NCBI RefSeq assembly: GCF_009649175.1
Contig: NZ_WJPO01000024.1
Coordinates: forward strand, 1-58,812
DNA from: Rhodovulum strictum
Lineage (GTDB): Bacteria > Pseudomonadota > Alphaproteobacteria > Rhodobacterales > Rhodobacteraceae
DNA: 58,812 nucleotides
Direction: 5' to 3'
Shown: in pieces, positions 1-58,812 of the stretch
Layout of the letters: each line of letters begins with the position of its first letter
Position numbering within the stretch: position 1 is the stretch's first letter
Translations under genes and position numbers: made by a program
Notes under the pieces: model-generated
What the model saw: only the letters and a program-made list of their open reading frames with translations
What the model was told of the DNA's origin: nothing
The model's database searches: none

Positions 1-6
1 AATCCG

Positions 7-75
7 TGACCGGATCAGATCGGAATTACTGACCGGATGTTATCGGAATCGCTGACCGGATGAGCCCGGAACGCA
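7..75. repeat. Three tandem 23-bp repeats, probable IS21-family terminus
   Basis: Three direct repeats with exact 23-bp spacing start at 7, 30 and 53. Each opens with TGACCGGAT and most continue with an ATCGGAAT block. Multiple terminal repeats of this size, which bind the transposase, are typical of IS21-family ends. No istA or istB coding sequence lies in the window, so the body of the element would be to the left of position 1. The family assignment is inferred from the repeat architecture alone. Confidence 0.5.
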
Positions 76-452
76 CATGCTGGTGCACCGTTAGCCTTCT
101 GCCCGAACTGGCGGCGCAAGGAGGACTGCACGCCTGCGCGGTCCGGCACCTCGCCCGCGATCAAGCTGGTGCGGATTGCCTCTTCGCTCTGGCGTTCTAT
201 CCGCAGCCGGTCGCACTCTCCGCCGGTCACATGGCGGACCGCCCCAGAATTCCTCCAGACGACGAACGGAACCATCGCTCGAGAGGTTCGACGGCGGCGC
301 TGTCTAGCGGAAGTTCGGCCAGTCAGGGTGCGTCCAGTTCCAGCGCATGAGCTATAGGGACCCATTCCATAACTCATCAGGCGCGCGTCTTTCGGTGGTG
401 CCGATACCCTGAACTGCCTTGGGTCGTCTTTCCTGCGTGCATGCTTGTGCGT
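76..452. other. Region without a convincing gene
   Basis: Open frames exist on both strands because the DNA is GC-rich. None has a ribosome binding site or a family I recognise. A minus-strand frame (about 275 to 15) reads into the IS21-like repeats and may be the tail of a gene cut by that element, but I cannot name it. Confidence 0.4.
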
Positions 453-623
453 TCAGGCGGCCTTGACCATCGGCTCGTAGCGCACCTCGGTCATGGCTTC
501 TTTCAGCCAGGCGGGTTGCAGATCGCCATTGTTCCACTGGTACAGATAGCCAACGAGCGTATCGGTCTTCTTGCAGAGAATCCGCAAGATGGGTTCGCCG
601 GTCAGGCGGGTGTTCGGGGACAT
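453..623 (-). CDS. Small hypothetical protein, 56 aa
   Basis: A short ATG frame with a good ribosome binding site (AAGAGGAG about 5 bases upstream on the minus strand). The product begins MSPNTRLTGEPILRILCKK and ends EPMVKAA. It has a mixed hydrophilic composition with several aromatic residues (GYLYQW) and no signal peptide or membrane segment. It lies downstream of, and on the same strand as, the VirC-like pair but 140 bases away from it. I do not recognise the family. The start and Shine-Dalgarno sequence make it a plausible real gene. Confidence 0.5.
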   Translation of the reverse strand: MSPNTRLTGEPILRILCKKTDTLVGYLYQWNNGDLQPAWLKEAMTEVRYEPMVKAA

Positions 624-762
624 GATGCGCTCCTCTTACCTGGACATCAAAACTGGTGAACATGGAGGTCAATGAATACTTGCCGGTCGTGTTAACGGGA
701 GGATTCTGCAGCTGCAAGATTAACCGGAGCATTGCGCGAGGAATTCCCGCGCCGAGTGCAAC

Positions 763-1428
763 TTATCTTTTTGGACAGGGTACTTCCGGCAGGCCGGCCT
801 CTTGCTGCAACGCGGCATCTGCCCTGATCTGGACGAGCAGAGCGTCGATTTCGGCCCAGACACGGGGCTCGACCTGGCCACGGATGAGAGTCCATTTGCT
901 CAACACGTCGAGCGGATCATGGGCGCGCAGGAGAGCGGCCAGCGCCTCATGATCGACAGCGAGGGAGGTGCGCGCGCGCCATGCCGTATTCCGGCTGCGC
1001 GGTTCGGTCGATGGCGGTACGAACTCCGGTCCGACCTGCCAGTTCCTGACCGCGCGGCGCAGGGCGGCCCGGATGACCTGGGCGGGCGCGACCCCGCAGG
1101 CGAGGAGTTCCGCCTCCTGCCGGGCGAGTGCATTCACCCGGATGTCGATCTTTCGCGTGGTGGCCGTGCGCTGAACGGGCGGCGGCATCATGGGCATTGC
1201 CGACAAATCCTCGCCGGGGATGGTTCCCGAACGACCAGATGTGCTGCCCGGCGTGATCAGGACCGGCGGCACCGGCCCCGCAGGTTCCGGCGGAGCCGGG
1301 TTCTCGGCACCGGTGCGGCACCCCGCCCGCCCTTCTTCTTCCCTTCCCGGGTTTTCTTGTCCCTCCGGCCTCAGCGCGGCGGCATAGGTCGGGTCAGGCC
1401 GGGTGATGGTGGGGATCCTCTTCCGCAA
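763..1428 (-). CDS. VirC2-like ribbon-helix-helix protein
   Basis: A 221-aa protein encoded just after the ParA/VirC1-like gene on the same strand. The N-terminal half is proline- and glycine-rich and probably disordered. From the segment TTRKIDIRVNALARQEAELL onward a ribbon-helix-helix-type DNA-binding fold is likely (a beta strand KIDIRV followed by two helices). I chose a TTG start at 1428 because a GAGG motif lies 8 bases upstream and it sits 10 bases after the stop of the upstream gene. An in-frame start further upstream would overlap parA. The pairing of a ParA-type ATPase with an RHH protein next to a relaxase locus matches VirC1-VirC2 of Agrobacterium, which bind the overdrive sequence beside the border. 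A ParB or MobC-like accessory role is an alternative. The name is inferred from context plus fold. Confidence 0.5.
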   Translation of the reverse strand: MRKRIPTITRPDPTYAAALRPEGQENPGREEEGRAGCRTGAENPAPPEPAGPVPPVLITPGSTSGRSGTIPGEDLSAMPMMPPPVQRTATTRKIDIRVNALARQEAELLACGVAPAQVIRAALRRAVRNWQVGPEFVPPSTEPRSRNTAWRARTSLAVDHEALAALLRAHDPLDVLSKWTLIRGQVEPRVWAEIDALLVQIRADAALQQEAGLPEVPCPKR

Positions 1429-1438
1429 CGCTCTGACC

Positions 1439-2158
1439 TCACGCGGCCAGGATGTCGTTGAGGATGTCGGCCGCCTCTTCCAGGGCTTCGACCACGTGGC
1501 GTACATGCGGACGCATCAGGGGATTGGGATCGGCCTGCTTCTGCTGGGCCACCGCATGCAGAAGCCCTTTCTCGTCCATCTCCTTGTAGACGTTGCGCCG
1601 CATCATGACGGTCTCGATGACCGGGAACCGGGCAATCGCTGCCTCGATCAAGGCCGCATCCGCGCGGGTGGTTTTCTGGTCGACCATGTTCAGGACGACG
1701 TGATGGCGCGGCAGGCTCGCCGGATCGTCGACGCGGGAGCGCAGCTTTTCGAACCAGTCGGCGGTCTGCGCGCCGACATCGAGATCCGAGGTCGAGAGCA
1801 TGACCGGCGTGACGATGTGATCGGCGAGGACTGCGATCCCGTCCGACCATTCGGCACCTACGCCTGCGGTGTCGATGAAGATGAAATCTGCCGCGTCCGC
1901 CGCATAGGCCTGCTCGATCCAGTGATCCACGGCCCCGACGGTATCGACCGATACCGAGCGCAGGAGAGGTGATCCCAGACCCGCCGCATCGGCCCGCCTG
2001 TGCCAGGCGCCGAGCACCCCGGTGCTGTCTGTATCGATCAGAAGGACCCGGCGCCCGGCTGCCACGGCGGCGCTGATCAAGGCCCGCGAGAGCGTGGTTT
2101 TGCCACTCCCCCCTTTCCGGGCCATTGCGGCGATGACCACGAGATTGTCGTTCGGCAT
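1439..2158 (-). CDS. ParA/MinD-type ATPase, VirC1-like
   Basis: A 239-aa protein with a deviant Walker A motif KGGSGKTT at residues 15-22, a following DTDST motif, and the FIFIDTAGVG segment typical of ParA/MinD/Soj ATPases. These proteins form ATP-dependent dimers on DNA and position or partition cargo; VirC1 in Agrobacterium recruits the relaxosome to the coupling protein. It is divergent from the HTH-MobC/relaxase/VirD4 genes, separated from them by the heptamer array and the oriT-like element, and followed by the RHH gene. That context favours a VirC1-type transfer role, but plasmid partitioning (ParA) remains possible. Confidence 0.75.
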   Translation of the reverse strand: MPNDNLVVIAAMARKGGSGKTTLSRALISAAVAAGRRVLLIDTDSTGVLGAWHRRADAAGLGSPLLRSVSVDTVGAVDHWIEQAYAADAADFIFIDTAGVGAEWSDGIAVLADHIVTPVMLSTSDLDVGAQTADWFEKLRSRVDDPASLPRHHVVLNMVDQKTTRADAALIEAAIARFPVIETVMMRRNVYKEMDEKGLLHAVAQQKQADPNPLMRPHVRHVVEALEEAADILNDILAA

Positions 2159-2238
2159 GGGTGCGGGCTTTCGGCGAGGATGGTGCAGGCGGGCAAAACA
2201 ACACGAAAGGCGCTATACGGTTGATTGGCGCGCGTCAA

Positions 2239-2620
2239 GCAGAAGACACGGTGCGGGCCGCCGAAGCGCGAGGCGCAGAGGACGTGACGCACCCAGCGCA
2301 AGACGTTCCGCGGCGCGCGGAGGGCGCGATGCAGAAGACGCGATGCACAAGACGCGGGACGCGCAGCGGACAGCGCGATGCGGGACACAGAAGACGGGTG
2401 CCATTCGCCACCCGGCGCAGAGCGCGATGCGCGGAACGCGGAGCGCGGGACGCGATGCAGAATGCTGCGCGCGACATTTGCCACTTGCCAGAGGGCGCGA
2501 TGCAGAACGCGGAAGACGCGCTGCAAGGGACGCGATGCGCGGCGCAAAGAGCGCACGACGCGGTGCAGGGGACGCGCGACGCGATGCAGAGAGCGCAAGG
2601 CGCGGTGCATTTGGCGGAAG
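2239..2620. repeat. Degenerate tandem heptanucleotide (7-bp) array
   Basis: About 380 bases can be cut almost throughout into 7-bp units such as GACGCGA, TGCAGAA, AGCGCGA, GACGCGG and TGCGCGG. The octamer CGCGATGC occurs eight times on the same strand, starting at 2325, 2339, 2374, 2423, 2451, 2496, 2531 and 2580. The gaps are 14, 35, 49, 28, 45, 35 and 49, so six of seven are multiples of seven. All six frames are largely open because of the repeat, and the predicted peptides show heptad-like repetition, so I treat it as non-coding. It fills the divergent gap between the VirC1-like gene and the relaxase operon, where a binding array for VirC1/RHH proteins, iterons or an overdrive equivalent would be expected. 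Confidence 0.8.
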
Positions 2621-2625
2621 ACGTG

Positions 2626-2648
2626 AAATCGGCCCTGTAGGCCGATTT
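2626..2648. other. Perfect 9-bp hairpin, terminator- or oriT-type
   Basis: AAATCGGCC and GGCCGATTT form a perfect stem around the 5-base loop CTGTA, followed by one more T. It could act as an intrinsic terminator with a short T-run. No plus-strand gene ends just before it, and it lies between the heptamer array and the oriT-like element, so a role as a relaxosome hairpin is equally possible. Confidence 0.5.
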
Positions 2649-2673
2649 TCTACATTGAGTACAAGACCTTGAT

Positions 2674-2745
2674 GCCTTCTCCGCTTGCGCTGGGAGAAGG
2701 CGGGCTTGTACGAAACTGGCAAGAAATAGGAACGTATACTTCACA
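2674..2745 (+). other. Structured oriT-like element, copy A
   Basis: A perfect 9-bp stem (GCCTTCTCC / GGAGAAGGC, 2674-2682 and 2693-2701) encloses the loop GCTTGCGCTG. Fifteen bases later comes a 29-base conserved block (2717-2745) containing GGAACGTATACTTCAC. The block ends on the A of the MobC start codon. The same arrangement recurs at 21557-21636 with a different stem sequence but matching loop and block. An inverted repeat beside a conserved motif directly upstream of mobilisation genes is the usual plan of an origin of transfer. The nick site is not identified. Confidence 0.55.
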
Positions 2746-3335
2746 TGGGCAGCAGTCGCAGACTGACCGATCAGGAGCGCCGTCAGGTCGTCCGGGAGCG
2801 GGCGAAAGGCGTCTCGGTGCGTGCAATCAGCGCGACCCTGAAGGTCTCGCCCAAGACGGTCTACAACGTGCTCGGCCGTGGTCGGTCCGCCGTATCCGCC
2901 AATGACAGCCGCACCCGTGTGCTGACCATGCGGGTTACCGACCGCGACCTTCGCGGCTTCGACGCCGCCCTTGCGCGGCGCGGCATCGCCCATCGCTCGG
3001 ACGCCCTGCGCTGCCTCATCGTGGCTGCCGACGACATCCTGCGCCCGGATGACGCCATGACAGAGGAGTTGCGGGGGCTGAGCGCGGCACTGAACCGGGT
3101 CGGCAACAACGTCAACCAGATCGCCCGGCGCCTGAACGAGGCGAAGCTCAAGGGCGAGCGTCTGCCCTACACGCCCGCCAGCCATACCGAGATCCGCGAC
3201 CTCGCGGTGCTCGTCTTCGACATGGCCGACCAGATCCAGGAGATGTTCCGCGCACGCCGCCGCGCGCTGGACCTCGAGGTCACCAGGGCCCTCGCCGGTC
3301 TGGCGCGGCCCGGGGCGGAGCATGGCGCGGAGTGA
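2745..3335 (+). CDS. HTH-MobC relaxosome accessory protein
   Basis: A 196-aa protein with two parts. Residues about 5-45 form a Hin/resolvase-like helix-turn-helix (LTDQERRQVVRERAKG, then ISATLKVSPKTVYNVL). Residues about 60-155 hold a strand-helix segment (TMRVTDRDLRGFDAALARRG) and the MobC signature LNRVGNNVNQIARRLN. MobC proteins bind oriT and help the relaxase melt and nick it. Its start codon touches the conserved oriT-like block, and the gene overlaps the relaxase gene by 14 bases, so the two are coupled. The HTH addition at the N-terminus may give extra oriT recognition or autoregulation; that part is inference. Confidence 0.75.
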   Translation: MGSSRRLTDQERRQVVRERAKGVSVRAISATLKVSPKTVYNVLGRGRSAVSANDSRTRVLTMRVTDRDLRGFDAALARRGIAHRSDALRCLIVAADDILRPDDAMTEELRGLSAALNRVGNNVNQIARRLNEAKLKGERLPYTPASHTEIRDLAVLVFDMADQIQEMFRARRRALDLEVTRALAGLARPGAEHGAE

Positions 3336-5673
3336 GGCCCGCGGCATCGGGCCCGCCCTTTTCGACCGCGACTGGAGCCGGGTCTCCGGCAGCTGGCAGG
3401 GGCTTGCCAGGGGCGCGCAGATGGTCCGGGCGGCGCGCGGCTATACGCCGGCCATCTTCAAGCCGATCTCCAAGGGCGGCTGCCATACCGGCGCGCAGCT
3501 CAAGGCCCAGCTCACCTATCTGACGACCAAGTCGATCCACATCCTCGACAGCCGCGGCACCCATGATGGCAAGAAGACCCTCACCGGGGCGGAGATTGAT
3601 CGGGTTGTGCGGCGCTTCGTGAACCAGTGGGGCGAGCGGCACAGCCCCAAGCTCGGCCATACCTCGCATCTGCTGATGGCCTTTCCGGTTGGGACCAGAG
3701 GCGAGGAGGTGCGCGCGATCACCGAGGCGATCTGCGAGCGGTTCTTTCAAGGTGAGGGGTCGCATTTCGACTACATTGCTGCAATACACCAAGATCGCGC
3801 GCATCCACATGCGCACATCGTTCTGAACCGCCGCAGCAAGGATGGCGAAATGTTCTTTCTCGGGAAGGATCACCACTTCAACTACGACGCCTTCCGGGTG
3901 GCGATGGTCGAGGCGGCGCAAGTCCACGGGATCCGGCTCGAGGCGACACGGCGTCTCGACCGGGGGGTCACGACCTACCGCGCCGAGATCGATGAGGTCT
4001 ACAAGGCCCGTGACGAGGGCCGGCCACCGGTCGAGCGTCAGCGCATGGGCGGCGATCTGGCGGCAGCCCTCCAGACGGTGGCGCGCAATGCGCTGACCTA
4101 TCGGGGGCTGGCTGTCGAGGCGTCCCGGTCGAACTTCGATGACGTGGCCGAGGCGCTCGCGCGGGCCAGCACCATCCTTGCCAGTGGCGGTCAGATCCAA
4201 TCTGATGGAGCCATCTACATGTCCAAAGACGAAACAGCGTTCGACACGCTGATCACCGAGTTTTCCAGGAACGTCCGTCAGATCGAGACGGCGATCGACC
4301 GGGCGCCGGCCGCCGAGCGGCCGGAGATCGAGCGCAAGCTTACCGATGTCCTGGCCTCTGTCGCGCATCTCAACCCGCTCGGGGATCGCTCGGCCGCACT
4401 GCTCGATGCGCCATCCCGGGACGGCGTCTACGCCCGGGCCAACATGCGCGAGGACCAGTTAGTGCGCCTCGACGACGATGCGGTGAAGGCACGTCTCACC
4501 GAGGCGCTGCAAGGTACCGGCATCGATCCCGAGGCCGTTGCCGCCCGCATGCGGGAGGGTGCGGGAAATGCAGCACTCGAACGGCAGTGGCTGGCGCAGG
4601 ATCTGCGCGCCATCGCCAGGGCCGGCGATCTCGATCTGGAGAAGGGCGAGGATCGCGAGGAAGCGCTCGACCGGCTGGAAGCCGTTCATGTCCGCCTGGG
4701 TGACGTCCTGACAGACGCGCGCATCCTGCGGGCGCTTGGCGATGTGGAAAAGACGGACGACGCCGAGGTTGCGCTGGCCTCGCGTCTGACGTTGCCGGAA
4801 CGCGATCTCACCGAGGCGCGCCCGGACGTCTTTGCGCCGTCCGAGCGGCAGGACTTCCAGCAGCTGGTCGCTCAGTTCCGCCGGACGGATTTCAACTACC
4901 CATTCTCGGATGATCCCTCAGTCCGCCGGGCAGGGGCAATCGAGGTGGAAGAGGCCCGTGCCGCCTTCAACGCCTATGCCCAGCGATCGCCCGACCATGC
5001 CGAACTGGCCTCGATGGCCTGGGACAAGATCACCGACAGCCGCAAGCCGCAGGAGTTCGCTGTCGAGGAGAAGGACCGCAGGCTTCATGTCGGCGACATG
5101 GATCTTGCGTTGCGGGATCCCTACGACCGTTTGGGTCCGATCACTGAGGAGCTTCGTACGATTGCGCGCTACCGCGCTGAAATGCCGGATGGCGATCTCA
5201 AGGCGACCATTCAGAAAGAGATTGGTCATCTGCATGCCGAGGGCGCCTCACGCGCCTATATCAGCGAGCGGAGCTTCGACATCGAGGACAAGGCCCGGCA
5301 GGATTATGCCGAACGGCGCTTTATGGCCGAGACTGCCCCAGATGTGCTGACGTTCCTGCAGCGGGCCGAGGCCGGGGATATGGAGCCGCTCACCGAGACG
5401 GCCGGGCAGCGCCTGGTCGCGCAGATCGACCGCAACCTGTCCCCGAACGCGGTCACCGCCCTGCGTGCTGGCCATGCCGATGTGCTGGAGAAGTTCACCG
5501 AGCATCCGCTGCGCCAGTTGGAACTCGCCAAGGCCTATCTCGAAAGCAGTGAGGTTACCGCGCACGGCCCTGCCATGGAGCGGGTGCTGGACGCCCTGGC
5601 CGAGGAACAGATCGAGGCGCAGCGCGCGCGTCACGCCGCGGCGCATGGCGAGAAGGGGATCACCCATGGATAA
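3322..5673 (+). CDS. VirD2/MOB-type relaxase
   Basis: A 783-aa DNA relaxase that would nick one strand at oriT and pilot it into the recipient. The N-terminal 250 residues hold the catalytic domain: motif I with a tyrosine candidate (QLTYLTTK, Tyr66), and motif III IHQDRAHPHAHIVLNRR at residues 155-171, giving the HxDxxxxHxH metal-binding triad (H156, D158, H163/H165). The long acidic C-terminal half is probably helical and variable, as in other Rhodobacterales relaxases. The gene overlaps MobC upstream and VirD4 downstream, forming a three-gene transfer operon. It is much longer than Agrobacterium VirD2 (about 420 aa), the extra length being in the C-terminal region. Confidence 0.88.
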   Translation: MARSEARGIGPALFDRDWSRVSGSWQGLARGAQMVRAARGYTPAIFKPISKGGCHTGAQLKAQLTYLTTKSIHILDSRGTHDGKKTLTGAEIDRVVRRFVNQWGERHSPKLGHTSHLLMAFPVGTRGEEVRAITEAICERFFQGEGSHFDYIAAIHQDRAHPHAHIVLNRRSKDGEMFFLGKDHHFNYDAFRVAMVEAAQVHGIRLEATRRLDRGVTTYRAEIDEVYKARDEGRPPVERQRMGGDLAAALQTVARNALTYRGLAVEASRSNFDDVAEALARASTILASGGQIQSDGAIYMSKDETAFDTLITEFSRNVRQIETAIDRAPAAERPEIERKLTDVLASVAHLNPLGDRSAALLDAPSRDGVYARANMREDQLVRLDDDAVKARLTEALQGTGIDPEAVAARMREGAGNAALERQWLAQDLRAIARAGDLDLEKGEDREEALDRLEAVHVRLGDVLTDARILRALGDVEKTDDAEVALASRLTLPERDLTEARPDVFAPSERQDFQQLVAQFRRTDFNYPFSDDPSVRRAGAIEVEEARAAFNAYAQRSPDHAELASMAWDKITDSRKPQEFAVEEKDRRLHVGDMDLALRDPYDRLGPITEELRTIARYRAEMPDGDLKATIQKEIGHLHAEGASRAYISERSFDIEDKARQDYAERRFMAETAPDVLTFLQRAEAGDMEPLTETAGQRLVAQIDRNLSPNAVTALRAGHADVLEKFTEHPLRQLELAKAYLESSEVTAHGPAMERVLDALAEEQIEAQRARHAAAHGEKGITHG

Positions 5674-7648
5674 GGGCAGGATCGCGGGCGGGATCCTCAG
5701 CCTCACGCTGATCGGTCTTGCCATCGGCTATGTCGTGGCAACGGGCTACCTGACCCTGCGCTACGGGCTCTCGACCGAGCGGATCGATTTCACGCTGCTT
5801 GCGCGGGAATACAACGCGTTGGGGGCCAACGCCCCGCGGGATTTCCTCTGGGTGAACCTGATCCTCGGGGTAAGCGGTCTGGCGGCATTCCTGCTCGGCA
5901 TCACGCTTCTGGGCGAGGCGCTGACCCGGTTCGGCACGACGCATTGGCAGACCCGGGGCGAGATGAAGCGCAACGGGTTCTTCGCCAAGCCGGGCGGCGG
6001 CTTCCTTCTGGGCAAGCTCGGCCCCCCGAACTCGAAGCGTCCCTTCCTCGTCTCCAAGACCTTTCCGCATGCGCTGATCGTGGCCCCGACGGGCCGGGGC
6101 AAGGGCGTTGGTTTCGTGATCCCGAACCTGCTCACCTACAAGGGCTCAGCTGTGGTGCTCGATGTGAAGGGCGAGAACTTCCGCGAGACCGCGCGCTTCC
6201 GCGCCAGCATGGGCGACAAGGTCTTCCGGTTCGCCCCGACCGACTGGGACCGCCCGACGCACCGCTACAACCCGCTGGCGCGCATCGCGGCCATGACCAA
6301 TCCCGACCGGCAGCAGATGGAGCTGAAGCTCACCGCCAAGCTCTTCCTGCAAACCGACAACGAGAAGCTGAGCGGGCTCCTGGCAGGCGGTATCGATCTC
6401 TTCGTCGCGGCGGGCCTTCTGGCCTTCGAGCGCGGGGTGCCCACCATCGGCGAGATCTACCGCATCACCGCCTCCGGCGGCGACAAGCAGAAGGAATACC
6501 TCAAGCGCTCCCAGGAGGTGAGGAACAAGTCCGCCAAGCTGATCTTCGAGCGCATGGCGTCGACCAACAACGACACCCTGACCTCTTACCTGTCGCTCCT
6601 GATGACCTCGGGTCTCGACACCTGGGACAACCGCGCGATCGACGCGGCGACCGCGACCTCCGACTTCTCCTTCCGGGACATCCGGCGCCGCCCGCATGCG
6701 ATCTATCTCGTGGTCGAGTCCGAGATGATCCGGCCCCTGGCCCCGCTGATCCGGCTGTTCTTCTCCGACCTGATCGCTTCGCTGCAGGCGCAGGAGCCCG
6801 GGGAGGATGAGCCCTGGCCCGTGATGATCATGCTCGACGAGTTCGACCGGCTCGGGAAAATGCCGATCGTGGCCGAGAGCATCAAGACGCTGCGGTCATT
6901 CGGCGGCAACCTCGCCATTGTCACCCAGACCATCCCGGCGCTCGACGAGATCTATGGCGAGAATACCCGTCGCTCGCTTCAGGGCGGTGCTGGCGTGAAG
7001 CTCTACCTCACCCCGTCCGAGCAGAAGACCATCGAGGAGCTGAGCCAGGCTGTCGGCAAGACCACCAAGCGCGTGGTGACCCGATCCCGCGCCGTCGGGC
7101 GTAATCCCTTCGAGGGGCGCAGCGTTTCCGAACGGACCGAGGACACCCCGCTGCTGACCGAGGACCAGGCTCGCCGCATGGATCTGGACGAGGTGATCCT
7201 CGTGATCGACGCGCAGATGCCGATCCGGGCACGGCGGATCAAGTATTTCGAGGACCCGGCGCTGAAGGTACTGCATGCCGGCCAAGCCGGGACTTTCCCG
7301 TATCCGGATGAAGACGGGCTGCGGCGAGATCGGCAGATTGCGGAAACCCGTGGGACTGTGGAACGGCTGATGCGGGAGCTGATGGCCGTGAAAGCGTCGG
7401 GCGCAGTGATGCCGGAGGCGGGGGCCGCCGCGGGATCGGACATCGCGCCGGCTGGTGACGCACGGCTCGAACCGACGAGGTCCTCGCGTGCCCGTGGCCG
7501 GGCGGCCCGCGCGCTCGCGGGCGCGGTGAATTCGGAGCCGGCGCCCCTGACGATCGACCTGGACCGGTTGGGCATAGCTGGCGCGGACCAGGCGGGGCTC
7601 GTCGCCGCCGTGCAAACCACGCGCTCGATCATTGCGGAATATGCTTGA
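5666..7648 (+). CDS. virD4: Type IV coupling protein VirD4/TraG
   Basis: A 660-aa inner-membrane ATPase that links the relaxosome to the VirB channel. The N-terminus has two membrane segments (residues about 7-30 and 62-85). Walker A is APTGRGKGVG near residues 140-149, and Walker B is MIMLDEFDRLG near 388-397. I chose the ATG at 5666, preceded by GAAGGGG, which overlaps the relaxase stop by 8 bases (ATGGATAA); the longer open frame upstream merely runs inside the relaxase gene. The C-terminal 130 residues are Ala- and Arg-rich, with little similarity expected. Confidence 0.92.
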   Translation: MDKGRIAGGILSLTLIGLAIGYVVATGYLTLRYGLSTERIDFTLLAREYNALGANAPRDFLWVNLILGVSGLAAFLLGITLLGEALTRFGTTHWQTRGEMKRNGFFAKPGGGFLLGKLGPPNSKRPFLVSKTFPHALIVAPTGRGKGVGFVIPNLLTYKGSAVVLDVKGENFRETARFRASMGDKVFRFAPTDWDRPTHRYNPLARIAAMTNPDRQQMELKLTAKLFLQTDNEKLSGLLAGGIDLFVAAGLLAFERGVPTIGEIYRITASGGDKQKEYLKRSQEVRNKSAKLIFERMASTNNDTLTSYLSLLMTSGLDTWDNRAIDAATATSDFSFRDIRRRPHAIYLVVESEMIRPLAPLIRLFFSDLIASLQAQEPGEDEPWPVMIMLDEFDRLGKMPIVAESIKTLRSFGGNLAIVTQTIPALDEIYGENTRRSLQGGAGVKLYLTPSEQKTIEELSQAVGKTTKRVVTRSRAVGRNPFEGRSVSERTEDTPLLTEDQARRMDLDEVILVIDAQMPIRARRIKYFEDPALKVLHAGQAGTFPYPDEDGLRRDRQIAETRGTVERLMRELMAVKASGAVMPEAGAAAGSDIAPAGDARLEPTRSSRARGRAARALAGAVNSEPAPLTIDLDRLGIAGADQAGLVAAVQTTRSIIAEYA

Positions 7649-7898
7649 ACGGGTCACCACGCATCCGGGACGCCGGCACGCTTGCGCCGAAGGGGCCGTG
7701 ATCGGTCATGCCGGTTGGGAACCGCACGGCCGTCAGAACGCGTCCCGGGGTGGCGCGGGAGCTCAGGCTTGCATCGTGAGCGCAAACGCGGCCAGGAGCA
7801 CGTGATTGTGCCGATTGTCCCGGCGAATTCTTCCACGCCGGGCGATTGCCGTGGGGCGGCCAATCGCTGTGTCCCGCCTGTCCGGTCTGGTCGAGTTT

Positions 7899-8342
7899 TC
7901 AACGCGCGCGACAATAGGGCTTCAGGGGAATGTCGCGCGACTTGTTCGTCTCGAACTTGCGGTAGCGTCCGCCCGAGTAGCGCGGGCAATCCCGCCCATG
8001 ACCCGCTGCGATTATCGCCGCGCCAATGTCATTTCCATTCGGATCATGGCAGATCCCCACCCAGCGATCATAGCTGCGCTGCCCGTTGAGAATACAGCTC
8101 ATCATCTTGCCCCGATAGGTGCGCTCCACCCATTCCTTTCCAGCGCGACCGCCACGCTCATTGAGTTCGGGGCTGTCCACACCGTTCAAGCGCACCGCGA
8201 TGCGTCCACGTGACGAGGCAATCTCGATGGTGTCCGCGTCTCGCACATGAACCAGCCGCCCCTCGATTCTCTGTGCTTCGGCAGTTGTCACGAGGAAGAC
8301 CAATGCAAGCATTGCCGAGGCGGCACGAATAACCAGGTACAC
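7899..8342 (-). CDS. Secreted staphylococcal-nuclease-fold protein
   Basis: A 147-aa protein with a signal peptide (about residues 1-23, cleavage near AEA) and an SNase/thermonuclease OB-fold domain. The catalytic elements are visible: RDADTIEI, then RLNGVDSPELNE, which keeps the Arg, Asp and Glu found in staphylococcal nuclease. Four cysteines in the C-terminal half may form disulfides. Start: GTG at 8342 with GAGGAG 8 bases upstream. It is convergent with virD4 and stands alone. A second, membrane-anchored SNase-type gene lies at 37.3 kb. A DNase role in the periplasm is likely from the family; the substrate is not known. Confidence 0.8.
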   Translation of the reverse strand: MYLVIRAASAMLALVFLVTTAEAQRIEGRLVHVRDADTIEIASSRGRIAVRLNGVDSPELNERGGRAGKEWVERTYRGKMMSCILNGQRSYDRWVGICHDPNGNDIGAAIIAAGHGRDCPRYSGGRYRKFETNKSRDIPLKPYCRAR

Positions 8343-8695
8343 GGAGCACTCCTCAACATGCCGGCAGGGATCAGGAACCGACCGGCGGCTCTCATAGGAT
8401 ATCGGGGGCCAGCGCTCAAGGTCGATGATCTATCTGCCATGACAGAGCAATCCGATCATGCGGCAGCGTCGGCATCTGTTTGCGAGCACAAAGGTCTGCC
8501 CTGCCGTCATCCCGATGCAGCGGTGGCGAATCCCTTGTCTGCGCGCCGGCGTTCCCCTATTGTTCTCCTTTGCCCCCACCCCGGTCCGCCGCCGCCGCTC
8601 CATGCCCGGCCGCTTGCCGGCCATCGGCGTCGAAAGGTCCGGGCAGCAAGGGGAGAAACCGCTGCCGGAGGGTGAGCAGTCATCACGGGCCAGGA
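8343..8695. promoter_or_regulatory. Intergenic region upstream of imuA with SOS control
   Basis: No convincing gene lies here. The stretch holds the LexA box at 8551-8565 and then about 140 bases of untranslated leader or alternative upstream start codons for imuA. Confidence 0.5.
8551..8565 (+). promoter_or_regulatory. LexA (SOS) box upstream of imuA
   Basis: GTTCCCCTATTGTTC is an exact match to the alphaproteobacterial LexA operator GTTC-N7-GTTC. It lies ahead of the imuA-imuB-dnaE2 cassette, which is SOS-induced in the alphaproteobacteria where it has been studied. Repression by LexA and induction by DNA damage are therefore expected. Confidence 0.8.
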
Positions 8696-8707
8696 ATGCG
8701 AACACCG

Positions 8708-9340
8708 ATGCCGGATCCGCTTGCCCTTCGTCCCGCCCGTGTGCACGAGGCCGAGGGGCCGGGCCGTCGGGCCTTTGCGGTGTTCCAGGCCGCGCGCCAT
8801 CCCGGGCCGCTGGTCTGGATCCTGCCCGCCCATGCCCCGCAGATGCCGATGCCGCCCGGCCTGCCGCCGGGAATCGCCAGCCGTCTGCACCTGGTGCGGC
8901 CGAAGGGCGAGACCGACCTGCTGTGGGCGATCGAGGAATCGCTGCGCGCCGCCCCTGTCGGCCTGGTGATCGCCGAGCCGGAAAAGCCCCTGTCGCTGAC
9001 CGCGGGTCGCCGGTTTCAACTGGCGGCCGAAGCCGGGCAGACCACGGGCCTGATCCTGATCCGCGATGGCGCGGGCAGCAATGCCGCCGAGACGCGCTGG
9101 CACTGTGCGCCCCGTGCCGCCGATGCGGCGGACTCGACTCTGCAGTGCTGGTCACGTATCAAGAACAAAAGAGGAACTACGGGACGCTGGATTGTGAACT
9201 GGGATGGCGCGTCGGCTGCTTTCGATCTGGTTTCCGCGACTGGCGAGCGACACGAGCCTGCGCCGCCGCCCCGTCCCGGGGCCCTTCGCGCTGACCCTGC
9301 GCAGGGGCAATGCCGACCATCTGCACTGCCTGACGCCTGA
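8708..9340 (+). CDS. imuA: ImuA, mutasome accessory protein
   Basis: A 210-aa RecA/SulA-like protein of the ImuA-ImuB-DnaE2 translesion mutasome. The segment PLVWILPAHAP and the C-terminal block KNKRGTTGRWIVNWDG are typical of alphaproteobacterial ImuA; no intact Walker A is seen. The frame opens upstream, and ATG codons at 8696 and 8708 are both possible; I use 8708 as the more conservative choice. The 3' end overlaps imuB by 137 bases. A second LexA-like box lies inside the coding sequence at 9163-9177. ImuA acts in the cytoplasm with ImuB at stalled replication forks. Confidence 0.75.
   Translation: MPDPLALRPARVHEAEGPGRRAFAVFQAARHPGPLVWILPAHAPQMPMPPGLPPGIASRLHLVRPKGETDLLWAIEESLRAAPVGLVIAEPEKPLSLTAGRRFQLAAEAGQTTGLILIRDGAGSNAAETRWHCAPRAADAADSTLQCWSRIKNKRGTTGRWIVNWDGASAAFDLVSATGERHEPAPPPRPGALRADPAQGQCRPSALPDA
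9163..9177 (-). promoter_or_regulatory. Second LexA-type box inside imuA, before imuB
   Basis: On the minus strand this reads GTTCCTCTTTTGTTC, matching GTTC-N7-GTTC and identical at 13 of 15 bases to the box at 8551. It ends 26 bases before the imuB start. It encodes Lys-Asn-Lys-Arg-Gly-Thr in ImuA with AT-rich codons (AAA, AGA, GGA, ACT) that are rare in this GC-rich region, as if the DNA sequence itself were under selection. Confidence 0.65.
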
Positions 9341-10679
9341 GGCCGAGGTGCGCGGGCTGTCGCGCGGCATGGCGCTGGCCGATGCCCGCGCGATCTGCCC
9401 CGAGCTGGCCACCCGCCCCGCCGATCTGGCGCGCGAGGCGGCGGCGCTGGCCAGCCTGCGCCGCTGGGCGGGGCGCTATGCGCCGATGGTGGCCAGCGAC
9501 GGGCCGGACGGGCTGATCGCCGACATCACCGGCGTTGCGCATCTTTTCGGCGGCGAGGAAGAGCTGCGCGCCGATCTGCATGCCCGGCTGGACCGCGCGG
9601 GGCTGACGGCGGCCAGCGCCATCGCCGACAGCCGCGGCGCGGCCCATGCGCTGGCGCGCCATGGCGGCGGGATCCTGGCCGAGGGCGCGCTGTCCGAAGG
9701 GGTCGGGCGGCTGCCGGTCTCGGCGCTGCGCATCGACCATGCGACGGCCGAGGCGCTGGCGCGCGTGGGGCTGACCCGCATCGCCGATCTGACCGCGCTG
9801 CCGCGGGCGCCGCTGGCCCGGCGCTTCGGGCCGGGGCTGGTGCTGCGGCTGGACCAGATCCTGGGCCATCAGCCCGAGCCGGTGGCCGCGGCCCCCGATC
9901 CCCCGCATTTCGGGGTGCGGATGACCCTGCCCGAGCCGATCGGGTTGCAGGCCGATGTGATGGCGGGACTGGGCCGCCTGCTCGAGCGGCTTTGCCGGAC
10001 GCTGGCCCTGCATCAGCGCGGCGCGCGGCGGCTGCGGCTGGAACTGCGCCGGGTGGATCGCGGCGTTGCCCATGTCGAGATCGGCCTGGCCCGCCCGCTG
10101 CGCGACCCCGACCGGATCGCGGCGCTGTTCGTCAAGGGCGTGCAGGAGATCGACGCCGGTTTCGGCATCGACGCGCTGCGGCTGAGCGCGCCCGTCACCG
10201 AACCGCTGGCGCCCGAGCAGATCGGCGGTGGCGGCGCGGCGGTGCGGGGCGAGGATGCGCTGGCCGACCTGGTCTCGCGGCTGGGCAACCGGATCGGCTT
10301 TGACCGGGTGCTGCGCCTGCTGCCCGCCGACAGCCGCATCCCCGAGCGCAGTTTCCTGATCGCCCCTGCCGCCTATAGCGCCCCCGCCCCGGAACCGCCG
10401 CGCCGCGGTCCCGCCCGGCCGATCACGCTCTTTCCGCCCGAGCCTGTCAGTGCGGTTTCCGGCCACCCGCCCGCGCGGTTTCGATGGCGGCGGATGGAGT
10501 TCGCCACGCTGCGCGCCATCGGCCCCGAACGCATTGCACCGGAATGGTGGCTGGACGATCCGGCCTGGCGCACGGGGCTGCGCGATTACTGGCGGATCGA
10601 GACGAAACAGGGCCCGCGGCTGTGGCTGTTTCATACCCCGCTGGCGCCCGGCTGGCAGGTGCAGGGGGAATTCGCATGA
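9204..10679 (+). CDS. imuB: ImuB, Y-family polymerase-like mutasome hub
   Basis: A 491-aa Y-family (DinB-like) protein: MARRLLSIWFPRLASD at the start, palm and finger segments (SRGMALADARAICPEL, GLIADITGVAHLFGGEEEL), then an HhH-type segment and a C-terminal tail ending WQVQGEFA. ImuB proteins lack the full set of polymerase acidic residues and instead bridge DnaE2, ImuA and the sliding clamp. The 3' end overlaps dnaE2 by 4 bases (ATGA), so translation is coupled. Confidence 0.9.
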   Translation: MARRLLSIWFPRLASDTSLRRRPVPGPFALTLRRGNADHLHCLTPEAEVRGLSRGMALADARAICPELATRPADLAREAAALASLRRWAGRYAPMVASDGPDGLIADITGVAHLFGGEEELRADLHARLDRAGLTAASAIADSRGAAHALARHGGGILAEGALSEGVGRLPVSALRIDHATAEALARVGLTRIADLTALPRAPLARRFGPGLVLRLDQILGHQPEPVAAAPDPPHFGVRMTLPEPIGLQADVMAGLGRLLERLCRTLALHQRGARRLRLELRRVDRGVAHVEIGLARPLRDPDRIAALFVKGVQEIDAGFGIDALRLSAPVTEPLAPEQIGGGGAAVRGEDALADLVSRLGNRIGFDRVLRLLPADSRIPERSFLIAPAAYSAPAPEPPRRGPARPITLFPPEPVSAVSGHPPARFRWRRMEFATLRAIGPERIAPEWWLDDPAWRTGLRDYWRIETKQGPRLWLFHTPLAPGWQVQGEFA

Positions 10680-13600
10680 CCCGCTATGCCGAGCTGTGCG
10701 TCACCACCAATTTCACCTTCCTGACCGGCGCCTCGCATCCCGAGGAACTGGTGGTGCGCGCCGCCGAACTGGGGCTGGACGCCATCGCGATCACCGACCG
10801 CAATTCGGTCGCGGGGGTGGTGCGGGCGTTCTCGGCGCTGAAGGAACTGGCGCGGCTGGCGGATGAAGGCCCCGCGATCCGCTCGCAGCGGGTGATGGAC
10901 CATTCCAGCCGGCAGAGCGTCGCGGCGGGCAGCGCGGCCATCGCCCGGGCCGCGATGCTGCCGAAGCTGATCGTGGGGGCGCGGCTGGTGCTGGCCGACA
11001 GCCCGGTGGAGTGGCTGGCGCTGCCCACCGATGCCGCCGCCTGGTCGCGGCTGACGCGGATGCTGTCGCTCGGTAAGCGGCGGGCGGCCAAGGGTCAATG
11101 CCACCTGACCCGCGCCGATCTCGAGGAATGGGGCGAGGGGCTGATCCTGATCGCGCTGCCCCCCGACCCGATGGAGCACGCCACCCCTCCGGACCTGCGC
11201 CGCCTTGCGCGCCGCTTTCCGGGGCGCTGCTTTCTGGGGGCGGCGCCGCAATATGACGGGCGCGACCAGGCCCGGCTTGACCGGCTTGCGGGGATGGCGC
11301 AGGCGACCGGGATGCCGATGGTGGCGGTGGGCGAGGTGCTGATGCATCGCGCCGCCCGCCGCCCGCTGGCCGATGTGCTGACCTGCCTGCGCGAGGGCTG
11401 CACCATCGACAGCATCGGCACCCGGCGCCTTGCCAATGGCGAAAGGCGGCTGAAATCGGGGGCCGAGATGGCGCGGCTGTTCCACCGCTATCCCGCCGCG
11501 ATCCGCCGCACGCTGGAAATTGCCGATGCCTGCGCCTTCCGGCTGGATGACCTGCGCTATCAATACCCGGACGAGGCGCTGAACGGCGAACCCGCGCAGG
11601 ACCGGCTGGAACGGCTGACGCGCGAGGGGCTTTCGTGGCGCTATCCCGAAGGCCCGCCGCCGAAGATCGTCGCACGCGTCGACAAGGAACTGACCCTGAT
11701 CCGCGAGGTCGGCTATGCGCCCTATTTCCTGACGGTGCACGACATCGTGGCCTTTGCCCGCTCGAAGGGGATCCTTGCCCAGGGCCGCGGCTCGGCGGCC
11801 AATTCGGTGGTCTGCTACCTGCTTGGCATCACCGAGGTGCCGCCCGAGTCCATCACCCTGATCTTCGAACGCTTCATCTCGAAAGAGCGCGGCGAGCCGC
11901 CCGATATCGACGTGGATTTCGAGCATGAGCGGCGCGAGGAGGTGATCCAGTGGATCTATGACCGCTACAGCCGCGAACGCGCCGGGCTGACCGCCACCGT
12001 GATCCATTTCCGAAGCCGCGCCGCGATCCGCGAGGTGGGCAAGGTCATGGGGCTGAGCCAGGACGTGATCGCGCGGCTGTCGGGCCAGATCTGGGGCTGG
12101 TCCGCGACCGCGCCGGGCGAGGACCGGCTGCGCGAGGCCGGGCTCGATCCCGCCGACCATCGCGTGATGCTGGCCACCCGCCTGATCGCCGAGATCATCG
12201 GCTTTCCCCGCCACCTTTCCCAGCATGTCGGCGGCTTCGTCATCACCCAGGGTCGGCTGGACGAGTTGTGCCCGATCGAGAACGCCGCGATGGAGGATCG
12301 CACCATCATCGAATGGGACAAGGACGATATCGACGCGCTGGGGCTGATGAAGGTGGACATCCTTGCGCTGGGGATGCTGACCGCGATCCGCAAGGCGTTC
12401 GGGCTTCTGGAAATCCACCGCAAGCGCCGCCTGACGCTGGCCAATGTCCCGCCCGAGGACCGGGCGGTCTATGACATGCTCTGCCGGGCCGATGCCGTGG
12501 GTGTGTTCCAGGTCGAAAGCCGGGCGCAGTTGAACTTCCTGCCCCGGATGCGGCCGCGCAAGTTCTACGACCTGGTCTGCGAGGTCGCCATCGTCCGCCC
12601 CGGCCCGATCCAGGGCGGCATGGTGCATCCCTTCCTGAACCGCCGCATGGGCCGCGAGCCGGTCGAGGATCTGGGCCCCGCGATGATGGAGGTGCTGGGC
12701 CGCACCTATGGCGTGCCGCTGTTCCAGGAACAGGCGATGCAGATCGCCGTGGTCGCCGCGGGCTTCACACCGGCCGAGGCCGACCGGCTGCGCCGCAGCC
12801 TTGCAACCTTCAAGCGGATGGGCACCATCGGCGGTTTCCGCGACCGGTTCGTGTCGGGGATGCTGGAGCGCGGCCATGATGCCGGTTTCGCCGAACGCTG
12901 CTTTGCCCAGATCGAGGGCTTCGGCTCCTACGGGTTCCCCGAAAGCCACGCGGCCAGCTTTGCACGCCTTGTCTATGTCTCGGCCTGGCTGAAATGCCAC
13001 CACCCGGCGATCTTTGCCTGCGCCCTGCTGAACAGCCAGCCGATGGGCTTCTACGCCCCCGCGCAGCTTGTCCGCGACGCGCGCGAGCACGGGGTCGAGG
13101 TACGGCCCGTCTCTGTCAACCATTCCGACCGGGACTGCACGCTGGAGCCGCGCTCGGACGGGGCGCTGGCGCTGCGGCTGGGGTTTCGCCAGATCAAGGG
13201 CCTGCGCGCGGAGGATGCCGCCTGGATCGCCGCCGCCCGCGGCAATGGCTACCCGGATGTCGAAAGCCTGTGGCGCCGGGCGGGGGTCGGGCCGGAGGCG
13301 CTGGAACGGCTGGCCGAGGGCGACGCCTTTGCCGCCCTGGGCCTTGCCCGCCGCGATGCGCTCTGGGCCGCGCGCGCGTTGCGGGCGCCTGCGCCGCTGC
13401 CGCTGTTCGGCGCGGATGGCGAGGGCGGCGCGGAGCCCGCGCTCGAGCTGCCGGCGATGACGCTGGGGCAGGAGGTGATCGAGGATTACCTGTCGCTGCG
13501 GCTCTCGTTGCGCGCCCATCCGCTGGAACTGCTGCGCCCGGCCCTGCCCGAAAGCCTGCCCCATGACCGGCTGGCCGGGGCGAGCGGCCGCGTCACCGTC

Positions 13601-13978
13601 GCCGGCCTTGTCATCACCCGCCAGCGGCCCGGCACCGCCTCGGGCGTGATCTTCGTGACGCTCGAGGACGAAACCGGCGTGGCGAATGTGGTGGTCTGGA
13701 CGCGGGTCTACGAACGCTTCCGCCAGGCCGTGATCGCCGGGCGGCTCTTGCGCGTCACCGGCCGGATCGAACGCGACGGCCCGGTGGTGCATGTCATCGC
13801 CGAACAGGTCGAGGATCTGTCGCCCCGGCTCGCCACCCTCGGCCGACCGGTGCCGATCCCCGCCAATGACGGTCGCGCGGATGAGACCCGCCGCCCCGCA
13901 GGCGGCAGCCTGCGCCCCTCGGCCCGCCACCCGCGCGACCAGGCCAGGCGCCTCTTTCCCAGCCGGGATTTTCACTAG
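10676..13978 (+). CDS. dnaE2: Error-prone DNA polymerase III alpha subunit DnaE2
   Basis: A 1100-aa C-family polymerase for translesion synthesis. The N-terminal PHP domain (ELCVTTNFTFLTGASHPEEL, AIAITDRNSVAGVVRA) is followed by palm and fingers with the catalytic acidic cluster DIDVDFEHERREE near residues 410-420, a YGVPLFQEQAMQ segment, and a C-terminal OB domain near residues 974-1010 (RVTVAGLVITRQRPG, IFVTLEDETG). The length matches DnaE2 and is slightly shorter than replicative DnaE. Start: the ATG at 10676 overlapping the imuB stop. The longer upstream frame runs inside imuB. It acts as the catalytic member of the ImuAB-DnaE2 mutasome. Confidence 0.93.
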   Translation: MTRYAELCVTTNFTFLTGASHPEELVVRAAELGLDAIAITDRNSVAGVVRAFSALKELARLADEGPAIRSQRVMDHSSRQSVAAGSAAIARAAMLPKLIVGARLVLADSPVEWLALPTDAAAWSRLTRMLSLGKRRAAKGQCHLTRADLEEWGEGLILIALPPDPMEHATPPDLRRLARRFPGRCFLGAAPQYDGRDQARLDRLAGMAQATGMPMVAVGEVLMHRAARRPLADVLTCLREGCTIDSIGTRRLANGERRLKSGAEMARLFHRYPAAIRRTLEIADACAFRLDDLRYQYPDEALNGEPAQDRLERLTREGLSWRYPEGPPPKIVARVDKELTLIREVGYAPYFLTVHDIVAFARSKGILAQGRGSAANSVVCYLLGITEVPPESITLIFERFISKERGEPPDIDVDFEHERREEVIQWIYDRYSRERAGLTATVIHFRSRAAIREVGKVMGLSQDVIARLSGQIWGWSATAPGEDRLREAGLDPADHRVMLATRLIAEIIGFPRHLSQHVGGFVITQGRLDELCPIENAAMEDRTIIEWDKDDIDALGLMKVDILALGMLTAIRKAFGLLEIHRKRRLTLANVPPEDRAVYDMLCRADAVGVFQVESRAQLNFLPRMRPRKFYDLVCEVAIVRPGPIQGGMVHPFLNRRMGREPVEDLGPAMMEVLGRTYGVPLFQEQAMQIAVVAAGFTPAEADRLRRSLATFKRMGTIGGFRDRFVSGMLERGHDAGFAERCFAQIEGFGSYGFPESHAASFARLVYVSAWLKCHHPAIFACALLNSQPMGFYAPAQLVRDAREHGVEVRPVSVNHSDRDCTLEPRSDGALALRLGFRQIKGLRAEDAAWIAAARGNGYPDVESLWRRAGVGPEALERLAEGDAFAALGLARRDALWAARALRAPAPLPLFGADGEGGAEPALELPAMTLGQEVIEDYLSLRLSLRAHPLELLRPALPESLPHDRLAGASGRVTVAGLVITRQRPGTASGVIFVTLEDETGVANVVVWTRVYERFRQAVIAGRLLRVTGRIERDGPVVHVIAEQVEDLSPRLATLGRPVPIPANDGRADETRRPAGGSLRPSARHPRDQARRLFPSRDFH

Positions 13979-14149
13979 GGCCTGCCGCGCCCCCGGCCTC
14001 AGTCGACCGATGCGCCGGGCATAGGCCGGGAGCTTCCCGGCGCGAGGCCCTCAGCCAGGGACAGCCGCGGTCACGAAAGGTCTTGTCCGATCAAAAGTCG
14101 AGACGGAAGTGTTCCCGCAGAGATCAGCGGCGCTCTGCATCGCTGGCCG

Positions 14150-14352
14150 CCGTGCTCAGGAAGCGACAGGCGCACTTGGGCGACACCGAGCAGGGCGGAC
14201 GAGCAAGGTCGGCGCTCTCCGGACATCGGCCGCTGCTTCCGTTGCCGCGGTGCGGCCCGTCACTCCAGCCATTCGCTGCGCCTTCGAAGCCGGGGTCCGG
14301 CGAAACAATGCCGCGCGGTGTCTTTCGGATATCCAACAAAACCGTCAGATGT
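14150..14352 (-). repeat. Dispersed intergenic repeat, copy 1
   Basis: Read on the minus strand, this stretch begins CATCTGACGGTTTTGT and contains a 31-base core (14252-14282) that is 30/31 identical to 22409-22439 on the plus strand. The shared translation fragment is AANGW(S/N)DGP. Similarity continues more weakly on both sides for about 190 bases in total. No gene is evident; the rest of the 13979-14474 gap shows nothing else. Confidence 0.65.
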
Positions 14353-14474
14353 CGGAGCCCAGCCCTCTCTTTTCGGCAGGAAGCTTAGAGCGTTGTCCCA
14401 GCAAACTGAATCGTTGGGGATTCCCATGAGGGAGCAGTTCTGATTCAACCTATCCGCGGGGGAGGAGGCCGGCG

Positions 14475-14777
14475 ATGATGGTGAAAGCGCTGTCCGTCGA
14501 TCTTCGCGCCCGCGTCCTGAAGGCGGTAGCCGAGGGCGCGAGCCATCGCGCCGTGGCGGAGCGGTTCGGCGTCAGCGCAGCCAGCGTCAGCCGATGGCGG
14601 GCGCTGGCGCGATCGAAGGGTGAGCTGCGCCCCGGCAATATCGTAGTCATGGACAACCTGTCCAGCCACAAGCCCTGCATTCAGCCCATGACAAGCGGGT
14701 CGGACTCCTGCGCCGAGAGGCCCCGGGAGAGCTGCGACGACATGGCCTCATCGCCATTGCCTAGGGGGTGTCTGTAG
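14475..14777 (+). pseudogene. IS630-family transposase, internally deleted
   Basis: The first 46 codons encode the N-terminal HTH of an IS630-type transposase (KALSVDLRARVLKAVAEG, then VSAASVSRWRALARS). The reading then jumps directly to LRPGNIVVMDNLSSHK, which is the DDE-domain block containing the second Asp, and homology ends at about 14673. The central region and the C-terminal catalytic Glu are missing, so it cannot be active. The remaining codons to 14777 look unrelated. Confidence 0.8.
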
Positions 14778-14862
14778 CGAACGCGCGGCCGTTCCGTCTC
14801 GGTCTTTGAGAATTGTCATCGTGCCGAACTGCTGTCACGCCCGAGCAGGATGGACACCCCCT
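14762..14862. repeat. 101-bp segment bounded by 10-bp inverted repeats
   Basis: AGGGGGTGTC (14762-14771) and GACACCCCCT (14853-14862) are perfect inverted repeats, with TA bases nearby on both sides. This resembles a small non-autonomous element or the ends of a deleted insertion sequence next to the IS630 remnant. There is no coding capacity. Confidence 0.4.
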
Positions 14863-14900
14863 CTCTATGATCTGCCATGCGTCGGCCACCGGCGCCGCGG

Positions 14901-15468
14901 CTAGAGTATCGCCATTGCGTCCCGCATGAACTCGAGCGCGACTGCGAATTGCAGGACGCCGAATACTAAACCGAGCAGTTGCAGCGGCACCGGTCCGATC
15001 ATGCGCATGATCGCCTTGGCGCGCAAAATGAGGATCCAGTTCAAACCCACCATGCCGAGTACCATGGCAAGGATGCCGAGCTTGGTCTCGATCCCCGGAA
15101 AGGCCAAGGCGAAGATCAGCGGGACCGCCGCGGCCTGTATCTGCGCAGGGTCGACCTGCCTTTCCGCCGCCGGGGTTGCCAGCAGGGCCTGGAGCGACAT
15201 GGCGAAGAGTGCCACGCCTCCGGCGCCGATGAGCACCGGAAAGGAGATACCCCAGGCGCAAAGCACCCCGGTCCCGAGCAGGACGGTCAGCACGAAGGCG
15301 CCTGCCACGAGACCTGCAGACCGGCCGGCCAAGGGCCTTCACACCCGGCTCCATGTCGCTCTCGCCCACGACGGAGAAGGTGGCAATGGCGCGGATCGGT
15401 TCCATCGTCATGAAGACGAGCCCGAACAGCTGAGCCCAAGGCATCTGGCTCGCGTTGTCCGGGGTCAC
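14901..15468 (-). pseudogene. MarC-family membrane protein, frameshifted
   Basis: The first part (GTG at 15468; LFGLVFMTMEPIRAIATFSV) and the second part (AGRSAGLVAGAFVLTVLLG through ILRAKAIMRMIGPVPLQLL to the stop at 14901) together read as one MarC-type integral membrane protein of about 188 aa with several membrane segments. They are in different frames. The shift maps near 15325-15335, where one extra C in a CCC run would explain it. The start overlaps the upstream gene by GTGA. The function of MarC proteins is not established. It may be a real inactivation or a sequencing error. Confidence 0.65.
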
Positions 15469-15932
15469 TTCTCATGTACCACGATTGCCGAAATGGTCAT
15501 GTAGTTCACGACGGCCGCGACAACCCCTGCGACCACGCCGAGGATCAGGACGGCCGTGCCGAGGCTCACCTCGACGGTGCCCATGATGTGCTGCCACAAG
15601 ACCGCCCCGGCGACGACGGCACCGAAGGCGAAAAGACCGTGCTTGATCACCAGCCAGAGCGTGGTGGGTATGAACGGCTTCTTGGGCGCTTTCGTGGTCC
15701 AGTGCGCGACGGCGGTCAGGATCATGGCAAGCGACACCGCCAGCGGCACGGACGAGCCCAGCACGGTGTGGGTCTCCGTGCCGATCGAATCCACCGACAC
15801 CGGGATGGGGCTGGTTCCGCGCAGGATGAAGAACTGGATCGCGCCGTTGATCACGGCGTTGATCACCCCGCTGATCAAGGCGCCAACGAGGATTCCGAGC
15901 GTCGTCATGGTATGGGGGGTAGCGTCCGTCAT
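15465..15932 (-). CDS. Small integral membrane protein, four TM segments
   Basis: A 155-aa protein, almost wholly hydrophobic, with four predicted membrane segments (residues about 9-32, 50-70, 85-107 and 115-145) and a Lys-rich loop (HWTTKAPKKPF) between the second and third. The first segment LGILVGALISGVINAVINGA is rich in small residues. I do not recognise the family. It lies between the porin gene and the MarC-like gene on the same strand and is translationally coupled to the latter, suggesting the two membrane proteins work together. Confidence 0.7.
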   Translation of the reverse strand: MTDATPHTMTTLGILVGALISGVINAVINGAIQFFILRGTSPIPVSVDSIGTETHTVLGSSVPLAVSLAMILTAVAHWTTKAPKKPFIPTTLWLVIKHGLFAFGAVVAGAVLWQHIMGTVEVSLGTAVLILGVVAGVVAAVVNYMTISAIVVHEK

Positions 15933-15991
15933 GTCGGTCTTCCATGTCTGGGCCGGGGCTGCCGGTCGGTTGGTCGGATGAGCGGGCGTGC

Positions 15992-17731
15992 TCAGAAGCT
16001 GATGTAGAGGCTGGCCTGAAGCGTGGTCCAAGGGTCGTCCGCGCCGATGGTTTTCAGCGCCTTGCCGGGAAGCGCGTGGGAGGCGACGATCTGAAGATAC
16101 CTGTTGCGGTCGAGCGCCCAGCGCAGCGTTGCGGTGTATTCCTCGCCTAGGTCGCGCGATGTCAGGGTCGAGAGCGCCGGGTTGCCACCGATGTTGTTGA
16201 TCTCGTCGGCGCGCAGGCGGTGCCAAGTCAAGGTGAGGTTCATGCCCTCGCGCGGGGACAGGTTGGCCTGGATGCGGTGGGTGTTCAGGTTTGCGTTGCG
16301 GTAGACCTTGCCGAAGGACACGCCTTGCAGCCAGTTGCCGAGACCCGTGCTCATCATGGAATCGAACCGCTCGAAGCTGTCCGTGTCCGGGTCGTCGCCG
16401 GAAAAGCTGGCGAACCGGTAGGAGATGCTGGGGCTCCAGCGCACGCTTTTCCAGATATGGCCGATGGTGCCGTAATAGGCCCTGGCCGACATGGCGAAGT
16501 CGTCGTTGGTCTGGTAGTAGGCCTCGCCCTCCAGCCAGAAATGATCGGGCGTCGTCGGCCGGTAGAGGCCATGCAGGCCCCAGGTGGTCGTCCCCTCGCG
16601 CGCCAGCGTGTCGCCGCCCGGCGTCCGGTAGGTCGAGTCCGAGGTATGAATCGTGATGACGCTTGCATCCGCCGAGAAGGCATCCGTGAACTCGTAGCCG
16701 AAATTCGCACCGGCGAAGGTGGTGTTCGACTCCAGATCCTCCAGCTCGTCGGGGTCGATGTAGAACAGCGCCACGCGCGCGCGGCCGAACTCTCGGGTGA
16801 AGATCGCCGAGAAGTCGGTCGTGTTGCGCGGGCCGAGATAGGTCGCCCCGCGCTCGCCCGCATTCGACGAGCCGGCCACCATCGAGATCAGGAAACCGTC
16901 GTTCAGCGTCCAGGTCTGCCGACCGAAGGACAGCTGGGCCGAGTTCCCGCTGTCCGGGTCGGCATAGAGCAGGCCGACATAGCCCTTGTCCGGGTGCAGG
17001 AAGTCGCGGCCGTCATCGCGGAAGATGTCCTGCCCGCGCGAAGCGCTGAAAAGCCCGCTCGCGGCGCCGAAGAGGTAGTAGTCGGTCTCGCCCAGCCGCG
17101 TCGCGCCGCCGATCCCGAATTCGAGATACGCCTCGGCCCAAGTGCTGCCGCTGCCGGGAAGCTCTCCGGCCAGCGGGTTGGAGCCGTTGAAGAGCGCCGG
17201 CGCGCCGAACCAGGCGTTGCTGTCGGAATAGACGCCGACGCCGGTATTCAGGATGAAGGTCAGCTTGGACCGGTCGTCCTGATGGATCACCGGGAAACCC
17301 GGCGCGGCCTCGCGCGCCTCGGGCAGGGGCGCGGGCGCGAGGTCGAGGGTAACGACGATCCCCAGCGCATCCCGCGCGCCCTCGTAGGCCGGGCGGTGCG
17401 TCGCCGCGCGCAGCGTGCCGTCCGTCACGAGGTGCCCGAGCGCGGCGTCGACCAGAACGGGCCGGTACTCGCGTCCGACCAGCGCCCCGGTCGCGGCGCG
17501 GGCCGCCCGCAGCGCGACGGCGTCCCGCGTGCGATCACCGCTCGACGCGGCGAGCCTGACATCCACGCGCGAGATCGTCAGGCCCACGGCGGCGTCGGGC
17601 AAGGGCAGGAGCGACGGGCCGTACTGGCCGATCCCGGCATCCTGCGCCTGGGCTGCCACGCCCGAAAGGCCGCAGGCGATGGCCGCGGCGCCGGTCAGGC
17701 CGTGGACCGGATGGCGACCGCGGGAGCCCAC
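15992..17731 (-). CDS. Outer-membrane porin, alginate-export type
   Basis: A 579-aa beta-barrel protein. After a signal peptide (cleavage near GVAAQAQ) comes a 120-residue N-terminal segment, then a long run of alternating aromatic/polar strands ending in Phe (LQASLYISF), the usual C-terminal signature of outer-membrane barrels. Segments such as SNAWFGAPALFNGSNP and the strand pattern resemble alginate-export-domain porins. Start: the GTG at 17731, one base after the SDR stop, which gives a sensible signal peptide. Probable role: uptake of the substrate handled by the two dehydrogenases upstream; the substrate is unknown. Confidence 0.7.
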   Translation of the reverse strand: MGSRGRHPVHGLTGAAAIACGLSGVAAQAQDAGIGQYGPSLLPLPDAAVGLTISRVDVRLAASSGDRTRDAVALRAARAATGALVGREYRPVLVDAALGHLVTDGTLRAATHRPAYEGARDALGIVVTLDLAPAPLPEAREAAPGFPVIHQDDRSKLTFILNTGVGVYSDSNAWFGAPALFNGSNPLAGELPGSGSTWAEAYLEFGIGGATRLGETDYYLFGAASGLFSASRGQDIFRDDGRDFLHPDKGYVGLLYADPDSGNSAQLSFGRQTWTLNDGFLISMVAGSSNAGERGATYLGPRNTTDFSAIFTREFGRARVALFYIDPDELEDLESNTTFAGANFGYEFTDAFSADASVITIHTSDSTYRTPGGDTLAREGTTTWGLHGLYRPTTPDHFWLEGEAYYQTNDDFAMSARAYYGTIGHIWKSVRWSPSISYRFASFSGDDPDTDSFERFDSMMSTGLGNWLQGVSFGKVYRNANLNTHRIQANLSPREGMNLTLTWHRLRADEINNIGGNPALSTLTSRDLGEEYTATLRWALDRNRYLQIVASHALPGKALKTIGADDPWTTLQASLYISF

Positions 17732-17732
17732 C

Positions 17733-18527
17733 TCATTCCCCGAACAGGCGCACCACGTTGCCGCCGCCATGGACGTTGATCGTCTGCCCGCTGACCCATT
17801 GCGCGGCGGGCGAGCAGAGCCAGAGCATGGCGTTGGCGATGTCCTGGGGCCGCCCGGGATGGCCGATCAGGTTGTCGGGATGCATCATCCGCTCCTGCAT
17901 CTCGGGCGTGATCCCGGCGCTGGCGTAGCCCTCGGTGATGACGGTGCCGATCAGGATCGAGTTCACCCGCACCCGCTTGTTCAGCATGTGCGCCAGCGAG
18001 ACCATCATCTGGTTCAGCGCGGCCTTGGCCGTGGCATACGGCAGGATGTCATAGGCCGGCACCGCCGAGGAGAACGAGCCCGAATTGGTGATCGAGGCGT
18101 TCCCGGCCTTTTCGAGATACGGTAGGCAGGCCATGCTCATCCGATAGGCGCTGATCGTGTTCAACTTGTAGGAAGCGATGAACTCGTCCTCGGGGATCGC
18201 GGCCGGGTTGTCCTGGCGGCCGCCCCAGCCGACGTTGTTCACCAGCGTCGAGATGCCACCGAAGGCGTCGACAGTGGCCTTCACCACCGCGTCGATCTGC
18301 GTCTTGTCGGTGACGTTGCATGCCATCCCGCGACAGTCGTTGCCGGTCTCCCTGGCGATCTCGTCGGCCGTTTCGGCGGCCTTTTCGCCGTTGAGATCGG
18401 CGATCATCACGTTGGCGCCCGCGCCCGACAGCGTTTTGGCGATGCCCGCGCCGATGTTCTGCGCGCCGCCCGTGATGATGACGTTATGGCCGTCCATGCG
18501 GAATTCCGCGAAGGCGTCGAAGCTCAT
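17733..18527 (-). CDS. Short-chain dehydrogenase/reductase
   Basis: A 264-aa classical SDR. The NAD(P)-binding motif TGGAQNIGAG lies near residues 20-29, NNVG follows at about 95, the catalytic Ser lies in ITNSGSFSS, and the YATAK (YxxxK) motif is near residue 167. The substrate cannot be read from sequence; the closest resemblance by eye is to hydroxysteroid or glucose dehydrogenase-type SDRs. It is the second SDR in the operon, 46 bases after the first, and is followed at once by the porin gene. Confidence 0.85.
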   Translation of the reverse strand: MSFDAFAEFRMDGHNVIITGGAQNIGAGIAKTLSGAGANVMIADLNGEKAAETADEIARETGNDCRGMACNVTDKTQIDAVVKATVDAFGGISTLVNNVGWGGRQDNPAAIPEDEFIASYKLNTISAYRMSMACLPYLEKAGNASITNSGSFSSAVPAYDILPYATAKAALNQMMVSLAHMLNKRVRVNSILIGTVITEGYASAGITPEMQERMMHPDNLIGHPGRPQDIANAMLWLCSPAAQWVSGQTINVHGGGNVVRLFGE

Positions 18528-18573
18528 GTCATGGTCCCTTCTGAGATTTGGTCCGGTTCGGTCGGGGCACGGC

Positions 18574-19353
18574 TCAGTCGAGTTCCTGCACCCCGCCGCC
18601 GGATACGGTGAGGATCTGCCCGCTGACCCAATCGGACGCAGGCGCGCAGAGGAACAGCGCCGCGGCGGCGATGTCTTTGGGAAGACCGAGGCGCTTGAGC
18701 GGCGTGTGCTTCAGCATCGCCGCCTCCACCTCGGGCGTCAGGACGGTGGCCAGCGCATCGGTACGGATCGCACCCGGTGCGATGGCGTTCACGCGGATGC
18801 GCTTGGGGCCGAGATCGAAGGCGATGTTGCGGGTCAGATGGCTGATCGCGGCCTTCGACGAGGAATAGGAGGCCATCCGCACGTTCTTGTTCTCGGCCGA
18901 CATGGACGAGATATTCAGCACCGCGCCGCCGCCGACCTTCTCCATGTGCGGTACCGCCAGCTGGGTCAGGCGGAACGGCGCGAAGACGTTGATCTCATAG
19001 GCCCAGCGGAAATCCTCCATCGGCATGTCGAAGGGCTTGGGCCCCCCGCCACCGGCATTGTTGACAAGGATCGTAAGCCCGCCGAACTTCTCGACCGCCG
19101 TGTTCACGGCCGCCGCGAGGTCTTCCTCCTTCGTCACGTTGCATGCGATGCCCACCGCCTTGCCACCCGCGGCCAGGATGGCGTCCGCGACGGCCGCGGC
19201 GGTCTCCTGCTTGAGGTCGCTCACGACCACGGCCGCGCCGGCGCCGGCGAACATCTCGGCGATGCCGCGCCCGATCCCGGCCCCCGCGCCCGTGACCAAC
19301 GCGACGTGCCCGTCCAGGCGGAAACTCGAAGGGTCGAACATGGCGTCCTCCAT
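18574..19353 (-). CDS. Short-chain dehydrogenase, 7-alpha-HSDH-like
   Basis: A 259-aa classical SDR with cofactor motif TGAGAGIGRG, NNAGGGG, catalytic Ser in NISSMSAEN, YSSSK as the YxxxK motif, and a C-terminal WVSGQILTVSGGG. The overall pattern is that of 7-alpha-hydroxysteroid dehydrogenase and 3-oxoacyl-ACP-reductase-like enzymes. The start could be 19353 (MEDAMFD) or 19341 (MFD). It lies just downstream of the regulator gene and starts the catabolic part of the operon. A steroid or bile-acid substrate is possible but only inferred from family resemblance. Confidence 0.85.
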   Translation of the reverse strand: MEDAMFDPSSFRLDGHVALVTGAGAGIGRGIAEMFAGAGAAVVVSDLKQETAAAVADAILAAGGKAVGIACNVTKEEDLAAAVNTAVEKFGGLTILVNNAGGGGPKPFDMPMEDFRWAYEINVFAPFRLTQLAVPHMEKVGGGAVLNISSMSAENKNVRMASYSSSKAAISHLTRNIAFDLGPKRIRVNAIAPGAIRTDALATVLTPEVEAAMLKHTPLKRLGLPKDIAAAALFLCAPASDWVSGQILTVSGGGVQELD

Positions 19354-19389
19354 CTGCAGCCGAAGAAGGAGTAAACGCCCGAATCGGGG

Positions 19390-19974
19390 TCAGGGAACGC
19401 CCGACCCGCTCGATTTGAGCACGTTGCCCGACTGTTCGGTTTGTCCTGCACGAGAGGCACGGTCGGCTTGCGCTTCGACCAGCCCTTCGAGCTCGACGAA
19501 CAGCTTCGCGATCCGCTCCAGAGCGCGACCATCGACATCAGAAAGGTCGCGCCTTGCCGTGGATCTGCCCCCCGACGACGCGAGGCGGTAGGCTCCGTCG
19601 TCATTGCGCAGAAGCCAGCCTCGGCGCTCCAGCTCCTTCAGCTTGCGGCGGACCGTCTGGCGCGGAATGTCGGTGACGTCCGATATCCGCGAGGACGTAA
19701 TGCTCAGGCGATCCTGCGGGATGGCGTCAGGATCCTGCCCCTCGGCCTCGGCCGCGCGCACGGCCTTAAGCCAGACCTGCCCAAGAACGGCAAGCACGAG
19801 CACCGACTGCAAATCGCCCTTGAAGGCCCGGCCGACATCCACGACATGCTCGATGTAGAACTCGACGAAACGGTACTGATAGGCGCGATAGTCCGCCCTG
19901 AAGGCCGTCGAGACCTCCTCGGCGCGCTTCGCACGCGACATTGCGACGGGCATGTTGCGATTGCGGGATGGCAT
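19390..19974 (-). CDS. Winged-helix transcriptional regulator
   Basis: A 194-aa protein. Residues about 85-150 form a MarR/IclR-like winged helix (LSITSSRISDVTDIPRQTVR, then LERRGWLLRNDDGAYRLAS). The N-terminal part is helical with aromatic-rich helices (YRAYQYRFVEFYIEHV), probably for dimerisation or ligand sensing. It is first in the minus-strand operon with the two SDR genes, the porin and the membrane proteins, so local control of that operon is likely. The family name is not certain. Confidence 0.7.
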   Translation of the reverse strand: MPSRNRNMPVAMSRAKRAEEVSTAFRADYRAYQYRFVEFYIEHVVDVGRAFKGDLQSVLVLAVLGQVWLKAVRAAEAEGQDPDAIPQDRLSITSSRISDVTDIPRQTVRRKLKELERRGWLLRNDDGAYRLASSGGRSTARRDLSDVDGRALERIAKLFVELEGLVEAQADRASRAGQTEQSGNVLKSSGSGVP

Positions 19975-20267
19975 GCCGAACTCCCTGGCAGCTTCTGTAG
20001 TCTAGGGCGAAAGCCCTCCGCGGACAATGATCGAGGCGTGGGTGCCGGATGGCTGCCGTCGGGGTGGCGCAAGCCTATTCGCCGATATGGCGCGACTTCT
20101 GGCAGTCCTCGCCGCATGGCTGTCCATCGAAAGCCGGCTCTGAGCGGGCGCCCAGCCACTCGGCGGGGGCGGTTTGATGATCGCGCCGCTACCGGGAAAT
20201 CATTCCTGTGGAAAGGTGCCAGGTCCGGCAGTAATGCTGAGCGTGACTCACATGCCCGGGGACAGCC

Positions 20268-21083
20268 TTGACACTGACCGAGGGACTCGAGAATTCGGAT
20301 CTCACTTTACTCGGCCTGATCATCATGGCGGGGATGATGCTGGCCCGCGAGGCCGGATACCGGCTCGGCAGATGGCGGGCCCGCCACCGCGAAAAGCCGG
20401 ATGACGGCCTGTCTGTCCTCGTGGGCAGTCTTCTTGGCCTGATGTCCTTCGTGCTGGCGATCAACCTGTCCACCTCCATCACGCGCTTCGAGGACCGGCG
20501 CCACGCGACCCTGAACGAGGTGACTGCGATCAGCACGGCATGGTTGCAGGGGCGCGCCGTTGCCGAGAGCGAGGGGCAGCAGATCGCCCGCCTGCTCGAA
20601 CGCTATCTGGCGGAGCGCCGGGCCTTTGCCGACGCGCCCCAGGGCTCGCCTGAGGTTGCAGCGGCCGCGGCGGCGACGAGCATCCTCCAGGCCGCGATCT
20701 GGACCGAGGTCACCGCGCTCCTGCGCGCGCGGACAGATCCGCAAACCGTCGGCCTCTCGGCTGCGCTTACGACCACGTTCGACAACACGACCGCACAGGT
20801 TCTGGCCATCGAGACCGGCCTGCCGCGACGGCTCGTCTGGTTGCTGGTGATCGCTTCGGCGCTCGCGATCTCCGCACTTGGCCTTTACCTCGGCGTCCTC
20901 GGCCACCCGCGACTGGTCCTGTCGCTGGTGATCGTGACAGTCTGGAGCGGGATCATGGTGCTTATTCTCGATGTCAGCACTGCCCGTATCGGCCGCCTGA
21001 ACACTGACCTCCGCCTCTACGATTGGACCGCCGAAAGCTTCGCCGCATTTCCGCCCATCCTGGCTGCCCCGGGCCCCCGATGA
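20268..21083 (+). CDS. DUF4239-type membrane protein
   Basis: A 271-aa protein with an N-terminal membrane segment (residues 12-28), another near 48-65, a central helical domain with FEDRRHATLNEVTAISTAWLQ, and two C-terminal membrane segments (about 185-235). The RRHATLNEVTAI motif is typical of the bestrophin-like DUF4239 family, whose function is unknown. The start appears to be TTG at 20268. The gene stands alone; the following gene is a DUF2252 remnant 12 bases downstream. Confidence 0.75.
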   Translation: MTLTEGLENSDLTLLGLIIMAGMMLAREAGYRLGRWRARHREKPDDGLSVLVGSLLGLMSFVLAINLSTSITRFEDRRHATLNEVTAISTAWLQGRAVAESEGQQIARLLERYLAERRAFADAPQGSPEVAAAAAATSILQAAIWTEVTALLRARTDPQTVGLSAALTTTFDNTTAQVLAIETGLPRRLVWLLVIASALAISALGLYLGVLGHPRLVLSLVIVTVWSGIMVLILDVSTARIGRLNTDLRLYDWTAESFAAFPPILAAPGPR

Positions 21084-21095
21084 GGAGAACCGACA

Positions 21096-21497
21096 ATGGT
21101 CGACGGCGCCCCCGAACCAGACTGCGACTATCTGCGGATGATCGGAACCGAACCATCGGGCCGGGGGCTGGAGAGGTTCCTGCGGCCCCGGCCCACCCTC
21201 GCCGAACGGTTTGCCCAAGGGAAGCCTTGCGGCAGGACGTGCCGCGCAGCAGCCACGCCGAGTTCCGGCCCGATCCCGATCGCCCTGATCCCGTTGCCGT
21301 CATCGCGGCCCAGAATGCGACGCGGATCGCCAGTCTGGTGCCGCTCCGCTTGGCCCGGATGGCCGAATCGCCCTTCGGCTTCCTGCGCGGTTCCGCCGCC
21401 GTCATGGCTCGGGATCTGGCGCATACGCCGCGCACGGGGCTTGAGGCGATGGCCTGCGGCGACATGCATGTCGGCAATTTTGGCGTCTTCGCATCCC
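21096..21497 (+). pseudogene. DUF2252 protein, frameshifted and 3'-truncated
   Basis: The initial frame (ATG 21096) reads RPTLAERFAQGK; the conserved continuation EALRQDVPRSSHAEF through RMAESPFGFLRGSAAVMARD and CGDMHVGNFGVFAS lies in another frame, consistent with one lost base near 21226. Homology stops after about 130 residues, whereas DUF2252 proteins are around 430 aa. The break falls 60 bases before the second oriT-like element, so the 3' part was probably lost in a rearrangement at that element. Confidence 0.75.
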
Positions 21498-21556
21498 GTT
21501 TCCCGCATCGCGCATGCTTCACCTCGGCCCATCGAGCAAACCCACCGAAACGGACT

Positions 21557-21636
21557 CCAAGCCCCCCGCCTCCGCTGACGCTGGGAGGCGGGGGGCTTGG
21601 AGGAAGTTGGCAAGAAGTAGGAACGTATACTTCACA
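21557..21636 (+). other. Structured oriT-like element, copy B
   Basis: A perfect 17-bp stem (21557-21573 pairing with 21584-21600; inner part CCGCCTCC / GGAGGCGG) encloses the loop GCTGACGCTG. After 7 bases follows the 29-base block at 21608-21636, which is 28/29 identical to copy A (2717-2745). The stem sequence differs from copy A while pairing is kept, so the fold appears conserved rather than the sequence. Copy B is not followed by mobilisation genes; it lies between the truncated DUF2252 gene and hicAB. Confidence 0.6.
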
Positions 21637-21722
21637 CGCCGGCCGGCCCGCCCCTTGGGTGATCTTGGGCAAGCGCTGCCACCGAGCTTGCATTTTTCGC
21701 TAGCAATCCCTATCTTGCCCCG

Positions 21723-21977
21723 ATGAACAGCAGGCACCGCAAGACCCTTGCCGCCGTCTTCACCGATCCGGTGTCAGGCACCATCGAATGGGCGGCAGTC
21801 GAAAGCCTGCTGCTGGCCGCAGGGGCGCGGCTGATCGAAGGGCGCGGGTCGCGGGTGCGGTTCGAAAAGGATGGCGAGGTAGCGACGTTCCACCGCCCGC
21901 ACCCCGCAAAGGAAGCGAAGCGATACCAGGTGCGCGATGCCCGCGACTTCCTGGAACGGATCGGGGTTAGACCATGA
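21723..21977 (+). CDS. hicA: HicA-like mRNA interferase toxin
   Basis: An 84-aa basic protein with the HicA dsRNA-binding-like fold: an N-terminal helix, then GARLIEGRGSRVRFEKDGE and FHRPHPAKEAKRYQVRDARDFLERIGV. HicA toxins cleave mRNA and are neutralised by HicB. This is the long HicA subtype with FHRPHP and lacks the GSH motif (Arg replaces His at that point), as in several annotated relatives. It overlaps hicB by 4 bases (ATGA). Confidence 0.82.
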   Translation: MNSRHRKTLAAVFTDPVSGTIEWAAVESLLLAAGARLIEGRGSRVRFEKDGEVATFHRPHPAKEAKRYQVRDARDFLERIGVRP

Positions 21978-22306
21978 CCAACACCATGACCTACAAGGGC
22001 TATGCGGCCCGGATCGAGTATGACGACGAAGACGGGCTTTTCACGGGCCGGATTGCCGGTATCCGTGACGGTGTGGGCTTTCATGCCGACACCGTGGAAG
22101 GGCTGCGCGAAGCCTTCCATGAGGCTGTCGAAGACTACACCGAAACCTGTGCCAGGATCGGCAAGGAACCGCAGAAGACCTATTCAGGGCAGGTCATGTT
22201 CCGGGTCAGCCCCGAGGTTCACCGCAAGGCCGCGCTCGCCGCCGAGCTGTCGGGCAAGAGCCTGAACCAGTGGGCCGAAGAAGTGCTTGACCGGGCCGCA
22301 GGCTAG
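21974..22306 (+). CDS. hicB: HicB-like antitoxin
   Basis: A 110-aa protein with an N-terminal partial RNase-H-like HicB fold (YKGYAARIEYDDEDGLFTGR, VGFHADTVEGLREAFHEAV) and a C-terminal ribbon-helix-helix (VMFRVSPEVHRKAALAAEL, SLNQWAEEVL) that would bind its own operator. It neutralises HicA and autorepresses the operon. Translation is coupled to hicA. The pair probably stabilises the replicon. Confidence 0.85.
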   Translation: MTNTMTYKGYAARIEYDDEDGLFTGRIAGIRDGVGFHADTVEGLREAFHEAVEDYTETCARIGKEPQKTYSGQVMFRVSPEVHRKAALAAELSGKSLNQWAEEVLDRAAG

Positions 22307-22338
22307 GGCGACGGGCGGCAATGCGGGCTGGGCCAAGT

Positions 22339-22535
22339 CATCTGACGGTTTTTGTCAGCTATCCGCAATGCCCCGCGAGGTGCGGTTCGCCGGCTGCGCG
22401 ACTTCGCAGGCGCAGCGAATGGCTGGAATGACGGGCCGCGCCGCCGCATGCCAACCTGCCCGCGAACGGAAGGTAAGGGCCGACCTCGCCCTTCAACCTG
22501 CGCGGTGGCACCCCCAGTTTGCGCCGGTTGGCCTG
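22339..22535 (+). repeat. Dispersed intergenic repeat, copy 2
   Basis: This copy starts TCATCTGACGGTTTTT and carries the 31-base core at 22409-22439 that matches copy 1 (14252-14282, opposite strand) with one mismatch. It fills most of the gap between hicB and virB6. No gene is evident in the gap. Confidence 0.65.
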
Positions 22536-22664
22536 CACCTCATGTGATCGACCACATTCGTCGAACTCTGCGGGTGTGTTGCTTCAGCGGCGTTAGGCAG
22601 CTTCCGCGCATGGCCCATTGGCTCCCTGGGCGGCGGACTTTTAAGTGTGCATGCGAGAGTGCCG

Positions 22665-23696
22665 TCATCGCCCCAACCGCTTCGCCCGTTCGGCTATCCG
22701 GACCACCTGCGCGCTGGCCGTCGCTGCAGCGGTCCGCACCGCCGCCGGTGCCTGCAATGCCCCGCGCCCGATCGCCTCGCCCGTCGTCAAGGCTCCGATC
22801 CGGGCTCGGTTCTGAACACCCGATGTGTTCAACAGGCCACGCATCACACCTGCCGACCCGCTGGCGATGGCCGGTGCCGCCACGACCATCAGGTTTCCTG
22901 AAATCCCCCGCACGATCAGGGGTGTTGCGCCGACGAAGCCCTTGGCCAGAAAGACCATCACGAAGAACGGCACCAATGCGCCGATATTGGTGGCGGAGTT
23001 CGGGTCCCCAAGCTGGGCCAACAACGAATTCGCCATGCCGATGACGGTCGAGAACATGGCGGCGATGACGATGGGGTAGAAGGCGTAGCTGATCGTCGTC
23101 GAGACCCACCTGTGGAAGAAATCCCTGGTTACATCGAAAAGGGAAAGCGCGATCATGATCGGGGCGAGGCCGAGCATCAGGGTCAGCATCATCTTGGCGA
23201 AGATGAGGACGATGCCGGTCATGAAGCCGAGAAGGCTCAACAGAACGAGGCCGATCCCGCCAAGGATCGCGCCGGTCATCCAGTTCAGGTTGCTGCCAAT
23301 GGCGTTCAGGTACTGGCTGAACTTCTCGATCAGGATGTCGAATTCGCCCGCGAAGTGTGTTGCCCCTGCCCCGCCCGCTCCCACAGAGGAGATCAGCGCG
23401 CCTGCGACATAGTCGAGGCCACCAATGATGGCATTCGCGACGGCGTTGAAATTGGTCCAGTTAAAGGCGAAGAGCCCTATCAGGGTCAGCTTGACGAGGT
23501 ACCAGAAGAAGCTGGCCCCATCCATGCTGCGGAACTGGAAGGCCATGTTGATGCAGACGCCGATCAACGAGAGCGTGACCATCAGCAGGATGATCGTGCC
23601 GGTATTGCTTGCCACCGCCCCGAACTGGGACTCCGCAGCATCGACGAGAAAGCCGTCGGCGGTTGCGACCATCCAGCCGACCACCCCCATTACCAA
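22665..23696 (-). CDS. virB6: VirB6/TrbL-type conjugal channel protein
   Basis: A 343-aa polytopic inner-membrane protein with at least five to six membrane segments (for example GTIILLMVTLSLIGVCI, LVKLTLIGLFAFNW, AILGGIGLVLLSLLGF) and the TrbL/VirB6 central pattern WMTGAILGGIGL. VirB6 forms the inner-membrane part of the translocation channel. It is the last gene of the minus-strand VirB operon and overlaps the preceding small gene by 7 bases. The C-terminal 60 residues are Ala/Arg-rich and cytoplasmic. Confidence 0.85.
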   Translation of the reverse strand: MVMGVVGWMVATADGFLVDAAESQFGAVASNTGTIILLMVTLSLIGVCINMAFQFRSMDGASFFWYLVKLTLIGLFAFNWTNFNAVANAIIGGLDYVAGALISSVGAGGAGATHFAGEFDILIEKFSQYLNAIGSNLNWMTGAILGGIGLVLLSLLGFMTGIVLIFAKMMLTLMLGLAPIMIALSLFDVTRDFFHRWVSTTISYAFYPIVIAAMFSTVIGMANSLLAQLGDPNSATNIGALVPFFVMVFLAKGFVGATPLIVRGISGNLMVVAAPAIASGSAGVMRGLLNTSGVQNRARIGALTTGEAIGRGALQAPAAVRTAAATASAQVVRIAERAKRLGR

Positions 23697-24109
23697 ATCC
23701 CCTGAGCTTCACAGATTTCGCGAACCTTCGGCTCAAGTTGTTTGCGCAGATCAATCCATTCGCGGCGCATTGCTGAGTGTTCAGCCTGGGTGAGACTGGC
23801 ATAGTTGTCGCGGTATTCGCCTTCGACGCTATCCCAATCGGGGAACCGGACGGCGCACCCACAGTCGCCGGTGCCTGCGATCACCTCCCAAGCCCGAATC
23901 TCGTATAGCTCCATCAGCGCAATGACCCTGTAGGCCTCGCGCGGATGGATCTCATTCATCCAGGCCGGCCGTGCTGGCCGGTCATTGCAGATCCGGTACT
24001 GCTGCTGCGACAGGGTAACGGTGAGATCGCTCGTCACCTGAGGCGGGGTCTGGGCTGCGAGGGGTGCGGCCATCATGACGACGGCTGCGGCGAAGGTGAT
24101 CTTGCGCAT
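23690..24109 (-). CDS. Small periplasmic protein of the VirB operon
   Basis: A 139-aa protein with a signal peptide (MRKITFAAAVVMMAAPLAAQ). The mature part has three cysteines (one in RICNDRP, two in GDCGC region, another near CEAQ) and a helical C-terminal half (SAMRREWIDLRKQLEPKVREIC). The start at 24109 has an ideal AAGGAGAG 5 bases upstream. An upstream ATG at 24130 overlaps the virB11 stop but lacks a ribosome site. I do not recognise the family. Its place between virB11 and virB6 suggests an accessory or entry-exclusion-like role. Confidence 0.7.
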   Translation of the reverse strand: MRKITFAAAVVMMAAPLAAQTPPQVTSDLTVTLSQQQYRICNDRPARPAWMNEIHPREAYRVIALMELYEIRAWEVIAGTGDCGCAVRFPDWDSVEGEYRDNYASLTQAEHSAMRREWIDLRKQLEPKVREICEAQGIW

Positions 24110-24126
24110 GGGGCTCTCCTTTCGGT

Positions 24127-25161
24127 TCATTCGGCCGCGACAGCGGGGCGTTTGGCCTCCCCGGTTCCGGCAGTGCTCTGGTCTGGCTCTCTTGCCTGCC
24201 CCGGCAAGAAGAACTCGGTGATGCCGCGCGCGCCGTCATGGCGGCCGGCCTGGATGATCACGTCGATGGAGCCCTCGATGTAGTCGACCATGTCGGCATA
24301 GGTCATCGGCACTTGCGCTTTCAGGGCGGCGATGGCGAGGCGGCGGACGGCGAGTTGCGGGGTCTCGGCATGCAGCGTGGTCAGCGAGCCGCCATGGCCG
24401 GTGTTGATCGCCTCGAGGAAGGTCATCGCCTCGCGCCCGCGGACCTCGCCCAGCACGATCCGGTCGGGGCGCATGCGCAGCGTCGAGGCCAGCAGCACGT
24501 CGGCGCTGCGGATTTCCGAGTCCCGGTCGGCGATCAGCGTCACGGCGTTCGGCTGCTCAGGGCGCAGCTCGGCCGCCTCTTCGATGGTGATGATCCGTTC
24601 CTCGGGTGGGATCAGCGAGAGGATCTTGCGGGCTGCGACCGTCTTGCCGGTCGAAGTTCCACCAGAGACGATCATGTTGAGCTTGTTCTCGACGCAAAAC
24701 CGCAAGGCGGCATCAATGTCTCCCGAGGCCACCACGTCGCGCAGTGCGGCGTTCCGTTCCCGGCGCAGGCCTTCGAGGCTGCGTTCCCTGCCGTAAAGGA
24801 AGCCGAGCCGGATCGCCTCCAGCGGCAACGACGAGAAGAACCGCAACGAGATCGAGAACCCGCCCTCGACAGCCGGGGGCTGGATTACCTGTGCCCGGAT
24901 CGGGCGGTCGCGATAGAGGATGGAGACCGAGACGATGGGCTTCCGGGCGCCGAGCGTGGTCGAGGCGGCCGAGGCGATCTGGTTGCCGAGGTCCCTGATC
25001 TCGGTCTGGCTGAGCGGGGCGCCGAGCCCCCGCATGAAATGGTCGCCCTGGAACTCGCCCCAGGCCCGTCCGTCGGGATTGATGCAGATCTCGATCGTGT
25101 CGTCCCGCCGGACCGCGGCGCCCAGCCGGTCGAGCGAGGCCTCGAGATAGCTTGCCGCCAT
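24127..25161 (-). CDS. virB11: VirB11-type hexameric ATPase
   Basis: A 344-aa cytoplasmic AAA-type ATPase. It has an N-terminal domain to about residue 120, Walker A SGGTSTGKT near residues 163-171, an Asp box IEEAAELRP, and Walker B/His box segments LRMRPDRIVLGEVRG and NTGHGGSLTTLHA. It powers pilus assembly and substrate transfer with VirB4 and VirD4. I chose the ATG at 25161, right after the virB10 stop; the longer frame upstream runs inside virB10. Confidence 0.92.
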   Translation of the reverse strand: MAASYLEASLDRLGAAVRRDDTIEICINPDGRAWGEFQGDHFMRGLGAPLSQTEIRDLGNQIASAASTTLGARKPIVSVSILYRDRPIRAQVIQPPAVEGGFSISLRFFSSLPLEAIRLGFLYGRERSLEGLRRERNAALRDVVASGDIDAALRFCVENKLNMIVSGGTSTGKTVAARKILSLIPPEERIITIEEAAELRPEQPNAVTLIADRDSEIRSADVLLASTLRMRPDRIVLGEVRGREAMTFLEAINTGHGGSLTTLHAETPQLAVRRLAIAALKAQVPMTYADMVDYIEGSIDVIIQAGRHDGARGITEFFLPGQAREPDQSTAGTGEAKRPAVAAE

Positions 25162-25162
25162 G

Positions 25163-26485
25163 TCAGAGTATCTCCAGGTCGCGATCGACCATGACGGTGA
25201 TCCGGCTGCCCTGATCGACATGAATCACCGGACGGATCGCGAGGTAGTCCCGCAGGGTACCCTGGGCGGCATCACGCAGATCGCCCGAGACATCGCGCGC
25301 GGCCCCGGCAATCGCGCCATCCTCGATCTGACCCGCGGCCAGGGCCGGCACCGCGCCGATCAGCGAGATCAGCGCCGCCGAGCCGAACCGCTGGGAAAAG
25401 CGCGTGTCGACAAAGCCGGTGGTGCCGGTCCGGCCGAGCGCGTCGCCGCCAAAGGCGCTGATCTCGACCGTCTGGTTGTCGGGAAGGATGATGCGATCCC
25501 AGGCCACCATGACCCGCGCCTGCGCCAGCGCGACATCCGAGCGGTAGCGCCCGATCAGGCGCGCGCCGCGCGGGATCAGGACGCGGCTGCCATCGAAGGA
25601 GTGGACGTCCTCCGAGACGATGGCCCGGATTGCGCCGGGCAGCGTGCTGTCGAGCGCAGTTTCGGTCACCGCCTGGATCATCGTGCCCTGCACGACGGTA
25701 TGCGACGGGTTCACGATCACCTCGGCCCGCGTGGTCGGGGCCGGCCTTGCGCCTGTGCGCACGAAGGCCTCGTCGGCACTCAGGCGCGCCTGCTCCTGCG
25801 CATCGGCGCGCCCGCCGGCGGCCCCGGACCAGGCAATCAGCGGCGAGGCCACGCGCGCCGCCCGGGCCTCGGCTTCGGCCAGGCGGCGCCGCTCGAGTTC
25901 CGCAAGGCGCAGTTCCTCCTCGGTCGGTCCCATGCGCGCGGGCTCCGGCGGATTGAGGCGCGCGAGTTCGAGATCCATCCGCATCTGGTCAAGCTGGCGG
26001 TCGCGCTCGGTCAGTTGCCGTTCCAGCGAGCGCTGCGCCTCGTGCGAGGCCGCCTGCAGGGCCGCGATCTGGGCGGTCAGTTCGGCAATTGCCGCTTCGG
26101 CCCGGCTATCGGGCACCTCCGCCGGGCGCGCGCGCAGTTCCTCGAGTTCCGCCCTGAGCGTGGCAAGGCTCTCCATCAGGGCCAGTTCGGCGGCCGAGGG
26201 CCCGGCGTCTTCCGGCGCGGACAACGGTTCGGGCTCCGGCAACCGCAGGGGTGCGAGATCGCCGAAGCCTGTGCCGAGCGTCTGGAACTCGTCCGGGGCG
26301 GCCGTTGCCAGAAGCCCCTCGGGCTTGGGCTGCAGCGCAAGCCAGAGCACGCCGCCGAGGGCCGCAATCCCGGCCACGCCGAGAAAGGCCGTGATCGGGG
26401 AGGCCCGCCGACGGTCCATGCGCTTGCCATTTGCCCCCTCCAGGGCCGCGAGCCGCGCGGCGAGGTCTTCGGTTGCCTCCTTCAT
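25163..26485 (-). CDS. virB10: VirB10/TrbI-type channel protein
   Basis: A 440-aa inner-to-outer-membrane spanning protein. It has a cytoplasmic N-terminus, one membrane segment (residues about 31-50), a long coiled-coil region (ELEELRARPAEVPDSRAE, SLERQLTERDRQLDQMRMDL), then the beta-barrel domain (VVQGTMIQAVTETALDS, SRVLIPRGARLIGRYRSDV, FGSAALISLIGAVPA). With VirB7 and VirB9 it forms the outer-membrane core complex. It overlaps virB9 by 4 bases (ATGA). Confidence 0.92.
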   Translation of the reverse strand: MKEATEDLAARLAALEGANGKRMDRRRASPITAFLGVAGIAALGGVLWLALQPKPEGLLATAAPDEFQTLGTGFGDLAPLRLPEPEPLSAPEDAGPSAAELALMESLATLRAELEELRARPAEVPDSRAEAAIAELTAQIAALQAASHEAQRSLERQLTERDRQLDQMRMDLELARLNPPEPARMGPTEEELRLAELERRRLAEAEARAARVASPLIAWSGAAGGRADAQEQARLSADEAFVRTGARPAPTTRAEVIVNPSHTVVQGTMIQAVTETALDSTLPGAIRAIVSEDVHSFDGSRVLIPRGARLIGRYRSDVALAQARVMVAWDRIILPDNQTVEISAFGGDALGRTGTTGFVDTRFSQRFGSAALISLIGAVPALAAGQIEDGAIAGAARDVSGDLRDAAQGTLRDYLAIRPVIHVDQGSRITVMVDRDLEIL

Positions 26486-27198
26486 GACGCGGCTTGCCCG
26501 ATGTCCTGGACGCACACCACGTCCTCGCCGAGGCGCAGCACCCATTGTCGGTTCACGCCCGACACGCGGATGACCCCATCGCCTTGTGCCGTGCTGTTCA
26601 CCGCGCGCTCGGCCCCGTTCGTGTAGCGGAAGATCGCTGGCACCGGGGCGTTCCGCGCGAAGCGAAAATAGGTGAAGGTGCCGTCATCCCAGATCGCCGT
26701 AGGCGTGAACTCCAGGCGGCTGCTCACGGCATAGGTCGCGTTCGGCGGTCGCGCCGCGACCGCGCGCGCGGGCTGGACCCTGGCCTCGGGATAGCGGAAC
26801 TGCACGACGTAATGCGGGGTCTCGCGCGCCTCGATCACGTGGAAGTAATAGGAGCGGCGGTTCGTATAGACCGTGATGTTGGTCGCCACGCCGGCGGCCA
26901 TCGGCTTGATTGCGAAGGCGCGCCCACCGGGGACGCCATCGAACTGGAAGCCCACGGTGTCGCCCGCGATGATCGAGCGGATGGTCTCGCCCTCGCCGAA
27001 CTCGACCGATGTCACGCGGGTGAGGGTGGTGACGATGCGGTAGACCTGCCCGTCGGTCCAGCTTGCGATGCGCACGCGATTGTCATGCGGGCCGGGGCGT
27101 GGGGTCATTTCGGCGAGGGCCGGGGGCGCGAGAAGCGCCAGCGCGCCGGCAAGGGTGGCGGCAGGAACAAGGGCAGGCTTTCCGGGGGTGCGGGTCAT
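26482..27198 (-). CDS. virB9: VirB9-type core complex protein
   Basis: A 238-aa periplasmic/outer-membrane protein with a signal peptide (cleavage near PPALA). Typical VirB9/TrbG strands are seen: DNRVRIASWTDGQVYRI, TNITVYTNRRSYYFHV, WDDGTFTYFRFA, RQWVLRLGEDVVCVQD. It would form the outer-membrane ring with VirB10 and the small lipoprotein. Start: ATG at 27198, overlapping the virB8 stop. Confidence 0.92.
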   Translation of the reverse strand: MTRTPGKPALVPAATLAGALALLAPPALAEMTPRPGPHDNRVRIASWTDGQVYRIVTTLTRVTSVEFGEGETIRSIIAGDTVGFQFDGVPGGRAFAIKPMAAGVATNITVYTNRRSYYFHVIEARETPHYVVQFRYPEARVQPARAVAARPPNATYAVSSRLEFTPTAIWDDGTFTYFRFARNAPVPAIFRYTNGAERAVNSTAQGDGVIRVSGVNRQWVLRLGEDVVCVQDIGQAAS

Positions 27199-27860
27199 TC
27201 GGAACGGTCCGATCGGATGGCATATTGGGTGACGGTGAAGCCGAAGGGGTTCTGCCAGACATCGTCGATCGAGCGGGTCCGTTCGGGACGAAAGGCAAAC
27301 ATGAGCGTGGCGGTGAACATCCCCGCCTGCGCCCCCTGGGGACCGGAGAGCCGCTTCCTCAGCCTTACCTGGGCGCGGTTCTCGCCGATCAGCGTGATCG
27401 AGGCGATCTCGACGGCCATCTCGGAGGATGGTCCATAGCGCGTTGGCGGATAGCTCTCCTGCCCCGAGGTCCACATCGCGCGCATGCTGGCCTCGGCTGC
27501 CCCGGTCGATTGGGCCAGAACCCGGCGCACGCGCAGGTCGTTATCGAGCTGGTTGTAGCTCTCGCGGTCGAGGATGTAGCGGTAGATCTGCGCCTCGATG
27601 ATCGCGGGCCGCTCGGCGAGCGAGACCGCGGCGACGCTGGCATTCGGCAGCGCCATGCCGGTTTCCGGGTCATAGGGCACGACCACGGGCGGCGGCGTTT
27701 CGATCATCAGCGCGACCGCGGCCGCAGCCAGACAGCCGATCACGCCGAATCCCGCGCCGCTGATCCCGATCACCTGCCAGAGCCGTTCGCGGCGCAGCGC
27801 GCCATGGACGAGTTCTTCCTCGACGTGTTCGCGCGCGCTCATCGCCGACGCTCCGCTCAT
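27195..27860 (-). CDS. virB8: VirB8-type inner-membrane assembly factor
   Basis: A 221-aa bitopic protein: short cytoplasmic N-terminus, one membrane segment (residues about 32-52), and a periplasmic NTF2-like domain (NPF near the C-terminus, DDVWQNPFGFTVTQY; ESYNQLDNDLRV). VirB8 nucleates assembly of the channel. ATGA overlaps tie it to virB5 upstream and virB9 downstream. Confidence 0.9.
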   Translation of the reverse strand: MSGASAMSAREHVEEELVHGALRRERLWQVIGISGAGFGVIGCLAAAAVALMIETPPPVVVPYDPETGMALPNASVAAVSLAERPAIIEAQIYRYILDRESYNQLDNDLRVRRVLAQSTGAAEASMRAMWTSGQESYPPTRYGPSSEMAVEIASITLIGENRAQVRLRKRLSGPQGAQAGMFTATLMFAFRPERTRSIDDVWQNPFGFTVTQYAIRSDRSE

Positions 27861-28654
27861 GGCCGCAGGCTCGGCAGGGTGAAATCCATGTAGCGCCGCT
27901 CCTCGGCGATGGTGGCGGCATCCACGACCCCGGCATTGCCCGCGCCGACGGTCTGGATCGCCTCGAGCTCCCACATCCGCGTCATGGCGATGGCCAGTTC
28001 GGCGGTGACCCGGGTGTTGTGGTCCATCGCGGCCTTCAGGTCCTCCATCTCGGGGATCTTCGCGACCAGCCGCTCGACCCGTTCGAGCGACTGGGCGGCC
28101 TCGGCATGGCTGTTCTGAGCCGCGGCCGACATGACCGCGCCGGTGGCGGCGCGCGTGGCCACGCCCTCGGCCCCGGGTTTGCCGCTGGTCGCGATCTCGC
28201 GCAGCGAGGTCTCGTCAAAGCCGGCGCGCGCCAGCGCCTGTTCCATCTGCGTGCGCATGGGTCCTGCCGTGACGCCGAGAAGGTTGCTCCAGTCGCCCGC
28301 CTGGATGCCGCGAATGAGGCCTGGCAGATCGCGGAACTTGGCCTTGAGGAGCCCGTCGAGACCGTCGCCCATGACCATGCCGAGGATGCTGCGCGGGCCG
28401 GTGAGCGAGGCATGCATCTGTTGCAACTGATCGAGCTGGTTCTGGACCACGTCGAGCTGTTCGAGGGCATTGTCCAGAAGATCGGTCTGGATCCCGAAAT
28501 CCTGCAGCATCTGCTGGAGCTGGCGGATTTCCTGGGCGATGTTCTGGGTGTCAACCGTGGGCACACCCTGCGCGGTGACAGGGCCCGCGAGGGCGGTGCT
28601 CACCGCGAGGGCCACGGCGCCGGTGGCGAGGGAACGGGTCAGGCGCGGGATCAT
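27857..28654 (-). CDS. virB5: VirB5-type minor pilin
   Basis: A 265-aa secreted protein with a signal peptide (cleavage near PVTAQG), an N-terminal coiled helix (QEIRQLQQMLQDFGIQTDL), a glycine-containing middle, and a C-terminal helix ending RRYMDFTLPSLRP. VirB5 sits at the pilus tip. The gene immediately upstream encodes a protein with the same start of mature sequence (AQGVPT) and the same kind of end (FMNFTL), making a tandem related pair. Confidence 0.85.
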   Translation of the reverse strand: MIPRLTRSLATGAVALAVSTALAGPVTAQGVPTVDTQNIAQEIRQLQQMLQDFGIQTDLLDNALEQLDVVQNQLDQLQQMHASLTGPRSILGMVMGDGLDGLLKAKFRDLPGLIRGIQAGDWSNLLGVTAGPMRTQMEQALARAGFDETSLREIATSGKPGAEGVATRAATGAVMSAAAQNSHAEAAQSLERVERLVAKIPEMEDLKAAMDHNTRVTAELAIAMTRMWELEAIQTVGAGNAGVVDAATIAEERRYMDFTLPSLRP

Positions 28655-29844
28655 CGCAACGTCTCCAGGGTGAAGTTCATGAACTGCCGATCGGCGGCCC
28701 GGGCCGCGGCCATGGCGAGCTGTTCCTCGCTGAGCGGTTGGGTATGGACGGCCTTGATCCGGGTGCGGATCGCGACCAGCCGGGCGAGCTCGGCCCGGGC
28801 ATAGGTGTTGAGCGCGATGGCCTCGTTCAGGTCCCCGGTCTCGCCGATGCGGGCAATGATGTCCTGGACGCGCAGCGCGGCCGCCTGGACCGAGACCAGC
28901 GAATAATCGCCATAGACGCCCGCGCCATGGGCCGTGAGGCTGAAGCTCGCGTTGGCCAGCAGGACAGGGTCGATGGTGCCGAGGGCATCGATCCCGCCCA
29001 CGGCCGCAAGGTAGCGGTTGTATTGCTGGGGGATCACCACGACATAGGTCTGGGTCTCCGCGAAGGGGGGGACGCCGCCATGTTGCTGCACCCGGCCCGG
29101 GCCCGCGTTATAGGCCGCGAGCGCGTGGATGATGTTGCCATCGAACATGCCCAGCATCTGCGCGAGGTAGCGTGCGCCGCCCGTGACCTGCAGCCAGGGG
29201 TCGTCGTAATAGGCGGGGTAGATCCCGAGATCGCCCGCGGTGTCGGGCATGATCTGGGTCAGGCCGAAGGCGCCCGCGGGCGAGCGGGCGCCGATCTGGA
29301 ATCGGCTTTCCTGCCAGATCAGGGCCTGCAATAGACAGCGCCATTGCACGAGCGTGAGCCCGGCGCGGCCCACGCCGGGCAGGCCGTGGGTATGGCGCGC
29401 GGCGCGGATGATCAGCTCCTCCACCCCTTCCCGTGCATCGCCGAACATTCGCGCGGCGGCCGGGTTGGGATCCTCGGGCGCATAGAGGCTGGCGGCGGCG
29501 GTGCTGATGCCTGCTGCTTCCCCCTGCCCGGCCTCGAGCCCGGCCACGCTGCCCGCGACGTTACCGGCGCGCAACGTCATGGCATCCATGATCCCGTTCA
29601 GCGCCGCGAGCTGCTGGCGCTCGATCTCGGCCAGTTCCTGCGCACGGGCGAGGCGGTCCTGCTGAAGTGCGAGATCCTGTTCGCGCTGCTCGACGATCGC
29701 CTGCCGCCCCGCGAAGAGGCGCATGTCGAAGGTCGGCACCCCTTGGGCGGAGGCCGGGGCGCCGCACCATCCCCCGAACGAGCTGGCGAGTGCGCTCGCA
29801 AGGAGCGCGCACCGCGCCGCGCCATGGAAGCAGGTGGCGGTCAT
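28651..29844 (-). CDS. Lytic transglycosylase embedded in a VirB5-like protein
   Basis: A 397-aa secreted protein. Residues 33-90 resemble the beginning of mature VirB5 (AQGVPTFD, then a long Gln/Glu-rich helix), residues about 165-285 form an SLT lytic transglycosylase (IWQESRF with catalytic Glu179, GAFGLTQIMPDTAGDLG, ALAAYNAGPGRVQQ), and residues about 330-397 resemble the VirB5 C-terminal helix, ending FMNFTLETLR. It would cut peptidoglycan locally for channel assembly while attached to the VirB5 part. A separate VirB1-like SLT gene exists at 33.1 kb, so the operon has two. It overlaps virB5 by 4 bases. Confidence 0.8.
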   Translation of the reverse strand: MTATCFHGAARCALLASALASSFGGWCGAPASAQGVPTFDMRLFAGRQAIVEQREQDLALQQDRLARAQELAEIERQQLAALNGIMDAMTLRAGNVAGSVAGLEAGQGEAAGISTAAASLYAPEDPNPAAARMFGDAREGVEELIIRAARHTHGLPGVGRAGLTLVQWRCLLQALIWQESRFQIGARSPAGAFGLTQIMPDTAGDLGIYPAYYDDPWLQVTGGARYLAQMLGMFDGNIIHALAAYNAGPGRVQQHGGVPPFAETQTYVVVIPQQYNRYLAAVGGIDALGTIDPVLLANASFSLTAHGAGVYGDYSLVSVQAAALRVQDIIARIGETGDLNEAIALNTYARAELARLVAIRTRIKAVHTQPLSEEQLAMAAARAADRQFMNFTLETLR

Positions 29845-29848
29845 CGGA

Positions 29849-30061
29849 TCAGCCGCCCGTCCCCGGCATCACGAAGTCGCAGGCCGACGCGCGCCGCGTG
29901 ACCTCGCCGCCCGTGCCGGCGATCGAGGGCTTGGACGCCACGCCTGCCGGCGCCTCGCGGAAGGTGAAGCAGTTCGCTTTGGCAGGGTGATGCTGGGCGC
30001 AGGCCGAGAGGCTCGAGATCAGGCCGATCAGCGCAAGGCTGCGGGCAATGGGACGGGTCAT
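29849..30061 (-). CDS. Small lipoprotein, VirB7-like by position
   Basis: A 70-aa protein with a signal sequence and lipobox (LISSLSAC), so Cys21 would be lipidated. A second Cys near residue 31 and one near 62 could form disulfides, as VirB7 does with VirB9. It overlaps the virB4 stop (ATGA) and precedes the SLT-VirB5 gene by 4 bases. Lipoproteins of this size in VirB operons stabilise the outer-membrane core. No sequence family is recognised; the role is inferred from context. Confidence 0.7.
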   Translation of the reverse strand: MTRPIARSLALIGLISSLSACAQHHPAKANCFTFREAPAGVASKPSIAGTGGEVTRRASACDFVMPGTGG

Positions 30062-32454
30062 GTCACTCTCCAGAAATCGGGGCGGTCGCGATAATCGGCG
30101 CCGACAAGGGCCTCGCCCTTCTCCATGCCGCCAAGGATGGTCACGAGGGGGCCGAGGGCGCCGAGATCGGCATCGATCACCACGGCGCCGCGATCGTCGC
30201 GCACGAGCGCCAGCCGCGAGGCGGAGCCGACGCCCAGAAGCACATCGAGTTCCTTGTCGCCGAGGCCGAGCATCGCGTAATCGGCGGCCGAGGCGCGAAT
30301 ATTGGGCAGGAGCACCTGGGTCGGCACGGCTTCCACGATGGTCTTGCCGGTGCGGGTGCGCTCGAGCTGGCTGGCATATTGCGTCATCATCACGACGACG
30401 GCGTTCTGCTTGCGGGCGGTCACCAGCCAGTTGCTGAGCCGCTCCGCGAAATACGTGTTGTCGAGCGCCTTCCAGGCCTCGTCGATCACGATGATCGTGG
30501 GCCTGCGATCCTCGATCACCCGCTCGATGCGCCGGAAGAGGTAGGAAAGCACTGCCATGCGTTCCCGTTCGCTTTCGGAATCGAGGATGCCGGTCAGATC
30601 GAACCCGGCAATGTCGCCGTCGAGGCTGCCCCCGAACTTGAACGTGTCCTCGGCATTGGCGCCGAAGATCCAGCCGTAGCGGCCGCCTGCGGTCCATTCC
30701 TGCATGCGCTCGAACAGATCGCCCCCGTCATCGGTCGAGACCAGGAGCGAGGCGAAGTCCGACCAGTTCCGGAGGCCCGCGTTCCGCGCGCTTGCGTTCT
30801 GGCGCACGACCTCCTGCAACCGGTTGGTCTGCACCGGCGTGAGCGGCCGGTCGCGGCGCTCGAGCAGGCTTGCCAGCCAGTCCGCAAGCCAGGCCTGGCC
30901 ACGTAGGTCGATCTCGGTCTGCAGCGGATTGAGCCCCGTGGGCCGACCGGCCCGCACGGTCGAATAGCTGCCGCCGAGCGCGCGGACGGCCATTTCCATG
31001 CCCGCGCGATAGTCGAAGACGAAGGTCCGCGTGCCCGCACGCCGCGCCATGGTCATCAGAAAACCCGCCAGAACGGATTTGCCCGAGCCGGGGCGGCCGA
31101 GGATCAGGGTATGCCCGCCCGTCGGCTCGCGGTCGGGTGCGCCCTGTTCATGGAAGTTGAAGCGAAAGCCGCTGCGGTCCGGGGTCGGAAAGAGCGCGAT
31201 CGGCACGCCCCAGGGGACTTCCCGTCCGGCCTTGCCGAGCGGCGTGCGGTGGAAGGTGGCGAGATCGGCGAAATTGTGGTTCGTGATCGCGGCCTTGCGG
31301 CTGCGCGCGCCCGTGTTCCCGGGATGCTGCGCCATGAAATGCGCCCGCGCCCCGAAGGCTTCCGAGATCAGGTTGATGCCGGAGGTGGCCGAGATGTTGC
31401 GGATCTCGGCCGCGATGTCGTCGAGCGCGGCCTGGGTGCGCGCATAGACGGCAACCGTCATGTGGTGCTCGCCGAAGATCAGGCGTTTGGATTCCAGGTC
31501 GTCCTGGGCCAGTTCCAGTTCCTGCGCGAGGCTGACCGCCCCGTCATCGGCCGCCTGCATCAGGCGCAGCTGCCGCTTGATCCGGCCCGCCATGATGTTG
31601 GCGTTGATCGGTACGAAGGAGTGGGTGACCACCATGTCGACGGGCAGGTTCAGCTCGTCGAGCATCAGGCTGTCGGTCCTGGCGGGGTAGGTCTTGACCG
31701 CGAAGATCGTCCCGAACTTGTCGCCCACGGCGCCATCGGAAAGCGCGATCGTCGTGCCGCGGAAGGTGACGCGGGTATTGGCAACATCCTCGGCGATCAC
31801 GCCCAAGCGTGACCTAGGGAAGAGCGGGTGCTCCTCGCCGGTGTTCAGCGCGCCCAGAAAGCCCAGGAGCTCGCCGGTGCTCGCCGCGAGAAGGCGGGGG
31901 TTCAACGCGTCGAAGCAGGAAAGCAGAAAGCCTACGACCTCGTCGAGCTGGCGCAGGCGCCGGGTGGTGTCTGCCGCAAGCCGCGCCCGCGAGGCCGCGA
32001 GGCCGAAGGGCAGACGGCTGCCGCTGTCGGGACGCTTCAGGACCGAAAGCGTGAGCGTCTTGTCCCGCAGACCCGACCGGCCGAGATGGGCCTGCCAGCG
32101 CTGATCGACGGCAGCGGCAAAGCCGTCGCCCGGGATCGGCGGCAGGGTGACATCGACGGCTTTCGAGACCTTGTGCAGGTAGAAGGAGAACGGGGTTCCA
32201 ACCTGCGCGAGGATGCCTGCAAGCAGCCCGCCGATCCGGTCGAGATGGGCGTCCTCGCTCGTCGTGCTGTTCACCCCCTCGAGCCGGATGCATTGCATCA
32301 GCTCGTTGCCGCGCGTCCGGATCGTGCAGTCGGTGACGAGGCTGACATAAGGCAGCATGGCCGAGAGCCGCTTCTCGCCCTTGACCCAGGCGGGCAGCGC
32401 GGTCTGCGGATCGAAGGCGTCTGCGTCCGGATCGGTCACTCCATCACGGGGCAT
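30058..32454 (-). CDS. virB4: VirB4-type ATPase
   Basis: A 798-aa cytoplasmic ATPase for pilus biogenesis. It has an N-terminal CagE/TrbE domain, Walker A ILGRPGSGKS near residue 450, Walker B IIVIDEAWKALDN, and the VMMTQYASQ sensor segment. The ATG at 32454 overlaps virB3 by 11 bases; a longer upstream frame runs through virB3 and is not used. Length matches VirB4/TrbE. Confidence 0.92.
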   Translation of the reverse strand: MPRDGVTDPDADAFDPQTALPAWVKGEKRLSAMLPYVSLVTDCTIRTRGNELMQCIRLEGVNSTTSEDAHLDRIGGLLAGILAQVGTPFSFYLHKVSKAVDVTLPPIPGDGFAAAVDQRWQAHLGRSGLRDKTLTLSVLKRPDSGSRLPFGLAASRARLAADTTRRLRQLDEVVGFLLSCFDALNPRLLAASTGELLGFLGALNTGEEHPLFPRSRLGVIAEDVANTRVTFRGTTIALSDGAVGDKFGTIFAVKTYPARTDSLMLDELNLPVDMVVTHSFVPINANIMAGRIKRQLRLMQAADDGAVSLAQELELAQDDLESKRLIFGEHHMTVAVYARTQAALDDIAAEIRNISATSGINLISEAFGARAHFMAQHPGNTGARSRKAAITNHNFADLATFHRTPLGKAGREVPWGVPIALFPTPDRSGFRFNFHEQGAPDREPTGGHTLILGRPGSGKSVLAGFLMTMARRAGTRTFVFDYRAGMEMAVRALGGSYSTVRAGRPTGLNPLQTEIDLRGQAWLADWLASLLERRDRPLTPVQTNRLQEVVRQNASARNAGLRNWSDFASLLVSTDDGGDLFERMQEWTAGGRYGWIFGANAEDTFKFGGSLDGDIAGFDLTGILDSESERERMAVLSYLFRRIERVIEDRRPTIIVIDEAWKALDNTYFAERLSNWLVTARKQNAVVVMMTQYASQLERTRTGKTIVEAVPTQVLLPNIRASAADYAMLGLGDKELDVLLGVGSASRLALVRDDRGAVVIDADLGALGPLVTILGGMEKGEALVGADYRDRPDFWRVT

Positions 32455-32722
32455 AGCTGTCACCCCCGTGGATCCTGCGGTTCGCCGTCGGCGGCGTTTC
32501 CTGCAAGGTGATCGCCAGCACATCGAGGAAGTTCGGATCCCAATCCGCGGCCTTCCACAGCGCAGGCCAGGCCAGCCCCGCGACCACGGCCACCACCCAG
32601 CTCTGCACCCAGAGGAACAGAAGCGCCGAGCCGAAGAGCCAGACCATGGCATACATGATCGGAAGGCCCATCAGCTTGGGTGGCCTCAGAAGGCCGATGA
32701 ACACGCGGGACTGCTCAGCCAT
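32444..32722 (-). CDS. virB3: VirB3-type inner-membrane protein
   Basis: A 92-aa protein with two close membrane segments (LMGLPIMYAMVWLFGSALLF and WVVAVVAGLAWPAL) and the typical order virB2-virB3-virB4. VirB3 anchors VirB4 to the inner membrane. Start: ATG at 32722 (MAEQSRVFIG), 22 bases after the virB2 stop. Confidence 0.85.
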   Translation of the reverse strand: MAEQSRVFIGLLRPPKLMGLPIMYAMVWLFGSALLFLWVQSWVVAVVAGLAWPALWKAADWDPNFLDVLAITLQETPPTANRRIHGGDSYAP

Positions 32723-32744
32723 GGCGGGACTCGGGGTCGGAAGC

Positions 32745-33059
32745 TCAGGTCGACCAGATGGCGGCGACGATGGTGGGCGCTGCGGCGATGCCCGCAATCG
32801 CGACCACCACCCAGAGCGCCTGCCGGAAATCGAGGATGCCGAAGAGCCAGGACAGGAACACCCCGATCAGCGCCAGCGTGCCGATCACGATGCCCAGGGG
32901 CCCGGTGATCGCATCGACGATGCCCTGCAGCAGGGTCTGGACCGGCGAGAGGTCGATGCTCTGGGCAAGCGCGGGGCCCGCCAGCGCGATGAGGGCCGTC
33001 GCGCCAAGCGCGGTGAAGGCCCGTGTGCGGAGCAGGCTGTGAATGGTCCGTGACGTCAC
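32745..33059 (-). CDS. virB2: VirB2/TrbC major pilin
   Basis: A 104-aa prepilin with a long signal peptide (cleavage near GPALAQ) and two hydrophobic segments (LGIVIGTLALIGVFLSWLFG and ALWVVVAIAGIAAAP), the classic VirB2 layout. It would polymerise into the conjugative pilus. Its start overlaps the end of the virB1-like gene. Confidence 0.88.
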   Translation of the reverse strand: MTSRTIHSLLRTRAFTALGATALIALAGPALAQSIDLSPVQTLLQGIVDAITGPLGIVIGTLALIGVFLSWLFGILDFRQALWVVVAIAGIAAAPTIVAAIWST

Positions 33060-33790
33060 GACAGTTCTCCTCTGAGCCGCTGGAACACGGCTGTCACGCG
33101 GGCGACATGCCCTTGGGTTTCTCGAAAGGGGGGAATGGTGCCATGGCGGGCGACCGCATCGGGCCCGGCATTGTAGGCGGCAAGCGCGAGCGCCGGATCG
33201 CCGAACCGCTCGAGCATCATCAGCAGGTAGCGCGCCGAACCATCGAGGTTCTGTGCGACGTCATGCGGATCGACGCCCAGATCGCGCGCGGTGTCGGGCA
33301 TGAGCTGACCAAGCCCGATGGCCCCGACAGGGCTCAGCGCGCGCGGGTCATAGGCGCTCTCGACCTCGATATTGGCGCGGTAGAACAATGCCCAATCACT
33401 GACCGACAGGCCGGCACGGCGAAGCCCTTCATGGCCGCCATAGCGCAGCGCCGTGGTCTCGATCGCGTGCAGGATCTCGGGGGCGGCACGTACGGTGCGC
33501 GGGGCGACAGCCGCAGCAACCCGGCCTGGCGGGCGCTCATCGGCATGCGCGTTTGGTCCTGCAAAGAGAAAGAGGCGATCCGCTTGCGCCTCGGCCGCAC
33601 CGTCAAACGCGCGCAGGAGGCTCCTGTCCTCGCTGACAGAAATCAGCCGGCCATCCGGGCCAACCGAGAAAATGAACCCGTCAGCCAGGGCCGGCGGCGC
33701 GGAACAGACGCCTGTACCCAGGGCAATGACGAGCGCGATCGCGCGGTCAGCTGTCCTTGACCAGAACCGGGCCGGTGCGCGGCGGGGCAA
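33056..33790 (-). CDS. virB1: VirB1-like lytic transglycosylase
   Basis: A protein of about 244 aa with a signal-like hydrophobic segment (AIALVIALGTGVCSAPPALA) and an SLT domain: NIEVESAYDPRAL (catalytic Glu in VES), GAIGLGQLMPDTARDLG, ALAAYNAGPDAVARHG. It would open peptidoglycan for the channel. The start is uncertain: no ATG or GTG fits well, and I use TTG at 33790 as the best in-frame choice; it overlaps the upstream gene. It overlaps virB2 by 4 bases. Confidence 0.75.
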   Translation of the reverse strand: MPRRAPARFWSRTADRAIALVIALGTGVCSAPPALADGFIFSVGPDGRLISVSEDRSLLRAFDGAAEAQADRLFLFAGPNAHADERPPGRVAAAVAPRTVRAAPEILHAIETTALRYGGHEGLRRAGLSVSDWALFYRANIEVESAYDPRALSPVGAIGLGQLMPDTARDLGVDPHDVAQNLDGSARYLLMMLERFGDPALALAAYNAGPDAVARHGTIPPFRETQGHVARVTAVFQRLRGELS

Positions 33791-34106
33791 CGCGGCCGGG
33801 GGCGGCGTGACGCTCGCGTCCGCCCTCGAGGAGCGGGATGCTGGCGCTTGTGCAGCCCATCTCGGCAAGGAAGCTGACAAGACCGACGATGGTCTTGAAC
33901 TCCCGCACCTTGAGAATGCTGCGGCTGGTGACGAGCATCTTGTCCGTGCGTCCGTCTTCCGCGACGGCCCGCGCAACCCAGGTGCCGTACCAGCTGTTGT
34001 GGCGTTTCTCGGCCCCTTCCTTGCAGACGACCTCGAGGAGGTATCCGTCGGCCAGGAGGCTGCGCAATCCGTCTTCTGTAACCACATTCGGTGCTTCTTC
34101 TATCAT
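33747..34106 (-). CDS. Hypothetical protein heading the VirB operon
   Basis: A 119-aa soluble protein (MIEEAPNVVTEDGLRSLLAD through KMLVTSRSILKVREFKTIVG), mixed alpha/beta with a basic, proline-rich tail (PGRVAPPRTGP). No signal peptide or membrane segment. It is first in the minus-strand VirB gene run, behind an AT-rich promoter-like region (34140-34260), and overlaps the virB1-like gene. A regulatory role is possible from its position, but I do not recognise the family. Confidence 0.6.
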   Translation of the reverse strand: MIEEAPNVVTEDGLRSLLADGYLLEVVCKEGAEKRHNSWYGTWVARAVAEDGRTDKMLVTSRSILKVREFKTIVGLVSFLAEMGCTSASIPLLEGGRERHAAPGRVAPPRTGPVLVKDS

Positions 34107-34301
34107 GGCTCCCGCTTCGGGTCCTTTCCTGGCTGGGGTGCAGCATCGGTCCCGCGGGGTCGCAACACCGCGGGCGATACAAAACAACGTGGACATTGGC
34201 AAGACAATAAAAGTGTATTGACGAAGATCGCCTTGCCCTGATAACGTCCCTATCTCATGACATAACAACATTAAAGGCACAAAAGGAGGTTTGCCCTGCA
34301 C

Positions 34302-34580
34302 ATGTCATGCGTGCGCAACGCCGTCGCCGCGCTGCTGCTCGGCCCGGCCTGCACGCAAGGTGCGATGGCCTTCCCCTGCCTGGCCCCCGACCCTCCGTAT
34401 CTCCCCCAATCGCCTGGGGACATGCGCGCCTTTGCCGATCTGCTCAGGGCGGATTTCGAGGGCTATTTCGCCGCGGTTCAGGCCTATTTCCGTTGCCTTG
34501 ATGACGAACGCGCGCGGGCCTTTACCGAGGCGCGCGAGGTCAGCGAGGCCTATGGGCGGTTCCAGCGCGCGCAGCAGTGA
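34302..34580 (+). CDS. Small secreted protein divergent from the VirB operon
   Basis: A 92-aa protein with a signal peptide (cleavage near AMAFP) and a short helical mature part (GDMRAFADLLRADFEGYFAA, FRCLDDERARAF). A GGAGG motif lies 12 bases before the ATG. It is divergent from the VirB operon across an AT-rich 200-base region that probably carries both promoters. The family is not recognised. Confidence 0.6.
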   Translation: MSCVRNAVAALLLGPACTQGAMAFPCLAPDPPYLPQSPGDMRAFADLLRADFEGYFAAVQAYFRCLDDERARAFTEAREVSEAYGRFQRAQQ

Positions 34581-34802
34581 GCGCGCCCTGAGGCGGAAAG
34601 GAGGGAATGTGTCCCGGCGGATGACAGAGGGGAGTGCCTCCCGAAACCGGCCGGGGTCCGGGGACTCGAGCGGCGCCGTACGGGCGCCCGGCCCCCTCGG
34701 GTCGAGGCATCCGATCCGCAGGTGATTCCGTTGCGATGAAATCCGATTGAAGTCGTGCAAGGTGTATTGTATCGGCCATGCTATTTTGTAGGGAGTCGAT
34801 AC

Positions 34803-35456
34803 ATGTCGCCATCGATCAGGTCACTCGCAACCATGGCGGTTGCGCTCGCGGTCAACATGCCAGCTGCCGCACCCGCCCAGAGCTATCAGGTCGATTGTGC
34901 GATCCTGCTCTGTCTGGCCGGAGGGTGGCCGGCATCGGCCCCTTGCGCCCATGCGCGCGCCGTCTTCATCCGACGGATCACGCCGTGGCCGGTGGAGCCT
35001 CCCCTGCAGATCTGGCGCTGCCCCATGGGCGCTTCGTTTGCCGCCCCGGCCCCGGCACCCCCGCTGGAGCGGCTCCACGACATTACCTTCCGGACCGGAT
35101 ACTCGATCGGCGTGCCGACCGCTCCCTTGCCCGTCCTGCCGGTCCAGGCCACCGAACAGGCCGATATCGACATCTCCGGCGACGCCTTCGACTTCGTGCG
35201 CAGCATCCGCGTCTTCCATATCCAGTTCCATCAGAAAGAAGACGGGGACGGTCACTGCATCCGCTCGGACGCGACCCGGCTCGGCTCCTACGGAGAACAG
35301 GGTGAATATCGCTGGGCCCGGTCGAGCGTGACGGCCGTTCCGCCGGCGTCCGCCCTGCCCCGCCCGAAGCATTGCGACCGGCTGGTCTACCGTTCGGTCT
35401 TCGTCGACTGGCGCGATCATGCGGGCAATTACGGTTTCGAAGAGGTCCGCTACTGA
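34803..35456 (+). CDS. Secreted protein of unknown function
   Basis: A 217-aa protein with a signal peptide (cleavage near AAPAQS). The mature part starts with Cys-rich YQVDCAILLCLAGGWP and contains further cysteines (WRCPM, HCIR, HCDRL), suggesting disulfides, followed by a beta-rich half (RVFHIQFHQKEDGDG, YRWARSSVTAV). Start: ATG at 34803 with TAGGGAG 7 bases upstream; the track frame starting earlier has no ribosome site. I have no family name for it; its place beside the VirB operon suggests a conjugation-linked envelope protein. Confidence 0.65.
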   Translation: MSPSIRSLATMAVALAVNMPAAAPAQSYQVDCAILLCLAGGWPASAPCAHARAVFIRRITPWPVEPPLQIWRCPMGASFAAPAPAPPLERLHDITFRTGYSIGVPTAPLPVLPVQATEQADIDISGDAFDFVRSIRVFHIQFHQKEDGDGHCIRSDATRLGSYGEQGEYRWARSSVTAVPPASALPRPKHCDRLVYRSVFVDWRDHAGNYGFEEVRY

Positions 35457-35694
35457 ACCTGCGCGGACCCGCGTTCATCGGGTTCGCCGCCTTGCAACCC
35501 TGCACGAGAGGCTGTGCATACAAACAGGAAAGGACAACGACGCCAGACCGTGAAGCCTGACGCCGCGCCAGAGAAACCCATGAACAAGCTTTCTCTAGCG
35601 CATATTCCGAACCTCTGCAACCGGCAAAGTTGTTTTGCTGGCATGAATGGTGTCTGCTTACGGTATTGCGTTGGTGCTCCCCGGAGGCCCAAGC

Positions 35695-36537
35695 ATGGAA
35701 CCGACCACTGGCCTGATCCTGCGACGGATCACGCAAACCGATCTTTCCGTCTCTGCCCACAAGCTCGCCACGCTGATCCTCGACGCCATCGCGTGGAAGG
35801 ACGGCTATAACGGATTGCCCCGCGGCACGGCCGCCTTCACCCTCTCGGCCCTGGCAGAGAAGATGGGTGTCTCGCGGCAGTATCTGAGCGTCCTGCTGAG
35901 CGAACTCGAAGCGTCCGACCTGAAGCTCGAGCGCCGCAAGCCCAACGGCAAGTTCGCCCCCTGGCTTTTTCGCTTCGCGGCCTTCGATGACGGCGAGCCA
36001 GCCCACGATGCAGTGTCAGACAGAGGCGACACATCACTATCTGGAGAAGATTCAAACAAAACTATCTTCTCGGGACGGATCAACATCGACGAAAGTCCGA
36101 ACGTGTTCCAGACCTGCTGGGCCGACCTGATCAAGGCTGCAAAGAGAACGCTGCCCTGCTGGAACGTCGACACCCAGGTGATCTGGGATCGGTTCCTTGC
36201 CTTCAATCGCGCAAGGGGCAATGTCGCGGTTCCGGCAGGTTTCCTGCTCGGCTTCATGCGCCGATGGCGCACATCGCCCGGCGCGGCGCCCCGGCCAGAG
36301 GAAGCTCTCGTGCCTCAGCGCGCCCTTGAGCCAAGGGAACGGGAACTGCTCGCGCAGATCAACGCCGCACCGATCGCCAATCGGGAGTTTCACGCCTCGG
36401 ATCTCTGCCGCGTCATCGGACAGGCGGCATATGATGCGCGCGTTCGCGACGTCATCCGGCAGTTCGGCTGCCCGAGGTTCACGGCAACCCTCGCGGTCCA
36501 TGGTCGGGCGGTCATGGCGGGGGAGATCGCGAGGTGA
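35695..36537 (+). CDS. Winged-helix protein, candidate replication factor
   Basis: A 280-aa protein. Residues about 10-80 form a winged helix (HKLATLILDAIAWKDGYNG, then FTLSALAEKMGVSRQYLSVL, with a wing KLERRKPNGKFAPW). The C-terminal half is helical (FLLGFMRRWRT, NREFHASDLCRVIGQAAYD). I chose ATG 35695 because GGAGG (35683-35687) precedes it by 7 bases. It overlaps the next gene by 4 bases, and that gene's product has a RepC-like tail, so a role in plasmid replication is suspected. A transcriptional regulator is the alternative. Confidence 0.6.
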   Translation: MEPTTGLILRRITQTDLSVSAHKLATLILDAIAWKDGYNGLPRGTAAFTLSALAEKMGVSRQYLSVLLSELEASDLKLERRKPNGKFAPWLFRFAAFDDGEPAHDAVSDRGDTSLSGEDSNKTIFSGRINIDESPNVFQTCWADLIKAAKRTLPCWNVDTQVIWDRFLAFNRARGNVAVPAGFLLGFMRRWRTSPGAAPRPEEALVPQRALEPRERELLAQINAAPIANREFHASDLCRVIGQAAYDARVRDVIRQFGCPRFTATLAVHGRAVMAGEIAR

Positions 36538-37139
36538 TCGTCGGCGCTGCGTGGCCTCGCCTGTCAACGGCCCGTCGACGACAGGATCATGCCCTGCCGT
36601 TCGAAATCGGGTGCGCGAATCTACAAGTCGCCACACAGGCTCCGGACGACGGAACCTCAATCCTCGATGACGAATTGGGGCAGGCGGGCGCCGGGGCGTG
36701 GCCGGACGTCCCCGGAACGCCCGGCGAACCGCGCACCGACAGGGACGCCGCTCACCGCTCGGACATCCTCGACAGGCTGACGCCCGCCCGGCTCTCCCAT
36801 CTTGCCTCCGAGGAGATGCGGCTCCATCTCGACATCCGGCGGCAGGACCGGCCGATCCACCGGCTGCATCCGCATGATTTCACCGTGGCGGCGATGATGA
36901 GACTGCCCGAGCTCGGCATCGATCCCGCAGCCTGGCGCGCCGCGACCCGGGCCATGGGAGAGGCCGCGGCCACGATCTGCGTGCTGCTGGCCGATGCCAA
37001 CCGCACCGCCCCCCTGCCCGTCCGAAATCCCGGTGGCTATCTTCGCGGCATGATTGCGGCCCACCACGCGGGCCAGCTCAATCTCGTCGGGGGGTTGATC
37101 GGGTTGACCGAGCGCCGTCGTCGCGAGGGGGCGGGTTGA
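36534..37139 (+). CDS. RepC C-terminal-like protein
   Basis: A 201-aa protein, start GTG at 36534 overlapping the winged-helix gene (GTGA). The C-terminal third reads WRAATRAMGEAAATICVLL, NPGGYLRGMIAAHHAGQL, LVGGLIGLTERRRR, which resembles the C-terminal NPGGYLRxL and AGxxxL pattern of alphaproteobacterial RepC replication initiators. The N-terminal half is variable. Together with its partner it could be a split or diverged initiator; the match is by eye only. Confidence 0.5.
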   Translation: MIVGAAWPRLSTARRRQDHALPFEIGCANLQVATQAPDDGTSILDDELGQAGAGAWPDVPGTPGEPRTDRDAAHRSDILDRLTPARLSHLASEEMRLHLDIRRQDRPIHRLHPHDFTVAAMMRLPELGIDPAAWRAATRAMGEAAATICVLLADANRTAPLPVRNPGGYLRGMIAAHHAGQLNLVGGLIGLTERRRREGAG

Positions 37140-37315
37140 TCGTGGTCGTCAAGGAAATCGTCACCACGTCGGGAGCATGCTCGCGGCCCTGCGATACTGG
37201 AGCTTCCGCATCAGCGACGATCCGGCAGGAGGGGTTTCAGCGATACAGCCTCGCAGCGGCCCGACCGCATTGTCCAGCCCGAACTCGGCATTCTGGACTG
37301 ACCGGCGGCCCCTGC

Positions 37316-38206
37316 TCACCCGCACCAGTCCCCGGGGGCCCGGGGGCAGCTGTAGGGGCCGCATCTGTAGCGCGCTGCGAGCCCCTCCGAGATCAGCACG
37401 TCGCCCACGTCGCGACCGTCGACATGCAGGCTGCCGCAGATACGCCCGAAATTGCAGGCACTGGTGCCCTCGGTCCCCGGCGGGCAGGCACAGGCAACCC
37501 GCTGAAACTCGATGCGCGCCGCGCCCTTCAGCATCTCCCGCAGCCGCTCGGTGGCGCGGATGCCGAGCTGGCGCTCGCGCTCGCAGCGCGGCGAAAACAC
37601 TTCGGGCGTGTTGAACCCGACAAGGCGGACCCGTCGGCTGTCCCCCGGAACCCGGATCGTGTCGCCATCGACCACCTGGATATCGCGGGCAACGAGCGCA
37701 ATGCGCGGATCGCTCTGCCGGGCGGGTGCAACGCTGATCCAGCCCCCCGCTCCCGGACCGGCCCGGGCGGTATCGGAACTGGCCGACAGGATGCCGTCAA
37801 TGTCGGTCTGGGCGAGAAGCATGGCAAAGACCACCGCGATGACACCCAGGGCGGCAGTTCTCATTCGGCGCAGCAGAGCGTTGCCGCGCCGTCGGCCGGG
37901 CGGGCGGCTTGCAGACCGCCGGGATCTGTCCTGTGGCGGCCGTGGCGACGAGCGCATCGGGCGTCCCGGACCCGATGCAGATGCCGGCGCCATGGAAGGG
38001 CCGGTGCGGTCCGCGCCGTCCGCCTGGCAGAGCCGCATCAGAAGTCCGTACTGCTTCGCGCTCAGCCTCGTTCTGCGGCCGTGACGATCGAGCCGGGCCT
38101 GCATGTCCAGCACAAAGCGCTGCTCCCACGCGCTCAGGGTTCCGGCAGCCAGCGCGCGCGCAATCCCCGCCTTTACCTCGTCCAGCTTGTTCTGCGAGAA
38201 CGCCAT
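37316..38206 (-). CDS. Membrane-anchored SNase-fold nuclease
   Basis: A 296-aa protein: an N-terminal helical region (MAFSQNKLDEVKAGIARAL), a Pro/Arg-rich linker, one membrane segment (AALGVIAVVFAMLLAQT, about residue 125), then an SNase domain with VVDGDTIRVPGD and VRLVGFNTPEVF. The Arg and Glu catalytic positions are kept, but Asn replaces the second Asp (DTPE to NTPE), which could lower activity. Cysteines in the last 60 residues may form disulfides. The start MAFSQNK is preferred over the longer frame from 38239. It is convergent with the RepC-like gene. Confidence 0.75.
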   Translation of the reverse strand: MAFSQNKLDEVKAGIARALAAGTLSAWEQRFVLDMQARLDRHGRRTRLSAKQYGLLMRLCQADGADRTGPSMAPASASGPGRPMRSSPRPPQDRSRRSASRPPGRRRGNALLRRMRTAALGVIAVVFAMLLAQTDIDGILSASSDTARAGPGAGGWISVAPARQSDPRIALVARDIQVVDGDTIRVPGDSRRVRLVGFNTPEVFSPRCERERQLGIRATERLREMLKGAARIEFQRVACACPPGTEGTSACNFGRICGSLHVDGRDVGDVLISEGLAARYRCGPYSCPRAPGDWCG

Positions 38207-38520
38207 CCCTGCACCATCAGTACGGTTCGAACCATGCAATCGAGACCTGCTAGATCACCGGGATGGCCGGATTTGGGCAACCTGACCGATCTGCGACACT
38301 CTGGCATCCGGAGGACGCAGATCGCCCGCGGCTCCAGGCCTCCCCGCAGCCGGCTGGGCCGCCGCCGCGATGCGCGCATAGCGCGGTTGATCGAGGAGAT
38401 CCCGACAGGGCGCCGGGATCGCGCCCGCTTGGGTCGCGCCGGGGATGGCGGCGCGTCGGCTCTTTCGATCCGTGGCCCCGGGGGGATTCGTCGCCGGGCT
38501 CCGAACGCCCCCGCGGCGGT

Positions 38521-38541
38521 GGGGGAACCGCCGGTTCCCCC
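38521..38541. other. Perfect 21-bp palindrome upstream of ardC
   Basis: Ten-base arms GGGGGAACCG and CGGTTCCCCC surround a central C. It adjoins a larger imperfect inverted repeat (38539-38574 with 38625-38656). No gene is evident in 38240-38786. These structures could act as a terminator, a single-strand origin or a hairpin promoter. Confidence 0.5.
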
Positions 38542-38656
38542 ATGCAAGTCGGCCGCTGTCCGGCCCGGAAGGGGTGTCCCCGTCTTCCTCCGCCTCCGGC
38601 TCCGTGCAGACGGGTGATCCCCCTCCCCTTCCGCGCCGGCAGCCAACTTGCATGGG
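38539..38656. repeat. Imperfect inverted repeat, arms about 32-36 bases
   Basis: The left arm (38539-38574) starts CCCATGCAAGT and ends CGGAAGGGG. The reverse complement of 38625-38656 starts CCCATGCAAGT and ends CGGAAGGGG, with a few substitutions and a 4-base indel between. The loop is about 50 bases. In single-stranded DNA this would fold into a long hairpin 130 bases before ardC. Confidence 0.6.
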
Positions 38657-38786
38657 CCCCCCTCCTGCCCTCGCCGGGAGGCAGTCCGGCAAGAGAGGCG
38701 CGCGCAGGGCGCGGCTCACTTGCCAGACCGCCCAACAGTTTCGGCAAAAGACCGGACACGGGCGCACCACAAAGGAGCGACAGAAA

Positions 38787-39637
38787 ATGGCTGCTGAGAA
38801 ACTCGACATCTACCAGCATGTGACCGACCAGATCATCGGCCAGATCGAGGCGGGAACCCCGCCATGGCGCCAGCCCTGGACCGGCGGCCAGTCCGGCGTC
38901 CACTTCCCCGTCCGCCACAATGGCGAGGAGTATCGCGGGATCAATGTCCTGATGCTCTGGGCGACCGCGGCGCGCAAGGGCCACGTCTCGGCGCGCTGGA
39001 TGACCTATCGGCAGGCCCAGGAGCTGGGCGGGCAGGTCCGCAAGGGTGAGAAATCCGCCATTGTGGTCAAGTACGGGACCATCGAGCGGGAAGACGAGGA
39101 CGGCGAGGAGCGCAGCATCCCCTATTGCCGCGCCTACCGGGTGTTCAACGCCGACCAGATCGAGGGTCTGCCCGAGGCCTGTTACATCCGGCCCGAACCC
39201 CCGCGCGATCTCGGCACGACCGCGGACCCCGCGCTGGACGCCTTCGTCCGGGCGACGGGCGCCGTGATCATCACGACCGAGACCACATCCACATGCCGCC
39301 CATCGGCACGTTCTTCTCGGCCAGCGGCTATTACGGCACGCTCGCCCATGAACTGACCCACTGGACCGGGGCCGACGCGCGCCTGGCCCGGATCCGGCGG
39401 TTTGCCGACCGGAAGACCTATGCCTTCGAGGAACTGGTCGCCGAGATCGGCGCCTGCATGCTCGCTGTCCGGCTGGGCGTCGAGCCGCAATTCGACCAGA
39501 GCGGTGCCTATGTGGAAAGCTGGCTTGCGGCCCTCAGGCAAGACAAGCGCGCGATCTTCCGCGCCGCTTCGGAAGCCGAGAAGGCGGTGGATTTCATCAT
39601 GGCGCAGGCCGGCAAGGAAACGGAGGCAGCCGCGTGA
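38787..39637 (+). pseudogene. ArdC-type antirestriction protein, frame-broken
   Basis: The first frame (ATG 38787, AAGGAG 9 bases upstream) gives the N-terminal ssDNA-binding domain (DIYQHVTDQIIGQIEAG, RGINVLMLWATAARKG) to ALDAFVRATGAVIITT. The rest, IHMPPIGTFFSASGYYGTLA followed by the zincin motif HELTH and ending EKAVDFIMAQAGKE, is in another frame up to 39637. The join is near 39285, and about 10-12 conserved residues normally found there are also missing, so this looks like a deletion rather than a one-base error. ArdC proteins protect incoming plasmid DNA from restriction. The N-terminal domain alone could still be made. Confidence 0.75.
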
Positions 39638-39825
39638 GCGGCCCCCCTGCCCCACGTCTCACTGCGCCGCGCGAAACCATGGGCGGCTCGTCGATGGTGA
39701 TCTGTACCGTGCCGATGACCGCTCTGGGAGGCGGGCGGATCGCACTTCAGGCCATGGCGGTCTCGACCGGCCTGCCCTTCACGCTGGTGCTGCTGGCGGC
39801 CTGCTACGTGATCATCCGCGGCTAG
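39634..39825 (+). pseudogene. C-terminal remnant of a BCCT-type transporter
   Basis: A 63-codon frame that overlaps the ardC stop (GTGA). Its second half, RIALQAMAVSTGLPFTLVLL followed by ACYVIIRG and a stop, matches the last membrane segment of betaine/choline/carnitine transporters. The beginning is unrelated. Too short to be a transporter; probably debris left by recombination. Confidence 0.5.
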
Positions 39826-39960
39826 CTGAACGAGCCGCGCCGAGGCTTCGTCCCGGTGCCGACCGGTGTTCGGCCGCGTAACCACCGAGATCAGTTGCCG
39901 GCAAACCCGGCGCGGTTCACAACCGAGGCCAAAACGTATCCGGTCAGGACGATCCTGCGA

Positions 39961-40530
39961 TCAAAGCAGGTCGGCGAATTGCTCCAGATCGGCAACCGTG
40001 GCGACCAGCCCTTGCTGCGTCAGGATCGCGAGATACTCGTCAACGCTTTTAGGCGGGTTCTTCAGACGCGCGCGAACTCTGCGCAGCGCCGAGCAAACAA
40101 GACCGGGCGCGAGAGAAAGTTGATTTCGGAAGAAATCGTCCGGATGCTGGGTCTCTATGCCGAAGGGCGCAAGGGCCTCTGGTGGGAAGTCCTTCAGGTT
40201 CTGGGTCAAGATGGCGTCACAGCGCCCGATGATTGCGGCCGCCAGAACGTGGCGATCATCGGGGTCGGGTAATGTGATGGCCGGCACCAAGGCCTCATAG
40301 CCGGTGACCAGACAATCGCGTGTGGCCCTGTCCATCAAGTCGCGGGTTCGCTCCAGCGCCGCCCGCTCCCGATGAGGTTCGTTACGCAGAAGAGCGTCGA
40401 TCCATTCCCGATGGATGTCGGCCGTCCACTTGGCCTTGAAAAGGTCCGTGACCGCCAACTGCATCAGCGCATCGCGCATCGGGGCGGGATATAGGACGTT
40501 CGCGTCGAACAGTACCGTGTACTGGCTCAT
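39961..40530 (-). CDS. PIN-domain toxin
   Basis: A 189-aa PIN-family ribonuclease-like protein: LFDANVLYP at residues 7-15 carries the first acidic residue, the middle has HREWIDALLRN, and PDPDDRHVLAAAI with ILTQNLKDFP gives the other acidic residues. PIN toxins cleave RNA and are held inactive by the adjacent antitoxin. It overlaps the antitoxin gene by 4 bases. Related proteins are annotated as PIN domain toxins of about 180 aa in alphaproteobacteria. Confidence 0.8.
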   Translation of the reverse strand: MSQYTVLFDANVLYPAPMRDALMQLAVTDLFKAKWTADIHREWIDALLRNEPHRERAALERTRDLMDRATRDCLVTGYEALVPAITLPDPDDRHVLAAAIIGRCDAILTQNLKDFPPEALAPFGIETQHPDDFFRNQLSLAPGLVCSALRRVRARLKNPPKSVDEYLAILTQQGLVATVADLEQFADLL

Positions 40531-40991
40531 CTGGACCCATAGCCCATGTCCTGCTCTTGAGCGTCCGCGGCCAGTTGATCGAGCACCGCTTCGCGCTCGC
40601 TGTCGATCGCGGCCTTGTAGGACATCACGTCCTCCATGCGGACGCGGCGATGCTTGCCGACCTTCCGATGCGGGATGCTGCCATCCTCGAGCAGCTTGAT
40701 CAGGAACGGCCGCGAGACGTTCAGGACCTCAGCTGCCTGCACTGTCGAGAGCTCGGCGTTCTCGGGGATGAGGGTGACCCCGCGCCCCGCTGCCATCGCC
40801 TCAAGGATCTCCATGAGCAGCGACACGGCGCCCGCCGGAAGCTCGATCGGCGTCGCCTGTTCCGAGTCTGTAACGCGAAGCTTCAACGGTGCCCGCGCCT
40901 GCACATAGCGTGACAACGCCTGCCCAGAGACGCGCGCGATCGCCGCGTCCTGCGGTGTCGGTGGCAGGTGCCGGTGTGCCAACATGGCCAT
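40527..40991 (-). CDS. Excisionase-type HTH antitoxin
   Basis: A 154-aa protein with a MerR/excisionase-like helix-turn-helix at residues about 80-130 (ELSTVQAAEVLNVSRPFLIK, then GSIPHRKVGKHRRVRMEDVM). The acidic C-terminus (EREAVLDQLAADAQEQDMG) probably wraps the toxin. It precedes the PIN gene with a 4-base overlap, the normal antitoxin-first order, and would autorepress the operon. Confidence 0.8.
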   Translation of the reverse strand: MAMLAHRHLPPTPQDAAIARVSGQALSRYVQARAPLKLRVTDSEQATPIELPAGAVSLLMEILEAMAAGRGVTLIPENAELSTVQAAEVLNVSRPFLIKLLEDGSIPHRKVGKHRRVRMEDVMSYKAAIDSEREAVLDQLAADAQEQDMGYGSR

Positions 40992-41106
40992 GATGGTGTC
41001 CTCTCCTTCCTCTGCTGTCTATCACCATATATGAAATAAGTGCATTAAGTGCAGCGGTTTTTGTGCAAATCCTGCTGCGCGCGGGCTCTGACACCTCTTC
41101 CCTGCG

Positions 41107-41685
41107 GCCGAGCGGCTTGCCGCCCCGCAGTCCGAGGCCGGACTGACGGTTGCCGCGCTTGCGGAGCGCATCCAGGAGGTCCATCCGGGCGTCGCGCAGA
41201 TCCGCCGGTCGCCCTCGGGCCGGATCACCGCCTACTGCTTCGATCAGGGCGCGCCCGGTGCCGCCGTGATCGACCCCGCGACCAGGCAGGACGTGGCCTC
41301 GGCCGACCCGAACCAGCTCGAGCGCTGGCTCACCAACCTTCATCGCTCGCTGTTTCTCGGTGACGGCGGGCGCATCGCCATGGCGACGGGTGCGGCTGTG
41401 ACGCTGGTCGCGCGGCGTATGGGCGGTTGGCGGCACTGGTTCGCGCCTCTGCGGGGTTCCCTCGCGGGAAGGCTGCACGTCGAGATCGCCCGGATCGCCG
41501 TTTTCGGCCTCATTTTGTCCTCCACCACAGCCCTCTGGATGACGGCGTCCACCTTCGGTCTTCTGCCCGACGGAGGCGCCATGCCAGCCGTCCCCGCCGA
41601 GGTCAGCGGTGAGACGGGGATCGCTCTGGACCAGATGGTCACGCTGCGGCAGACGCCCGTCGCCGAGCTCTCGGCCGAGGCCTAG
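41107..41685 (+). pseudogene. PepSY-associated membrane protein fragment
   Basis: The frame has no start codon near its homology (it opens after a stop at 41091). It reads LTVAALAERIQEVHPGVAQI, ERWLTNLHRSLFLGDGGRIA, RRMGGWRHWFAPLRGSLAGR and ALWMTASTFGLLPDG, which is a segment of a PepSY-TM protein. Full members continue well past AVPAEVSG, whereas this stops at 41685. A hydrophobic stretch expected before RRMGGW also appears shortened. Both ends are therefore lost. Confidence 0.65.
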
Positions 41686-41894
41686 GCAAATGCCGGACCG
41701 CACAGGGTTCGCTGACTCGACGGGACAGCATTTGCATTTGGCAAGTCGCCGGTGATGGCGTGGTACTTCCTGGCCGACGACGGCACCACCATGCGCAGGA
41801 TCCCCCCGCAAAAAAGGCCGGGGTCGTCAAGGGCGGGCGGATTGCGGGCGCGTCCTGGGCAGCCCCGGCGGCGCGGGGCATGCCGGGCCGCGGA

Positions 41895-44042
41895 TCACTC
41901 GGCCGCGATGCGGCTGGTGCGCATGACGCCGTCCGTCGGCAGCCGGAACTGGCGCACCAGATCGACCAGCGCGCCGGCTTCATCGCGCAGACCCTGACCG
42001 GCCGCCGATGTCTGTTCCAGCGTGGCGGCGTTGTTCTGCACATCCTTGTCGAGCGCACCGACCGCGGTGTTGATCTCGGTAATCCCTGTCGCCTGATCCA
42101 CGGTATTGCCCGCGATCTCGGTGACCTTCTCGACGACATGCAGGATCGACTCCTGGATCGCCGACAGCGCCGTGACCGAATCCGATACCAGCCTCACGCC
42201 ATCGGCCACATGCGCTTCGCTGCTGCGGATCAGGTCGTTGATCTCACCCGCGGCCTCGGTGGCGCGCTGCGCCAGCGCGCGAACTTCCGACGCCACCACG
42301 GCAAAGCCGCGCCCTGCCTCGCCCGCCCGCGCGGCCTCGACGCCGGCATTCAGCGCAAGAAGGTTGGTCTGGAAGGCGACATCCTCGATCATGTCGGTGA
42401 TCCGCCCGATTGCGCTCGACGAACCCTGAATCCGCGAGATCGCGTCGACGGCCTTGTCCGCGACAATCCGCGTCGCCTCGGCGCGCGATCGGGCGCCTTC
42501 GACGAATTCCTCGGCGCTGCGGGCGCTGGCGGCGCTTTCCTGAACGGTATGCGCAAGCGTTTGCAGCGCGGCGGCGGTCTCTTCCAGCGAGGCGGCAGAG
42601 TTCTGCCCGCGATGCGACGCTTCGTCTGCCGCCCCGGCGATCTGCTGCGCGGTCATGTTCAGCCGGTCGCTGCTGCTGGCAAGCTGACGCAGAATGTCCG
42701 ACAGGCTCCCGATCAGCGCATCGATCGCGTCCGAGATTTGGCCAAATACCCCCTGATGCCCCTGCGGCATGCGCCGGGTCAGATCGCCCTGTGAAAGGGC
42801 GTCAAGAACGACCAGAACATCGCCCAGACCCTTTTGCGCCGCCTCGCCGATGGCATTGACCCCGCGCACCAGCTCATCCGAGCCGCTGCCCTCCCCGGGA
42901 TGGTCGATGCGCCGGGAAAAATCGCCCGCGGCGCATGCGGCGATGACCACGGCGATCTCCTTGTCGATGGCACCCTTGATGACAAGATCGCGGCGGAATG
43001 CCTCGACCGCATCGGCGATGGCGGCCGATTCCGTGATGCGGGTGGCGTGCAACGGGTGGGTATAATCGCCCGCCATCATCTGTTGCAGAGCCGTTCGGAT
43101 GGCGCGCAGCGGACGCGAGATCGCAAAGGACAGCCACAGCGCCAGCACGGCAAAAAGGCCCAGCCCCGCCAGACCGAGGCTCAGGGCCATCGCGCGGCTT
43201 TGCCGGTTCGCCTCGCTCACCCGGGCGAGAATCGCCTTGCCGCGGCTTGCGACGGCCTGTTCGATGCGTGCCAGCACCGGCTCGGCCTCGGCAAAGCGGT
43301 CGGACAGCGCCGCGCGCAGGTCGGTCTCGGTCAGGCTTTCCGCGACAAAGGCGGCGAACGACGCCTGATAGGCCGTCAGCAGGCGGTCGATCTCGGCCTG
43401 CTGGCCGGGATCGGCGTAATGGCTGTCCGGAAAGGCGCGGAACTCGTCGACGCGAGCGTTCAGCCGCTCAAGATAGATGGGATCGCCGCGCAGGATGAAA
43501 TCCTTCTCATGCCGACGCATCATCAGCATCTTGACCTGCATCTCGGGCTGACCGATGGCCTCAAGCCCCTTTTCGATGCCGTGCACCGCCTCGCGCAGAC
43601 TGCCCTGAAGCCCGGATTTTTCGTCAAGGCCGAGCCGTCGCTGGCTGGCGACCAGCTCGCCGAATGTGGCCTGATAGGCCGCCACCGCTGCCGCCAGCGC
43701 CGCGAAATCGCTTTCTGCGGCAGAACTGCCCGAGATCTGGCCATCCTGACGCCGTGCCCGGTCGATCTGCTGGCCGATCTCCGCCAGGGCGGCCGCGTGC
43801 TGTTCGACATGGCTGTCTTCACGGCGCAACAGGAAGTCCTTTTCCGCCCGCCGCGCCTGAAGGAAGGCGATCTCGAGCGCGTCGAGGGTCTGCAACTGGG
43901 TTTCGACAAGGCGGCTTTCAGCCTCGTTCGCATCACGGGTCTTGCCCGACAAAAGCATCAGGCCCAACAGCCCGATCATCACGACGGCCGCAAGTGCAAC
44001 AATTGAGGATATGGCAGTCCTGATCGAAACGGCGAGGCGCAT
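41895..44042 (-). CDS. Methyl-accepting chemotaxis protein with HBM-type sensor
   Basis: A 715-aa transmembrane receptor. It has a TM segment (residues about 10-33), a large helical periplasmic domain with RRAEKDFLLRREDS and RRHEKDFILRGDP (two similar motifs, as in helical bimodular HBM sensors), a second TM (about 310-330), HAMP, and the signalling domain with tip [18 protein letters not shown]. It detects small molecules in the periplasm and controls CheA. It is the last gene of the chemotaxis cluster and is separated from it by the IS110 element. Start: ATG 44042. Confidence 0.88.
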   Translation of the reverse strand: MRLAVSIRTAISSIVALAAVVMIGLLGLMLLSGKTRDANEAESRLVETQLQTLDALEIAFLQARRAEKDFLLRREDSHVEQHAAALAEIGQQIDRARRQDGQISGSSAAESDFAALAAAVAAYQATFGELVASQRRLGLDEKSGLQGSLREAVHGIEKGLEAIGQPEMQVKMLMMRRHEKDFILRGDPIYLERLNARVDEFRAFPDSHYADPGQQAEIDRLLTAYQASFAAFVAESLTETDLRAALSDRFAEAEPVLARIEQAVASRGKAILARVSEANRQSRAMALSLGLAGLGLFAVLALWLSFAISRPLRAIRTALQQMMAGDYTHPLHATRITESAAIADAVEAFRRDLVIKGAIDKEIAVVIAACAAGDFSRRIDHPGEGSGSDELVRGVNAIGEAAQKGLGDVLVVLDALSQGDLTRRMPQGHQGVFGQISDAIDALIGSLSDILRQLASSSDRLNMTAQQIAGAADEASHRGQNSAASLEETAAALQTLAHTVQESAASARSAEEFVEGARSRAEATRIVADKAVDAISRIQGSSSAIGRITDMIEDVAFQTNLLALNAGVEAARAGEAGRGFAVVASEVRALAQRATEAAGEINDLIRSSEAHVADGVRLVSDSVTALSAIQESILHVVEKVTEIAGNTVDQATGITEINTAVGALDKDVQNNAATLEQTSAAGQGLRDEAGALVDLVRQFRLPTDGVMRTSRIAAE

Positions 44043-44457
44043 GCGGCAAGTACCCTTCGGAAAGTTTGCCCGATGCTGCCCGTCAAGCATTAACGCAGCA
44101 TTGCGCAAGGGCGGATGAAATCGAAGGGCAAACAAAACATACAGAGAATGCGCTGGACCCCGCGCGCGGCGGTCGTGGCGCGGCGGCCAGAACGCCGCCC
44201 CTGTCCGGGCCGACGGATGGGCCGCCGCGACGTGCGGATGAATTGCCCGGCCGCGCGCGACCTCCCTGTGAGGACCATCCAGGCGGTTGCATGCCGAAGC
44301 AGGCCGCAATCGCGCCGGTCAATCGCATGGCCCGGATGTTCCATGCTCTTGTCAGGAAGGACCCAATGTTCGTTTTGGGGTGGCCCGTCTCCGGCGTGTT
44401 ATGTCGGGGATTGCCCGCGCGGCGCGGAGCAGAGCCCCATACACGAGGAGACGAGCC

Positions 44458-45591
44458 ATGGGAGAGAATACAGCATTCGTCGGTCTGGACGTGCACAAAG
44501 AAACGATTGCAGTGGCGGTGGCCGAGGACCGGCGCGGTGGCGAGGTGCGCTATCTCGGCGAGATCGCGAACTCGCGCGAGGCGATCCGCAAGCTGGTGGC
44601 GAAGTTGAGCAAGGCGCACGGCACGCTGCATTTCTGCTATGAAGCCGGCCCCAGCGGCTATGGCATTCATCGCCTGCTGACCGAAATGGGCCACGACTGC
44701 GAACTGGTCGCGCCGTCGAAGACGCCCGCGCGCCCCGGCGACCGGGTCAAGACCGACCGGCGCGATGCGGTCCTGCTGGCGCGGCTGCACCGGGCGGGTG
44801 AGTTGACGCCGGTCTGGGTGCCGGACGAGGGCCACGAGGCGATGCGCGATCTGGTCCGCGCCCGCACCGCGGCGATGGAGAACCTGCGCCGCGCCCGCCA
44901 GCAGCTCTCGGGGTTCCTGCTGCGCCATGACCGGGTGTTCCGCACCGGGTGCAACTGGACGAAGAAGCACCGCGTCTGGCTCTCCGGCCTGCGCTTCCAG
45001 CATCCCGCCCACCAGATCGTGCTGCAGGAATACATCCATGCGGTCGACGATGCGGCTGCCCGGCTCGCCCGCATCGAGGATCAGATCCGCACGCTCATTC
45101 CGATCTGGTCGCTGGCGCCCGTGGTCGAGGCCATCCAGGCGATGCGCGGCGTCAGCTTCATCTCCGCCGTCACCGTGATGGCCGAGACCGGAGACCTCGG
45201 CCGCTTCGACAATCCCCGCCAGCTGATGAGCTGGCTCGGGCTCGTGCCGTCGGAATACTCGAGCGGCCCACGGACGGCGCGGGGTGGGATCACCAAGGCC
45301 GGCTCGAAGGATGCGCGGCGCATGCTGATCGAGGGCGCCTGGACCTATCGCTGCCACGCCGCCGTCGGCAAGGAGCACATGGCCCGGCTCGAAGGACTGC
45401 CGCAGGAGATCCGCGATATCGCCTGGAAGGCGCAGATCCGGCTCTGCGCCCGGTATCGCCGGCTGAGCGCGCGCGGCAAGCCCGCAACCCTCGTCGTCAC
45501 CGCCATCGCCCGCGAACTGGCCGCCTTCATCTGGGCCATCACCAGGATCGTCACCCCGAGCACCCGACCCGCAGCGGCGGCAGCTTGCTGA
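44458..45591 (+). CDS. IS110-family DEDD transposase
   Basis: A 377-aa recombinase with an N-terminal RuvC-like DEDD domain (FVGLDVHKETIAVAVAE with first Asp, CYEAGPSGYG with Glu, KTDRRDAVLLARL with the last two Asp) and a C-terminal Tnp domain (AMRGVSFISAVTVMAETGD, QLMSWLGLVPSEYSSG, RRMLIEGAWTYR) that carries the catalytic Ser. IS110 enzymes use a structured bridge RNA from the element's non-coding end to choose the target. It appears intact. Start: ATG 44458 with GAGGAG 7 bases upstream. Confidence 0.9.
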   Translation: MGENTAFVGLDVHKETIAVAVAEDRRGGEVRYLGEIANSREAIRKLVAKLSKAHGTLHFCYEAGPSGYGIHRLLTEMGHDCELVAPSKTPARPGDRVKTDRRDAVLLARLHRAGELTPVWVPDEGHEAMRDLVRARTAAMENLRRARQQLSGFLLRHDRVFRTGCNWTKKHRVWLSGLRFQHPAHQIVLQEYIHAVDDAAARLARIEDQIRTLIPIWSLAPVVEAIQAMRGVSFISAVTVMAETGDLGRFDNPRQLMSWLGLVPSEYSSGPRTARGGITKAGSKDARRMLIEGAWTYRCHAAVGKEHMARLEGLPQEIRDIAWKAQIRLCARYRRLSARGKPATLVVTAIARELAAFIWAITRIVTPSTRPAAAAAC

Positions 45592-45905
45592 GAAAAGAAA
45601 GGAGCTGACACCTCCCGACATCCCCGGCGCGTGTCACTGGGGGCAGAGCCATCCGGGAATCCACGAGGTCCCTTTGTGGCCGGTGATCCGCTCCGGATCT
45701 CCGACGCCCGCAGGAAGACAGTCGGCAAGCCCCAGGACGGATCAACGGTCATGCGGTACCCAACCCGCGCATCAGAGTGTGATCTACCGTCGTCTGAAGG
45801 CTCTGCCCCCAGCCATGCGCGCCGCACACATCCACGATCCCCGGCTCCCAGAACGGCGCCGGGTCATCCGATCGCGCGAAAATCTTGACAAACGAACATG
45901 AGAGG
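45592..45905 (+). ncRNA. Candidate bridge RNA region of the IS110 element
   Basis: This non-coding stretch between the transposase stop and the right subterminal repeat is the expected site of the bridge RNA in IS1111-type elements. It holds a 14-base inverted repeat (CTGGGGGCAGAGCC at 45637 pairing with 45799-45812) that would close a large loop. The RNA ends and loops are not determined. Confidence 0.4.
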
Positions 45906-46030
45906 AACCGGCTGTCGGGCGGTGCGAGGCACCGGCACGAAACGCGCTGCCCCGCGGGCGCCGTCCATGCATGGTTCGGGCAGGCCAGAGAACGATCGGG
46001 TGCCGCCGCAACGTCCGTCACGACGCGCGG

Positions 46031-46561
46031 TCAGAACAGTTCGGCTGTCGGCCCGCCATCCTGTCCGGCGCCGCGCAGGGTCGGGGCAAATGCAAGGCGC
46101 TGTTCCGCCATGACGAAACCGGCGTGCGCGGTCTCGACAATCCTGCGCGGCAAGGCCGCCGCCTCGGGCGAGGCCGAAAGCGCATCCAGATCAAGGGTTC
46201 CGATCGCCCCTGCCATCTCGGCTATTCCGGCCAGCATCTGGGCGGTCTTGTCCTGCACCTGGCCTTCGGCGACAAGCGTCAGAAGACGCGCCTCTGCACT
46301 GGCGGCATAGTCAAGCACCTTGCCAGCCAGCGCGCCGCCATCCTCTGGCGGGGCATGTCCGGCCGCCTCGCGCAGCGCATCGAGGTCGGCCAGCAATTCG
46401 CCGATCGTCCGGATGCGGTGATCTGCCGAGGCGTTGCACAGCGCGGTGACTGCCCCGAGCTGTCCTTGCAGCACGCGGGCATAGTCGCCAATCGCGGCGG
46501 CGAAGACCGCAGCCGGGCGCTCGGGTTCACGCTTTGCTGCACGCTCGCGCGGCGGTTCCAT
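46031..46561 (-). CDS. Hypothetical protein of the chemotaxis cluster
   Basis: A 176-aa, Ala-rich, mainly helical protein (FAAAIGDYARVLQGQLGAVT, HRIRTIGELLADLDALREAA, QDKTAQMLAGIAEMAGAIG). The QDKTAQ-containing helix recalls the glutamine/aspartate-containing helix of CheZ-type phosphatases and of chemotaxis-associated helical proteins, but I cannot confirm that. It sits directly downstream of a cheY gene with 25 bases between, which would suit a phosphatase or CheY-binding role. Confidence 0.6.
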   Translation of the reverse strand: MEPPRERAAKREPERPAAVFAAAIGDYARVLQGQLGAVTALCNASADHRIRTIGELLADLDALREAAGHAPPEDGGALAGKVLDYAASAEARLLTLVAEGQVQDKTAQMLAGIAEMAGAIGTLDLDALSASPEAAALPRRIVETAHAGFVMAEQRLAFAPTLRGAGQDGGPTAELF

Positions 46562-46586
46562 TGCGACTATCTCCGTCCCTGCGCGA

Positions 46587-46955
46587 TCACTGCGGAAGCA
46601 CCTGATTCAGAACCGTAAACAGCTTGTCGGGCGTAATCGGTTTGACAAGCCAGCCGGTGGCGCCCGCGCTCTTGGCGCGGTCGCGATGCTGTTGGCTGCT
46701 TTCAGTGGTCAGCACCAGGATCGGCGTGAACCGGCAGCCGCCCGACTTGCGGGCGTGGGTGATGAACTCGACCCCGTCCATCCCGTCCATGTTCAGGTCG
46801 GTGATGATCAGGTCGGGCTTGTAGCCGGTGCCGAGCTTGCGGATGGCATCCTCGCCGCTGCGGCAATCCTCGACGGCATAGCCGCCGCGCGAGATGATCT
46901 GGCGCATGCTGGCCAGAACGGTCGGGCTGTCGTCGACGAGCAGAATCTGTTTCAT
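46587..46955 (-). CDS. cheY: CheY-type response regulator (a)
   Basis: A 122-aa single-domain receiver. Acidic pocket DDS (D8, D9), phosphorylation site in LIITDLNMDG (about D53), Thr in LTTESS and Lys in WLVKPITP near the end. It would carry the signal from CheA to the flagellar switch or another output. It follows the STAS-like gene. Confidence 0.92.
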   Translation of the reverse strand: MKQILLVDDSPTVLASMRQIISRGGYAVEDCRSGEDAIRKLGTGYKPDLIITDLNMDGMDGVEFITHARKSGGCRFTPILVLTTESSQQHRDRAKSAGATGWLVKPITPDKLFTVLNQVLPQ

Positions 46956-46979
46956 GGGCTGGTCCTCGGTTCTGGCCGC

Positions 46980-47243
46980 TCAGGCGGCATGCGTCATTGC
47001 GGGTGGTTCGGCCGCGAGCACCCGGCCGAGCAGCGCCCGGAGGGCTTGGTCAACTGGCAGCTCGGTGGCGGCGGGGCGATAGGCCATCAGGGTCTGAAGC
47101 ACCGCCGCATGGATATGCGTTGTCCCGGAAAGCTCCACCATCCGGTTGGCGCCGCCTTCGAGAAAGGCGACCAGCGTCTCGGCCTCTTCGACCGAGACCA
47201 CGGCCGTTATCCGGGCAATCTCGCCCTCGATCAGGATCGGCAT
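46980..47243 (-). CDS. STAS-like small protein
   Basis: An 87-aa protein (MPILIEGEIARITAVVSVEE, NRMVELSGTTHIHAAVLQTL) with the alternating strand-helix pattern of a STAS/anti-sigma-antagonist fold; the usual phosphorylatable Ser is not obvious (GTTHIH at that place). It overlaps the cheA end by 13 bases. It may connect the array to another signal or localisation partner. The assignment is by pattern only. Confidence 0.55.
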   Translation of the reverse strand: MPILIEGEIARITAVVSVEEAETLVAFLEGGANRMVELSGTTHIHAAVLQTLMAYRPAATELPVDQALRALLGRVLAAEPPAMTHAA

Positions 47244-49507
47244 GTCAGAAGGTCCTCCAGGTTCAACAGAAGCAGGATGCTGCCATCGCCCAGCAGCGCG
47301 GCACCCGACACCCAGCCGACCCCGGCCAGAGGGCCGTCCAGTGGGTGCGGGATCACTTCGGTTCCGGCGCGGAAATCGTCCACGATCAGGCCAAGCGCGT
47401 CGTTGCCCTGCGTGACCACCAGAACCGAAAGCTCTGCGGGCGGCGGGTCCAGGGGCGCCAGACGCAGCGCGCGGCGCGTGTCGAACAGCGGCACCAGCCG
47501 GTCGCGCAGCACGATCTGCGCCTGGCCAAGATGGCGGTGAACGGCGGATTGCGGCACGCGAATGGTTTCCAGAACGCTTTCCAGCGGCACGCCGTAAAGC
47601 CCGCCATCCAGTTCGATCATCATCACCCGGCGCACCGCCATCGACAGCGGCAGCCGGATCGAGACGGTCGTGCCCTCGCCACGGCGGCTGGCAAGCGTCA
47701 GACTGCCCCCGGCCCGCTCCACCATCGAGGCGACCACATCCATGCCGACACCCCGCCCCGACAGGCTGGAGACCTGTTCGGCGGTGGAAAAGCCCGGTTG
47801 CAGGATCAGCCGCATCGCCTCGTCCTCGGGCAGCGCGGCGGCCGCCTCGGCCGACAGAAGCCCGCGCTCGACCGCCTTGGCGCGCACCCGCGCCACGTCG
47901 ATGCCGTGGCCGTCATCGGCAAGTTCGATCACCACCTGATCCTCGGCCAGCCGCGCCGACAGCCGCACCAGCCCCTCGGCGGGCTTGCCTGCGGCGGCGC
48001 GCGCATCAGCGGACTCGATGCCGTGGTCCATCGCGTTGCGGATCAGGTGCACCAGCGGATCGGCCAGATCCTCGACCACGTTCTTGTCGGCCTCTGTTTC
48101 CTCGCCCGCGATCTCGAAGCGGATCGGCTTGCCCAACTGGCGCGACAGGTCGCGCGACAGGCGGCGGAAGCGTTCGAAGACCGAGCCCAGCGGCACCATG
48201 CGCACCTGCATGACCGCGGACTGCATCTCGTCGACGATGCGGTTGAAGACCTCGTAATGGGCCTTGATCTCGCGCGCCATCGCCCGGCTTCCATAGGTCT
48301 CCTCGGCGCGCGCGGCGAGATAGGGCAGCGCGTTCTTGGCCACGATCAGCTCGCCCGCCAGCTTCATCAAGAGGTCGATCCGGGCCTGATCGACGCGGAA
48401 TACGCTTGCGCGGCGGGGCGGCGGCGGGGCTGCGGGTTCCTCGGGGCGGGTGCTGGACGCCGCCGGCGTACCGGCGGCAAGCGCCTCGGCCACAAGCGCG
48501 ATGAGCGGGGCGGGATCGCGGGCGGCCAGCGCGGCGGCCCGGTCCCCGGGCACGCGCGCGGCCAGCGTGGCATGACCGGACCGGGCCAGCGCCGCCTCGA
48601 TCACCCGCGCCGCCGACCCGATCCGCCCGGCCAGCGTCTGGGGCGGGGCCGCGGCGGCCAGCATTTCGGCTTGCGCCGTCAGCAGATCGCGCAGCATCGG
48701 ATCGACCGGCGCCGCCGCAGCGGGCGCCGCCTCGGCCGCGATCGGGTACAGGCTGACCTGCGCGGCGACATAGGCAAGCCGTTCGGTCAGCTCGTCCAGC
48801 GGCGCGCGGCTGAGCACGCGGAACCGCAGCACGCAGCGGAACGGGTCGAAGGCGATGCCGGGAACCAGCGGCTCGGAGGTTGCCACCGACATCCAGACCC
48901 GCCCCGGCAGCGCCAGAACCGTCAGAAGCGGATCGTCGCCGCGGAAAAAGCAATCCTCCTCGGGGCGGTAATCAATGGCGACCAGCGACCCGCCACCGGC
49001 GATCAGCGCCTCGGCCTCGGCGCGGTCGGCCGCGGGCAGATCGTCCAGCCAGCCGCAGGGCGGCCCGCCTGTCATGTCGGTGCCCGGGCCCTCGGCGGCA
49101 GGTTCTGTCGCCCCCGGACCGAACGCGGCCAGCCGTTCGGCCAGTGCCGCGCCCACCGGCACGGCATCCGCGGGAAGCGCGTCGGTCGCCTCGAACACGT
49201 CGAGCCAGGCACCGACCCGGTCAAGTGCGTCGAGCAGCGCGTCGGCCATCTCGGGGCGCAATGCGATCTCGCCAGCCCGTACCCTGTCGAGCAGGTCTTC
49301 GGCCCGGTGTACCACGCCGGTCAGCGCGGCGATGGGAAACAGCCCCGAATTGCCCTTGAGCGTGTGCACCGCGCGAAACAGGGCCGCCACAAGGCGCGGC
49401 TCGCCCGGCGTGCGTTCCAGCGCCAGAAGCGCTTCGCTCGCACGCTCGATCAGCTCGCGCGCCTCGCTCAGGAAGCCGACCTTCAGATCGTCCTCGGCCT
49501 CAGCCAT
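47231..49507 (-). CDS. cheA: Chemotaxis histidine kinase CheA
   Basis: A 758-aa kinase. The P1 Hpt domain has the phospho-His in FRAVHTLKG (His48). A long variable middle (residues about 120-370) replaces a recognisable P2. It is followed by a dimerisation domain (DLLMKLAGELIVAKNAL), the ATP-binding domain (HLIRNAMDHGIE, ELADDGHGID, GRGVGMDVV) and a C-terminal CheW-like P5 (AVRRVMMIELDGGLYGVPLE). It phosphorylates CheY and CheB. The gene overlaps the upstream cheY by 8 bases and the STAS-like gene by 13. Confidence 0.93.
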   Translation of the reverse strand: MAEAEDDLKVGFLSEARELIERASEALLALERTPGEPRLVAALFRAVHTLKGNSGLFPIAALTGVVHRAEDLLDRVRAGEIALRPEMADALLDALDRVGAWLDVFEATDALPADAVPVGAALAERLAAFGPGATEPAAEGPGTDMTGGPPCGWLDDLPAADRAEAEALIAGGGSLVAIDYRPEEDCFFRGDDPLLTVLALPGRVWMSVATSEPLVPGIAFDPFRCVLRFRVLSRAPLDELTERLAYVAAQVSLYPIAAEAAPAAAAPVDPMLRDLLTAQAEMLAAAAPPQTLAGRIGSAARVIEAALARSGHATLAARVPGDRAAALAARDPAPLIALVAEALAAGTPAASSTRPEEPAAPPPPRRASVFRVDQARIDLLMKLAGELIVAKNALPYLAARAEETYGSRAMAREIKAHYEVFNRIVDEMQSAVMQVRMVPLGSVFERFRRLSRDLSRQLGKPIRFEIAGEETEADKNVVEDLADPLVHLIRNAMDHGIESADARAAAGKPAEGLVRLSARLAEDQVVIELADDGHGIDVARVRAKAVERGLLSAEAAAALPEDEAMRLILQPGFSTAEQVSSLSGRGVGMDVVASMVERAGGSLTLASRRGEGTTVSIRLPLSMAVRRVMMIELDGGLYGVPLESVLETIRVPQSAVHRHLGQAQIVLRDRLVPLFDTRRALRLAPLDPPPAELSVLVVTQGNDALGLIVDDFRAGTEVIPHPLDGPLAGVGWVSGAALLGDGSILLLLNLEDLLTCRS

Positions 49508-49898
49508 CGCGCCGTCCTCCCAGCAGGAGGGTCAACAGCCGGGTGAACCATTCCGGCTCGACCGGCTTGACGCGATAAAGATTGGCGCCTGCCGCGAATG
49601 CCTTGTCGCGGTCTTGCGGCCGTGCCTCGGTCGAGATCATCACCGCCGGGATATCGGCGATCTCCGGGCGGCGGCGCATCTCGTCGAGAAAGCGGTAGCC
49701 GTCCATCCGCCGCATGTTCACGTCCACCACGAACAGGCCGAAGGGTTCCGACAGGGCCTTTTCCAGTCCCTCGGCGCCGTTCGCGGCCTCGGCCACACCG
49801 AAGCCGGCCTTTTCGGCAATGTCGCGCATGTAGCGCCGGATCGTCACTGCGTCGTCGATCAGGAGAATGCGGGGGGGCAGGGTCGATGCGTCTGCCAT
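49500..49898 (-). CDS. cheY: CheY-type response regulator (b)
   Basis: A 132-aa receiver domain: LLIDDAVTIRRYMRDIAEKA, phosphorylation site in LFVVDVNMRRMDGYR, MISTEARPQDRDKA, and LYRVKPVEP with the conserved Lys. Start chosen at 49898 (MADASTLPP), 1 base from the cheR stop; a longer frame runs into cheR. With the other CheY this gives two receivers in one cluster, one of which may act as a phosphate sink or a different output. Confidence 0.9.
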   Translation of the reverse strand: MADASTLPPRILLIDDAVTIRRYMRDIAEKAGFGVAEAANGAEGLEKALSEPFGLFVVDVNMRRMDGYRFLDEMRRRPEIADIPAVMISTEARPQDRDKAFAAGANLYRVKPVEPEWFTRLLTLLLGGRRDG

Positions 49899-49899
49899 C

Positions 49900-50766
49900 T
49901 CATTGGTCCTCGAAGGGTTTCTGGTACACGATGCCATCGGGAAAGCGGCGCACCTCGAACAGGTCGGAGATACGGCTCATCGATTCGGAATGGCCGAGCA
50001 GCACGAAGCCGCCGGGCCTGAGGGCATCGGCTAAGTTCTCGACCGCCTGCCGCTGGGCCTTCTGGTCGAAATAGATCAGCAGGTTCCGGCAGAACACCAC
50101 GTCGATGTCCCGGCGCCGGAACCGGGGCGGAGGCGACAGCAGATTGACCTGCGCAAAATCAACCACTTCGCGGTTCGAAGGGTTGATCCGGTGACGCCCC
50201 GGCCCCGAGGGCTTGAAATGCCGCCTGATCAGCTCTGGGGGCACATATTGCAGCGAGCGGTCGTTGAAATAACCCTCACGCGCGGCCTTGAGCACATTGG
50301 TATCGATATCCGAGGCCAGCAGGCTTACGTCATGCTGCGCCAGGCCCGGCCAGTACTCCATCAGGTAAAGTGCGACGGAATAGGGTTCTTCGCCGGTGGC
50401 GCAGGGCATCGACCAGATCGTGATCGGCTGGCGCGGCCTGCGCGCCGAGATCTCGGGCAGGATCGAGTCGACAAGGCACTGGAACTGGTGCTTCTCGCGG
50501 AAGAAATAGGTCTCGTTCACGGTCATCTCGTTGACCAGTGCCTGAAACTCGATCTGCGAGGGTTCGAGGCGCATGAACGAGAAATAGCTGTTGAACCGCG
50601 TATGCCCGGTCACCTGCATCCGCCGCGCCAGCCGCTTGGCGACGAAATAGCGTTTGGAGCTATCGAAGGTGATGCCCGTCTTTCGGTAGAAGAAATCGTG
50701 GAACTGAGAGAAATTGGCTTCGGTCAGGCTGTTTTCGGCCTCGATGCTGGCGGCGCGATCACGCAT
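49900..50766 (-). CDS. cheR: Chemoreceptor methyltransferase CheR
   Basis: A 288-aa SAM-dependent methyltransferase: N-terminal helical domain (FHDFFYRKTGITFDSSKRYF), SAM-binding region (IWSMPCATGEEPYSVALYL, LASDIDTNVLKAAREG) and VVFCRNLLIYFDQKAQ near the end. It methylates receptor glutamates for adaptation, opposite to CheB. The start at 50766 (MRDRAASIEAEN) overlaps the HEAT gene by 8 bases. Confidence 0.92.
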   Translation of the reverse strand: MRDRAASIEAENSLTEANFSQFHDFFYRKTGITFDSSKRYFVAKRLARRMQVTGHTRFNSYFSFMRLEPSQIEFQALVNEMTVNETYFFREKHQFQCLVDSILPEISARRPRQPITIWSMPCATGEEPYSVALYLMEYWPGLAQHDVSLLASDIDTNVLKAAREGYFNDRSLQYVPPELIRRHFKPSGPGRHRINPSNREVVDFAQVNLLSPPPRFRRRDIDVVFCRNLLIYFDQKAQRQAVENLADALRPGGFVLLGHSESMSRISDLFEVRRFPDGIVYQKPFEDQ

Positions 50767-51388
50767 GTCGGCCACCGTCCGGATCGTCGGGGGGCAGACC
50801 AAGCCGCTCAAGGGCGAAATCGCAGGCAAAGCGCAGATAGGAAACATCGGCAAAGCGTGCGCGAACCGCCCGGATCGCTGGGGCCATCTCGGGGCGGGCG
50901 CATTCGGCCAGGCGGTCGATCGCCGCGCCGATGACGTTGGGATCGTCCTCGTGCGCGATCAGCTCCGCCAGCCAGTCGGGTGCGTCGGGATGCGGCAGAT
51001 CCTGAAGGATGTCGAGCGCGAAGATGCGCAGGTCGGGTTCGGGATCGGACAGAAGCGCCCCGATCCGTTCGGCCACCGGGCCGGGCATTGCCTGCGCCGC
51101 CTCGACCGCGGCATTCCGAAGGCCCGCATCCTCGCTGGCAAGGCAGGGCAGCATCGCGTCAAGCGCCGCGCCCGTCCCGATCCGGGTCAGGGCGGCAAAC
51201 AGCGCGCTGCGCACGAAGGGCTCGGTCTCGACGGTCAGGCGCTCGGCGAGCGCGGCGACCGTGCCGGGATCGTCCGCAGCGGCCAGCGCCGCGTCGCGGC
51301 GGGCCGAGGGATCGGGATCGTCCAGCGAAGGCGGGCGCAGGTCGAGCCCGGCGGCGTCATCGGGGGAGGTATTCTGGACGAAGGGCAT
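50759..51388 (-). CDS. HEAT-repeat protein of the chemotaxis cluster
   Basis: A 209-aa protein built of HEAT-type helical pairs (DPSARRDAALAAADDPGTV, FVRSALFAALTRIGTGAALD, AGLRNAAVEAAQAMPGPV, LRIFALDILQDLPHPDAP, NVIGAAIDRLAE). No signal or membrane segment. HEAT proteins are scaffolds. It overlaps cheB by 32 bases, an unusually long overlap, and cheR by 8 bases. It may position or assemble this array; no function is established. Confidence 0.75.
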   Translation of the reverse strand: MPFVQNTSPDDAAGLDLRPPSLDDPDPSARRDAALAAADDPGTVAALAERLTVETEPFVRSALFAALTRIGTGAALDAMLPCLASEDAGLRNAAVEAAQAMPGPVAERIGALLSDPEPDLRIFALDILQDLPHPDAPDWLAELIAHEDDPNVIGAAIDRLAECARPEMAPAIRAVRARFADVSYLRFACDFALERLGLPPDDPDGGRHA

Positions 51389-52484
51389 GAGAAGTTCCCG
51401 TTCTGGCGCCGACGAAGCGGATCAGGGTGGCGGCGATGCGGTCGATATCGACCACGCGGTTGGCGCCGCCGGCCTCGACCAGGGCGCGGGGCATGCCATA
51501 GACGGCGCAGGTGGCCTCGGACTGGGCGATGGTGCGCCCCCCGCCAGAGCGCAGGCGGGTCATCGCGGCAGCGCCGTCATCGCCCATCCCGGTCAGCAGC
51601 GCGGCCACGATCCGATCCGCGGCGACCGCCTCCAGCGCACTGTCCACCATCCGGTCTACCGAGGGGGTCCACACGAAGCGACCATCGGTCGGCACCGGCC
51701 CGGCCACCAGATGCCCGCCGCGGCGCGAGATCTGCACATCGGCATCGCCCTGGGCCAGATAGGCCGCGCCGGGTACCAGTTCGGTCATGCGCGACAACTC
51801 GATCACCGGCATCTCGCCCTGGCGCGACAGCCGCTCTGCAAAGACCTGGGTGAAGCGGCGCGGCATGTGCTGGGCAATCACGATCGGGGCCGGAAAACCG
51901 TTGTCGAGCCGCAACAGCACCTCTTCGACCGCGCTGGGGCCGCCGGTCGAGGCGCCGATAAGCACAAGCTCGCAGGGTGCGGCGGCACGCCCGGCCCGCT
52001 CGCGGGGTCTGTCCTGGGCTGGCGCAGGTCTGGTGGCGGGTCTGGCAGATGCTCTTGTCGACGGGCGGGCGGCCCTGGCCGTCCGGCGCCGCGGCGCGAC
52101 CCCGGCCGCGGCGCGCACCTTGGCCACGAGGTCGGGAAAGATGGTCCTCAGATCGTGCGAGACGGTACCGCTGGGCTTGGCGATATAGTCCACTGCGCCC
52201 AGTTCCAGTGCTTCGAAGGTGGCCAGCGCCCCGGCATCTGTCAGCGACGAGACCATGATGACGGGGCGCGGAGCCTCGGTCATGATCTGGGCAAGGCAGG
52301 ACAGCCCGTCCATCACCGGCATGTTGATGTCCAGCGTGACCACGTCAGGGTCGAACGAGGCGATCTTGGACAAGGCGTCCCGACCGTCGCGGGCGGTTGC
52401 ACAGTCGATGCCGGGCTCGGCGGACAGGCACTCGGCCAGCCAGCGCCGCATCAATGCAGAATCGTCGACGATCAGGACGCGCAT
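51357..52484 (-). CDS. cheB: Chemoreceptor methylesterase CheB
   Basis: A 375-aa response-regulator methylesterase. Receiver domain residues 1-115 (VDDSALMRRWL; VVTLDINMPVMDG), a basic linker rich in Arg/Pro/Ala (residues about 130-180), and the esterase domain with IGASTGGPSAV (catalytic Ser), QHMPRRFT (His) and GMGDDGA (Asp). CheA-phosphorylated CheB demethylates receptors. Confidence 0.93.
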   Translation of the reverse strand: MRVLIVDDSALMRRWLAECLSAEPGIDCATARDGRDALSKIASFDPDVVTLDINMPVMDGLSCLAQIMTEAPRPVIMVSSLTDAGALATFEALELGAVDYIAKPSGTVSHDLRTIFPDLVAKVRAAAGVAPRRRTARAARPSTRASARPATRPAPAQDRPRERAGRAAAPCELVLIGASTGGPSAVEEVLLRLDNGFPAPIVIAQHMPRRFTQVFAERLSRQGEMPVIELSRMTELVPGAAYLAQGDADVQISRRGGHLVAGPVPTDGRFVWTPSVDRMVDSALEAVAADRIVAALLTGMGDDGAAAMTRLRSGGGRTIAQSEATCAVYGMPRALVEAGGANRVVDIDRIAATLIRFVGARTGTSHALRPEYLPR

Positions 52485-52509
52485 GGTTCAGGACTCCCTT
52501 GACGGATGG

Positions 52510-54180
52510 TCAGGCGGACATCGCCATATCCGTCGCGTCGAGCCCGTCAGCGCCATGGCTTGCCAGCAGCGCGGTGGCATCGAGGATCTGGATGATCCGC
52601 CGCCCGCCATCGAGGTTGGCGACATTGCCGATGAGGGTCCGCTGCTCCGCCGACAGATCGGGCGCGGGCTCGATCAGGCCGCGCGAGAGACGCAGCACCT
52701 CGGAAACCGAGTCCACGATGAAACCGGTTACGGTCCCTGCGCGCGCCAGCACCATGATCCGCTGCCGGTCGCACCGACCTGCATCGGGCAGGCCGAACCG
52801 GGTGCGCATCGTCACCACCGGCAGCACCGCGCCGCGCAGCGTGATGATCCCGGCGACCCAGGCGGGCGCCCCGGGCACCTTGCGCAGTTCGGAGGGGACG
52901 CGGATGATCTCGCGCACGGCGCCGATCTCGACCCCGTATTCCTGATCCGCAAGCTGATAGACCACCAGTTGCGTCTCGTCGCCGGTCTCGCCGCCCGTTG
53001 CGCCGGTGCGGTCTGAATCCTCTGCCATCGCGTCGCTCTCCTCGTCGCGGATCTCGCTTGCGGCCGCCTCGGCCATGGCGGCCCGGATTGCACCGTCCTG
53101 AAACAGCGTGTGCCCCGACAGCACGCCAACCAGCCGCTTGCCGCCTTCCAGCCGGCACATCGTGCCGATCCGGTCGATCCCCCCGCGCGAGATCAGCGCC
53201 GACACGGCAACCTGATCCTTGCGCGAGACGGTCAGCACCTCCCGCACATTGTCCACGACAAGGCCCACGCGCGCCTCGGGCTCGCCGGTGGCGGCAACAT
53301 GCAGCACAAGGATGCGATTGGTTTCCGAAACCGGAAGGTCGGGCAGCCCGAACAGGCCGCGAAGGCTGACGATTGGCAGCAACCGGCCGCGCAGGTCGAT
53401 CATCCCCAGCACATGCGACGCGGTCTGCGGAACCTCGAAGATGGTGTCGGGCGGGCGCACGATCTCGTCCACCTCTGTAATGTCGAAGGCGTATTCCTGC
53501 CCGTCCACAACCAGATTGACGAACTGGGTCAGCGCGTCATCCCCGCTTTCGTCCTCGGTCTGGGCGCCCGCGCGCACCGTCGTGGCGCCCCCCGGCCCGG
53601 CCCCCGTGACCGGCACGCTGGCCGACAGGACGGCGCGGCTGGCATCGAGGATCTGGATCAGCCCTACCCCGTCGGCATCCTTCACGACGCCGTCAAGAAG
53701 CCCCTCGATCCCGCCTGCCGCAAAGGTGGCGTTGGCCTCGGGCGTCTCGATGCGGTCGAGGGCAAAGCCCACCACCTGCGAGACGCGATCCACGATCAGC
53801 CCCACCGGGCGACCGCAATCCACCACGATGGTTCGGCTGGCATCGTCCACCGGCCGGGGCTCCAGGCCGACGGTGCGGCGCAGGTCCATGATCGGCAGTA
53901 TCGCGCCGCGCAGATTGGCAAGGCCCTCGAAACCCGAAGGCGTCAGCGGCACCTGTACCACCTGCGGCACGCGGATGATTTCAAGCACGCGGTCCATCGG
54001 CAGGGCGAAGCATTCCTTGCCCATGAAGAAGGTCACGAACTGGCGAAGCTCGCCCAGATCGGCCTCGTCCCCTTGCGCGCCGGTTCCTGTCCCGGCAGCT
54101 TGGGTTTCTGCGACGGTTTCGGGCGTCGCGGCATCTGCGGCGAGGCTTTCGGCCTCGCCCACGGGTCTTTTCCTGGCCAT
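52510..54180 (-). CDS. cheW: Triple-domain CheW coupling protein
   Basis: A 556-aa protein with three CheW domains in series: residues about 45-195 (RQFVTFFMGKECFALPMDRV, GLANLRGAILPIMDLRRTVG), about 220-370 (FVNLVVDGQEYAFDITEVDE, GMIDLRGRLLPIVSLRGLFG) and about 405-550 (QLVVYQLADQEYGVEIGAVR, AGIITLRGAVLPVVTMRTRF), joined by acidic linkers. Ordinary CheW has one domain. Multi-CheW proteins may crosslink several receptor or CheA units. It follows the soluble double-tip receptor gene. Confidence 0.9.
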   Translation of the reverse strand: MARKRPVGEAESLAADAATPETVAETQAAGTGTGAQGDEADLGELRQFVTFFMGKECFALPMDRVLEIIRVPQVVQVPLTPSGFEGLANLRGAILPIMDLRRTVGLEPRPVDDASRTIVVDCGRPVGLIVDRVSQVVGFALDRIETPEANATFAAGGIEGLLDGVVKDADGVGLIQILDASRAVLSASVPVTGAGPGGATTVRAGAQTEDESGDDALTQFVNLVVDGQEYAFDITEVDEIVRPPDTIFEVPQTASHVLGMIDLRGRLLPIVSLRGLFGLPDLPVSETNRILVLHVAATGEPEARVGLVVDNVREVLTVSRKDQVAVSALISRGGIDRIGTMCRLEGGKRLVGVLSGHTLFQDGAIRAAMAEAAASEIRDEESDAMAEDSDRTGATGGETGDETQLVVYQLADQEYGVEIGAVREIIRVPSELRKVPGAPAWVAGIITLRGAVLPVVTMRTRFGLPDAGRCDRQRIMVLARAGTVTGFIVDSVSEVLRLSRGLIEPAPDLSAEQRTLIGNVANLDGGRRIIQILDATALLASHGADGLDATDMAMSA

Positions 54181-54202
54181 GAGATGTCTCCGGGTTCCGG
54201 GC

Positions 54203-56185
54203 TCAGACGGCCGATTGCAGTTCGTCGGCGGTCGAGGCGATGCTTTCGACGGCGGTGGCTAGTTCGCTGATGCCCACCTTCTGCTGCCCGGCCGCGGTCG
54301 CAGCCTGACGCGCGGCGGTCGAGGCCTGTTCGGCGGCCGTCGCGATCTGCTCGGCACCGGCCTTGGCCTGCGTCACGGCAACCATGATGCCCTGTGCGCT
54401 GCCCTGGATCGCCTCGGCATCGGTGATGACCTCGGCGATGGAACCTTCAACCTCGACCAGCGCCGAGGTCGTGGTCTGGGCCTGGCGAACATCCGCAGCC
54501 GAGGCTTCGGCGATCTGCAACATGTCGGTGCGCACGATCCCGATCTGGTCCTGGATGCCCTTGACCAGATCCTTGATCGTCTCGGCATTCTCGGCGGCGT
54601 CATCGGCAAGGTTCTGGATGTCCGAGGACACGACGGCAAAGCCCTTGCCATATTCACCCGCCCGCGCCGCCTCGACCGCTCCGTTCACGGCCAGCATCGA
54701 GGTCTGGATGGCGACATTGGCGATCGCGTCCACGATCTTGTCGATCTGGCGGCTCAGCTGGTCCAGGGTCTGGATTTCCTGGGCGCTTTTCTTGCCGGCC
54801 TCGTTCGAGGCGGTGATCCCCGCGATGATGTCGTCCACGGCAAGCTTGTTCTCGCCCAGCAGCGTCGAGATCGTGCTTGCCTGGGCCAGAACGTCGCTCA
54901 GCCGCTCTTCGGTCTCGCGCGTGCTGCGCTCGATCTGCGTGATGCCCGCAACGCTTTCCTCCGAGGCCGAGGCCTGGGACATCGCCACCTGCTCGATCTG
55001 GTTGATCGCGGTCAGGATTTGGTCGCCGCTGGCCGAAAGCTCCTCGATCGTGGCCGACAGATCCTCGGCGGCGGTTGCCAGTTCCTCCGAACTCTTGGTG
55101 ATGTCGGCGCTGGTGCGCAGGTCGTCGGCCAGATCGACCAGTTCGGTCGAGGCCTCGTCGGCATTCTGCAACGCCGCACTCTGGGCTTCCACGGCCGAGA
55201 TCGTCTCGTTTGCGGCGGCGCTCTGCTCCTCGGCGGCAGCGGCGATTTCCTCGCTCGCCCGCAGCGCCTGCGCGGTGGCGGCCGACATCTCGGTGGCGGC
55301 ACGGTCGATGCCGCGGTTGGCCTCGACGATCGTGCCGATCTGCTTGAGGATCTGCTCGATATTGCCGATCACCACCGCGCTTTTCTCAACTTCCGAACGC
55401 GAGGTTTCAGAGGCCTGGGTCACGCTGTCGGAAATCTCCTGGATGCCGCCACGGATCTGGGCGACCAGATCCTGGATGCTCGACGCGTTCTTCTCGGACG
55501 CCTCGGCCAGCTTGCGCACCGTATCCGCGACCACGGCAAAACCCTTGCCGTGGCGGCCCGCGCGGGCGGCCTCGATCGCGGCGTTCAGCGCAAGAAGGTT
55601 GGTCTGGTCGGCAATCCGGATCACCTGGGTGACCGACTCGATGATGTTGGTCGCCTGCTGGTCCAGTTCGGCCATCATTGCGACCGATTGCGCCTGCCGG
55701 TCGGCGGCGATGCGGACATTGTCGATCACCGCACGGATGCCCGCGCCGGTCTCGACCAGCAGGGATTGCAGCGACTCGCCGCGATGCATTCCGCGCGCGG
55801 CGGCTTCGGACTGGGCGGTGACGCTCGAGTCGATGCTGCGCATGGCGGCCATCGATTCCTCGGACGCGGTGGCAGCCTGTTCGGCGCCCTCGCCGATCTG
55901 GCGCATGGCGGCGGCCAGTTCCTCGGCGGCGGCCGAAGCCTCGGTCACGTTGGCGCCCATCTGCGAGGCTGCTGCGGCCAGCCGTTCGGCGGCCTGCTGC
56001 TGACGGGCGACATTGCGGGCGCGCTGGCGGTTCGCATCGATCTTGGCGCGCGAGGCGCGCGAACCGGCCGCGCCGGAGCCGACGCTGCGGCGGGCGGGTT
56101 TGCCGGAAGTCTCGGTGACGGTGGCGGCATGGATGGCGTGGTCGGTGTCGAAGCCATTCGGCCGCGCGGGCTTGGTGATGGGCAT
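54203..56185 (-). CDS. Soluble chemoreceptor with two signalling tips
   Basis: A 660-aa receptor with no membrane segment and no recognised sensor domain. The N-terminus (residues 1-60) is basic and possibly disordered. Two MCP hairpin tips are present: [20 protein letters not shown] near residue 200 and [20 protein letters not shown] near residue 505, both followed by GFAVV. Between them are long heptad helices. This is the plan of double-signalling-domain cytoplasmic receptors such as DosM of Vibrio cholerae, which can bridge two CheA/CheW layers. It is the first gene of the cluster. Start: ATG 56185. Confidence 0.88.
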
Positions 56186-56524
56186 GTCGGGTCCTGTGAA
56201 TCGAAAAAGAAGCTGTCTCGTCCATTGCGGCGCCGAGTAATCGCGCACGCACCAAATCGGCTCTCGCTTCGTCTGGTCGCTCTGCGCCCCAGAGGGGACC
56301 GCCAGCGGCAGCTCCTGGCTGGCTTACTCTGCCTTCACCGGGGCCGACAGGGACTTGAACACGCACTTGCGGCACCAAAGGGCCTCGAAGGAGGCATTAG
56401 TTGGACAACATGAACTGTTTGTTTCCTTGCCGGCAAAACGGGCGGCGACCGCCACCGATGAATGCCGGATCCCGCCATCCCGCCATGGCACGCAAGTTGC
56501 CGCGACCTGCGCCCGTCCCGCCCC
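56186..56524. other. Intergenic region upstream of the chemotaxis cluster
   Basis: No gene is supported. It should carry the promoter of the chemotaxis operon. A GGGACTTGAAC stretch at 56350 recalls an antisense tRNA T-arm but does not fold properly. Confidence 0.4.
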
Positions 56525-56689
56525 TCACACCGCCCAGAGCCGGAACCGTCCCTGTCCGGTCAACTCGCGCACCAGGCCCATGCGGTGCAGCCGGGCAAGG
56601 CCGCGTTCGGCGGGGCCGCGGCCCTTCATTGCTGCGGCTGCCTCGCGGGCGCGGGTGGTCCAGGTCTCGACCCGGGCGATTTCCAGCAT
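56525..56689 (-). CDS. Short fragment with winged-helix-like C-terminus
   Basis: A 54-aa frame (MLEIARVETWTTRAREAAAA, then LARLHRMGLVRELTGQGRFR, ending LWAV). It looks like the end of a larger winged-helix protein, with a wing LTGQGRFRLW. No ribosome site is evident. Probably the C-terminal remnant of a plasmid-borne regulator; the family is uncertain. Confidence 0.4.
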   Translation of the reverse strand: MLEIARVETWTTRAREAAAAMKGRGPAERGLARLHRMGLVRELTGQGRFRLWAV

Positions 56690-56769
56690 GAGGGTTCGAA
56701 CGATGTGTGGTAGGTCGCCGCCGATCGCTGAGGCTAGGCCAGGGGTTCGTATATTGCCCGCGCAGCATC

Positions 56770-58119
56770 TCAGGGGCGGTTGACCGGCACGGCGTCGAAT
56801 TCCGGAACGTCGAGGCCAAGCCCGATATTGCAGGAAAGGTGGTGTGCCTGCTGTCGGATCACGTCGCAGAGACCTTTCCCGGCTGGGCGTGGGAGCTCGT
56901 CGGCTGCCTTGAGGAGTGTCTGGATGATCGACGCGGTCCGCCGCTGCTGCGGCTTGCCGAAGCTACGCGCGCCAAGTGCCTTCAGGAAGCGATCGAGATC
57001 TTCCCCGGTGATGTCGTCGGCAACCCGTGCCTCCCCGATGCGAAACGACATCTCGTGGGTCACGTTGTCGAGCATGACCGGGTCGATATCGTAGGCCGGC
57101 GCAAGCTCGGGTTTCGACCCGGTATGGAGAAGCGCATGGTTTTTCGCGTGATTGTCGGAATTCCCGAGGACGAGATTCACCAGGGTGATCTCGAAAAAGG
57201 CCTGCCGCGCTTTCGCCGGGACGCGGGTTGCATCGAGAAGGCGGCCGATCGCGCCCGCCGTGAAGGCCCTACCTTCCCCGCCGTTGCGTTCGTATTTCAG
57301 CCAATGGCCGAATCCGAGTGCCTGGCAGAAGTCTTCCTGATGCACCCGATGCACAACGTTCCCGTCGAGGCGGCGGTCGAAGCGTGCCACGAGAAGGCCC
57401 TTCAGGTCCCCTTCGCCCAACACGCAGGTTTCGGCCACCGGGTGCGTCTGGGCCCTGGCCATCAGGCGCGTGGCGAGGTGCTCGCGCAGGACCGAGGTCA
57501 TGTCCGCCGCCCTTGGCACCTTCAGGATATGCGTCGTCGGTGCGCCGCTACCCGGATGCGGCAACCCCAGGCGCCCGTCGGGCAGTCGCGCGAGCGCGAT
57601 CTTTCCCTGAACGCCAGCCAGTGGCGACGGATCCTCCGTTTGTGGCGGAACGCGCCGGTGATCCCGCAAGGAGGCCATGATTTCTGCAAGTGACCCGGCG
57701 ACGGGGAGCGGGTTCGTCACGGCCGACAGGGCTCCGGGTATCGCGGGCGAGCCGTCGAGCGCGCCATAGTCCAGGTCGAGCCGTCCCGGTCGCTTTCCCG
57801 GCGGGGACCCTTCCGGCACGCAGCTGATCGCACCGGGGCAATCGGCTCCCAGATGAAAGAGCAATCCGACGATATCGCGCTCCGAGATGCCGTGGCGCTG
57901 CATGATCTGATCGCGCATCTCGTTCTCGAAGAGCAGGTTGGAAAAGAAACCTCGCGTGATGACATCGCCATAAGGCTCTTCCCGTATCGGCATCGACAAC
58001 GAGACCGGATGGGGAATGGCGTCTGTGATGTAGGCGAAAGACATGGTGCCGTCCTCCGAGGAGGAGAGTTTCCCGACAGGTTCCAGGCCAGCCTCGAGAT
58101 AGACATCGAGGACGGTCAT
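56770..58119 (-). CDS. hipA: HipA toxin, Ser/Thr kinase
   Basis: A 449-aa HipA-type kinase: N-terminal HipA domain (YLEAGLEPVGKLSSSEDG, GFFSNLLFEN), the GlnRS-phosphorylating kinase core with HILKVPR, LLVARFDRR, the catalytic loop NSDNHAKNHALL and PAYDIDPVM (Mg-binding Asp). HipA phosphorylates glutamyl-tRNA synthetase and induces persistence. It overlaps the hipB gene by 4 bases and appears intact. Confidence 0.92.
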   Translation of the reverse strand: MTVLDVYLEAGLEPVGKLSSSEDGTMSFAYITDAIPHPVSLSMPIREEPYGDVITRGFFSNLLFENEMRDQIMQRHGISERDIVGLLFHLGADCPGAISCVPEGSPPGKRPGRLDLDYGALDGSPAIPGALSAVTNPLPVAGSLAEIMASLRDHRRVPPQTEDPSPLAGVQGKIALARLPDGRLGLPHPGSGAPTTHILKVPRAADMTSVLREHLATRLMARAQTHPVAETCVLGEGDLKGLLVARFDRRLDGNVVHRVHQEDFCQALGFGHWLKYERNGGEGRAFTAGAIGRLLDATRVPAKARQAFFEITLVNLVLGNSDNHAKNHALLHTGSKPELAPAYDIDPVMLDNVTHEMSFRIGEARVADDITGEDLDRFLKALGARSFGKPQQRRTASIIQTLLKAADELPRPAGKGLCDVIRQQAHHLSCNIGLGLDVPEFDAVPVNRP

Positions 58120-58352
58120 CGTCGATCCACGCCTTCGGGCGGCGTGACCTCGAGGGTCACGCCGAGGTCGCGGCAGATCTGGAGAACGAGACCCAGTTGG
58201 GCGGTCTCCTTGCCCTGCTCGATGCTCCGGATCGTTGGTCGGGATATCCCGGTCTGAAGCGACAGCGCCTCCTGCGTGATTCCGAGCGCTTTCCGCGTTC
58301 GCCTCAGTACGGTGCCGAGAGATGCGGCATCTGTAATCGGGAGTGTGGTCAT
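58116..58352 (-). CDS. hipB: HipB antitoxin, Xre-family HTH
   Basis: A 78-aa protein from ATG 58352 (MTTLPITDAASLGTVL) with an Xre-type HTH (LRRTRKALGITQEALSLQTG, ISRPTIRSIEQGKETAQLG). It binds the operators upstream and the HipA kinase. A longer frame to 58391 would run into the first operator, so the shorter start is preferred. Its end overlaps hipA. Confidence 0.88.
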   Translation of the reverse strand: MTTLPITDAASLGTVLRRTRKALGITQEALSLQTGISRPTIRSIEQGKETAQLGLVLQICRDLGVTLEVTPPEGVDRR

Positions 58353-58363
58353 GGGTCCCAAAT

Positions 58364-58379
58364 GGAAAAGATCATTTTC
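58364..58379. promoter_or_regulatory. HipB operator 1 (dyad)
   Basis: GGAAAAGATCATTTTC has a dyad centre at GATC. It lies 12 bases before the hipB start and shares 14 of 16 positions with operator 2 at 58462. Confidence 0.6.
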
Positions 58380-58461
58380 AACTGCGGTCAATAAGGCAAG
58401 ATGGCCTCAAAAGGCAATGACCTTGTCCATTGCCGTGAAGCGAGAGTGAGCCGAGCAAAAA

Positions 58462-58477
58462 GGAAAAGATCACTTCC
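58462..58477. promoter_or_regulatory. HipB operator 2 (dyad)
   Basis: GGAAAAGATCACTTCC, dyad GGAA-N2-GATC-N2-TTCC, 98 bases from operator 1. Paired operators allow HipB dimers to loop or bend the DNA for autorepression. Confidence 0.55.
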
Positions 58478-58812
58478 ATATTTCGCCTTGCTGCAGATAT
58501 CGATGCCAGTCGCCGCGCCGTCCGGGGCGTTGCGCTCATCATGAATGGCCGCTTCGGTGAAGCTGTGCCGCCGCGCTCGACGATGCCGCGCGTCGAGCGG
58601 GTGCCTTCGCGCTGTTCTGGGGCGTGCAGCCAGACCTCGCCGCCGCGATGACCTCGCCCCCTGTCATGAAGGTAATTGTGCCCCTGATGCCGCCGCGCAA
58701 TAGCCGCGCTGCGCGGGGGCGCGCGTCCGCGCCTGACGTCAGCACCCGGCTCAATCGCATGTTTCACGTCGGCCTAGGGATCAACGGGGAACCTGGCGCC
58801 GAGATTGATCAG
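58478..58812. other. Right-edge region without a supported gene
   Basis: Several open frames exist, but none has a ribosome site or recognisable family. The sequence may belong to a truncated gene continuing beyond the window. Confidence 0.4.

Follow-up and report, generated by a model that had tools for sequence, protein, structure and literature searches.

A hairpin and a 29-nt block lying between virC1 and mobC, directly 5′ of mobC-virD2-virD4 (copy A), very probably constitute the origin of transfer (oriT) of a conjugative plasmid of Rhodovulum strictum. The window analysed here is the entire contig of this plasmid (G000:C16; 58,812 nt). A second copy in the window (copy B) would, with the same high probability, be an orphan oriT, namely a fragment of some 95 bp derived from a family of elements that we refer to as class B. 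Look-alike sites on small plasmids and on chromosomal islands without a relaxase could travel by means of a borrowed enzyme.

Two copies of a hairpin and block in the window

The original prediction described a repeated 29-nt block, and the two blocks are indeed identical at 28 of 29 positions. A match of this quality is expected about 4 × 10−11 times by chance, for one query in this window at equal base frequencies. An 18-nt core, searched with up to three mismatches, was found in the window at copies A and B only, and in 0 of 100 shuffles. Copy A abuts the start codon of mobC, as had been noted: the A of the codon (2745) is the last base of the block. The inner stem of copy A measures 9 bp, in agreement with the prediction, but the hairpin as a whole had been drawn too short, as it also has an outer stem. 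This outer stem forms nine of ten pairs and is separated from the inner stem by a 5-nt bulge. In copy B, the stem is 19 bp long (21555–21573/21584–21602), not the 17 bp given earlier.

Table 1. Features of the window discussed in the text
Feature	Position	Strand	Details
VirC1/ParA-like ATPase gene, divergent from mobC	1439–2158	−	NCBIfam VirC1 E 1.7e-21 and ParA_partition E 3.6e-23, each under its curated cut-off
Copy A hairpin	2659–2711	+	Outer stem 2659–2668/2702–2711, inner stem 2674–2682/2693–2701, loop 2683–2692; folding, covariation
Copy A 29-nt block, candidate nick/relaxosome region	2717–2745	+	Hexamer GTATAC 2734–2739
mobC, N-terminal HTH and MobC domain, relaxosome accessory protein	2745–3335	+	Pfam HTH_38 and MobC, above cut-off
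VirD2-type relaxase gene	3322–5673	+	Pfam Relaxase E 5.8e-12; best NCBIfam model VirD2 E 1.8e-21, under equivalog cut-off
TraG/VirD4 coupling protein gene	5666–7648	+	Pfam T4SS-DNA_transf E 5.1e-82
DUF2252 gene fragment, left of copy B	21323–21496	+	58 of 392 model positions
Copy B stretch matching the third site, on contig C77	21543–21639	+	89% identity
Copy B hairpin, class B arms, 19 bp	21555–21602	+	
Copy B 29-nt block, orphan	21608–21636	+	Hexamer GTATAC 21625–21630
HicA and HicB genes, right of copy B	21723–22306	+	Pfam
T4SS genes	27857–34087	−	VirB5-type 27857–28654; SLT 28651–29844 and 33056–34087; VirB4-type 30058–32652; Pfam

Copy A adjoins the relaxase and accessory-protein genes, as expected of an oriT. 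The relaxase has a MobA/VirD2 nuclease domain (Pfam PF03432, 46.5 bits against a cut-off of 24.6); a sequence search of the PDB with this protein gave no useful match. MobC was modelled by AlphaFold with a mean pLDDT of 82.7 and a pTM of 0.51, and in this model residues 36–48 form the third helix of the N-terminal helix-turn-helix (HTH). A Foldseek search with the model returned zero matches at E 0.001, and among the weak matches the HTH fitted the DNA-binding domain of Tc3 transposase (probability 0.97, E 1.5). Copy B has no mobC and is flanked by a DUF2252 fragment and a HicAB pair. A third copy lies on another contig of the same genome (G000:C77:10751-10848), where it precedes a mobC frame that diverges from the MobC family after about 30 residues.

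Several other features of the contig were observed. GC-rich direct repeats based on GCGCGATGC occupy 2205–2640, between virC1 and the putative oriT, with start spacings that are mostly multiples of 7 (five of six in family D3). Words of GCGCGATGC recur in the opposite orientation 5′ of a class B site (L035), and the repeat region is possibly overdrive-like. A perfect 9-bp hairpin with a T run, resembling a terminator, lies just 5′ of the copy A hairpin (2626–2649). This conjugative contig also carries a DNA polymerase III alpha gene preceded by one for a Y-family polymerase (9204–13978), a chemotaxis cluster with MCP, CheA-like, CheR and CheW genes (41895–56248) and, near its end, a HipA gene (56770–58119), a family found beside class B sites as well.

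Covariation of the hairpin arms

Hairpins A and B each fold better than all 200 of their shuffled counterparts, with z values of −5.8 and −7.4. When 51 distinct arm sets are compared, standard pairs fill 896 of the 969 pair cells and 94 cells are changed on both sides, a result equalled by none of 500 shuffles. This set excludes 12 of 84 distinct upstream sequences, which fell outside the two hairpin classes described below, had no such hairpin or were out of register. Covariation of the arms is seen both within and between hairpin classes.

Compensatory change had been read as a sign that a folded single strand is selected. The two-sided stem changes are real and general, but they do not distinguish a folded single strand from duplex DNA, because a symmetric protein that recognises a double-stranded inverted repeat would give rise to covariation of this kind as well. 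The data support an inverted repeat under selection, either as a single-strand fold or as duplex DNA. The hairpin adjoins the block, our candidate nick region, and may be the counterpart of the inverted repeat beside the nick of a MOBP-type oriT.

Occurrence on plasmids and in genomes

A 101-nt query matched 23 of the 72,556 plasmids in PLSDB, 19 of which are typed conjugative. We read the regions of 15 of these 23 plasmids: in 11 the block is followed by mobC, relaxase and coupling protein genes, and two hold the block without mobC. On Pukyongiella p4 (L011), the block and mobC are present with no VirD2 match in the 2.6 kb after mobC, and in Sagittula (L052) a separate mobC is not annotated. 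The block-mobC-relaxase arrangement recurs on conjugative plasmids of Rhodobacterales and of a few Hyphomicrobiales.

Moreover, the block is present in 28 of 394 genomes of the family, and its reversed control in none. The contexts that we read were conjugative plasmids, small plasmids, an island and relics, not those of the common non-mobile repeat named as the counter-case of the original prediction. A scan of 84,980 species genomes matched at least 116 stretches, with 117 sites among the matches listed; 80 of these at least 116 matches were assigned to taxa, namely Rhodobacterales, other Alphaproteobacteria and metagenome-assembled genomes labelled 'Proteobacteria'. No phage in INPHARED matched the block. 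The single match in IMG/VR (L004) was rejected, as it shares the 17-nt search string alone, without the remainder of the block. A class B query against PLSDB gave 24 partial matches, none covering more than 80% of the query.

Two hairpin classes and two MobC classes

The hairpins fall into two classes, and the class B hairpin precedes a different MobC, about 40% identical to the class A protein. Among the 117 sites in the matches listed, a class A hairpin stands with a class A MobC at 82 and a class B hairpin with a class B MobC at 20, with no crossed case; hairpin class equals MobC class at all 102 listed sites where both could be called. Two MobC-bearing sites (L103 and L113) have hairpins outside the class rules. 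MobC is absent at 13 of the 117 listed sites: five of these stretches end within 140 nt, and the other eight, with over 1,000 nt after the site, are orphans.

The two classes differ in what follows. With at least 1,400 nt downstream, and among the matches listed, VirD2 comes after 67 of 72 class A MobC genes and after none of the 14 class B genes; five class A genes with enough sequence, as well as L011, have no VirD2 match downstream. Together with the conjugative typing of most matched plasmids, this context gives good support to copy A as the candidate oriT that the original prediction took it for. Both classes occur together in two of the 394 genomes (class A in 20, class B in nine), a co-occurrence that is not significant (P = 0.07).

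The ends of a class B element were located in one case, the genome G135. Here, the element that holds the class B site is about 13.2 kb long. It extends from tRNA-Arg(CCT) to an imperfect repeat of the tRNA 3′ end, and a tyrosine-integrase gene (PF00589) is found beside the far end. The element (L175:807-13813) carries HipA and an EruA-like NACHT antiphage-type protein that scores 940 bits, below the family cut-off of 1,000. Sequence resembling the island's own left end is also seen past the far repeat, as if from another element. In G188, a SIR2/STAND protein, a possible part of the element, is encoded 2.4 kb from the class B site. In the single-contig genome G369, a class B site is present and PF03432 has no match genome-wide. 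An integrase and attachment-site repeats (in G135 only), and the lack of VirD2 behind all 14 class B MobC genes among the matches listed, are the features of a relaxase-less integrative element, where absence of a relaxase refers to searches for VirD2 and PF03432. We read class B elements as putative integrative mobilizable elements that would bring an oriT and a MobC and no relaxase.

Copy B has arms of class B and matches the C77 site with 89% identity across 97 bp, so that most likely it derives from such an element as a fragment. It is not a second oriT of the copy A type but an orphan whose hairpin belongs to the class seen at chromosomal sites.

The hexamer of the block agrees with the MobC recognition helix

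In the block, the TGGCAAGAAATAGG half is nearly invariant, although the search patterns demanded most of this half; one pattern left TGGC free, yet TGGC is present at the sites listed. The GTWWAC hexamer varies, and it agrees with the recognition helix of MobC at 96 of 97 distinct readable sites. GTATAC of class A goes with S-P/Q/R-K-T (30 of 30 sites), GTTAAC of class A with S-L-K (43), S-L-M (1) or S-R-V (2), making 46 of 46, and GTAAAC with S-x-R (20 of 20). The exception is L103, which combines SLKT with GTATAC and has a broken mobC. Among the sites listed, those set aside as not fitting the helix search string are the C77 site, L024/L038/L108 (non-MobC frame), L030/L097 (frameshifted), L073, L080 and L060/L137. 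By eye, L073 and L080 conform to the rule; L060/L137, one sequence seen twice, do not, with STRT and GTATAC. In the loci of the 394 genomes, a set that overlaps the earlier sites, the rule holds at all 25 readable sites of 31.

We then followed both partners on trees. On a VirD2 tree of 73 loci (those with distinct hairpin-MobC pairs and a VirD2 start, from 100 sites with a MobC frame), hexamer and helix change five times each and are concordant in 73 of 73. On a tree of the C-terminal part of MobC they change twice. Block distance correlates with HTH distance when VirD2 is held constant (partial correlation 0.76), and hardly with VirD2 distance when the HTH is held constant (0.05). For the hairpin, the corresponding values of 0.45 with the MobC HTH and 0.37 with VirD2 do not decide between the proteins. 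Our first guess, that MobC reads the hairpin, is weakened by the inner stem, which changes once on the VirD2 tree against five changes of the MobC helix.

Linked inheritance could also cause the match between hexamer and helix, because the hexamer and the HTH codons are only about 110 bp apart. Independent contrasts on supported branches number one on the VirD2 tree and two on the tree of the MobC C-terminal part, numbers that do not permit a test. We give roughly even chances to a broader proposal, in which MobC residues 36–37, at the start of the recognition helix, act as a three-letter code: P/Q/R-K for GTATAC, mostly L-K for GTTAAC, and x-R for GTAAAC. This code would partition a Rhodobacterales-wide network in which VirD2-type plasmids serve as helpers to small plasmids and to tRNA islands with defence genes. 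These passengers would move by means of oriT mimics that match, some of them bringing their own MobC as an adaptor, and one plasmid having two mimics of different hexamers.

Sites without mobC

The same site is found on elements without a relaxase, as are the oriT mimics of the pWBG749 type, and some plasmids typed non-mobilizable carry the bare block. Haematobacter pOT1-8 has the block without mobC, in a strain that also holds the class A plasmid pOT1-7. A 10-kb plasmid of Leisingera has a block without mobC, and a 15-kb plasmid of Roseinatronobacter has two, in addition to a 'plasmid recombination protein' gene. We take the latter to be of the Mob/Pre type, and it may give this plasmid another way to move. 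The Szabonella contig L040 (9,073 nt) carries an RPA replication gene and two inverted orphan blocks, one with GTATAC and one with GTTAAC; an overlap of 127 nt between its ends makes it a probable circle of about 8.9 kb, which has a type IIG-like restriction-modification gene as well. Phaeobacter pP13_h gave a weak match (83% of 36 nt, E 0.1).

In five orphans without a class A or B hairpin (L008, L009, L108, L112 and L181), the core tends to be preceded by GTGAAG and followed by CTTCA(C), which form a short inverted repeat around it; the stem reaches 10 bp in L008.

Proposed mechanism and alternative explanations

The sequence, its context, the covariation and the association of hexamer and helix are observations; binding, nicking and transfer, and whatever use is made of copy B, are inferred. 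On copy A, MobC would assemble together with the VirD2-type relaxase. The best candidate for the binding site of the MobC HTH is the GTWWAC half, and for the target of the relaxase the TGGCAAGAAATAGG half; the relaxase may also act at the hairpin. One strand would be cut within the block or next to it and, with the relaxase attached, would pass via TraG/VirD4 to the VirB channel. The resident MobC would be expected to read the GTATAC hexamer of copy B as well, although copy B has no mobC of its own.

As to which strand is cut, one variant of this mechanism places a T-DNA-border-like nick on the minus strand at CTTG/CCA (between 2720 and 2719), so that the hairpin would enter the recipient first. 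We regard this variant as tentative, with chances somewhat short of even. The best NCBIfam model of the relaxase is VirD2, and TGGCAAGAAATA matches 10 of the first 12 letters of a left-border primer printed in PMC5816537. However, this likeness is within chance: 183 of 3,962 GC-matched random windows are as good with the printed 20 letters, 276 of 3,962 with 25 letters, five of them beyond the printed ones, and 74 of 3,962 for the class B block. We therefore rejected an identity with T-DNA borders. The MOBP nick core ATCCTG is also absent from both strands of the virC1-mobC interval (1454–3035). In RP4 and tfs4, as the available text of PMC3772185 describes them, the inverted repeat lies 5′ of the nick, which would favour the plus strand here.

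We consider it unlikely that the block is only a promoter/operator of mobC, autoregulated by MobC through GTWWAC, with a transcriptional hairpin and with orphans as debris. Such an operator would explain why the block ends at the mobC start codon and why the hexamer tracks the MobC HTH, but orphans retain 24–29 nt of the block without mobC, two of them on one 8.9-kb plasmid, and the best-conserved half lies away from the hexamer, which a MobC operator alone does not require. The operator and oriT roles are compatible with each other. Finally, it is highly improbable that one 18.9-kb mobile element has copies A and B as its ends or recombination sites, or that a site-specific recombinase acts on them: they are two direct copies 18.9 kb apart and copy B sits at a mosaic joint between the DUF2252 fragment and HicAB, but in the genome scan the block is single in 115 of 116 stretches among the matches listed, A and B differ in hairpin class with the arms of B matching the C77 site and not A, and the regions read generally hold no block-linked recombinase gene, although some orphan plasmids do have a resolvase gene.

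Comparison with known systems

With an oriT at copy A, the plasmid family that carries large replicons between members of Rhodobacterales and some Rhizobiaceae would have a specific, testable transfer origin. Plasmids at present typed non-mobilizable could be reclassified by the motif, and the motif suggests that islands bearing antiphage-type cargo and no relaxase form a family. It also offers a natural data set on joint specificity change of an HTH accessory protein and its oriT.

In the accessible parts of two Roseobacter genome papers, oriT appears in general terms only, and conjugation of VirD2-bearing plasmids is inferred from genes alone (PMC4148953, PMC4511512). A term search of the genome paper of the pAMI8 host did not find the term (PMC3925955), and the oriTs described in the available text of a Paracoccus plasmid paper are others (PMC3832669). 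Four stretches of the block were present in no paper in a literature text search, and we found no description of this oriT, its lineage or the HTH code in the literature searched; most subscription papers lie outside both searches.

The site resembles MOBP oriTs and VirD2-cut T-DNA borders, as far as the available parts of PMC3772185, PMC5816537 and PMC5985610 describe them, in its PF03432 relaxase, its inverted repeat by a short conserved region and the VirC1-like ATPase encoded next door. It differs from them in lacking the ATCCTG core, and the likeness to borders is not significant.

Class B elements, with integrase, oriT and accessory protein and without relaxase, are reminiscent of MGIVchHai6 and MGIVmi1, which in the available text carry an integrase, an oriT and a relaxosome accessory protein, have no relaxase and use a conjugative plasmid as helper (PMC5704250, PMC5397120; for terms applied to relaxase-less islands, see the accessible part of PMC11389934). 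Whereas those gammaproteobacterial islands pair MobI with an IncA/C MobH relaxase and their mobilisation was demonstrated, class B elements would pair MobC with a putative VirD2-type helper, as deduced from sequence.

The closest parallel to the proposed hexamer code is the pWBG749 family of staphylococci. According to the available text of PMC8136818, its oriT subtypes are recognised by a small accessory protein, whose gene lies between oriT and the relaxase gene; orphan oriT mimics occur on plasmids without transfer genes, some of them holding more than one subtype, and specificity evolves separately from the other transfer genes. Here, too, subtypes of the site are associated with the accessory protein, orphan sites occur and one plasmid has blocks with two different hexamers, and specificity would change independently of the remaining transfer genes. 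In pWBG749, however, the reader is the ribbon-helix-helix protein SmpO, and its specificity was proved by binding and mating (PMC8136818); here it would be the HTH recognition helix of an alphaproteobacterial MobC, as judged from sequence comparison. The principle of oriT mimics and relaxase-less islands is known already; within the literature searched, this lineage and its putative HTH code appear to be the new part.
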